DNA of 30,705 nucleotides from a virus. Numbering within the stretch: the first letter of the stretch is position 1; each line of letters opens with the position of its first letter. The notes under the pieces are model-generated. The model saw only the letters and a program-made list of their open reading frames with translations, had not been told where the DNA came from and made no database searches. The translations under genes and the position numbers were made by a program. The stretch spans positions 1 through 30,705 of the IMG/VR virus record IMGVR_UViG_3300047359_000299; one strand, written 5' to 3'. This document shows positions 1 to 30,705 of this stretch, piece after piece.

Positions 1-923
1 GTGCTGTACAGAAAGTAAACGAGTATAAACCAGTCCGCGTTGATTGGTGGGACGTTCCTGGCCGAGACGAAGCGTGGAAGGAACAGACCGTTGCAAACTC
101 CTCGCAAATCCAGTTTGACCAAGAATTTGGTAACACGTTCTTTGGTACAGGTAACACGCTAATAAACCCAGAAGTTCTACTGAGTCTGGTTGCAAGTCGT
201 CCAAAGAGGATACTTGAAGGTGGCGACCTGCTTATATACGACGAACCTCGTAAGGGGTCACAATACGTTATGTGTGTAGACGTGGCGAAGGGCAGAGGGC
301 AGGATTACTCTACCTTCAATGTAATCGACATCAGCAGCAGACCCTTCAAACAGGTTGCCGTGTATCGTAACAACTTAATCTCTCCTCTCCTCTACCCAGA
401 CGTAATCTATAAATGGGCAACCTCGTACAACAAGGCATACGTTGTAATTGAATCCAACGATGCTGGTGCAGTAGTTTGTAACGGGATATACCACGAAATG
501 GAATATGAGAATGTCCACATGGAGTCTATGGTTAAATCATCTGGCATCGGTGTGGAAATGACCCGAAGAACCAAGCGACTTGGTTGCTCAGGGTTCAAGG
601 ACTTAATGGAAGAGAAAAAACTTGACATCGTAGACGAAAACACTATACTAGAGATCTCTACGTTTGAATCTAAAGGTGCTTCCTATGAGGCATCAGACGG
701 GAACCATGATGACTTGGTCATGAATATAGTCATGTTAGGTTATTTGGTGCAAACTACTTTCTTTGCAGAGATGACAGACATTGATGTGAAGAAGATGATG
801 TTCGAAAGAAGAATGCAAGAGATCGAAGATGATGTTCCTCCCTTTGGATACCACTGCGATGGTGTAGAGGAGATATCATACGAGGACAAACTCGACCCTT
901 GGAGCATGTACCATCAAGACTGA
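1..923 (+). CDS. 17: Terminase large subunit gp17, C-terminal part (5' truncated)
   Basis: This is the packaging motor ATPase/nuclease, which docks on the portal, drives DNA into the prohead and cuts the concatemer. Only the C-terminal half is present: the frame is open from base 3, before any start codon, so the N-terminal ATPase domain lies outside the window. The first residues contain VDWWDVPGRDEAWK and FDQEFGNTF, typical of the region just before the nuclease domain in T4 gp17. The RNase H-like nuclease domain follows: VDVAKGRGQDYSTF (first catalytic Asp at 279-281), VIESNDAG, and a late DGNHDDLVM motif with the last acidic residues. It stops at TGA 921-923 and is followed by a late promoter and the sheath gene, the usual T4 order. 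Identity is secure. Confidence 0.96.
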   Translation, partial: AVQKVNEYKPVRVDWWDVPGRDEAWKEQTVANSSQIQFDQEFGNTFFGTGNTLINPEVLLSLVASRPKRILEGGDLLIYDEPRKGSQYVMCVDVAKGRGQDYSTFNVIDISSRPFKQVAVYRNNLISPLLYPDVIYKWATSYNKAYVVIESNDAGAVVCNGIYHEMEYENVHMESMVKSSGIGVEMTRRTKRLGCSGFKDLMEEKKLDIVDENTILEISTFESKGASYEASDGNHDDLVMNIVMLGYLVQTTFFAEMTDIDVKKMMFERRMQEIEDDVPPFGYHCDGVEEISYEDKLDPWSMYHQD

Positions 924-942
924 CCTTGTAGATTCGATCTGG

Positions 943-950
943 TATAAATA
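943..950 (+). promoter_or_regulatory. T4-type late promoter upstream of the sheath gene
   Basis: The octamer TATAAATA lies 20 bases after the terminase stop and is an exact match to the T4 late promoter element read by gp55-programmed RNA polymerase. gp55 is encoded at 11768 in this window. Transcription would begin near 956 and cover genes 18 and 19 up to the terminator at 3387. A small hairpin (961-966 pairing with 971-976, loop TTCT) would lie near the 5' end of the transcript. Confidence 0.75.
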
Positions 951-1028
951 TATGCATTGAACACTCTTCTGAGTGTCCTCCTTATAATGCATGCATATAA
1001 TTTTTCGATCGAAAACGAGGAAATAAAA

Positions 1029-2798
1029 ATGGCACTAACTACACCTTCTGTGTCTCCAGCAATCGTTGTCAAAGAAATCGACTTAACTGGTGTTGCACCA
1101 AACGTCGAAACTTCTTTGTCCGGTTTTGTGGGACAATTCAAGTGGGGACCAGTGAACGTACCTACTCGTGTTGAGAATGAAGGACAACTCGCTGCTCTGT
1201 TCGGCACTCCCGACCAGACTCGCGCTGTTGACTACTTCTCTGCTGCGCAGTATCTCCGTTACTCTGGAAACCTTATCGTAAACCGTCAAGTATCACAAGG
1301 CGCTGCCACCGACTCTGCGTATAACGCAACTATGTCTGGTGTCGGTACTCTGGTTGAGAACGAGCAATCTTTTGAGCGTTCAACTCCTTCTGACATGTTC
1401 GTTGCTAAGTACCCAGGCCAACTCGGTAACTCTCTTGCAGTTTCTATCTTTGCAATTGAATCCGGTGAATCTGCATCTTCTGCAACTACCATTTCTGAAT
1501 TCAACTCTTGGGACTACGCTGGCAACTTTGATGGCACTCCAGGAACTTCTCAATGGGCACAGCAACAGGCAGGAACTGTAACTAACGACGAAGTACACGT
1601 TGCTGTTGTCGATAGTGATGGTCTTATCACTGGTACCAAGGGCACTGTACTTGAAGTGTTCCCATACGTATCTGTTGCAACTGGCGCAAAGACTGTTGAT
1701 GGTGGAGACAACTTCATTAAGTCTGTCATCAACAACGGTTCTGAGTACCTTTGGTTCGGCGAGTTTGATTCAGTGAACATGGTTCACGGAGACAACTGGG
1801 GCACTGCTCCAAGTGGTACTTCTACTGACTACGCAACTAACCTTTCTTGGTCCAACGACTCTGCTCGTGGCGCTCTTGGTGGTGGTAATGACCACTCTGC
1901 GCTGGATCTCGGCGACTACGTTCTTGGTTTCGATAACTTCGAAGACAAGGATGAGATCGACGTTCAAATCCTGATTGCTCCAGGCATGACCACTGCTGAC
2001 GATCAAGTGTCTGTTGTTGCTGACCTTGTCGGTATCGCTGGCGCTACTCGTAAGGATTGCGTTGTAGTAACTTCACCAAACCGCGCAGCGGTTGTTAATA
2101 ACATCAACCCAGTGACAGATACTCTGAGCACTACTGACAGGTTCCCAAGTTCTAACTACCTGTTTGTTGATAACAACTTCCTCCGTGTTTACGATAAGTA
2201 TAACGATAACTACATCTATGTTCCTGCTGCGTCCAGTACTGCTGGTCTCATGGCGGCAACCGATGCTGGTTTCGGTCCATGGTACTCTCCTGCTGGTGAG
2301 CGTCGTGGTGAATACTTCGGTGTAACTAACCTTTCTTACTCTCCTACAAAGGCAGAGCGTGACAGTCTGTACAAGAAGGGTGTAAACCCAATTGTCCAGT
2401 TCTCTGGTCGCGGTATCCTGTTGTTCGGAGACAAGACTAAGCAATCACGTCCATCTGCGTTTGATCGCATCAATGTACGTCGTTTGTTCCTCGCGGTTGA
2501 AAAATCAGTCGCTCTCGCTGCTCGCAACTTTATGTTCGAGTTTAACGATGAATTTACTCGCTCAGAAATGGTAGCGATCGTCGAACCACTGCTTCGCGGT
2601 ATTCAAGCACAACGTGGTATTGAGGATTTCTTCGTTCAGTGTGACGAGAGAAACAACACTCCAGAAGTGATTGCTCGTAACGAACTGGTCGCGTCAATAT
2701 TCATCAAACCTGCGTACTCAATTAACTTTATCACACTCAACTTCGTTGCTACTCGCTCTGGAATTGATTTTGAAGAAGTTATTGGTACTCTTTCGTAA
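1029..2798 (+). CDS. 18: Tail sheath protein gp18
   Basis: This is the contractile sheath subunit that polymerises around the tail tube and drives injection. The N-terminus MALTTPSVSPAIVVKEIDLT and the C-terminal region (RRLFLAVEKSVALAARNFMFEFND, then QAQRGIEDFFVQCDERNNTP and a closing FEEVIGTLS) match sheath proteins of T4-like phages. The product is 589 residues, somewhat shorter than T4 gp18 (659), mainly in the variable middle. ATG 1029 is chosen because GAGGAAAT sits just upstream. The frame is open back to a TTG at 957, but that start has no ribosome binding site and would begin at the predicted transcript start. The next gene, for the tube, follows after 26 bases with a strong AAGGAGAT site. 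Confidence 0.96.
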   Translation: MALTTPSVSPAIVVKEIDLTGVAPNVETSLSGFVGQFKWGPVNVPTRVENEGQLAALFGTPDQTRAVDYFSAAQYLRYSGNLIVNRQVSQGAATDSAYNATMSGVGTLVENEQSFERSTPSDMFVAKYPGQLGNSLAVSIFAIESGESASSATTISEFNSWDYAGNFDGTPGTSQWAQQQAGTVTNDEVHVAVVDSDGLITGTKGTVLEVFPYVSVATGAKTVDGGDNFIKSVINNGSEYLWFGEFDSVNMVHGDNWGTAPSGTSTDYATNLSWSNDSARGALGGGNDHSALDLGDYVLGFDNFEDKDEIDVQILIAPGMTTADDQVSVVADLVGIAGATRKDCVVVTSPNRAAVVNNINPVTDTLSTTDRFPSSNYLFVDNNFLRVYDKYNDNYIYVPAASSTAGLMAATDAGFGPWYSPAGERRGEYFGVTNLSYSPTKAERDSLYKKGVNPIVQFSGRGILLFGDKTKQSRPSAFDRINVRRLFLAVEKSVALAARNFMFEFNDEFTRSEMVAIVEPLLRGIQAQRGIEDFFVQCDERNNTPEVIARNELVASIFIKPAYSINFITLNFVATRSGIDFEEVIGTLS

Positions 2799-2824
2799 TC
2801 GAAGACATCTAAGGAGATATAACA

Positions 2825-3361
2825 ATGGCAATTTTAAAAGTAGATGACTTCCGGTCAAAGTTGACAGGCGGCGGTGCTCGTTCGAACATGTTCTCAGTAC
2901 TTGTGAACTTCCCAGGATATACTGGTGGTAACAAGGATCTGACTAACTTCATGTGTCGTGCTGCACAACTTCCTGCTTCAACCGTCAACCCTGTAGAAGT
3001 CCCATTCCGTGGGCGTATCGTTAAACTCGCTGGTGATCGTACCTTCGAACCATGGACAATAACCATCTATAACGATACAAACTTCGCAGTCCGTGACGCA
3101 TTCGAAACTTGGATGGACGGGATGAACAGTCACCAGAAGAACGAAGGCGTTCAGGCAAATAACTCTGGTGTCACTTACACTTCCACTATGGAAGTACAGC
3201 AACTTGATCAAGTTGGAAACGCAGTTAAGAAGTATGAACTGAAGAACTGTTTCCCAACTAACGTATCGTCAATTGACCTCGATTACTCCCTAGCGGGTGA
3301 GATTGAGCAGTTCTCTGTTACGATCGAGTACGACTACTGGACAAACTCCAACACCAACTAA
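2825..3361 (+). CDS. 19: Tail tube protein gp19
   Basis: This is the inner tube subunit through which DNA passes; it assembles on the baseplate inside the sheath. It has 178 residues, close to T4 gp19 (163). The sequence has the usual tube-protein layout: an N-terminal strand region (NMFSVLVNFPGY), the CRAAQLPAST segment, PFRGRIVKLAGDRTFEPWTITIYND, and a C-terminal IEQFSVTIEYDYW. It is preceded by AAGGAGAT nine bases before the ATG and sits between the sheath and portal genes as in T4. A strong intrinsic terminator follows 25 bases after the stop, so genes 18-19 form a short late unit. Confidence 0.95.
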   Translation: MAILKVDDFRSKLTGGGARSNMFSVLVNFPGYTGGNKDLTNFMCRAAQLPASTVNPVEVPFRGRIVKLAGDRTFEPWTITIYNDTNFAVRDAFETWMDGMNSHQKNEGVQANNSGVTYTSTMEVQQLDQVGNAVKKYELKNCFPTNVSSIDLDYSLAGEIEQFSVTIEYDYWTNSNTN

Positions 3362-3386
3362 GGTTTGGAGAGTCTGTATAAGTAGT

Positions 3387-3417
3387 AGCAGGGGAGGGAA
3401 ATCTCCCCTGCTTTTTT
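3387..3417 (+). terminator. Intrinsic terminator after gene 19
   Basis: A 10-bp perfect stem (3387-3396 with 3403-3412, loop GGAAAT) is GC-rich and runs into a T tract ending at 3417. It separates the tail tube gene from the portal gene. No late promoter octamer is visible between this site and the portal start at 3439, so portal expression must depend on read-through or on an unrecognised promoter. Confidence 0.88.
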
Positions 3418-3438
3418 CACAATTATAGGAAACAAAAA

Positions 3439-4992
3439 ATGGCAGTGTCAGTGTTCGGGTTCGAAATTAAAAGAGCAAAGAAGGACGAAGATGCGGTCCA
3501 ACCAGTCAGCATGGGATCTGTTGTTGCCCCTACTGATGACGATGGCGCAGGATATGTCACTTCGCCCTCATTTCATTATGGAACGCACATGGACATATAT
3601 GCTGATCTTCAAGTCAAAGATCAAGCAGACCTTATAAACAAATATCGCTCTTCTGCGACTCACCCAGAAGTCGATATGGCAATCGAAGAAATCGTCAATG
3701 AGGCGATTGTAATTCCTGACGACGAGAACGTAGTTGAGTTGAACCTCGACGCGGTCGAAGTCTCAAAGAATATCAAGAACAAAATTCACGAAGAGTTTCA
3801 AACTGTCCTAGACATGTTACTGTTTAATGAACGTGCTCATGATATGTTTCGTTCTTGGTACGTCGACGGACGCATGTACCACCACTTGGTAGTTGACAAG
3901 AACAATCTCAAACAGGGCATACAAGAAGTCCGTTATGTTGACTCCACCAAGATCCGTAAAGTTAAAAACGTCAAGAAGAAGACCGACCCAAACACAGGCA
4001 TCTCTCTTGTAGATTCTGTTGAAGAATTCTACATCTACAATGAGAAACCAGTCTCTGATAAGAAGGGCAGTGCTTCGCATTCTCTTGACCCAAAGAACAA
4101 CGCTGTACGTCTGAGCAACGACTCCGTCAGTTACATCACCTCTGGGTTACTTGATGAAAGTAGAAAGAAGGTTGTTTCCCATATCCACAAAGCACTGCGC
4201 CCAATCAACCAGTTGCGCATGATGGAAGACTCCTTGATCATCTACCGTCTGGCACGTGCACCAGAGCGTCGTATCTTCTATGTTGATACTGGCAACTTGC
4301 CGAAGGGTAAGGCAGACGCGATGGTAAACGACCTGATGACCCGTTACAGAAACAAACTGGTATATGACCAAGCGACTGGCGAACTAAAGGACTCACGTAA
4401 GCATATGTCTATGCTTGACGACTTCTGGTTACCTCGTCGTGAAGGCGGTCGTGGTACTGAGGTGTCAACACTTCCAGGCGGTCAGAACCTTGGCGAGATC
4501 GATGACGTTCGTTACTTCCAGCGTAAGGTATACCAAGCACTGAATGTGCCAGTATCTCGTCTTGAGCAAGAGCAAGCGTTCTCTCTGGGTCGTGCTACTG
4601 AAATCAACCGAGAAGAGATTAAGTTTCAGAAGTTTATATCTAGATTACGTTCTAGGTTTTCTAAACTGTTCTTCCATATCCTGCGACAAAACTTAGTGTT
4701 GAAGGGTGTAATCACTGATAGTGATTGGGAAGAGTTGTTCTCTAACCGTATCCGTGTAGAGTTCTATAAAGACAATCACTACACTGAACTCAAGGACGCA
4801 GAAGTACTGGCATCCAAACTCCAGACAATGGACCAAGCAGCACAGTACGTTGGTGATTACCTAAGCAAAGAGTGGGTAATGAAGAATATCTTCCGCTTCA
4901 CTGAAGAAGAAATGGAGAAGATGAAAGAGCAAATAGATAAAGAAGTCGAGTCTGGTGATATGCCAGAAGACGATGAAGAAAACAACTCGTAA
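3439..4992 (+). CDS. 20: Portal vertex protein gp20
   Basis: This is the dodecameric portal that nucleates prohead assembly and is the DNA entry and exit channel and terminase docking site. It has 517 residues, against 524 in T4. Recognisable segments are HPEVDMAIEEIVNEAIV near the N-terminus, RYVDSTKIRKV, the central RMMEDSLIIYRLARAPERRIFYVDTGNLPKGKA, and MLDDFWLPRREGGRGTEVSTLPGGQNLGEIDDVRYFQ, the most conserved part of gp20. The C-terminus is acidic (EEMEKMKEQ...DDEENNS). ATG 3439 has an AGGAAA site. Ten bases separate its stop from the next ATG, so it is cotranscribed with the small genes and the prohead core genes that follow. Confidence 0.97.
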   Translation: MAVSVFGFEIKRAKKDEDAVQPVSMGSVVAPTDDDGAGYVTSPSFHYGTHMDIYADLQVKDQADLINKYRSSATHPEVDMAIEEIVNEAIVIPDDENVVELNLDAVEVSKNIKNKIHEEFQTVLDMLLFNERAHDMFRSWYVDGRMYHHLVVDKNNLKQGIQEVRYVDSTKIRKVKNVKKKTDPNTGISLVDSVEEFYIYNEKPVSDKKGSASHSLDPKNNAVRLSNDSVSYITSGLLDESRKKVVSHIHKALRPINQLRMMEDSLIIYRLARAPERRIFYVDTGNLPKGKADAMVNDLMTRYRNKLVYDQATGELKDSRKHMSMLDDFWLPRREGGRGTEVSTLPGGQNLGEIDDVRYFQRKVYQALNVPVSRLEQEQAFSLGRATEINREEIKFQKFISRLRSRFSKLFFHILRQNLVLKGVITDSDWEELFSNRIRVEFYKDNHYTELKDAEVLASKLQTMDQAAQYVGDYLSKEWVMKNIFRFTEEEMEKMKEQIDKEVESGDMPEDDEENNS

Positions 4993-5005
4993 TTAGGAGA
5001 AAATG

Positions 5006-5464
5006 ATGAGTGATAATGAAACTGTAGATGTTGAAGTAATTACCCCTTCTATTGAAGACATGCTGGACGCCATTGCTGGTGGCAACGCTTTGGACTCGCA
5101 GAAGATGTTTGCCGACCTTATGTCAGCAAAGGTGTATGATGCCCTTGAAGCAGAGAAAGTTCGAGTTGCTGGTCAAGTCTTTAACGGCGAAACTGATCTA
5201 GAGGTTAGCGAAAAGGATCTAGAAGACGCCGCTGCTGAACTTGAAGCAGAAGTCGATGATTTCTCAATGGACGCATTGATAAGTGACTTGGACAATGAAA
5301 CAGAAGTTGAAGAACCTGTTGCTGAAGTAGAGGTTGAAGAACCTGTCGCTGAGATTGACCTCGGGTCAGACGAAGAACACGAAGAAGTAGAAGATACTCT
5401 CGGGTTATACGGCGACGAAGAAGCAGAAGCAGACGTAGAAGAAATTCTTTCATCTGAAGAATAA
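5006..5464 (+). CDS. Small acidic protein, putative prohead core component (position of gp67/gp68)
   Basis: No sequence family is recognised with certainty. The product is about 152 residues and strongly acidic, above all in its C-terminal half, with the tandem element VEEPVAEVE/VEEPVAEID encoded by two 27-base direct repeats (5306-5332 and 5333-5359). It lies between the portal and the prohead protease, where T4 has the small internal core genes 67 and 68, and acidic low-complexity tails are a feature of T4 core proteins. A role as an internal scaffold component cut by the gp21 protease is therefore inferred from position and composition. Two ATG codons overlap (5003 and 5006). The second is preferred because it stands six bases from AGGAG, against three for the first. 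Confidence 0.7.
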   Translation: MSDNETVDVEVITPSIEDMLDAIAGGNALDSQKMFADLMSAKVYDALEAEKVRVAGQVFNGETDLEVSEKDLEDAAAELEAEVDDFSMDALISDLDNETEVEEPVAEVEVEEPVAEIDLGSDEEHEEVEDTLGLYGDEEAEADVEEILSSEE

Positions 5465-5470
5465 ATAAGG

Positions 5471-5478
5471 TATAAATA
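5471..5478 (+). promoter_or_regulatory. T4-type late promoter before the small core gene and gene 21
   Basis: An exact TATAAATA lies between the stop at 5462-5464 and the ATG at 5485. By T4 spacing, transcription would begin about six bases after the octamer, that is, at or next to the ATG at 5485. A transcript from here would therefore be leaderless for the 66-residue gene but normal for genes 21, 22 and 23. It could supply extra message for the protease-scaffold-capsid block. Confidence 0.68.
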
Positions 5479-5484
5479 ATAGTT

Positions 5485-5685
5485 ATGAAAACCTTTTCAG
5501 AAATACGTAATAAGAAACCTGCCGGCAACCTTGTGCACAGCAAGAAGTACAAGCGAATCGGCACACAGGTCTACAAGACCCCTAAAGGGTTTACTGCGTA
5601 TATTGACGGTGACCTTCTCGACACCTTCCGTTCTGAAAAGGATGCTATTAAATCAATCGAGACTGCTATCAAGGAACTGACATGA
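5485..5685 (+). CDS. Small basic protein, putative prohead core/virion protein
   Basis: This 66-residue basic protein is MKTFSEIRNKKPAGNLVHSK at the N-terminus, followed by a short strand-rich unit (GFTAYIDGDLLDTF) and a helix (SEKDAIKSIETAIKEL). Small proteins of this kind are found next to gene 21 in marine T4-like phages, and the MKTF/LKSF-type N-terminus is seen in some T4 core and internal proteins, but no function is established from the sequence. It is placed where T4 has gene 68. Its TGA overlaps the gene 21 start (ATGA, 5682-5685), so the two are translationally coupled. Ribosome binding is weak: the only purine run, AAGG at 5467-5470, is 14 bases upstream. Confidence 0.72.
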   Translation: MKTFSEIRNKKPAGNLVHSKKYKRIGTQVYKTPKGFTAYIDGDLLDTFRSEKDAIKSIETAIKELT

Positions 5686-6347
5686 AACTGATTGCTGAAT
5701 TCAACGAACAGAACGTACAGTGTATCGTTGAGAAAAATGAGCAAGGTGAAAAGTCTTATGTGATTGAAGGTGTGTTTGCTCAAGCAGAGCAAAAGAACCG
5801 GAATGGTCGTATCTATCCAAAGAAAACTATGGAGAGAGCGGTTAATAAGTATGTTGAAGAGCAGGTATCTAAGAATCGAGCGGTTGGCGAGTTGAACCAC
5901 CCTGAAGGTCCAACAGTCAACCTCGACAAAGTTTCGCATCTCATCACTGATCTTCGTTTCGAAGGCAATGATGTGATCGGAAAGGCATCAATCCTTGATA
6001 CTCCTATGGGTAAAATCGTAAAAGGTTTGCTTGAAGGCGGTGTCAACCTTGGTGTCTCAACTCGTGGTATGGGTAGTCTTGAGCAACGAGGCGGGTCCTC
6101 GTATGTCGGAGACGACTTTGTTTTAAGTACGGTTGATATCGTACAAGATCCATCTGCACCGAATGCTTTCGTTAATGGTATTATGGAAGGTGTAGACTGG
6201 GTCTGGAGCAAAGGAGTTCTGGTCGCTCAGGAAATATGTGAAGAACAAGAGACTGAAATCGTTACTCCTTCTGCAAAGGTATACTCGTATGCCGAGCAGA
6301 CTCGTGAGTTCAAATCTTTCCTCTCTAATCTTAAAGAAACCCTTTAA
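5682..6347 (+). CDS. 21: Prohead core protease gp21
   Basis: This serine protease sits in the prohead core and cuts scaffold, core and capsid proteins during maturation. It has 221 residues, as expected (T4 gp21 is 212). The order of motifs fits the T4 prohead protease family: KNRNGRIYPKKTMERAV near residue 38, the catalytic-His segment GELNHPEGP (His73), the nucleophile segment NLGVSTRGMG (Ser126), and VDIVQDPSAPNAFVNGIMEG (Asp152). It starts at an ATGA overlap with the upstream small gene and is followed after 15 bases by the scaffold gene, as in T4. Confidence 0.95.
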   Translation: MKLIAEFNEQNVQCIVEKNEQGEKSYVIEGVFAQAEQKNRNGRIYPKKTMERAVNKYVEEQVSKNRAVGELNHPEGPTVNLDKVSHLITDLRFEGNDVIGKASILDTPMGKIVKGLLEGGVNLGVSTRGMGSLEQRGGSSYVGDDFVLSTVDIVQDPSAPNAFVNGIMEGVDWVWSKGVLVAQEICEEQETEIVTPSAKVYSYAEQTREFKSFLSNLKETL

Positions 6348-6362
6348 ATAAGGAGTCCTATT

Positions 6363-7385
6363 ATGGATCAAGAGCAAAATGTGGAACTCGTTGATGCTGT
6401 CGCTGAAGGACATGACATGAAGAACGCTGAAGACCAATCTGTAGCTGCTACTGCTGCTGCCGCTGGTTCTACTTCTCAAGCACCTGCACGAACTGGTGAT
6501 AAGAAGAACAGCGATCCGATGCCAAAGACTAAAGCAGGCATGATCAACGCAATGTATGGTAAGTTGAACAGTATGAAGAAGGCAGATCTGCAAGCTTCAT
6601 ACGGAAAAATGATGGGCGAAGACATCGAAGTTTCTGAAGAAGAAGTTGTTGCAGAAGACGCAGCATCTTACTCTGAAGAACTGGATGCGCTGGTCGAATC
6701 TGAAGCAACTCTTTCCGAAGAGTTCAAGCAAAAAACTGCTGTAATCTTTGAAGCGGCATTGAAGTCACAACTCGCTGAAGAAATTGAGCGAATTGAATCT
6801 ACTTATGAAGAGCGTCTTGCTGAGGAAACTCAAGTACAGCGTTCAGAACTCGTTGAGAAAGTAGATTCCTACCTGAACTACGTGGTTGAGAACTGGATGG
6901 CAGACAACGCTGTTGCAATCCAGAACGGTTTACGTGCAGAGATCGCTGAGAACTTCATGGAGAATCTGAAAGGATTGTTCACTGAGTCTTACATCGATGT
7001 ACCAGAATCTAAGGTTGACCTCGTTGATGATTTGGCAGAGCAAGTTGAGGAACTCGAAGAGGCACTTAACAAGACTACTGCTGATGCAATCGCTATGAGC
7101 GAAGAAGTTGAGACACTGCAACGTGCGGCAATCGTCGCTGAAGCAGTTTCTGATCTTGCTGAAACTCAGGCAGAGAAGTTTGAGAAACTTGTTGAAAGTG
7201 TAGACTTTGAAGACGCAGAAGTATTTGCATCTAAAGTCGCTACTGTCAAGGAATCATTCTTCGCCAAGCAAACAAACGCAACTGAAGAAGTAATCGCTGA
7301 AGAAACTGCTCCTGTAGCAATCTCTGAAGATACCTCTCCTTCAATGGAGCGTTACCTAACTGCAATTCGCAAAACTACTCGATAA
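6363..7385 (+). CDS. 22: Prohead scaffold (core) protein gp22
   Basis: This is the major internal scaffold around which the capsid shell assembles and which gp21 then degrades. It has 340 residues, longer than T4 gp22 (269). It is highly acidic and helical, with long coiled-coil-like stretches (for example EELDALVESEATLSEEFKQK and LAEQVEELEEALNKTTADA), as expected of a scaffold. The segment KTKAGMINAMYGKLNSMKKADLQASYGKM near residue 57 resembles the conserved N-terminal part of gp22 in marine T4-like phages. A good AAGGAG site precedes the ATG. Its position between protease and major capsid protein makes the call firm although scaffold sequences diverge fast. Confidence 0.93.
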   Translation: MDQEQNVELVDAVAEGHDMKNAEDQSVAATAAAAGSTSQAPARTGDKKNSDPMPKTKAGMINAMYGKLNSMKKADLQASYGKMMGEDIEVSEEEVVAEDAASYSEELDALVESEATLSEEFKQKTAVIFEAALKSQLAEEIERIESTYEERLAEETQVQRSELVEKVDSYLNYVVENWMADNAVAIQNGLRAEIAENFMENLKGLFTESYIDVPESKVDLVDDLAEQVEELEEALNKTTADAIAMSEEVETLQRAAIVAEAVSDLAETQAEKFEKLVESVDFEDAEVFASKVATVKESFFAKQTNATEEVIAEETAPVAISEDTSPSMERYLTAIRKTTR

Positions 7386-7409
7386 CCCATTAATTCAAGG
7401 AGAATATAA

Positions 7410-8744
7410 ATGGAACTTAACTACGAATCACTGGTAGCCAAGTGGGCACCAGTACTGAACGAAGAAACTGCCGGACCGATCACTGATCAGTACCGTCGTA
7501 AAGTAACTGCTGCTGTTCTTGAATCTCAAGAGAAAGCAATGATCGCTGAAGGCGCTCAGTCACAATTCATGACTGAAACTGCTGCCAACGCTACTCCTGC
7601 TGCTGCTAACTGGGATCCAGTATTGATCTCATTAGTACGTCGTGCTATGCCTAACTTGATGGCATACGACGTTTGTGGTGTTCAACCAATGACTGGTCCT
7701 ACTGGTTTGATCTTCGCTATGAAGAGCAAGTACAAGACTACTCGTGGTGGCGCTACTTCTGGCGACGAAGCACTGTTTGGTGAAGCAATCGCTCCATTCT
7801 CTGGTGACTCTTCTGTTACTCAATCTGGCGGACCTTCTGGTCTTGACGGACTGACTGACTCTAACGGTGACTCTTCAATTGACAACGACCGTACTGGTCC
7901 AACTGTCGGTGGCGGTATGCCAACTGCTGACGCTGAAGCACTCGGAAACACTGGAAGTGACTTCGCTGAGATGGGTTTCACTATCGAGAAAGCAGCTGTT
8001 GAAGCAAAGTCTCGTGCACTGAAGGCAGAGTACACTATCGAACTTGCTCAAGACCTGAAAGCAATCCACGGTCTGGAAGCAGAAGCAGAACTTGCTAACA
8101 TCCTTTCTGTTGAAGTTCTTGCTGAAATCAACCGTGAAGTTATCCGTACTATCAACAGTCAAGCGAAGACTGGTGCCACTACTGCAAACACTGCTGTAAA
8201 CGGTATCTTCGATCTGAGCACTGACGCTGATGGTCGTTGGTCGGTTGAGAAGTTCAAGGGTCTGTTGGTTCAACTTGATCGTGAAGCAAACACTATCGCG
8301 AAGGAAACTCGTCGTGGTAAGGGTAACGTTGCTATCGTCTCTTCTGACGTTGCTACTGCTCTTGTTGCTTCTGGCATGCTTGACTACACTCCAGCAATCT
8401 CTGCTAACTTGCAGGTAGATGACACTGGTAACACCTTCGCTGGTGTACTGAACGGTCGTATGCGCATCTACATCGATCCATATGCTGTTGCTGACTATGT
8501 AACTGTTGGATACAAGGGTACTAACCCATATGACGCAGGTGTTTTCTACTGCCCATACGTACCACTGCAAATGGTTCGCGCTGTTGGCGAGAATGACTTC
8601 CAACCACGTATCGGGTTCAAGACTCGTTATGGTATGGCGTCTAACCCATTCGTTGGTGCTACTCCAGCAAATGGTCTTGCTGCTGCTAAGAGCAACCAGT
8701 ACTACCGCATCATGCGCGTTGATAACCTGATGGTATCTGCGTAA
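7410..8744 (+). CDS. 23: Major capsid protein gp23
   Basis: This HK97-fold shell protein forms the hexamers of the head. It has 444 residues, shorter than T4 gp23 (521) but similar to marine T4-like phages. Clear gp23 segments are PVLISLVRRAMPNLMAYDVCGVQPMTGPTGLIFAMKSKY, EMGFTIEKAAVEAKSRALKAEYTIELAQDLKAIHGL, NREVIRTI and FQPRIGFKTRYGMASNPF. T4 gp23 is cut by gp21 after an (L/I)xE site in its N-terminal region; IAE at residues 45-47 is a plausible equivalent, by inference. A good AAGGAG site precedes the ATG, and a strong terminator follows the gene. It closes the late structural block. Confidence 0.97.
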   Translation: MELNYESLVAKWAPVLNEETAGPITDQYRRKVTAAVLESQEKAMIAEGAQSQFMTETAANATPAAANWDPVLISLVRRAMPNLMAYDVCGVQPMTGPTGLIFAMKSKYKTTRGGATSGDEALFGEAIAPFSGDSSVTQSGGPSGLDGLTDSNGDSSIDNDRTGPTVGGGMPTADAEALGNTGSDFAEMGFTIEKAAVEAKSRALKAEYTIELAQDLKAIHGLEAEAELANILSVEVLAEINREVIRTINSQAKTGATTANTAVNGIFDLSTDADGRWSVEKFKGLLVQLDREANTIAKETRRGKGNVAIVSSDVATALVASGMLDYTPAISANLQVDDTGNTFAGVLNGRMRIYIDPYAVADYVTVGYKGTNPYDAGVFYCPYVPLQMVRAVGENDFQPRIGFKTRYGMASNPFVGATPANGLAAAKSNQYYRIMRVDNLMVSA

Positions 8745-8804
8745 TTCGATGTAAGAATCCTGCTACCTAGGATCAAAACCCAAAAATAATAATAAGGGTT
8801 TATG

Positions 8805-8831
8805 GGGCGTCTCTTGAGACGCCCTTTTTTT
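8805..8831 (+). terminator. Intrinsic terminator after gene 23
   Basis: An 8-bp GC-rich perfect stem (8805-8812 with 8817-8824, loop CTTG) is followed by seven T residues. It lies 60 bases after the major capsid stop and just before a sigma70-like promoter. It marks the boundary between the late virion block and the recombination/replication block. Confidence 0.92.
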
Positions 8832-8838
8832 ATTCCCA

Positions 8839-8867
8839 TTGTCTTTTCATCCTAAATAGAGTATAAT
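8839..8867 (+). promoter_or_regulatory. Sigma70-like promoter before the tube-like gene/uvsY/uvsW unit
   Basis: TTGTCT and TATAAT are separated by 17 bases, with AGAGG directly after the -10 box. It lies between the gene 23 terminator and the ATG at 8892. The same TTGTCT -35 box and 17-base spacer recur in the repeated cassettes at 20364, 21359 and 23709. Confidence 0.72.
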
Positions 8868-8891
8868 AGAGGCATTCCACAGGAAAGTGCA

Positions 8892-9404
8892 ATGAGTAAT
8901 AGTTTAACATCAAACATCAATCTGTTTCAACCTACCGGATTCAAGGTGACTATTGACCGCAAGAACTTCGGCAACCTCGAGTTCTTTGTTCAGTCAGTCA
9001 ACCATCCAGGCGCTTCAAACGCTGCTGTCGAGACTTCGTTCCGACGAGTCGCTGGTGTGCCAATGCCTGGGAATCAAATGCAGTATGGTGAGTTGACAAT
9101 GGAAGTTCTTCTTGACGAAGACCTGAACTCATACACAGAGATGTACAACTGGTTGCTTCGGTTGGTCAACAACGAACAAGTAACGGCACGGGACAACTTT
9201 GCTGGAAAGACTTCCACCGTCCCGACCTTTGCTGACATCCACATCACTGCACTCACTTCCCACAACAACAAGAACAAAATCTTCAAGTACATTGATTGTG
9301 TTCCTGTTTCTGTTGGTGACATACGGTTTGAGGCACAGAACCAATCAGTTGAGTACGTCACTTTCCCTGCGAGTTTTAGGTTTTCTTATTTCGACATAGT
9401 GTGA
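8892..9404 (+). CDS. Tail tube-like (gp19 family) protein
   Basis: This 170-residue protein has the layout of the T4 gp19 tube family rather than of a soluble enzyme: an N-terminal strand pair (FKVTIDRKNFGNLEFFVQSV), a loop segment (HPGASNAAVETSFRRVAGVPMPG), QYGELTMEVLLDEDLNSYTEMYNWL, and closing strands (QSVEYVTFPASFRFSYFDIV). In marine T4-like genomes a small tail protein, sometimes labelled gp3 (tail completion), occupies this place between genes 23 and uvsY. It could be a tube initiator, tube terminator or gp3 equivalent; sequence reading cannot decide. An AGGAAAG site precedes the ATG. Oddly for a virion protein, the visible promoter is sigma70-like and the nearest late block ends at a terminator upstream. 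Confidence 0.72.
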   Translation: MSNSLTSNINLFQPTGFKVTIDRKNFGNLEFFVQSVNHPGASNAAVETSFRRVAGVPMPGNQMQYGELTMEVLLDEDLNSYTEMYNWLLRLVNNEQVTARDNFAGKTSTVPTFADIHITALTSHNNKNKIFKYIDCVPVSVGDIRFEAQNQSVEYVTFPASFRFSYFDIV

Positions 9405-9411
9405 GTTTTAT

Positions 9412-9852
9412 ATGGATTTAGATGGTATCCTTGCCCAATGGGCACAGGACTGTGAGATTGGCAATAAACTTGATGACGCTTCCCGTGATACTCCCAAGTT
9501 GCACGCCAAATACCTTGGTTACCACACCCAAGCAAAACTGCTCCTGAGTCGAGCAGAAAACAAACAACAGATTCTCCTCAAGAGCAAGTTCCTCTGGTAC
9601 AACGGCAAAATGTCTGAAGAGGAAGTCAAGGCGCTCGGTTGGGATCCTGACCCCTTTGATGGGTTGAAGGTCATGAAAGGTGATATGTCGTATTACTATG
9701 ACAGTGATCCAGAGATCCAGCAAAGCGAGTCGAAGATTGTGTACTATAAGACAATGGTAGACACCCTTCGAGAGATTATAGATAATCTAAAATGGAGACA
9801 CCAAACGATTGCAAACGTAATCCGATGGCGTCAATTTGAAGCAGGATCATAA
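9412..9852 (+). CDS. uvsY: UvsY recombination mediator
   Basis: UvsY helps load the UvsX recombinase onto single-stranded DNA covered by gp32, in recombination-dependent replication and repair. The 146-residue product compares with 137 in T4. It has the family pattern: an N-terminal helical part (DLDGILAQWAQDCEIGNKL), a long middle helix with LLLSRAENKQQILLKSKFLWY, and a C-terminal helix ending RWRQFEAGS, which matches the RAFEAGK end of T4 UvsY. The location directly upstream of uvsW supports the call. UvsX itself is not in this window. No strong ribosome binding site is visible before the ATG, so coupling to the upstream gene (7 bases away) is likely. Confidence 0.9.
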   Translation: MDLDGILAQWAQDCEIGNKLDDASRDTPKLHAKYLGYHTQAKLLLSRAENKQQILLKSKFLWYNGKMSEEEVKALGWDPDPFDGLKVMKGDMSYYYDSDPEIQQSESKIVYYKTMVDTLREIIDNLKWRHQTIANVIRWRQFEAGS

Positions 9853-9875
9853 CACAAAGGTTTATAAACTGAGTA

Positions 9876-11339
9876 ATGGCAACTCTTACTGTCCAACTCC
9901 AGAACCACTCTATGATGGCAGTTTTATGCGAGCCAGGTGTTCGGCATGAACTTTCCGAGTACTTCTCGTTCATGGTCCCTGGAGCAAAGTTTATGCCTGC
10001 GTTCAAGCGCAAGCAGTGGGACGGTAAGATTCGCTTATTCAATAACCTGACTTGCGAGTTAAACGTAGGTCTGTACACCAAACTATGTAAGTTTGCTTCT
10101 GACCGCCACTACCACCTTCAATTAAAGCATAGTCCTTATGGACTCCCCAACGACCGCAACAAGGTGGATCATCAGAATTTGGTTTCTTCCCAAGCACTGT
10201 GGAAGATGCCTTTCGCTCCCCGCGACTACCAGTATGACGCAATCACCCATGGTATAGAGCGGAAGCGTTGTCTCCTGCTCTCTCCAACGGGTTCTGGTAA
10301 GTCGTTCATCATCTATAACCTTATGCGTTGGTACCTCGAGAACAACGATAAGGCAGTGCTCGTTGTGGTTCCGACCACATCCCTTGTAGAGCAAATGTAC
10401 AAGGACTTCTCCGACTATGGTATGGACGTAGAGGAAGAAGTACACAAGATCTACTCAGGTAAAGACAAGAAGACCAGCAAGAGAGTTATCGTAACCACTT
10501 GGCAGTCAGTGTATCGACTCGGAGCAGACTGGTTCGAGGCGTTCGGTTGTGTGTTCGGAGACGAATGCCACTTGTTCAAGGCAAAGTCCTTGTCTACTAT
10601 GATGAACAAGTGTTCCGAGGCAGAGTATCGTTTCGGTACCACTGGTACACTGGACGGGACACAAGTGAACAAACTGGTACTTGAGGGACTATTCGGTCCA
10701 ACCAAGCGTGTGACGTTTACTCGCGACCTACAGGACAAGGGTACGCTCGCTAAATTGAAGATAGACATGTTAATGCTTGACTATCCGAAGGAAGTGCGTA
10801 GAATTAACAAAGGTCGGACATATCAAGAAGAAGTAGACTTCCTCGTCGGACACGAACCAAGAAACAAGTTGATACGTAACATTTCGTTGACACAACAGGG
10901 CAACACGCTGGTGCTGTATCAGTATGTTGAGAAACACGGGGAAGTGCTATATAAGATGATCAAGGAGAAGCACGATCAAGTCTTCTATGTTCATGGTGGC
11001 ACTGACGTTACAGACCGCGAAGCGATTCGTGGTATAGTAGAGGGATCTAATGGCGCAATTATCGTTGCTAGTCTTGGGACATTCAGTACTGGCATTAACA
11101 TCCGCAATCTTCACAATATCGTTTTTGCTTCACCTTCGAAGTCTCAAGTCAAGGTTCTTCAGTCCATCGGAAGAGGACTGAGGAAAGCAGATAACGGGCA
11201 AGATACAAAGTTGTACGATCTGTCTGACGATCTAACTTATTCGGATGAAAAGAACTTCACCCTTAAACACGCAGAAGAGAGGGTCAAGATGTACAACAGA
11301 GAAAAATTCGATTTTGAATTACACAAGGTGCACATATGA
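9876..11339 (+). CDS. uvsW: UvsW DNA/RNA helicase
   Basis: This superfamily 2 helicase resolves branched recombination intermediates and R-loops and, in T4, helps shut off origin-dependent initiation. It has 487 residues (T4 503). The N-terminal accessory domain has FMPAFKRKQWDGKIRLFNNL, typical of UvsW. The helicase core follows: Q-like APRDYQYDAI, Walker A SPTGSGKS at residues 136-143, VVVPTTSLVEQM, DECH box at 229-232, GTTGTLDG motif III, a second RecA domain with YVHGGTDVTDRE, and motif VI SIGRGLRKADNG. Its end overlaps the next gene by the ATGA at 11336-11339. Confidence 0.96.
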   Translation: MATLTVQLQNHSMMAVLCEPGVRHELSEYFSFMVPGAKFMPAFKRKQWDGKIRLFNNLTCELNVGLYTKLCKFASDRHYHLQLKHSPYGLPNDRNKVDHQNLVSSQALWKMPFAPRDYQYDAITHGIERKRCLLLSPTGSGKSFIIYNLMRWYLENNDKAVLVVVPTTSLVEQMYKDFSDYGMDVEEEVHKIYSGKDKKTSKRVIVTTWQSVYRLGADWFEAFGCVFGDECHLFKAKSLSTMMNKCSEAEYRFGTTGTLDGTQVNKLVLEGLFGPTKRVTFTRDLQDKGTLAKLKIDMLMLDYPKEVRRINKGRTYQEEVDFLVGHEPRNKLIRNISLTQQGNTLVLYQYVEKHGEVLYKMIKEKHDQVFYVHGGTDVTDREAIRGIVEGSNGAIIVASLGTFSTGINIRNLHNIVFASPSKSQVKVLQSIGRGLRKADNGQDTKLYDLSDDLTYSDEKNFTLKHAEERVKMYNREKFDFELHKVHI

Positions 11340-11728
11340 ACATCGATCAAGATAAAATAGTACAGGTCAAGATAGTCACCGGACAGGAATTGCTGGCAGT
11401 CACTGTCGAGCAAGATGAAGAATCTTTCATCTGTAGTCACGTGCTCGATATGGTACCAGCAGAGTATGACGACGAAGACGAAATTCGTACATACTACATT
11501 CTCCGTCCGTTCCAATCATATTCAGATAATATGGAAAACATTATCTCAATAAACCCATTGACAGTAGTTGCAATATCTTCTCCTTCTGCCAAGGTTGTTG
11601 AGCAATATGTCTCTTCCCTTGAGACTATACAAGAAATGTTGGGCGCTTCCGAGGAAATAAGTGCAACTGGCGTTGAGGGTAATGTCCTCTCTTTCCCACC
11701 AAACAAGAAGTTGTTGACAGAAGACTAA
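11336..11728 (+). CDS. Small acidic protein, possible Sm/SH3-barrel fold, function unknown
   Basis: This 130-residue acidic protein overlaps the end of uvsW by four bases, so it is translated together with it. The N-terminal part (VQVKIVTGQELLAVTVEQDEESFICSH, then LDMVPAEYD) alternates strands in the way of Sm-like or SH3-like small barrels, which often show an 'L..G.E....V' pattern. The C-terminal part is a helix (AKVVEQYVSSLETIQEMLG) with a low-complexity tail. Similar proteins sit between uvsW and gene 55 in marine T4-like phages. No function can be assigned; the barrel idea is an inference from the residue pattern. The promoter for gene 55 lies inside its last codons. Confidence 0.72.
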   Translation: MNIDQDKIVQVKIVTGQELLAVTVEQDEESFICSHVLDMVPAEYDDEDEIRTYYILRPFQSYSDNMENIISINPLTVVAISSPSAKVVEQYVSSLETIQEMLGASEEISATGVEGNVLSFPPNKKLLTED

Positions 11729-11742
11729 AATTATAGTAGAAT
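11714..11742 (+). promoter_or_regulatory. Sigma70 consensus promoter for gene 55
   Basis: A perfect TTGACA is followed after 17 bases by TAGAAT and then AGAGTC. It lies over the end of the preceding gene and 25 bases before the ATG of the late sigma gene. This means early or middle expression of the late regulator by host-type RNA polymerase. Confidence 0.82.
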
Positions 11743-11767
11743 AGAGTCTTCTATTCGAGGATGTATT

Positions 11768-12355
11768 ATGAAACCAAGTGAACGACCACATTATGTCAAC
11801 AACGCTGAGTTCTCTCAAGCAGTTGTGGACTATGTCCAGACCGTGCGGGATGCTAAGGCAGATGATAAACCTGCCCCTATGATGCCGCGATATGTCGCCG
11901 AGTGTTTCTTGAAGATTGCCGAAGGGTTGTCTCACAAGTCTAACTTCGTGCGGTACACATACCGTGAAGAGATGGTGATGGATGCCGTTGAGAACTGCCT
12001 CCGAGCAGTTCAAAACTATGACATCGACGCAGCAACTCGTAAAGGTAAACCAAATGCTTTCGGGTACTTCACTCAGATCTCTTGGTATGCGTTTCTCCGA
12101 CGTATCCAGAAAGAGAAGAAGCAGCAGGACGTGAAGTTGAAGTTCCTCGCTGAGTCTGGTCTTGAAGAGTTCATGGTTGACCCCAATGAAGACCCGCAAG
12201 TTGCAAAGGCAGTACAGTCCTTTGTAGATAACCTCCGTCGTCGTATTGATGATGTCAAAGACAAAGATACTAAAATCAAAGAATATAAAAAGAAACTCGG
12301 TAACAAGCGCACTGTGCGCGCAGACTCTGACCTTTCTGGATTCTTTGAGGAATAG
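11768..12355 (+). CDS. 55: Late sigma factor gp55
   Basis: This sigma70-family factor redirects host RNA polymerase to TATAAATA late promoters and is activated by the gp45 sliding clamp. It has 195 residues (T4 185). The YVNNAEFSQAVVDY start, IAEGLSHKSNFVRYTYREEMVMDAVENCLRAVQNYD (the conserved sigma region 2 equivalent) and KPNAFGYFTQISWYAFLRRIQKEKK closely follow T4 gp55. The C-terminus ends SDLSGFFEE, a hydrophobic-acidic tail of the type by which T4 gp55 holds the clamp. It has its own promoter and an ATG after AGGAT. The late promoters at 943, 5471 and 30268 are its likely targets. The next gene follows after 3 bases. Confidence 0.95.
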   Translation: MKPSERPHYVNNAEFSQAVVDYVQTVRDAKADDKPAPMMPRYVAECFLKIAEGLSHKSNFVRYTYREEMVMDAVENCLRAVQNYDIDAATRKGKPNAFGYFTQISWYAFLRRIQKEKKQQDVKLKFLAESGLEEFMVDPNEDPQVAKAVQSFVDNLRRRIDDVKDKDTKIKEYKKKLGNKRTVRADSDLSGFFEE

Positions 12356-12358
12356 ACA

Positions 12359-13420
12359 TTGAAGATTGCACTACTGAACGATACCCATTGTGGTATTCGT
12401 AATTCGTCCGACATATTCATCGATTACCAAGAACGCTTCTACAACGAAGTGTTCTTCCCTTACTTAAACGATCATGGTATCAAGAACATCGTCCACTTGG
12501 GTGATTACTATGAACACCGTCGGTACATTAACTTCAAGGCACTGAACAGCAATCGTAAAGTGTTCCTTGAGCGTCTACGTTCTGATGGTATCTCCATGGA
12601 CATTATCCCTGGGAATCACGATACATATTTTAAGAACACAAACGAACTCAACTCGTTGAAAGAACTGCTTGGTCACTACATGAATGAAGTGAACATCGTC
12701 ATGGAACCAAGCATCCTCGACTATGATGGTTTGAAGTTGGGTCTTGTTCCTTGGATATGTCAAGACAACGAGCAAGAGGTTAATGACTTCCTTGTCAACT
12801 GTAAGGCAGATGTCATAGGCGGTCACTTCGAATTGAACGGGTTTGACATGTTGCGTGGTGTACCTTGTACTCACGGTATGTCTACAGAAAACCTACGTCG
12901 TTTCGAACTTGTACTCTCTGGACACTACCACGTGAAGTCGAACCAAGAGAATATTCACTATCTCGGTTCTCAGATGGAGTTCTTCTGGAACGATGCGCAC
13001 GATGATAAGTTCTTCCACATACTCGATACAGAGACACGGGAACTGTTACCTGTACATAATCCTCTGACTCTGTTCCAGAAAGTGTACTATGATGACACGA
13101 AGAATGACTATAGCGAGTTTGACACTTCTGTCTTTGATAAGAAGTTTGTGAAGGTAGTTGTGATCAACAAGTCTGACACGTTCACCTTCGACCGTTTCTT
13201 GGACCGCATTCAACAACGTGACATCTATGACCTAAAGATACAAGAGGACTTCTCTGAGTTCACTGGCGAGAATGTGAATGACGATGGACTGGAAATCGAG
13301 GACACCTCTACCCTTCTTGGTGCATACATTGATAACGTAGAGACTCTGTTGGACAAAGAAAGAATAAAGAATGAAGTTCTTGACTTGATGACTGAAGCAC
13401 AGACATTGGAGGTCATGTGA
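12359..13420 (+). CDS. 47: Recombination endonuclease subunit gp47 (Mre11-like)
   Basis: This metallophosphoesterase subunit of the gp46/gp47 complex resects DNA ends for recombination-dependent replication and takes part in host DNA breakdown. It has 353 residues (T4 339). Calcineurin-like metal-binding motifs appear in order: NDTH (Asp8, His10), HLGDYYEHR (Asp49), IPGNHDTY (Asn86-His87), GGHFE (His156) and SGHYH (His189, His191). The start is TTG at 12359, supported by AGGAA six bases upstream and by the exact MKIALLNDTH beginning, as in T4 MKILNLGDWH. It is 3 bases from gene 55 and overlaps the glutaredoxin gene at its 3' end. Confidence 0.95.
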   Translation: MKIALLNDTHCGIRNSSDIFIDYQERFYNEVFFPYLNDHGIKNIVHLGDYYEHRRYINFKALNSNRKVFLERLRSDGISMDIIPGNHDTYFKNTNELNSLKELLGHYMNEVNIVMEPSILDYDGLKLGLVPWICQDNEQEVNDFLVNCKADVIGGHFELNGFDMLRGVPCTHGMSTENLRRFELVLSGHYHVKSNQENIHYLGSQMEFFWNDAHDDKFFHILDTETRELLPVHNPLTLFQKVYYDDTKNDYSEFDTSVFDKKFVKVVVINKSDTFTFDRFLDRIQQRDIYDLKIQEDFSEFTGENVNDDGLEIEDTSTLLGAYIDNVETLLDKERIKNEVLDLMTEAQTLEVM

Positions 13421-13650
13421 TGGGGTTGATAACCATTTATAGTATACCAAACTGTGGTTATTGTATGAAGGCAAAGTCTGTTGCAATAGAACTGGACAAT
13501 CACAACAAGAACTTGGTTGATTGTAATGACCCAGATGCTGATATCAGCAGGGTCAAGCATTCACATACCTTCCCTCAGATTTGGGTCGACGATACCTTCC
13601 TTGGCGGGTACACTGAGTTTGTACAGTGGATACAGGATGAATCATTGTGA
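13420..13650 (+). CDS. Glutaredoxin
   Basis: This is a small thiol-disulfide oxidoreductase, probably serving the phage ribonucleotide reductase or other thiol enzymes, though the substrate is not shown by the sequence. The 76-residue product begins LITIYSIPNCGYCMKAK, with a CGYC active site after the first strand, and has the HTFPQIWVDDTFLGGYTEF segment containing the cis-proline and the GG turn that bind glutathione in glutaredoxins. ATG 13420 stands seven bases from a GGAGG site; a GTG at 13417 is an alternative start. It overlaps gene 47 upstream and gene 46 downstream, so it is locked into the recombination operon between the two subunits of one complex. Confidence 0.88.
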   Translation: MGLITIYSIPNCGYCMKAKSVAIELDNHNKNLVDCNDPDADISRVKHSHTFPQIWVDDTFLGGYTEFVQWIQDESL

Positions 13651-15362
13651 TTAAGTTTAATATAATTCGATATAAGAACTTTCTCTCCACTGGAGACAAT
13701 TGGACAGAGATTGCATTGAATAAATGTAACCATACGCTGATTGTTGGGCAGAATGGTGCTGGTAAGTCCACTATGCTTGACGCCATCTCCTATGGGTTGT
13801 TTGGTAGGTCTCACCGTAATATCAAAAAGGCGCAGTTAATCAACTCCATTAACAACAAAGGCATGCGGGTAGAAGTTGAGTTCGATATTGGTGCCAAATC
13901 ATACAAAGTTGTTCGTGGACTGAAACCTGTTAAGTTCGAGATCTATGTTGACGGTAATATGATCAACCAGAACTCACATAACAAAGAGTACCAGAAAGTC
14001 CTCGAGCAAAACATACTGAAGTTGAATCACAAGACATTCCACCAAGTGGTTGTACTCGGTTCTTCTTCCTTCATCCCGTTCATGCAATTGTCTGCTGTGA
14101 ACCGAAGGGACGTGATCGAAGACCTACTGGATATCGGTGTGTTCTCCAAGATGAACACTATCCTCAAAGAACGCAACTCTGTTCTACGAGAGAAGATCAA
14201 CCAGATATACCACTCAATTGAAATCAATGAGACAAAGACTGAGGCGCAGAAGAAGTACATCCGCGATATGTCTAACATGAACTCCGTTGCCAAGAAACAG
14301 AAAGAGGAGAACATCGAAGAGGCAATGCGTGAAGTCGAGAGACTCGTGAAAGAGAACGCTGAATGTCAGACTCTGGCGTCGGAGATCAGTGAAGAGATTA
14401 CCCCGAAGTTCAAAGAGGCAAACGAGATGCTCGCACAGTTGACCTCGTATGAATCTGAATTCAAAACCAAAATAAAAACTCTTGTGAAGGACACAAAGTT
14501 CTATGAGAACAACGACCACTGCCCGACGTGCGACCAAGACATCGGCGAAGAACTCAAGGAAAGTAAACTCGCCGAAGCAAGGAAGAAGGCATCAGAGTTA
14601 CAATCTGGTGGTGTTAAGGTGCAATCTGAACGAGTCAAAGTCACAGAAACTCTCGAAGAATTGAACCAAAGACAACTGGTTGTTCAAGAGAATCTACAAA
14701 AAGTTCAAGTCAATATACAGACCATACAAACCCACAACTCCAATGCTGATAAGGCGAGAACAGAGATAGAGAATCTCTCTGACTCTCATTCTGACTTGTC
14801 CAAGGCGAACGATGAGTTCGATGTACTGACCAAGGAATATCACGCACTGATCGATAGTCGTAACAGTATGACAGACCAATCCGCGTACAACTCTGTTGTC
14901 TCTGAGATGTTGAAGGATACTGGTATCAAGACCAAGGTGATCAAGCAGTACCTGCCTGTCATCAATAAGATGGTCAATCAGTACCTGTCTATCCTTGACT
15001 TCTACGTGCACTTTGATCTTGATGAGAAGTTCGAAGAGACTATCCGTTCGCGTCACCGTGACTCGTTCTCGTATGACTCTTTCTCTGAAGGCGAGAAGCA
15101 GCGCATTGACTTGGCGCTTCTGTTCTCTTGGAGACAAGTTGCCAAGATGAAGAACTCTATCAGCACCAACCTGTTGATCCTAGACGAGACTTTCGACTCT
15201 TCTCTGGACGAAGCAGGGATTGATAACCTGATGAAGATTATCCACACCCTCGGCGACGACACAAACGTGTTCATTATCTCTCACAAAGGCGAGATGCTGG
15301 ATGGTAAGTTCGAGTCCAAGATCGAGTTCGTCAAGAAGAAGAACTTCTCTACTATAAAATGA
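13647..15362 (+). CDS. 46: Recombination endonuclease subunit gp46 (Rad50-like)
   Basis: This SMC-type ATPase partner of gp47 has 571 residues (T4 560). Walker A GQNGAGKS is at residues 34-41, followed by KKAQLINSINNKG and VVVLGSSSFIPFMQLSAVNRRDVIEDLL, close to T4. The coiled-coil arms are interrupted by a zinc hook CPTC at 292-295. The C-terminal lobe has the signature SFSEGEKQRIDLALLF near residue 478 and Walker B NLLILDETFDSSLDEAG near 508. The start is GTG 13647, overlapping the glutaredoxin stop. Its TGA overlaps the ATG of the next gene. Confidence 0.96.
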   Translation: MIKFNIIRYKNFLSTGDNWTEIALNKCNHTLIVGQNGAGKSTMLDAISYGLFGRSHRNIKKAQLINSINNKGMRVEVEFDIGAKSYKVVRGLKPVKFEIYVDGNMINQNSHNKEYQKVLEQNILKLNHKTFHQVVVLGSSSFIPFMQLSAVNRRDVIEDLLDIGVFSKMNTILKERNSVLREKINQIYHSIEINETKTEAQKKYIRDMSNMNSVAKKQKEENIEEAMREVERLVKENAECQTLASEISEEITPKFKEANEMLAQLTSYESEFKTKIKTLVKDTKFYENNDHCPTCDQDIGEELKESKLAEARKKASELQSGGVKVQSERVKVTETLEELNQRQLVVQENLQKVQVNIQTIQTHNSNADKARTEIENLSDSHSDLSKANDEFDVLTKEYHALIDSRNSMTDQSAYNSVVSEMLKDTGIKTKVIKQYLPVINKMVNQYLSILDFYVHFDLDEKFEETIRSRHRDSFSYDSFSEGEKQRIDLALLFSWRQVAKMKNSISTNLLILDETFDSSLDEAGIDNLMKIIHTLGDDTNVFIISHKGEMLDGKFESKIEFVKKKNFSTIK

Positions 15363-15892
15363 CACAAGTCGTAGAACATTTTGTCGCCCAACCTGTCTGT
15401 GATCACCACAGTGATCGGATGGACGCGCACAAGAATTGCCCCGAAGTTGATATGGAAGATCTTCAGGCAGTTGGGGCATGGTCTTGGTATGGTCTACACT
15501 GGGACTTGCTCGAAGACTGTTGCGACAAGATGTCTGAACTGACTGGGTTGGACCTCCTTCCCTCTTATGATTACAGTCGCATCTACTCGACTGGTCATGT
15601 TCTCGTGCCACACAAAGACAGACCTTCGTGTGATGTTTCTGTCACTGTCAACCTCAAGAACGTGGGTCCAAAATGGGAGTTCTTTTGGACTGGTGGTTCT
15701 TTCGCAATGGACGAAGGCGATGCTGTTATCTATCGAGGTCCATTGATTCAGCATTGGCGCGAAGAGAACCCCGCTGACTTCACCTATCAGGTTTTTCTGC
15801 ATTATGTGGACGCTAATGGTCCACACGCAGATCGAGCAAACGAGTACATGGACGACCGCCACCGATCGTCGGTCGCATACAAGGGCAACTAA
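15359..15892 (+). CDS. 2OG-Fe(II) oxygenase, small stand-alone type
   Basis: This is a 177-residue double-stranded beta-helix oxygenase using iron and 2-oxoglutarate. The metal ligands visible are HKD (His85, Asp87) within SRIYSTGHVLVPHKDRPSCDVSVTVNL and a distal His132 in GDAVIYRGPLIQHWRE, followed by YQVFLHYVD. Proteins of this pattern are common in marine T4-like phages and are usually labelled prolyl hydroxylase-like, but no substrate is known from sequence. It overlaps gene 46 (ATGA at 15359-15362) and the next small gene by one base. It belongs to a different subfamily from the TET/JBP-like enzyme 216 bases downstream. A nucleobase, nucleotide or protein substrate are all possible. Confidence 0.85.
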   Translation: MTQVVEHFVAQPVCDHHSDRMDAHKNCPEVDMEDLQAVGAWSWYGLHWDLLEDCCDKMSELTGLDLLPSYDYSRIYSTGHVLVPHKDRPSCDVSVTVNLKNVGPKWEFFWTGGSFAMDEGDAVIYRGPLIQHWREENPADFTYQVFLHYVDANGPHADRANEYMDDRHRSSVAYKGN

Positions 15893-16080
15893 TGTATACA
15901 CCAAAGAAGAAGAGTTATCCCGATCTACGTTCCCTGCATGCTGAGATGCTTTCAGCGAAACCCAAACAAAAGGTGTTGTCTTTCGATGGGATCAAGATAG
16001 TGACCAAGAAGGCAGAGTATACCATGTATGATGGAGAAGTTTATATAAAGGACTTGACATCAAAGTCTACATCAGTATAA
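15892..16080 (+). CDS. Small basic protein, unknown function
   Basis: The product has 62 residues and is lysine-rich at both ends (MYTPKKKSYPDLRSLHAEML...), with a short strand pair (VLSFDGIKIVTKKAEYTMYDGEVYIKDL). No family is recognised. The start overlaps the upstream oxygenase stop by one base (TAATG), so it is part of that transcription unit. The promoter of the modification operon lies in its last codons and stop region, 16054-16081. Confidence 0.6.
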   Translation: MYTPKKKSYPDLRSLHAEMLSAKPKQKVLSFDGIKIVTKKAEYTMYDGEVYIKDLTSKSTSV

Positions 16081-16081
16081 T
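16054..16081 (+). promoter_or_regulatory. Consensus sigma70 promoter of the hypermodification operon
   Basis: Perfect TTGACA and perfect TATAAT are spaced by 16 bases, the closest match to consensus in the window. The ATG of the TET/JBP-like gene follows 27 bases after the -10 box. The five genes downstream overlap one another, so this single promoter probably drives all of them, early in infection and by host-type RNA polymerase. Confidence 0.85.
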
Positions 16082-16107
16082 GGTAGTATAGTGATTGAGG
16101 AATTGAT

Positions 16108-17502
16108 ATGGAACATGTAACGATTGGCGGTCGACCTTGGCAGAAGTTCAAGGGTGATGAGGGGCAAGACGTTTACGTCGCTCTGTTCACTGAAGACCAG
16201 TCAGAACTTCTTGGGCAGTATGCAACTGAAGACTCTTATGATATGGTCGTCGATTCAGATGCAGACTTCTACTTGCCTTCTGGTGGTATGGAAGAAGAAC
16301 CACTGGACGAGGAGCGTATCGCGTTCAAATTCCGCAAAGGCGTCTTCACCCAAGAAGAACAGTTGGGTGCATATGAAGGTTTGTACGGTGCCGCTATTGA
16401 ATCAAATAACCGTGGTCTAGCAGCAGGTCCAAGAGAGGACTCGCAAGGCAACCGTGACTGGGTGACTACATACCAATCGAATGTCCTTGGTTGGTATGAG
16501 CAAGGACAACCGCCAAACATTGACGGTTCCGATCCTCTCGCTGAGTTTGCTGCACAACAAGTAGACGACGAGATTCGTGGCGGTGTTTGGTTGCGCACTA
16601 AGGTTGAACCAGAGTTCGGATCGTACAAGGAGTTCTTTCCGATACTTGAAGCAAAGATAAAAGGGATGAGTCTTGAAGATGCTGCGTTATATGCTAAAGA
16701 AATTAGAATGGATTTTATTTCGGATACATCTTATGCTACTGCTATTTGGAGCGGTATTGCTGGTTTCTATGGTCGCTATCCTCGCATTCCTTACGGTAGG
16801 GCCACTGCATATACTGATCATCACCGAGAAACATTTGAGAAGTGCTATGCGTTTGCACGGAAGTTGGAACAAACTTTTAAAGAGTTACTTCCAGTCCGGC
16901 ATCAACGCCAGCAAGAGTTTGCTGACAAGGTTGACCCGAAGTTCCTGATCGCCGAAGACACAACCTTCACTACCATCACTGTCAATACCACCAGCAAAGA
17001 CCGCAATGCTCGCATGGCGTGTCACCGTGACGCTGGTTCTCTGAACGAAGGGTTCTCCAACCTGACGGTGATAAGTGACGGCAAGAAAGACTGGAAGGGT
17101 GGATACCTTGTCTGTCCCGAAGTCCGTGCTGCTATCAATGTGCGTCCAGGCGATCTACTGCTCGTTGACAACATGCGAGTCATTCACGGTAACACCCCGA
17201 TTGAAGCACCTGACACTGGTGTGGATGATCTGCTGCGTATGTCCCTCGTGTTCTACTTCCGAGAGGACATGGCGAAGTTGGGCACTTGGGAATATGAGCA
17301 CCTGCGCCGTGCCTACGTCGACTCTCGCCGCAAGAACGAAGAACACAAACTGTGGCGACCATATTGGAACGGAGTGTCGCCTTCTATGTGGGGTGAACAA
17401 GAGTGGTACGATTGGTTGACAGTTGAAGGTGGTGAGTCTATGGTCCGTCAATACCACCCTGAAGCATTTGAAGTTGCTGGATCACTAGAGGACTTCTTCT
17501 AA
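16108..17502 (+). CDS. TET/JBP-family 2OG-Fe(II) dioxygenase (DNA base hydroxylase)
   Basis: This is predicted to oxidise the 5-methyl group of a pyrimidine in DNA (5-methylcytosine or thymine). The dioxygenase domain is in the C-terminal half of 464 residues: FTTITVN near 287, CHRDAG with Fe ligands His306 and Asp308, WKGGYLVCPE near 329, INVRPGDLLL, the distal ligand in VIHGNTPI (His360), and RMSLVFYFRED with Arg377 for 2-oxoglutarate. The 'HxD...GG.LV.PE...GD...HGN.PI...R.SLV.Y.RE' series is that of TET/JBP proteins, not of generic prolyl hydroxylases. The N-terminal ~200 residues are not recognised and may be a substrate or DNA-binding part. It ends AGSLEDFF, a possible sliding-clamp-binding tail. 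It is first in a five-gene overlapping operon. No cytosine methyltransferase lies in the window. Confidence 0.85.
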   Translation: MEHVTIGGRPWQKFKGDEGQDVYVALFTEDQSELLGQYATEDSYDMVVDSDADFYLPSGGMEEEPLDEERIAFKFRKGVFTQEEQLGAYEGLYGAAIESNNRGLAAGPREDSQGNRDWVTTYQSNVLGWYEQGQPPNIDGSDPLAEFAAQQVDDEIRGGVWLRTKVEPEFGSYKEFFPILEAKIKGMSLEDAALYAKEIRMDFISDTSYATAIWSGIAGFYGRYPRIPYGRATAYTDHHRETFEKCYAFARKLEQTFKELLPVRHQRQQEFADKVDPKFLIAEDTTFTTITVNTTSKDRNARMACHRDAGSLNEGFSNLTVISDGKKDWKGGYLVCPEVRAAINVRPGDLLLVDNMRVIHGNTPIEAPDTGVDDLLRMSLVFYFREDMAKLGTWEYEHLRRAYVDSRRKNEEHKLWRPYWNGVSPSMWGEQEWYDWLTVEGGESMVRQYHPEAFEVAGSLEDFF

Positions 17503-18182
17503 TGTGTGGTGTACTTGCTGTTAGTATGAAAGGTGTCTCTGTTAGGGATCTGGAACAGATCAGGAACCTGTTTATACAATCTATGATCAGGGGCAAACAT
17601 GCAACTGGAGTTACATACTATAAAAATGGCGAGTTACATACAATCAAAGAACCCATAACTGCTATGCAGTTTATGTCCAAGTACGACCCTCAAGACTTTG
17701 TAGATGAGAATGGAGATGTGACCCTCATCGGACACACTCGGTACTCAACGTCAGACCGCAAACACAACCAACCCTTCCAAGGTGATAAAATCTCCATTGC
17801 ACACAACGGTGTTATCTCACAAGACCCAGAAGTTTGGGAGTATGAGACAGAGACACGTAATGACTCTGAGTTGATCTTGCGTTGTATAGAAAATGGTGAC
17901 AACCCTGTCGAAGTCTACAAGAAACGCAGCATGGCATGTGTTGCTATTGAACTGGAAAATGGGTCTCCCTTCCTTCGCGCATGGCGTAACCGAGAAAGAC
18001 CTTTATGGTACTTCAGCAAGTTGCGGAATGTAGTGTTTGCATCTACTTCTGACATACTGAAGCGTTCCGGTTTTGATGAATCACATACTCGGACTACTCC
18101 GTTGATCGAATATAACTGGCGCGGTGAATGTGTCCAAGATCAAAGTTCTTATGACCCAGAGTTGAAGGATCTGCAACCATGA
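17502..18182 (+). CDS. Class II glutamine amidotransferase domain protein (stand-alone)
   Basis: This Ntn-hydrolase-type glutaminase releases ammonia from glutamine for a partner enzyme. The nucleophile is Cys2, exposed after removal of Met1 (MCGVLAVS). Other class II signatures are RGKHATGV (30-37), GHTRYST (77-83), HNQPF (88-92), AHNGVI (100-105) and TRNDSELI (118-125). It has 226 residues, just the glutaminase domain; the synthetase domain found in GlmS, PurF or AsnB is missing. Ammonia or a glutamine-derived amide must therefore be passed to another protein, most simply one of the operon partners. Its ATG overlaps the stop of the TET/JBP-like gene by one base and its end overlaps the next gene (ATGA). 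Confidence 0.88.
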   Translation: MCGVLAVSMKGVSVRDLEQIRNLFIQSMIRGKHATGVTYYKNGELHTIKEPITAMQFMSKYDPQDFVDENGDVTLIGHTRYSTSDRKHNQPFQGDKISIAHNGVISQDPEVWEYETETRNDSELILRCIENGDNPVEVYKKRSMACVAIELENGSPFLRAWRNRERPLWYFSKLRNVVFASTSDILKRSGFDESHTRTTPLIEYNWRGECVQDQSSYDPELKDLQP

Positions 18183-18823
18183 TTCGATACACGCAAGAAC
18201 AAGTTGAGAAGTTGCTAGAGACACAACCAGAGGGCACGAATACAAAGTTCCTCAAGTCCTCGCACAACCTGTGGTTTAGGTTCAAGAACTACGTGAAGAA
18301 CCCTCCATTTGTGTTAGAGGACGCTGGAGTACCTGTTGCTCTGGTGTTCATTACTTTCTCGCAACGGTCCAAGTATGCTAACCTGTACGAGATCGTCACC
18401 CTTGAGGGCAAGGAAGGTTGTGGATATGCTTCTGAGGTTTACTGGGAAGTTATGAAGGCAGCACACGAGGCGGGTATGGAGAGACTGAAGATGTCTTGTA
18501 CTCCATCCTCTGTGACTTGGCACAAGCGCAACGGTACAATCTTCTGGGCAGTTGACCCTTCTGGTTCCCTGCGCGTCGACCAACCTCTGTTCCCTACCAT
18601 ACAAGAGCAACTCGCCTTCCGTGAGAGGGCAGTCAATGACCCATCAATCTCCCTGCCTGTCACAAAGGTTCTTGACAAACTGAAGGAAGAGGGCGTTGAG
18701 TCTCATGGGTTTGGGCAGAAGAAAATTGACAAGGTTGAAACTGCCATAAGTTCGGTCGGCGAATACTGGTTGCGCCATGCTCTATTTGAACCAACGCACT
18801 ACTCGTTGGACGCTTTCCTGTGA
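18179..18823 (+). CDS. GNAT-like acyltransferase
   Basis: This 214-residue protein has a GNAT-type core: a strand pair (PVALVFITFSQRS, ANLYEIVTLEG), an acetyl-CoA loop-like KEGCGYASEVYWEVMKAAHEAGM, a strand (RLKMSCTP), then WHKRNGTIFWAVDPSGSLRVDQPLF, resembling the closing strands of GNAT enzymes that carry a 'fyek.Gf.fw' segment. GNAT proteins are known partners in phage DNA base-modification clusters, where they may acylate an amine on a base; that role is inferred here from context. The C-terminal third is helical and ends HYSLDAFL, another possible clamp-binding tail. It overlaps both neighbours (ATGA upstream, GTGA downstream). Confidence 0.7.
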   Translation: MIRYTQEQVEKLLETQPEGTNTKFLKSSHNLWFRFKNYVKNPPFVLEDAGVPVALVFITFSQRSKYANLYEIVTLEGKEGCGYASEVYWEVMKAAHEAGMERLKMSCTPSSVTWHKRNGTIFWAVDPSGSLRVDQPLFPTIQEQLAFRERAVNDPSISLPVTKVLDKLKEEGVESHGFGQKKIDKVETAISSVGEYWLRHALFEPTHYSLDAFL

Positions 18824-19806
18824 GCGAAGAAACATTTATAAAGTGGTTTGGTCGAGGTCTTGAGATACAAGACGTTGACCCTGCCCTAGATATGTCGAAC
18901 TATTTCTTCAACCGTTTTGAGTACAACTCAGAACAACAACTTTGGATAACATGGATCTATGGCACCACATATCATTGGCCCACTGCTTATGTCATTTGGA
19001 ATGAGTTTCCTGATATGGAACTCGTCGGAGTGGAACGTCTACGGGATTGGAATAATTCTAATTACTCTCGTCTTCGTTATCAAACTGATACTAAATGGAA
19101 TAAAGGACACCTCGCAGACCAATTCATATCATATAAACAGTTTGTCGGAGGAAGACCCCAAAGAGAAGCACTGACGGAAAACTTCGTCGGCGACCCTGTT
19201 AAGGATTTCTACACTCTCTGGGATACTATCAACAACCTACACAAGTTTGGTCGATACACTTCTTGGTTCTATATTCAAGCACTCAAACAGACATGCAATA
19301 TTCCTGTCGACGTAGACAGTCTCTGGTTGCACGACTACAGTGGTTCCAAGTCGCACCGTAATGGTCTGTGTTATGCAGTTGGTAAACCTGAGTGGGTTGA
19401 CAGTAAGGCGAACCGAGTCAAACTCGACGCCACACAGATTGACTTCCTTGAGGGCAAAGGTCGAGAGATGCTTGAAGAAGTTAAACTCCGATATCCCCAC
19501 GTTGCTGACAAGGCAGACTTCTTCGCTATGGAGACATCTCTCTGCTCGTTTAAGAAGTTGTTTCGCCGCAGTCGTGGGCGATACCTTGGATACTACCTTG
19601 ACCGCCAAGCAGAGGAGATCAACAAAGTCGCCGCTGATAAGTGGGATGGCATTGATTGGCAACCTCTTTGGGACTCGCGCAATGAAGTGGTTGACTTTTC
19701 ATGGTTAATGGGTAGAATAGATTCTAATCTATACAATATCTTTCTCGACACAGGTGACTTTGAACCTCGTGATAGAGGAACAGGACTTGAGGAGTTCTTC
19801 GTATGA
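18820..19806 (+). CDS. Putative DNA base-modifying enzyme (possible alpha-glutamyl/putrescinyl thymine pyrophosphorylase-like)
   Basis: This 328-residue helix-rich protein is rich in Trp, Tyr and Arg. Notable segments are NYFFNRFEYNSEQQLWITW with IYGTTYHWPTAYVIWNEFPD after it, FVGDPVKDFYTLWDTINNLHKFGRYTSWFYIQAL, WLHDYSGSKSHRNGLCYAVG, and ETSLCSFKKLFRRSRGRYLGYYLDRQAEEI. The '(FGRYTSW)...L' helix pair and its place next to a P-loop kinase recall the glycosylase-related pyrophosphorylase families that install amines on hydroxymethylated bases in phage DNA. This is an inference, not a firm match. The start is GTG 18820, overlapping the upstream stop. The protein ends GTGLEEFFV, like the tails of gp55 and of the TET/JBP-like protein. 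Its TGA overlaps the kinase start. If it is not a pyrophosphorylase, it is an unrecognised DNA-modification partner. Confidence 0.55.
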   Translation: MSEETFIKWFGRGLEIQDVDPALDMSNYFFNRFEYNSEQQLWITWIYGTTYHWPTAYVIWNEFPDMELVGVERLRDWNNSNYSRLRYQTDTKWNKGHLADQFISYKQFVGGRPQREALTENFVGDPVKDFYTLWDTINNLHKFGRYTSWFYIQALKQTCNIPVDVDSLWLHDYSGSKSHRNGLCYAVGKPEWVDSKANRVKLDATQIDFLEGKGREMLEEVKLRYPHVADKADFFAMETSLCSFKKLFRRSRGRYLGYYLDRQAEEINKVAADKWDGIDWQPLWDSRNEVVDFSWLMGRIDSNLYNIFLDTGDFEPRDRGTGLEEFFV

Positions 19807-20342
19807 AAGTGATCTATCTTATTGGAGTCCCAGGGACTGGTAAGTCTACCATTATCAAAGAGTACATGAAGCATGCCGATTGGAAAACAGAACGTCCTAT
19901 CGACCTGCTTGATACTCACGTCTGTGGTGCTATTCGTATTCTTGGTAAGTACGAGGAAGGCGAGACATTCAGTGGCACTGATAGACTCAGCATGGCAGTA
20001 GCGCCAAAGGCAATTGAGTGGATCTCTACCAAACCAGATGAACTCATCATCGGTGAAGGTGATCGCTTGAACAACGCAGGTTTCTTTGAAGCATGTGGTG
20101 ACTCACTGACAATCATCCACCTAACCGTTTCTGATGCCGAACGTGAACGTCGGTACAAGGAACGTGGTTCTGACCAGTCTGAGAAATTCATCCAGACTAC
20201 ACGCACCAAGTGCGCCAACATCGTTGAAAAGTTCGGCGATCAACAAACTCTGTTCGGAGAGGAGAAAGGTTGCATCGTTGAAATGCCACACGAAACTCCA
20301 GAAGACACAGAGGAGATAATCAACTTCATCCTAACCTGTTGA
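19803..20342 (+). CDS. P-loop kinase (candidate hydroxymethyl-base DNA kinase)
   Basis: This is a 179-residue nucleotide-kinase-like P-loop protein. Walker A is GVPGTGKS at residues 8-15. DELIIGEGDRL (around 78) supplies a Walker B-like strand, HLTVSDAERERRYKERGSDQSEKF is a lid-like arginine-rich segment, and the C-terminal helix EEIINFILTC closes the fold. Kinases of this size work next to pyrophosphorylases in phage thymidine hypermodification, phosphorylating the hydroxymethyl group on the base; the same job fits here, by context only. Its last codon and stop (TGTTGA) are the first six bases of promoter repeat copy A, so its end was probably shaped by that cassette. It ends the five-gene operon. 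Confidence 0.7.
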   Translation: MKVIYLIGVPGTGKSTIIKEYMKHADWKTERPIDLLDTHVCGAIRILGKYEEGETFSGTDRLSMAVAPKAIEWISTKPDELIIGEGDRLNNAGFFEACGDSLTIIHLTVSDAERERRYKERGSDQSEKFIQTTRTKCANIVEKFGDQQTLFGEEKGCIVEMPHETPEDTEEIINFILTC

Positions 20343-20412
20343 TTTGCTTCAAGTTATTCAGGTTTGTCTTTGGACGTGATCTGACCGATAATAGTATCTG
20401 AATTGAGGAGAA
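20337..20412 (+). repeat. Promoter cassette repeat, copy A
   Basis: This 76-base element is almost identical (two mismatches by eye) to copy B at 21332-21407 and shares its second half with copy C at 23709-23752. It contains, in order, TGTTGA (used as the Cys-stop end of the upstream kinase gene), a -35 TTGTCT (20364-20369), a 17-base spacer, a -10 GATAAT (20387-20392), and GAGGAGAA as ribosome binding site for the ATG at 20417. In this copy AACCTG (20333-20338) and CAGGTT (20359-20364) can pair around the first part, as a weak hairpin. Confidence 0.85.
20364..20392 (+). promoter_or_regulatory. Sigma70-like promoter in repeat copy A
   Basis: TTGTCT, 17-base spacer, GATAAT, then AGTATC. It serves the gene at 20417 and probably the small membrane-protein genes up to 21337. 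Confidence 0.68.
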
Positions 20413-20416
20413 GAAT

Positions 20417-20692
20417 ATGACAGATTCAAATTCGTGGTATGGCACTCGTCCATACACCAGTGACACCCAAGTGCATGTTGTATGGTTATGCCAGCGCGAT
20501 GAACCGAACTTAATGGTCGGCACCTTCGCCACGTTCGAAAGGGCGGAGCAAGAAGTTGAGTGGATCGCTGATGCGGTCAGAAACCAGACCAGTATGAACA
20601 CCCTCGTCACAGACTTTCACTCCGTTGAAGATCTTGTCGAAGGCACTGTCTCTTCAAGCACATTCATCCAAACTGTTCCTGTAAAGATTTGA
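20417..20692 (+). CDS. Small protein of unknown function
   Basis: The 91-residue product has one strand-helix unit (TQVHVVWLCQRDEPNLMVGTF, ERAEQEVEWIADAVRNQ) and a hydrophilic C-terminal part. No family is recognised. The start is firm because GAGGAG from the repeat cassette stands just upstream. It is the first gene behind promoter copy A and precedes three very small membrane or leftover genes. Confidence 0.65.
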   Translation: MTDSNSWYGTRPYTSDTQVHVVWLCQRDEPNLMVGTFATFERAEQEVEWIADAVRNQTSMNTLVTDFHSVEDLVEGTVSSSTFIQTVPVKI

Positions 20693-20706
20693 CTTGGTGA
20701 TTTAAA

Positions 20707-20826
20707 ATGACTGATTGGGAACTTGCTTGGACAATGGTTTTAATTTGGGTGTTTTGCACTTCTTTAATGATAGTTTTACAGGGCGATAAATATGACACCA
20801 AGAGAAAGGAGCAACAAGATGTTTAA
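20707..20826 (+). CDS. Very small single-span membrane protein
   Basis: This is a 39-residue ORF that begins MTDWELAWTMVLIWVFCTSL and continues MIVLQGDKYDTKRKEQQDV. A single hydrophobic helix of about 20 residues is followed by a charged tail, so an inner-membrane protein with a cytoplasmic C-terminus is likely. It begins 14 bases after the upstream stop, and its last bases overlap the next gene start (ATG 20819). No clear ribosome binding site is present (GGTGATTT only). Function is unknown. Short membrane proteins of this type in phages can act in superinfection exclusion or lysis control, but nothing here shows that. Confidence 0.5.
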   Translation: MTDWELAWTMVLIWVFCTSLMIVLQGDKYDTKRKEQQDV

Positions 20827-21157
20827 AACAATTGGATTTTGGATTTACGATTTATATAACTTCTTCTTTGATCTAAAGATCAATCCTCTGAGATACATAC
20901 CTAACCCATTCACGCAGTTTATACTGATGTTTTATCTCAGTGTGATGTGGAGCGTGGTATTCACAATATGGGCAGGCAATACCATTTACTATGGTATTGG
21001 CAGCGTTGGAGGGCATCTGTTGGTGATCGCGGCATTCTTTATTACAGCACTGATCTTTCAGGATGCTGAGAAGAACGGACATCTCTGGGTGAAACGATCC
21101 CGAGGCACTACCACCTCAAAGAATAAGGGTGTATGGGATCTGGAGAAAGAGGGATAA
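20819..21157 (+). CDS. Small multi-span membrane protein, unknown function
   Basis: The 112-residue product begins MFKTIGFWIYDLYNFFFDL, followed by two strongly hydrophobic segments (FTQFILMFYLSVMWSVVFTIW and GGHLLVIAAFFITALIF) and a basic C-terminal tail (KRSRGTTTSKNKG). Two membrane spans and an amphipathic N-terminus are likely. ATG 20819 is chosen over the in-frame ATG at 20792 because AAGGAG lies exactly seven bases upstream. Its stop shares a base with the next ATG (TAATG). It may be an envelope protein acting on the host membrane; no family is recognised. Confidence 0.68.
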   Translation: MFKTIGFWIYDLYNFFFDLKINPLRYIPNPFTQFILMFYLSVMWSVVFTIWAGNTIYYGIGSVGGHLLVIAAFFITALIFQDAEKNGHLWVKRSRGTTTSKNKGVWDLEKEG

Positions 21158-21300
21158 TGGAAGATATTTTAGTAATTCTCGGCGTGGGGTGTCTCATGAT
21201 GACGCCCATGATTTTTGGCGCAATCACTGTGATATACTCCATAGAAGTAACCAAGGACATTGGCAACATAATCAAGGAGAATGAGTATGAAGAAAACTGA
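21157..21300 (+). CDS. Very small membrane protein
   Basis: This 47-residue protein begins MEDILVILGVGCLMMTPMIF and continues GAITVIYSIEVTKDIGNII, ending with a charged tail. One long hydrophobic helix is evident. The start overlaps the upstream stop by one base, and AGAGGGATA just upstream gives a usable ribosome binding site. Too short for the usual gene-length limits, but context and coupling support it. Function unknown. Confidence 0.55.
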   Translation: MEDILVILGVGCLMMTPMIFGAITVIYSIEVTKDIGNIIKENEYEEN

Positions 21301-21337
21301 AATTCCCATCAAGGTTTTATCTTCCGTAAGTTGTTGA
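21287..21337 (+). pseudogene. Truncated gene start running into promoter repeat B
   Basis: A textbook ribosome binding site (AAGGAG, 21274-21279) stands seven bases before ATG 21287, but the frame (MKKTEIPIKVLSSVSC) ends after 16 codons. Its TGT TGA end is the first six bases of repeat copy B. The kinase gene at 19803 ends in the same way in copy A. The reading frame looks like the 5' stub of a gene whose remainder was replaced when the cassette arrived; it could also be a functional micropeptide. Confidence 0.4.
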
Positions 21338-21407
21338 TTTGCTTCAAGTTATTCAGGTTTGTCTTTGGACGTGATTTGAACGATAATAGTATCTGAATTG
21401 AGGAGAA
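21332..21407 (+). repeat. Promoter cassette repeat, copy B
   Basis: This is the 76-base counterpart of copy A: TGTTGA stop, AT-rich lead, promoter (TTGTCT 21359-21364, GATAAT 21382-21387) and AGGAGAA ribosome binding site before ATG 21412. Upstream it shares GTAAGTTGTTGAT (21326-21338) with copy C (23676-23688). Copies B and C directly flank the zinc-peptidase/VWA gene. Confidence 0.85.
21359..21387 (+). promoter_or_regulatory. Sigma70-like promoter in repeat copy B
   Basis: TTGTCT, 17-base spacer, GATAAT, then AGTATC, identical over its whole length to copy C. It serves the VWA protein gene at 21412. Confidence 0.68.
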
Positions 21408-21411
21408 ATTG

Positions 21412-23679
21412 ATGTCTACACCTAACAAAACCGCCCTAGCAAAACTGCTCGCCACCGAGAATATTACGGTGCAACAGCAGAACGTCAGGACTGCGAGTTT
21501 CGATGTTAAAAATCGTGTACTCACCCTGCCAATCTGGGCAACCGAAGACAAGCACGTTGAAGATCATATGACCGGACACGAAGTTGGTCACGCACTCTTC
21601 ACTCCACTCGAAGGATGGCACGACGCTGTCTGTTCAAAGGGTGCTGCATTCAAATCCTACCTAAATGTTGTAGAAGACGCACGGATCGAGAAACTGATCC
21701 AGCGAAAGTACCCTGGCCTGCGCTCTTCATTTATCAAGTCGTACCGCAAACTTCTCGCTGATGGATTCTTCGGCGCTGACATTGAGACCATCAATGATAT
21801 GGGTTTGATTGACCGCATTAACACTTACTTCAAGTGTGGTGTATCTTCTGGTATCAAATTCGCTGCTGAAGAACGTGTCTGGATTGACCGCATTGATGCT
21901 GCTGAGACTTGGGAGCAAGTTGTACAAATCTCCGAAGAGTTATTTGCCTCTGAGAAACAGAAGGCAGAAGAGAATAAGGAAGACGAGCAAGACGGTGATC
22001 AAGACTCAGACGACGACAACGACGACGAGTCAGACACTGAAGGATCTAATTCATCCGGTGAGTCGGGAGAGCAAGAAGATCTTTCGGAAGAGTATGACGA
22101 GGATGACTCAGACAATTCTGGTCAAGGTGAATCTTCTGACGAGTTCGACGAACTCTTCGACGATCAAGAAGAGTATTCTCAGGGTCAAGAAGGTGGACGT
22201 CACGAAGATTCAGATATTGCATCTCAGACAGACGAGAACCTTCGTAATGCCATGGATGATATGGTACAGGTGGACGACGGATATACAAAATACCACACTG
22301 TCCGACTTATCAAAGAGAACACAGACCACCGAGTAGTCGACACCAAGAGAGTCATGTCCGTTCTCAGCAAGGGAAATGTCGGGTGGTATGGTGAACGTGA
22401 TCGAGCACAAGAACACCGTGACCACGGGAAACAATTAGCAGCGAACCTCTACAGCAGATGGTACAAGGACAACAAGAAGTCTGTGCAAACCATGGTCAAA
22501 GAATTCGAGATGAGAAAGTCTGCTTCTGAATACCAGAGGACTAAACTCTCTCGCACGGGATCGCTTGACACTGTGAAGATGAACAACTACAAGATCACAG
22601 ACGATATCTTCCGCAAAGTCTCTGTTGTGCCTGAAGGCAAGAACCACGGATTCATTATGATGTTGGATATGTCAGGGTCTATGCAAGAGCAGTTCTATGC
22701 AGTTGCACAGCACACCATCTTGATGGCAGCGTTCTGTCGACAGATCAACGTCCCCTTCCGAGTGTATGGTTTCATTGATTACCTACATGAAGGCGCAGCG
22801 GAGGGAGACAAACCCAGAAATGCTGGCGACTTGCTCTCTGATTCAGAATCGCAATTGTTGGAACTCTTCAACGAGAAGATGTCAAAGACCCAGTTTTCCT
22901 CGATTGCTGGCGAACTAATGCTGTTCGGTGAGTCATTGTCATATCGTCGTTTCTATAACGGCAAAGTTACAAACAGCAGACTGACTTATGACGAGCAGGC
23001 ATCTCTGCGTAATGATGTGGTCTCAAATATCTTTAATCTGGGCGGCACTCCTCTTGATTCTTGCATCATTACCTTGATCCCTCAAGCACTGGAATTCAGA
23101 AAGCAGAACCGACTGGACAAGTTGCACACTATCTTCTTGACAGATGGCGCTTCTCACACTGCACTCTATGAGGATTTTGCTAGCACCCCAGATTCGCGAC
23201 TCAGTCGACACTTAGACGGATTGCAAGCATACGGTCGAAACAAAATATCTGTTATCAATGAATACAACAACCAGACATACAAGTTCTCTTCCTCGTCTGC
23301 TGCTTCAACCGAGTGTTTCTTGGAGATGTACAAGGACGCCACTGGATCTGACAACATGGGTTACTTTGTATATTCTGGCAAGAGTGCCAACAATGGCGTC
23401 CATGCTGCCTCTAGATTTTCTGGTGTACGTTACTCCTATGATCATGCTGCAACCCTTCGGTCTAAGTTTAACCGTGGCGAGCATGTTGAGGTAAAAGCGT
23501 CAGGGTATGACACCATGTACGTTGTAAGCGGCAAAGGTTTGGAGCGTAATGATTCTGCCATGAATGATGTGACTTCAGAGTCGAGCAAAGCAAAACTCCG
23601 AAGCGCATTCAAGAAGTCTGGGCGGGTCAACGCTGGCAACCGCGCCATGCTGATCAGTATAGTGAAGGCAGTAGCGTAA
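21412..23679 (+). CDS. VWA-domain protein with N-terminal zinc-peptidase motif (CobT-like)
   Basis: This 755-residue protein has three parts. The N-terminal part carries GHEVGHALFTP (His56-Glu57...His60) and NVVEDARIEKL (Glu88), the HExxH plus downstream Glu pattern of gluzincin metallopeptidases. A very acidic, low-complexity linker spans about residues 182-265. The C-terminal half is a von Willebrand A domain with a MIDAS motif MLDMSGSM (Asp419, Ser421, Ser423), a later GGTPLDSCI, and an ILFLTDG-like IFLTDGAS. In marine phages such proteins are often called cobalamin-biosynthesis CobT, but the HExxH points to a protease or protein-remodelling role with the MoxR/CobS-like ATPase encoded next. 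ATG 21412 is used with AGGAGAA upstream; a TTG at 21409 is possible. Target unknown. Confidence 0.82.
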   Translation: MSTPNKTALAKLLATENITVQQQNVRTASFDVKNRVLTLPIWATEDKHVEDHMTGHEVGHALFTPLEGWHDAVCSKGAAFKSYLNVVEDARIEKLIQRKYPGLRSSFIKSYRKLLADGFFGADIETINDMGLIDRINTYFKCGVSSGIKFAAEERVWIDRIDAAETWEQVVQISEELFASEKQKAEENKEDEQDGDQDSDDDNDDESDTEGSNSSGESGEQEDLSEEYDEDDSDNSGQGESSDEFDELFDDQEEYSQGQEGGRHEDSDIASQTDENLRNAMDDMVQVDDGYTKYHTVRLIKENTDHRVVDTKRVMSVLSKGNVGWYGERDRAQEHRDHGKQLAANLYSRWYKDNKKSVQTMVKEFEMRKSASEYQRTKLSRTGSLDTVKMNNYKITDDIFRKVSVVPEGKNHGFIMMLDMSGSMQEQFYAVAQHTILMAAFCRQINVPFRVYGFIDYLHEGAAEGDKPRNAGDLLSDSESQLLELFNEKMSKTQFSSIAGELMLFGESLSYRRFYNGKVTNSRLTYDEQASLRNDVVSNIFNLGGTPLDSCIITLIPQALEFRKQNRLDKLHTIFLTDGASHTALYEDFASTPDSRLSRHLDGLQAYGRNKISVINEYNNQTYKFSSSSAASTECFLEMYKDATGSDNMGYFVYSGKSANNGVHAASRFSGVRYSYDHAATLRSKFNRGEHVEVKASGYDTMYVVSGKGLERNDSAMNDVTSESSKAKLRSAFKKSGRVNAGNRAMLISIVKAVA

Positions 23680-23681
23680 GT

Positions 23682-23752
23682 TGTTGATATTGCAGGAGTT
23701 TTTTAGTATTGTCTTTGGACGTGATTTGAACGATAATAGTATCTGAATTGAG
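23682..23752 (+). repeat. Promoter cassette repeat, copy C (partial)
   Basis: The last 44 bases (23709-23752) are identical to copy B. The first part keeps GTAAGTTGTTGAT (23676-23688) and the same total length, but the middle differs. The ribosome-binding part has changed to GAGTGAAA, so the downstream gene uses another site (AAAGG at 23763-23767) and ATG 23775. Confidence 0.8.
23709..23737 (+). promoter_or_regulatory. Sigma70-like promoter in repeat copy C
   Basis: TTGTCT, 17-base spacer, GATAAT, then AGTATC. It serves the AAA+ ATPase gene at 23775. Sharing one promoter sequence means the ATPase and the VWA/zinc-peptidase protein are likely made at the same time and level. Confidence 0.68.
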
Positions 23753-23774
23753 TGAAACAGTAAAGGTTTATATT

Positions 23775-24959
23775 ATGAGTAAAGCACAACAGTTAGTCGA
23801 TATCTTCGCAGGTATCTTGGGTGATGAACCCCAAACGGTCTCCAAAGACGAGATCAAACGTGTCGCCAAACAGAATGGCATTAATTCCCTGTATCGCATT
23901 CTGAATGCGAACAACGTCGCCGAGAATGGCGAGTATCATTTCCCGCCTATGGGCAAGTCTAGTGGCAGCAGTACCCGATCTGCGCCTCGTGCCCCGAAGG
24001 TTGTTATCTCTGCGCCTGTCGCGCAGGCAGCACCTCAACCTGTGGTTTCCCTCGGTGCTAACAGTGACGGATTCACTGCTGACCTCCGACCCTCTGTTGA
24101 CCCCCTGTATGTGCCCTTCGGCAACTTCAAGACGGTCAACCAGATCATCAAGTCTGGCATGTTCTACCCTATGTTCATCACTGGATTATCTGGTAACGGT
24201 AAAACGTACATGGTCGAACAGGCATGTGCCAAGGCGAAGCGTGATATGATCCGTGTCAACTTCACAGTCGAGACCGACGAAGATGACTTGATTGGTGGTT
24301 TCCGTCTGGTCGACGGTGACACCAAGTTCTTCAAAGGTCCAGTGATCAAAGCAATGGAACAGGGTGCAGTCCTGCTGTGCGACGAGATTGACCTCGCCAA
24401 CCCTGCCAAGGTTATGTGCTTGCAGTCTATCCTTGAGGGCAAGGGTTACTTCATCAAGAAGACTGGCGAGTACATTCAACCCGCCGCAGGATTCACCGTG
24501 GTCTCTACTGCTAACACCAAGGGACAGGGTTCAGATGACGGTCGATTCATCGGTACGAACATCTTGAATGAAGCGTTCCTTGAGCGTTTCCCTGTGACCG
24601 TTGAACAACAGTACCCTTCCATCTCTATTGAGAAGAAGATTCTCGAGAAGGTTGCAGTATCCCTCGACCACGACAACGATGACTCTTTCGAGTTTATCGC
24701 CAAGTTGGTGGACTGGGCAGATATTATCCGTAAAACTTTTATGGATGGTGGCGTAGACGAGATCATCTCGACTCGCCGACTGGTACACATCATCAAAGCA
24801 TATACGATTTTCAATGACCGTATGACTGCGATCGAGATGTGTACCAACCGTTTCGACGAAGAGACCAAACTCTCTTTCGCTGACTTGTACTCCAAGTTAG
24901 ACGAAGCGGTTGCACAAGAGTCGACAGAAGAGACTTCGTCTGACCAGTTGACTTCTTAA
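23775..24959 (+). CDS. MoxR/CobS-like AAA+ ATPase
   Basis: This 394-residue ATPase is of the MoxR/CobS type, whose members work with VWA-domain partners to remodel proteins or insert metal. The N-terminal ~35 residues form a small helical unit (VSKDEIKRVAKQNGINSLYRIL), then a Pro/Ala-rich linker. The AAA+ core has Walker A GLSGNGKT at 137-144, FTVETDEDDLIGGFRL, Walker B VLLCDEIDLANPAK near 199, sensor 1 STANTKG near 251, and an STRRLVHIIKAY sensor 2-like segment. It is the 'cobS' gene of many cyanophage annotations, but no cobalamin gene surrounds it. ATG 23775 is chosen over TTG 23748, with AAAGG eight bases upstream. The zinc-peptidase/VWA gene upstream is its likely partner. Confidence 0.88.
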   Translation: MSKAQQLVDIFAGILGDEPQTVSKDEIKRVAKQNGINSLYRILNANNVAENGEYHFPPMGKSSGSSTRSAPRAPKVVISAPVAQAAPQPVVSLGANSDGFTADLRPSVDPLYVPFGNFKTVNQIIKSGMFYPMFITGLSGNGKTYMVEQACAKAKRDMIRVNFTVETDEDDLIGGFRLVDGDTKFFKGPVIKAMEQGAVLLCDEIDLANPAKVMCLQSILEGKGYFIKKTGEYIQPAAGFTVVSTANTKGQGSDDGRFIGTNILNEAFLERFPVTVEQQYPSISIEKKILEKVAVSLDHDNDDSFEFIAKLVDWADIIRKTFMDGGVDEIISTRRLVHIIKAYTIFNDRMTAIEMCTNRFDEETKLSFADLYSKLDEAVAQESTEETSSDQLTS

Positions 24960-24975
24960 TCTAACTGAGCATAAT
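24948..24975 (+). promoter_or_regulatory. Possible sigma70-like promoter upstream of gene 45
   Basis: TTGACT at the end of the ATPase gene is followed after 16 bases by CATAAT. It would transcribe the possible 32-codon leader ORF at 25018 and gene 45. It is weaker than the promoter at 25057. Confidence 0.45.
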
Positions 24976-25017
24976 CTATATTAACGTCGCAATTAAGTGA
25001 CACATCAAGGAACCCTG

Positions 25018-25116
25018 ATGAAAAGAATTATCCTACAAATTATTTCCACTGAGGGGTTGACATCCAATTCCCGTTGGTGCATAATAGAGTCTGTTGTCAC
25101 GAGGAGAAACATATGA
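25018..25116 (+). CDS. Possible leader peptide overlapping the gene 45 start
   Basis: ATG 25018 stands six bases after AAGGA and opens a 32-codon frame beginning MKRIILQIIS and ending in TGA (25114-25116), which overlaps the gene 45 ATG (25113). Such an arrangement allows translational coupling or attenuation of sliding clamp synthesis from the upstream promoter at 24948. The main gene 45 promoter (25057-25085) lies inside it, so it is read only from upstream transcripts. It has no recognisable family and may be chance. Confidence 0.25.
   Translation: MKRIILQIISTEGLTSNSRWCIIESVVTRRNI
25057..25085 (+). promoter_or_regulatory. Sigma70 consensus promoter for gene 45
   Basis: A perfect TTGACA, 17-base spacer and CATAAT followed by AGAGTC, the same extension as at the gene 55 promoter. 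It lies 27 bases before the sliding clamp ATG (25113). Confidence 0.8.
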
Positions 25117-25787
25117 AACTAAACGATTCAACTATGGCGGTTCTAAAGAACTTTGCTACCATTCAACCTAACATCATCTTGACCGAAGGTAACGTAATCC
25201 GGACTATCGCTGAAGCGAAGAACGTCATGGCAGTTGCTAACCTTGAGCAGTCTTTCGACAAGACTGTCGGTATCTACGAACTTGACCAGTTCCTTGCTGT
25301 ACTTGGTCTTGTTGACGATCCCGATCTTGAGTTCAACGAAGAGTTTGTGACAGTGCAATCTGGCGCTGGTCTCTCTTCAGTTAAATACTTCTACAGTGAT
25401 GCAAACATCTTGACTACGCCTACAAAGGACATTCCTATGCCCGAAGCAGAAGTCAAGTTCACTCTGTCAGAAAGTACACTGAACCGAGTTCGCCGTGCTG
25501 CTGCTGCACTATCTCACGAGAAGATGACAATTACTGCATCTGATGGTGCTATCAAACTGACTGTTGTAGATAATTCAGACAGCACCTCTAACGCATTCGA
25601 GATTGTTGTGCCTGGATCTTTCGACTCAGACGACTTCACCTTTGTGATGAACATTGCTAACCTGAAGTTGATCGGTGGTGAGTATGACGTTGAGATCTCT
25701 TCTCGTCTAATCTCTAAATTCACTAACACTGTCGCGGGTGTATCATACTACATCGCCCTCGAGAAATCATCAACCTATGGAGCATAA
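25113..25787 (+). CDS. 45: Sliding clamp gp45
   Basis: This trimeric DNA clamp gives processivity to the polymerase and, in T4, also activates late transcription by binding gp55 and gp33. It has 224 residues (T4 228). MKLNDSTMAVLKNFATIQPNIIL, VGIYELDQFLAVLGLVDDPDLEF, the central FTLSESTLNRVRRAAAAL, and the ending VSYYIALEKSSTYGA line up with T4 gp45. ATG 25113 is chosen (GAGGAG upstream, exact MKL start); the frame is open to a GTG at 25074, which has no ribosome binding site and lies before the predicted transcript start. Partners carrying putative clamp tails are described under gp55 and the modification operon. Confidence 0.95.
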   Translation: MKLNDSTMAVLKNFATIQPNIILTEGNVIRTIAEAKNVMAVANLEQSFDKTVGIYELDQFLAVLGLVDDPDLEFNEEFVTVQSGAGLSSVKYFYSDANILTTPTKDIPMPEAEVKFTLSESTLNRVRRAAAALSHEKMTITASDGAIKLTVVDNSDSTSNAFEIVVPGSFDSDDFTFVMNIANLKLIGGEYDVEISSRLISKFTNTVAGVSYYIALEKSSTYGA

Positions 25788-25788
25788 C

Positions 25789-25998
25789 ATGACTGCTAAA
25801 AAGACTTTGACTGTTGAGGACGTTCGTCCTATGTACGATCAATCCTTCCGTGCTTCACGCACGACCATCTCTGTGATTGACGCTATGTGTCAGCGCGGAG
25901 CAGTGAAGGGTGAAGAACTATCTGCGATCGGACAACTTCGTGACCAGTGCGTACAGATTGCTCAGATGTGCGAGCAATTCCACAGCGAAAACGACTAA
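25789..25998 (+). CDS. Small helical protein, unknown function, coupled to gene 45
   Basis: This 69-residue, mostly helical product (MTAKKTLTVEDVRPMYDQSF, ASRTTISVIDAMCQRGAV, then EELSAIGQLRDQCVQIAQMC) begins one base after the gene 45 stop with GGAG six bases before its ATG. A similar small gene follows gene 45 in marine T4-like phages, where T4 has rpbA. It does not read as RpbA. A role in the replisome or in clamp-linked transcription is conceivable from position only. Confidence 0.7.
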   Translation: MTAKKTLTVEDVRPMYDQSFRASRTTISVIDAMCQRGAVKGEELSAIGQLRDQCVQIAQMCEQFHSEND

Positions 25999-26016
25999 GC
26001 GATTATCCGACATTCT

Positions 26017-26904
26017 ATGAAATTTCTGACAGCAATATTGACATCTGGTAACTTACGTCTCCTTGGAAGAGCGTTGAATTCAGTTTCTTCGGTCGATCCT
26101 GAAGATGTAGTTATCATTGTCAACACCCTCGACGAAGAGTTTGTAGAAGAGTTGAACCGGAGTGAAGTCTCTACCGTCTATCCTATAGTTCGGACTGAAT
26201 CGAATGGTCGTCCAGGGAAAGGGCATCAAAGTGTTCTTGATTATTTCCTGACTACTGACGCGACTCACTTGATCAAGATAGATGGTGACGACTTTCTCCT
26301 CCCTGATGGCCACCGTGGGATACGCCATACCCTGCTTGCCAAACCAGACATTGATGCTCTTGGTTTGGTCGGTGAACGTTTCCGGTTACCCTATCAGAAC
26401 GGATGGTTGATCCTACACCTCGGTGTAATCAACCAAAATCAAATGATCCACGACGCTGGTCTCCCCATTACATCTGATCTATTGTACTGGTTACACCGCC
26501 TAACCTCTGTTAGTGGCACTGCTGACATTTGGTTTGACAGGATCGTATGTTATAGTCGTAAGGGTGCTGAACTCGCAAGGTACAGTGAAACTATGCCTTG
26601 TGTTGTAGACGTTCAGATGAACTGTGCCTTGAAGTTGAAGGCAGGCAATGGTGAACTGAATTATACACAGTTGTATGATCCTTCTATATACTTGTATGAG
26701 AAGAAACACTCGTTCGGTGCAAGCAGCAAGTTTATGCATAACCCGAATGAAATGCTGGATATGTTCTTCGATCGGTTTACGAAAGAAGAACAACTCAAGT
26801 TGGAGGAGTATTTCCTGCCCCTGATGGTCTCAAATGCGGACATAAGCAGCGAAGAAGTTACACGTATCGTTGAAGAGAATGACCAGTTATTTGAGTTGAC
26901 ATAA
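26017..26904 (+). CDS. Glycosyltransferase, GT-A fold (family 2-like)
   Basis: This 295-residue protein reads as a nucleotide-sugar-dependent transferase. The N-terminus is FLTAILTSGNLRLLGRALNSV, with VVIIVNTLDEEF and the acidic site LIKIDGDDFLLPDG (Asp89...Asp91) that would hold the metal and sugar nucleotide. The C-terminal half (VQMNCALKLKAGNGELNYTQLYDPSIYLYEKKHSFGASSKF) is specific to phage enzymes of this kind. The acceptor could be hydroxymethylated DNA made by the TET/JBP-like enzyme, a virion protein, or a host glycan. There is no clear ribosome binding site before ATG 26017, so it depends on the upstream gene 18 bases away. A weak hairpin and T run follow. Confidence 0.78.
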   Translation: MKFLTAILTSGNLRLLGRALNSVSSVDPEDVVIIVNTLDEEFVEELNRSEVSTVYPIVRTESNGRPGKGHQSVLDYFLTTDATHLIKIDGDDFLLPDGHRGIRHTLLAKPDIDALGLVGERFRLPYQNGWLILHLGVINQNQMIHDAGLPITSDLLYWLHRLTSVSGTADIWFDRIVCYSRKGAELARYSETMPCVVDVQMNCALKLKAGNGELNYTQLYDPSIYLYEKKHSFGASSKFMHNPNEMLDMFFDRFTKEEQLKLEEYFLPLMVSNADISSEEVTRIVEENDQLFELT

Positions 26905-26907
26905 TAC

Positions 26908-26936
26908 CGTCAGTAACTGACGACACCATTTTTTAG
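26908..26936 (+). terminator. Weak candidate terminator after the glycosyltransferase gene
   Basis: A 6-bp stem (26908-26913 with 26917-26922, loop TAA) is followed six bases later by a run of six T residues. The gap between stem and T run weakens it. The ribosome binding site AGGAG of the next small gene starts immediately after the T run. Confidence 0.4.
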
Positions 26937-26945
26937 GAGTAAGTT

Positions 26946-27116
26946 TTGGTTCGGGTATCTTATAAGCACTGGAAGAAAGACAAAGTTTTAGAAGTGACTG
27001 GTGAGATAATCCACGATAATCCGGTCAGTGATAGGATCGTTGTGGTACAGGAGAATGGTGTCCACGAAGATATCATTCGGGATACTATTATTTCGATTGA
27101 GACTATCGGGGATTAG
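26946..27116 (+). CDS. Small protein (56 residues) with TTG start, ending inside the tRNA gene
   Basis: AGGAG (26935-26939) stands six bases before TTG 26946. The frame reads MVRVSYKHWKKDKVLEVTGE, then IIHDNPVSDRIVVVQENGVH and DIIRDTIISIETIGD, a strand-rich, protein-like sequence. Its last three codons and TAG stop lie in the first ten bases of the tRNA-Pro gene (27107-27116). No family is recognised. The good ribosome binding site and composition argue that it is real although the start codon is rare. Confidence 0.6.
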   Translation: MVRVSYKHWKKDKVLEVTGEIIHDNPVSDRIVVVQENGVHEDIIRDTIISIETIGD

Positions 27117-27183
27117 CACAGTCTGGTAGTGCGTCCGCTTTGGGAGCGGAAGGTCGTAGGTTCAACTCCTACATCCCCGACCA
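27107..27183 (+). tRNA. tRNA-Pro (anticodon TGG), with encoded CCA
   Basis: A full cloverleaf can be drawn: acceptor CGGGGAT/ATCCCCG (27107-27113 with 27173-27179), D stem GCAC/GTGC (27116-27119 with 27129-27132), anticodon stem TCCGC/GCGGA (27134-27138 with 27146-27150) with loop TTTGGGA giving anticodon TGG at 27141-27143, variable AGGTC, T arm GTAGG-TTCAACT-CCTAC, discriminator A, and CCA at 27181-27183 in the DNA. It decodes CCA and, by wobble, other proline codons. Its 5' end overlaps the stop of the small gene upstream, so processing from a shared transcript is required. Confidence 0.95.
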
Positions 27184-27338
27184 AACAGTCCCGAGATGAC
27201 CCTAAACTCGCTCTGGTGTCGGAGTCCCTTCGCGGGGCAGCGCGGTCTCAGGATGACCTTAAACTCGACTTGGTCGGTGTGACCGTTGAAGAGTCTTCTC
27301 TAATAGAACTTCAACTTCGCGTCCCGTCTCCTGAGTAA
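27184..27338 (+). pseudogene. Possible coding remnant with an in-frame tandem repeat
   Basis: Downstream of the tRNA one frame stays open to TAA 27336-27338 and contains two related units 57 bases (19 codons) apart, encoding DDPKLALV (from 27195) and DDLKLDLV (from 27252). The spacing keeps frame and the differences mostly keep amino-acid character, as expected of coding DNA. There is no start codon with a ribosome binding site after the tRNA; upstream the frame only continues through the tRNA itself. It may be the 3' remnant of a gene cut by arrival of the tRNA. Otherwise the space to 27379 contains nothing clear beyond a weak AGGA/TCCT hairpin near 27341-27355. Confidence 0.3.
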
Positions 27339-27379
27339 GAGGAAAACTGCTCCTTTATTATTTGTTATGGACTTGTTGA

Positions 27380-28579
27380 ATGAAACTTGCAGTCACAGGG
27401 GTTGGGATTGTCTCTCCCCTCGGTAGTAACCTGACAGAGAATATGAACAACCTTCTTGCTATGAAGGTTGGATCCTCTCCGAACAACGTCCCCTTCGATA
27501 ACCTATCCTCCGAGTTGATCAAGAGCACAAAGATGTTCTATGCCGACTACACAGAGGAGCAGGCAAGGCAGCACATCTCGGCGAAGGACTATCGGTTCGC
27601 AGACCCAACTGTCAGAACTAGTATGATGGCAGTCTCTGAGGCGATACGCCAAAGCGGTGATGACCTACCCAAAGACACTCCTGTTATCATCGGTACCATA
27701 CAGGGCGGTATCACCTCATACTGTGGTTGGGTTGATAAACTCTCCCGAAAGGTGTCAACTAAGGTGCACCCCAAGGTTTTACTCAGTAGTTCGAACGAAC
27801 ACCTCGGCAATCTCATCTCTGAGAAATACCAGATACACGGTCCAACCATGTCGGTCGCAGCAACTTGTATCAGTGGTGTCCAAGCACTCTCCATTGGTAA
27901 GATGTTTTTAGACACTGGCATTGATCGTTGCATTGTTGGCGCAACTGACCACATGACTGCTTCTGTGTCGATGTACTACTTCGAACAACTTGGTGCCCTC
28001 AGTCCTACCTCAGAGGTTAGACCGTGGGACGCTTCTCGCAACGGCACTGTCATGGGAGAAGGTAGTGTGTATTTGGTCATTGAACCTCTCCACAAGGCAC
28101 GTGCTCGTCAGGCAGATATCCGCTGGGTCATCGATGGTATAGGTATTGCCAGTGACGCTGGACACCCAACTTCTCCAGACCCAGATGGCGTCGGTGGCAA
28201 AATAGCAATCAACATGGCAACCAAGCAAGCAGGAACCAAAAAGTACCCTGTGTTGAATGGGCATGGCACGGGCACCTCTATCGGAGACCCGATAGAGTAT
28301 GATGTTCTGTCATCCCAATTGGAACAAGCATACCTCTACAGCAACAAAGGTCAGATTGGTCACATGATGGGTGCTTCTTGCCTCGCCGAGTTGGCATTGG
28401 GTGCTGAGTCTATGTTACTTGATGTCGTTCCTGGGAATGCTGGACTCGAGCAACCATTCACTGAAGATGGGCGATTAGTTTTCACCCAAGACCCAATCAA
28501 ACTCCAGTACGACAGATTCCTCAAGACCAGTTTTGGTTTCGGTGGTCGTTGCTCAGCGGTGAGTGTATGTAAAGTATGA
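27380..28579 (+). CDS. Beta-ketoacyl-ACP synthase (FabF/KAS II-like)
   Basis: This thiolase-fold condensing enzyme normally extends acyl chains using malonyl-ACP in fatty acid or polyketide synthesis. The 399-residue product is of usual length. The KAS II catalytic triad is intact: Cys163 in VAATCISGVQA, His295 in NGHGTGTSIGDPIEYD, and His328 in GQIGHMMGAS. The N-terminal MKLAVTGVGIVSPLGSN and the C-terminal TSFGFGGRCSAVSV are typical. No acyl carrier protein or other fatty-acid gene is visible here, so it would act on host ACP. It overlaps the glycosyltransferase gene after it (ATGA at 28576-28579), which suggests a shared product such as an acylated glycan, lipid or DNA modification; this is inference. 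The ribosome binding site is weak. Confidence 0.9.
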   Translation: MKLAVTGVGIVSPLGSNLTENMNNLLAMKVGSSPNNVPFDNLSSELIKSTKMFYADYTEEQARQHISAKDYRFADPTVRTSMMAVSEAIRQSGDDLPKDTPVIIGTIQGGITSYCGWVDKLSRKVSTKVHPKVLLSSSNEHLGNLISEKYQIHGPTMSVAATCISGVQALSIGKMFLDTGIDRCIVGATDHMTASVSMYYFEQLGALSPTSEVRPWDASRNGTVMGEGSVYLVIEPLHKARARQADIRWVIDGIGIASDAGHPTSPDPDGVGGKIAINMATKQAGTKKYPVLNGHGTGTSIGDPIEYDVLSSQLEQAYLYSNKGQIGHMMGASCLAELALGAESMLLDVVPGNAGLEQPFTEDGRLVFTQDPIKLQYDRFLKTSFGFGGRCSAVSVCKV

Positions 28580-29301
28580 TCACTCTCTGTGTTCCATACT
28601 ACGAAGACCCACACCGCCTATATGCATTGCTTCACAATGAGTGGTTGTCTTGGTTCGATGAAGTAATTATCGTTGACGATGCTTCCTCTGATTTCCCAGC
28701 ATTACCTATCGTCGAGAATTGTATCTCTGATGGACTGATCGTTGGGGCAGACAGGATCTCCTTATACAGAATACAGGAGGACTATGGGTTCAATGCACAC
28801 GGTGCCAGAAACCTAGCAGCGCAACTGGCAAAGAATGAATGGTTGTTCTTCCACGACATCGATATGATAATGGACGAAGACTTTATTCAAGAACTGTCAG
28901 ACAAAGTCTCGCAAGCACAAGGTGAGTTCGTCGTCTGTAGAGTATTTGGCGGGGATCCTGGGAATATATTTGCCGTGCGTAAAGAGGATTTCTTTGACGC
29001 TGGTGGGTATGACGAGGAGATACGCGGATACCACATGGGCGACAAGTTGTTCCGTGAGAGACTCGAACAGATATGCAAACCTGTCCTGATGGATGCTGAC
29101 TTGCCTTGTGACAGGATGGGTCGAAACGTACACGTAGATGATAAGATAATTGGAACCTTGTACCCAGATGATAAGTCAGTCGTACAGCGTTCACAGAACC
29201 ACATACAAGACATACTAGAGATGATACAGAGGAGAAACGCCAATCCTAAAGAATGGAAGAAAATACCCCACATACAGTTTGACTGGAAGCGGGAATTGTA
29301 G
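28576..29301 (+). CDS. Family 2 glycosyltransferase
   Basis: This 241-residue GT-A transferase has TLCVPYYEDPHRL at the N-terminus, the nucleotide-binding EVIIVDDASSDFP (Asp34-Asp35), GARNLAAQLAKNEWLFFHDIDMIMDEDF with a DxD at 94-96, and FDAGGYDEEIRGYHMGDK, the acceptor-site 'GG(F/Y)DE' segment of GT2 enzymes. It has no membrane span. It is translationally coupled to the ketoacyl synthase. The gene 44 promoter lies over its last codons. Acceptor unknown: DNA carrying a hydroxymethyl group, or a glycan. Confidence 0.86.
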   Translation: MITLCVPYYEDPHRLYALLHNEWLSWFDEVIIVDDASSDFPALPIVENCISDGLIVGADRISLYRIQEDYGFNAHGARNLAAQLAKNEWLFFHDIDMIMDEDFIQELSDKVSQAQGEFVVCRVFGGDPGNIFAVRKEDFFDAGGYDEEIRGYHMGDKLFRERLEQICKPVLMDADLPCDRMGRNVHVDDKIIGTLYPDDKSVVQRSQNHIQDILEMIQRRNANPKEWKKIPHIQFDWKREL

Positions 29302-29307
29302 TATAAT
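29279..29307 (+). promoter_or_regulatory. Sigma70-like promoter for gene 44
   Basis: TTGACT, 17-base spacer and perfect TATAAT, lying over the end of the glycosyltransferase gene and 26 bases before the clamp-loader ATG. Confidence 0.75.
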
Positions 29308-29333
29308 GTATACATTGATGACGGAGATTTATA

Positions 29334-30272
29334 ATGATTGATTCACTTTGGTGCGAAAAATACAGACCATCCACTATTGAAGAATGCATCCTGCCAAAGC
29401 ACCTCAAGGACACCTTCAAAGAAATAGTCGCCACTGGCGAGATCCCTAACATGCTCTTGACTGGTACTGCTGGTCTTGGCAAGACGACTGTCGCACGTGC
29501 CATCTGCAACGAACTTGATCTTGACTACATCCTGATCAACGCTTCGGAGTCTGGTAACATCGACACCCTGCGCGGTAAGATCAAGCAGTTTGCCTCAAGT
29601 GTCTCCCTCCAAGGTGGATACAAGGTTGTCATCCTCGATGAGGCAGACTACCTGAATGCGCAGTCAACCCAACCTGCCTTGCGTGGGTTCATCGAGGAGT
29701 TTAGTGCCAACTGTCGCTTCATCCTCACCTGTAACTTCAAGAACAAGATCATAGAACCTCTCCACTCGCGATGTGGCGTTGTTGAGTTCAACACCTCCAA
29801 GAAAGATATGGTTGCGCTATGTGGTCAGTTCATGCAACGGGCGACGAAGATCCTCGCGGAAGAGGGTGTCTCTGTCTCAAGTCCTGACCTAGTTGCTGAA
29901 TTGATCATGCGTCACGCACCTGACTGGCGACGTATCCTCAACGAACTCCAACGTCACTCGCGAGGCGGGGAACTTCAACTCGATGTACTGAGTAAGTCTA
30001 CCTCAAGTAACATCTCTGACTTGTTCGGTCACCTGAAGGACAAGAACTTCAAGGCAATGCGCTCTTGGGTTGCTAACAACATGGACGTGGACAGTGCTGC
30101 TATCTTCCGTGGCGTCTACGACAACATGGGCGACAGTGTGGCACCTAACAGTATCCCACAGTTGGTGCTTATCCTTGCAGATTATCAATTCAAAAGTGCC
30201 TTCGTGGCAGATGCTGAGTTGAATATGGTCGCGTGTATGACGGAGTGTATGGCAAACTTGGAGTTTGTATAA
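29334..30272 (+). CDS. 44: Clamp loader ATPase subunit gp44
   Basis: This AAA+ subunit of the gp44/gp62 complex opens the gp45 clamp and loads it at primer ends. It has 312 residues (T4 319). It starts MIDSLWCEKYRPSTIEECILP, has Walker A GTAGLGKT at 44-51, Walker B VVILDEAD at 98-105, LTCNFKNKIIEPLHSRC with the SRC arginine finger at 145-147, and RHAPDWRRILNELQRHSRGG in the lid. A CGGAGA site precedes the ATG. In T4 the next gene is 62, the small loader subunit; here a late promoter and a homing-endonuclease-like gene follow instead. Confidence 0.95.
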   Translation: MIDSLWCEKYRPSTIEECILPKHLKDTFKEIVATGEIPNMLLTGTAGLGKTTVARAICNELDLDYILINASESGNIDTLRGKIKQFASSVSLQGGYKVVILDEADYLNAQSTQPALRGFIEEFSANCRFILTCNFKNKIIEPLHSRCGVVEFNTSKKDMVALCGQFMQRATKILAEEGVSVSSPDLVAELIMRHAPDWRRILNELQRHSRGGELQLDVLSKSTSSNISDLFGHLKDKNFKAMRSWVANNMDVDSAAIFRGVYDNMGDSVAPNSIPQLVLILADYQFKSAFVADAELNMVACMTECMANLEFV

Positions 30273-30275
30273 ATA
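30268..30275 (+). promoter_or_regulatory. T4-type late promoter overlapping the gene 44 stop
   Basis: An exact TATAAATA overlaps the TAA at 30270-30272. A transcript from here would begin near 30281, at the base of an imperfect hairpin (30278-30284 with 30303-30309, inner stem 30288-30291 with 30298-30301), and would carry the gene at 30333. Confidence 0.68.
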
Positions 30276-30277
30276 GA

Positions 30278-30309
30278 TGGGTATCGCGGAGTTGGCGCTC
30301 CCATACCCA
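30278..30309 (+). other. Hairpin in the leader of the endonuclease-like gene
   Basis: TGGGTAT (30278-30284) pairs perfectly with ATACCCA (30303-30309), and inside it GGAG (30288-30291) pairs with CTCC (30298-30301). No T run follows, so it is not a classical terminator. In transcripts running on from gene 44 it may affect stability or processing; late transcripts starting near 30281 would lose part of the stem. Confidence 0.55.
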
Positions 30310-30332
30310 CTAATACTATACGGAGTACCAGC

Positions 30333-30705
30333 ATGTCTATCTATACAGAAGTTGCCGAGATACTATCTCGACTCGAATCCAAGGACTACAGTCCACAACA
30401 ACCCCACGCCTTCTGGAACCGAAATTGGTTGTCAGACGAGGACTACCTCGCTATGGGTGGTCAAGCAGTCAAGTCTACCAAATGGTATAATGACGGTTCA
30501 TACAACGTGAGGCGCACAGAGCATCCTGGATCTGGATGGGTCGAAGGTCGTAAGAAGTTCAAGCGTATGTCCCCGACCCAAGAAACAAGAGACAAAATGT
30601 CTGTTGCTAATTCAGGACAAATAGCGTATAATAAAGGAGTCAAAGGTGTGAGTGCTGAGACGTCCTTGAAGATGAGTGAGTCGGCGAAACGTCGTGCGAC
30701 CAGTG
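30333..30705 (+). CDS. Homing endonuclease-like protein with NUMOD-type DNA-binding motifs (3' truncated)
   Basis: The frame is open from ATG 30333 to the end of the window (124 codons); GGAG lies seven bases upstream. The segment KWYNDGSYNVRRTEHPGSGW with VEGR after it is a motif common in phage homing endonucleases and related DNA-binding proteins. RMSPTQETRDKMSVANSGQI and SAETSLKMSESAKRR are two NUMOD3-like helix units of the type that follow or precede HNH or GIY-YIG nuclease domains. The nuclease domain itself is not in the window, so HNH versus GIY-YIG, and whether the protein is active, cannot be said. It stands where gene 62 would be expected. Confidence 0.72.
   Translation, partial: MSIYTEVAEILSRLESKDYSPQQPHAFWNRNWLSDEDYLAMGGQAVKSTKWYNDGSYNVRRTEHPGSGWVEGRKKFKRMSPTQETRDKMSVANSGQIAYNKGVKGVSAETSLKMSESAKRRATS
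30604..30632 (+). promoter_or_regulatory. Possible sigma70-like promoter inside the endonuclease-like gene
   Basis: TTGCTA, 17-base spacer, perfect TATAAT, followed by AAAGGAG. It lies within the coding frame. It may be chance, or may drive an internal product or the next gene outside the window. Confidence 0.3.

Follow-up and report, generated by a model that had tools for sequence, protein, structure and literature searches.

Results

Genes and promoter repeats at the locus

The window, by which we mean the whole stretch of 30,705 nucleotides, from a marine T4-like phage, that was analysed (positions 1 to 30,705 of IMG/VR record IMGVR_UViG_3300047359_000299), contains two neighbouring genes on its plus strand. 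The first (21412..23679, ATG start) encodes a protein of 755 aa which, from its translation and its match to PHROG 459, labelled 'peptidase', we describe as a putative CobT-related metallopeptidase-VWA protein; residues 5-755 of 755 align to positions 6-736 of 736 of the profile (E 3.6e-171). The second (23775..24959) encodes a MoxR/CobS-like AAA+ ATPase of 394 aa that matches PHROG 249 (E 1.2e-118) and Pfam AAA_5 (E 2e-18), with Walker A, GLSGNGKT, at 24183-24206 and Walker B, D203 E204, at 24381-24386, both on the plus strand. The AAA_5/AAA_3 match, the two Walker motifs, the sensor Asn and the arginine finger place it in the MoxR type, and K143, D203/E204, N247, R271 and R334/R335 are invariant across 11 homologues. 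In the PDB it resembles CobS, NorQ and midasin. The last was rejected as a counterpart: the ATPase matches one midasin module in sequence (E 4e-39), but it has a single AAA module, whereas midasin carries six together with a MIDAS in one giant chain.

Each of the two genes is preceded by an 81-base repeat (21327..21407 and 23677..23757, plus strand), the two copies being identical, and a third, most upstream copy (20332..20412, plus strand) precedes a small ORF at 20417-20692. An exact core of 44 bases occurs at 20364, 21359 and 23709 and nowhere else, against a chance expectation of 0.00. By consensus matching, the copies in front of the pair contain a sigma-70-like promoter, TTGTCT-17-GATAAT, at 21359-21387 and 23709-23737, and no ATAAATA late-type motif was found just upstream of either gene. 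We also observed that a base-modification gene cluster adjoins the pair in this contig.

A probable zinc site and a VWA domain in one chain

The 755-aa protein can be divided, along the plus strand, into a zincin-like N-terminal domain (residues 1-199; 21412..22008), an acidic linker predicted to be disordered (about residues 197-270; 22000..22221; pLDDT below 50 for 199-263) and a VWA domain (about residues 410-655; 22639..23376). Translation places HEVGH at residues 56-60 (21577..21591), NVVEDARIE at 85-93 and DMSGS at 419-423. The HExxH motif is followed, 28 residues after H60, by E88 (21673..21675), which gives the gluzincin motif of HExxH and a downstream glutamate, with Glu88 as the probable third zinc ligand. 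The VWA domain has the DxSxS, Thr and Asp of a complete MIDAS (D419, S421, S423, T546 and D578).

Only 35 columns are invariant among 80 full-length relatives with a mean identity of 31%, and they include H56, E57, H60, E88, D89 and R91 as well as all five MIDAS residues. A mixed set of 60 N-domains from two lineages (15-66% identity to the first sequence) retains only eight invariant columns (P40, H56, E57, H60, N85, E88, D89 and G102), which appear to be mostly those of the putative zinc site. An alignment query found 590 encoding stretches in viral contigs, where a single-protein query had given just two loci, and every intact relative from viral contigs keeps HExxH and the downstream acidic motif. 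This retention, together with the invariant columns of the N-domain, argues that the motif is not a chance occurrence. The window protein shares 31-35% identity with the nearest annotated isolates. We conclude that the protein probably combines a gluzincin-type peptidase site and a VWA domain in one chain.

A Foldseek search of the PDB with the full-length protein was dominated by VWA folds, including the NorD VWA domain bound to NorQ, a MoxR protein, and for this reason the N-domain was modelled alone. AlphaFold2 gave a confident model (pLDDT 90.2, pTM 0.85) with strands, a helix bearing HExxH (47-63) and a helix bearing the glutamate (78-99). The seven best PDB matches of this model are all zincins, with ArdC at the top and selecase, abylysin and PprI among the others, at weak E-values of 0.15-2. 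The CobT structures 9uka and 21vu were absent among the fold matches, from a library that may not contain them.

A preliminary description of this DNA had noted HEVGH with its downstream glutamate, the acidic linker and intact MIDAS, the neighbouring ATPase and a promoter repeat common to both genes. All of these are borne out, the repeat with one copy more. The structure prediction that it had proposed for the N-terminus yielded a fold that may be that of a zincin, the two motifs lying on helices and the best PDB matches, at weak E-values, being zincins.

Relation to CobT and CobS

The same description had suspected that CobT and CobS are misnomers for such pairs. This is right in that cobaltochelatase is a poor functional label, but the names are not baseless, since profile comparison shows the phage N-domain and that of CobT to be truly homologous. 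Comparing the T4-like N-domain directly with cellular CobT in hhalign gave no significant result (probability 1.3%, E 0.04), and the homology rests on a bridge through SSU5-type proteins, which match the CobT families of Pfam (PF06213 / PF11775; E 2e-37 and 3e-112) and give an hhalign value of 98.5%. Four genomes that carry CobT gave no significant match to the N-domain profile, and the window protein itself matches neither PF06213 nor PF11775. An N-domain HExxH was seen in 0 of 110 canonical cellular CobT sequences (0/80 and 0/30), one match per set (L173, L293) being judged to lie in an open-frame extension upstream of the gene. On these sequences, canonical cellular CobT appears to be the member that lost HExxH, while viral members mostly keep it.

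It has been proposed that the pair acts as CobST with a host CobN and raises cobalamin production (PMC8651126), a reading that accords with the homology of the N-domain and with the CobS-like character of the ATPase. The match of the latter to TIGR01650 (E 8e-23), however, reaches 81.1 bits against an equivalog cut-off of 558.55 bits; the protein beside it lacks the PF06213 match and conserves the HExxH that canonical CobT never has. Relatives also occur in phages of Escherichia, Salmonella, Klebsiella and Pelagibacter, hosts that are not known to have the aerobic CobN route; for SAR11, a literature search gave no citable paper on cobalamin auxotrophy. The preliminary description had stated that no cobalamin genes surround the pair. 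No match to the CobN profile (PF02514) was found within the 30.7 kb contig, a genome fragment, although 15359-15892 does match PHROG 2954, labelled 'ferrochelatase' (E 1e-33), without Pfam support. By the tests made, the 755-aa protein is CobT-related and not a cobaltochelatase, and we regard a viral cobaltochelatase as highly improbable.

Gene pairing and neighbourhood

The ATPase gene directly follows the peptidase-VWA gene in all 63 loci with room for it, and in 73 of 77 loci of the SSU5-type set. In records of marine cyanophages, tblastn hits for the one protein were as many as for the other (365 Synechococcus, 61 Cyanophage, 24 Prochlorococcus). Annotated T4-like genomes have the pair between gp46 and gp45: gp46 lies upstream in 44 of 59 loci and gp45 downstream in 34 of 41, and dnaE lies within 5 kb in 68 of 74 SSU5-type loci, loci within each lineage not being independent for these counts. 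In ICP2, a primase and a helicase are found near the pair. Because the pair adjoins DNA replication genes, this neighbourhood suggests a role in the replication phase and not in vitamin synthesis. A literature search found no paper on the timing of cyanophage cobS transcripts.

The pair belongs to the core gene set of marine T4-like phages, in which it is found in the replication/recombination module instead of a variable island. This tells against a host-defence target, which the preliminary description had put forward as an example. Zincin peptidases, SprT-like and ArdC-like, do take part in phage-host conflict (PMC7824862), and ArdC is the best structural match of the N-domain, albeit at weak E-values, so that a peptidase destroying a defence or regulatory protein of the host could be imagined. 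Counter-defence genes would be expected to be patchy, however, while marine T4-like phages consistently have the pair and have it in the same place, and no defence-like neighbours were identified. Given a core pair fixed in position, we give this possibility low weight and consider it very unlikely.

The neighbourhood also bears on virion assembly or maturation, in which the machine would help to build the particle and cleave structural proteins. Such a role was proposed for the same architecture in group 2.2 jumbo phages, and an archaeal virus MoxR-VWA pair is reportedly needed for tail assembly (PMC7824862). Yet in T4-like phages the genes are part of the replication/recombination module, and in the other lineage they are near dnaE; in the window they lie away from the structural block (270-8744); their promoters are sigma-70-like and lack the late-type motif, and the prohead protease gp21 has a gene of its own at 5682-6347. 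We regard a virion role as unlikely.

Some relatives have lost the peptidase site and kept the VWA domain and the ATPase (ANB28, nickie and an Acinetobacter plasmid), and a relative on a Methylobacterium plasmid has lost the whole N-domain, which means that the machine does not depend on the peptidase in every case. These losses, and the fact that cellular CobT works without the site, would fit an N-domain that binds a metal or a partner without cutting, the machine being a chaperone and the conserved site structural or regulatory. The general base E57, which mere metal binding does not need, is nevertheless invariant in 80/80 and 60/60 sequences, and we find a non-cutting N-domain quite unlikely.

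Discussion

On balance, we favour an AAA+-driven, VWA-directed zinc peptidase acting in the replication phase of the phage as the best reading of the pair. The two genes would encode one machine, in which the MoxR/CobS-like protein forms an ATP-driven ring and the VWA domain, docked on this ring by way of its MIDAS, recruits a protein substrate or presents it, so that the gluzincin-like N-domain of the same chain would cut it. HExxH and Glu88 would hold a zinc ion and Glu57 would activate water. From the gene context we infer that this happens during replication, and the substrate would most likely be a replication, recombination or late-transcription protein that is remodelled or processed, or else a protein cleared from phage DNA. 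More tentatively, it is possible that tailed bacterial and archaeal viruses have in common a zinc-protease machine of ancient origin, with AAA+ and VWA parts, which acts in the DNA replication phase and processes proteins, or removes them, at the replisome or on DNA, and that CobT arose from a protease of this kind whose active site was lost.

The pair is not new: as PHROG 459/249 it is known and widespread, usually labelled as vitamin B12 genes. In viral ecology it is counted among the vitamin B12 'auxiliary metabolic genes', and cobS is core in marine T4-like cyanophages. Should the pair be a replication-phase peptidase, the metabolic inferences on B12 would be mistaken in hundreds of phages, and viruses that abound in the ocean would have a core function still to be explained. 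Jumbo phages were reported in 2021 to carry a MoxR protein paired with a metallopeptidase-VWA protein (PMC7824862), and the 'peptidase' label has been called a mistake for CobT (PMC8651126). The two can be reconciled by an N-domain that is homologous to that of CobT and whose HExxH was lost in cellular CobT and mostly kept in viruses. The possibility that canonical CobT carries an inactivated version of a peptidase domain which viruses keep intact bears on this disagreement between published accounts and lends itself to direct testing, for which SSU5-type relatives in E. coli K-12 can serve in the laboratory.

Several known systems resemble the pair. DUF2201 proteins of bacterial chromosomes (PF13203 with PF09967) likewise have an N-terminal HExxH, an acidic linker and a C-terminal VWA-like domain, but this family was rejected, as the protein has no PF13203 match, no hhalign relation (one sequence compared) and a different motif after HExxH. 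The VWA partners in NorQ-NorD, RavA-ViaA and other MoxR-VWA chaperones are not known to have a peptidase domain; what these systems share with the pair is a MoxR ring and a partner with VWA and MIDAS (PDB 9qh6, 9qhd for NorQ-NorD). Aerobic cobaltochelatase CobT/CobS (PF06213/PF11775, TIGR01650; PDB 9uka, 21vu) is distantly homologous in N-domain, VWA and AAA+ and has the acidic linker too, but HExxH is absent from cellular CobT, which acts together with CobN, and the phage ATPase falls below the CobS cut-off.

Among viruses, SSU5-type phages and phage-plasmids, RHph_X66, ICP2 and the haloarchaeal HVTV-1 have an HExxH N-domain, an acidic linker and a VWA domain with an AAA+ gene adjacent or nearby, differing in that they are other phage lineages with a dnaE or primase neighbourhood and the site lost in some. 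The HVTV-1 counterpart is gp57, gp103/gp104 having been rejected as unrelated. Group 2.2 jumbo phages (ASV44729/ASV44728; PMC7824862), compared by their published architecture, likewise pair a MoxR ATPase with a VWA protein whose N-terminal domain is a metallopeptidase; virion assembly is proposed for them, whereas here the context speaks for the replication phase. The marine T4-like pairs of PHROG 459 'peptidase' and PHROG 249 'porphyrin biosynthesis' (T4-GC 146 and 150) match over the full length, in the same order and in the same place between gp46 and gp45, from which the window pair differs in lying beside a base-modification cluster.

Conservation and fold of the peptidase-VWA protein

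Translation of the gene at 21412-23679 gave exactly the 755-residue protein and motifs claimed in the preliminary description, and the neighbour at 23775-24959 was borne out as a MoxR-type AAA+ ATPase. Querying viral contigs yielded 590 encoding stretches, from which 80 loci were kept, and every intact protein among these retains both the N-terminal HExxH and the D-x-S-G-S of the VWA domain. Mean column identity of the 80-row alignment is 31%, with 35 invariant columns that include H56, E57, H60, E88, D89, R91 and the whole MIDAS. After adding N-domains of a second, distant lineage, eight invariant columns were left: P40, H56, E57, H60, N85, E88, D89 and G102. Judged from the alignments, this is the pattern expected of a working metal site and general base, and the observation is sound and not due to chance.

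AlphaFold2 modelled the whole protein with a pLDDT of 79 and the N-domain alone with 90.2 (pTM 0.85); the latter model consists, in order, of three short strands, a helix carrying the HExxH (47-63) and a helix carrying Glu88 (78-99). Its seven best PDB matches were all zincin metallopeptidases or their relatives (ArdC, selecase, abylysin and PprI); because their E-values range from 0.15 to 2, they support a predicted zincin fold rather than prove it. Among predicted viral structures, the N-domain matched close relatives and CobT/VWA proteins of uncultured Caudovirales and haloarchaeal viruses (E from <1e-3 to ~4e-3), as well as a Gordonia phage protein (E 0.015). The VWA half matched VWA folds, one of them that of NorD bound to NorQ, a MoxR protein.

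Relation to CobT

The suggestion that the CobT/CobS names are wrong for this pair holds only in part: the peptidase site is intact, yet the protein is related to CobT through the SSU5-type lineage of phages and phage-plasmids. The PF06213 profile did not match the window protein; it did match those of phage SSU5 (HEVAH; E 2e-37, with PF11775 at E 3e-112) and Roseobacter phage CRP-810 (HEAGH; E 2e-15). T4-like and SSU5-type N-domains aligned with a probability of 98.5% (E 4e-15), and SSU5-type N-domains aligned with cellular CobT at 88% (E 3.5e-6), with the zinc motif in register.

The HExxH motif was absent from cellular CobT at all 80 loci of a first scan and at all 30 drawn more widely from the phylum; the one match in each set (loci L173 and L293) lies, as we judge by sequence and position, in a stretch of translated open frame ahead of the gene. 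It is present in several divergent PF06213 members (L309, L310, L311, L313, L314 and L315), which are CobT-family proteins of bacterial genomes with a CobS-like ATPase found nearby only at L314, and gp57 of the haloarchaeal virus HVTV-1 has HECGH and AEDGAIE. In a tree of the VWA region, unrooted and with long branches, canonical CobT and its closest relatives form one motif-less clade (17 rows, support 100/100), and the motif state is strongly clustered, five changes sufficing and at least three being forced. Since many lineages are unlikely each to have acquired a homologous HExxH with its Glu, loss is the simpler reading of this unrooted tree. Stenotrophomonas phage ANB28, Pseudomonas phage nickie and an Acinetobacter plasmid have likewise lost the site, and a protein encoded on a Methylobacterium plasmid lacks the N-domain, from which it appears that the AAA+/VWA part can function where the peptidase is missing. 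The Caulobacter vibrioides control genome gave a CobT-family match and no match in a CobN-family profile search, so that cellular CobT may occur there without a cobaltochelatase, or CobN may have been missed.

Gene context and function

The ATPase gene directly follows the peptidase-VWA gene at 63 of 63 loci with room; in the SSU5-type set it follows the CobT-like gene at 73 of 77. Both proteins match equal counts of marine cyanophage records in GenBank by name class (365 Synechococcus, 61 Cyanophage, 24 Prochlorococcus), and cobS is listed in the cyanophage core (PMC3037559).

The 30,705-base contig has a T4-like gene set, with structural genes (tail sheath, tail tube, portal, gp21-type protease, scaffold, major head protein) and genes for UvsY, DNA helicase, late sigma factor, gp47, gp46, sliding clamp and clamp loader. 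The PHROG 45 tail tube family is matched by two different proteins (2825-3361, E 2e-59; 8892-9404, E 1.5e-27). The pair lies between the genes for gp46 (13647-15362) and for gp45, the clamp (25113-25787). The product of 15359-15892 matches PHROG 2954, whose label 'ferrochelatase' (E 1e-33) is uncertain, and no Pfam family. Directly upstream of the peptidase-VWA locus, a gene run at 16108-20342 resembles a DNA base-hypermodification operon, with a Tet/JBP oxygenase (E 1e-15), a class II glutamine amidotransferase, a weakly matched GNAT, an amino acid:DNA transferase ADDT (E 7e-24) and a P-loop nucleotide kinase 3 (E 3e-18), and may be worth its own study. Between clamp and clamp loader (27380-29301) stand genes for a FabF-like beta-ketoacyl synthase (E 7.5e-27) and, after it, a family 2 glycosyltransferase, cargo that is unusual in a T4-like phage.

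The promoter repeat noted before both genes is real: 81 bases long, it has three copies in the window, and its exact 44-base core (20364, 21359 and 23709) occurs nowhere else there, none being expected by chance. The third copy (20332-20412) precedes a small ORF (20417-20692) that matches no family and may belong to the same regulon. By its consensus match, TTGTCT-17-GATAAT within the repeat suggests sigma-70-like promoters; the late-type motif ATAAATA was not found just upstream of either gene, which hints, weakly, at early or middle expression.

Replication genes recur around the pair: of the T4-like loci, 44 of 59 have gp46 upstream and 34 of 41 have gp45 downstream, in the SSU5-type lineage dnaE follows within 5 kb in 68 of 74, and in ICP2 primase and replicative helicase are near; no such context accompanies the CRP-810 and Gordonia pairs. 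The gene context thus points to the replication phase. On conjugative IncC plasmids, a CobS-like ATPase and an adjacent gene without assigned function (locus L181, 3812-5699) adjoin ssb, bet and exonuclease genes; the VWA motif was looked for in that neighbour gene and is absent.

Despite the kinship with CobT, cobalt chelation is unlikely, as the preliminary description had argued, because the ATPase misses the CobS equivalog cut-off (81 vs 558 bits), because chelation would leave a conserved catalytic site unused, and because relatives occur in phages of Escherichia, Salmonella, Klebsiella and Pelagibacter, hosts that are not known to have the aerobic CobN route. We propose that the pair would act during the replication phase as a peptidase driven by the AAA+ protein and directed by the VWA domain, with substrate, catalysis and timing as putative elements. 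The main rival is a role in virion assembly, as proposed for the MoxR and metallopeptidase-VWA pair described in group 2.2 jumbo phages (PMC7824862); given the gp46/gp45, dnaE and ICP2 contexts and the promoter type, we prefer the replication-phase peptidase.

The value of this analysis is that it offers a hypothesis, open to test, for a gene pair in the core of abundant marine phages and that it reconciles two published readings, one naming a metallopeptidase-VWA protein (PMC7824862) and the other taking 'peptidase' as a mistake for CobT (PMC8651126). Both namings prove half right, the protein being CobT-related, yet with its peptidase site intact. Systems of this kind have been described before, and the window adds a diverged member.
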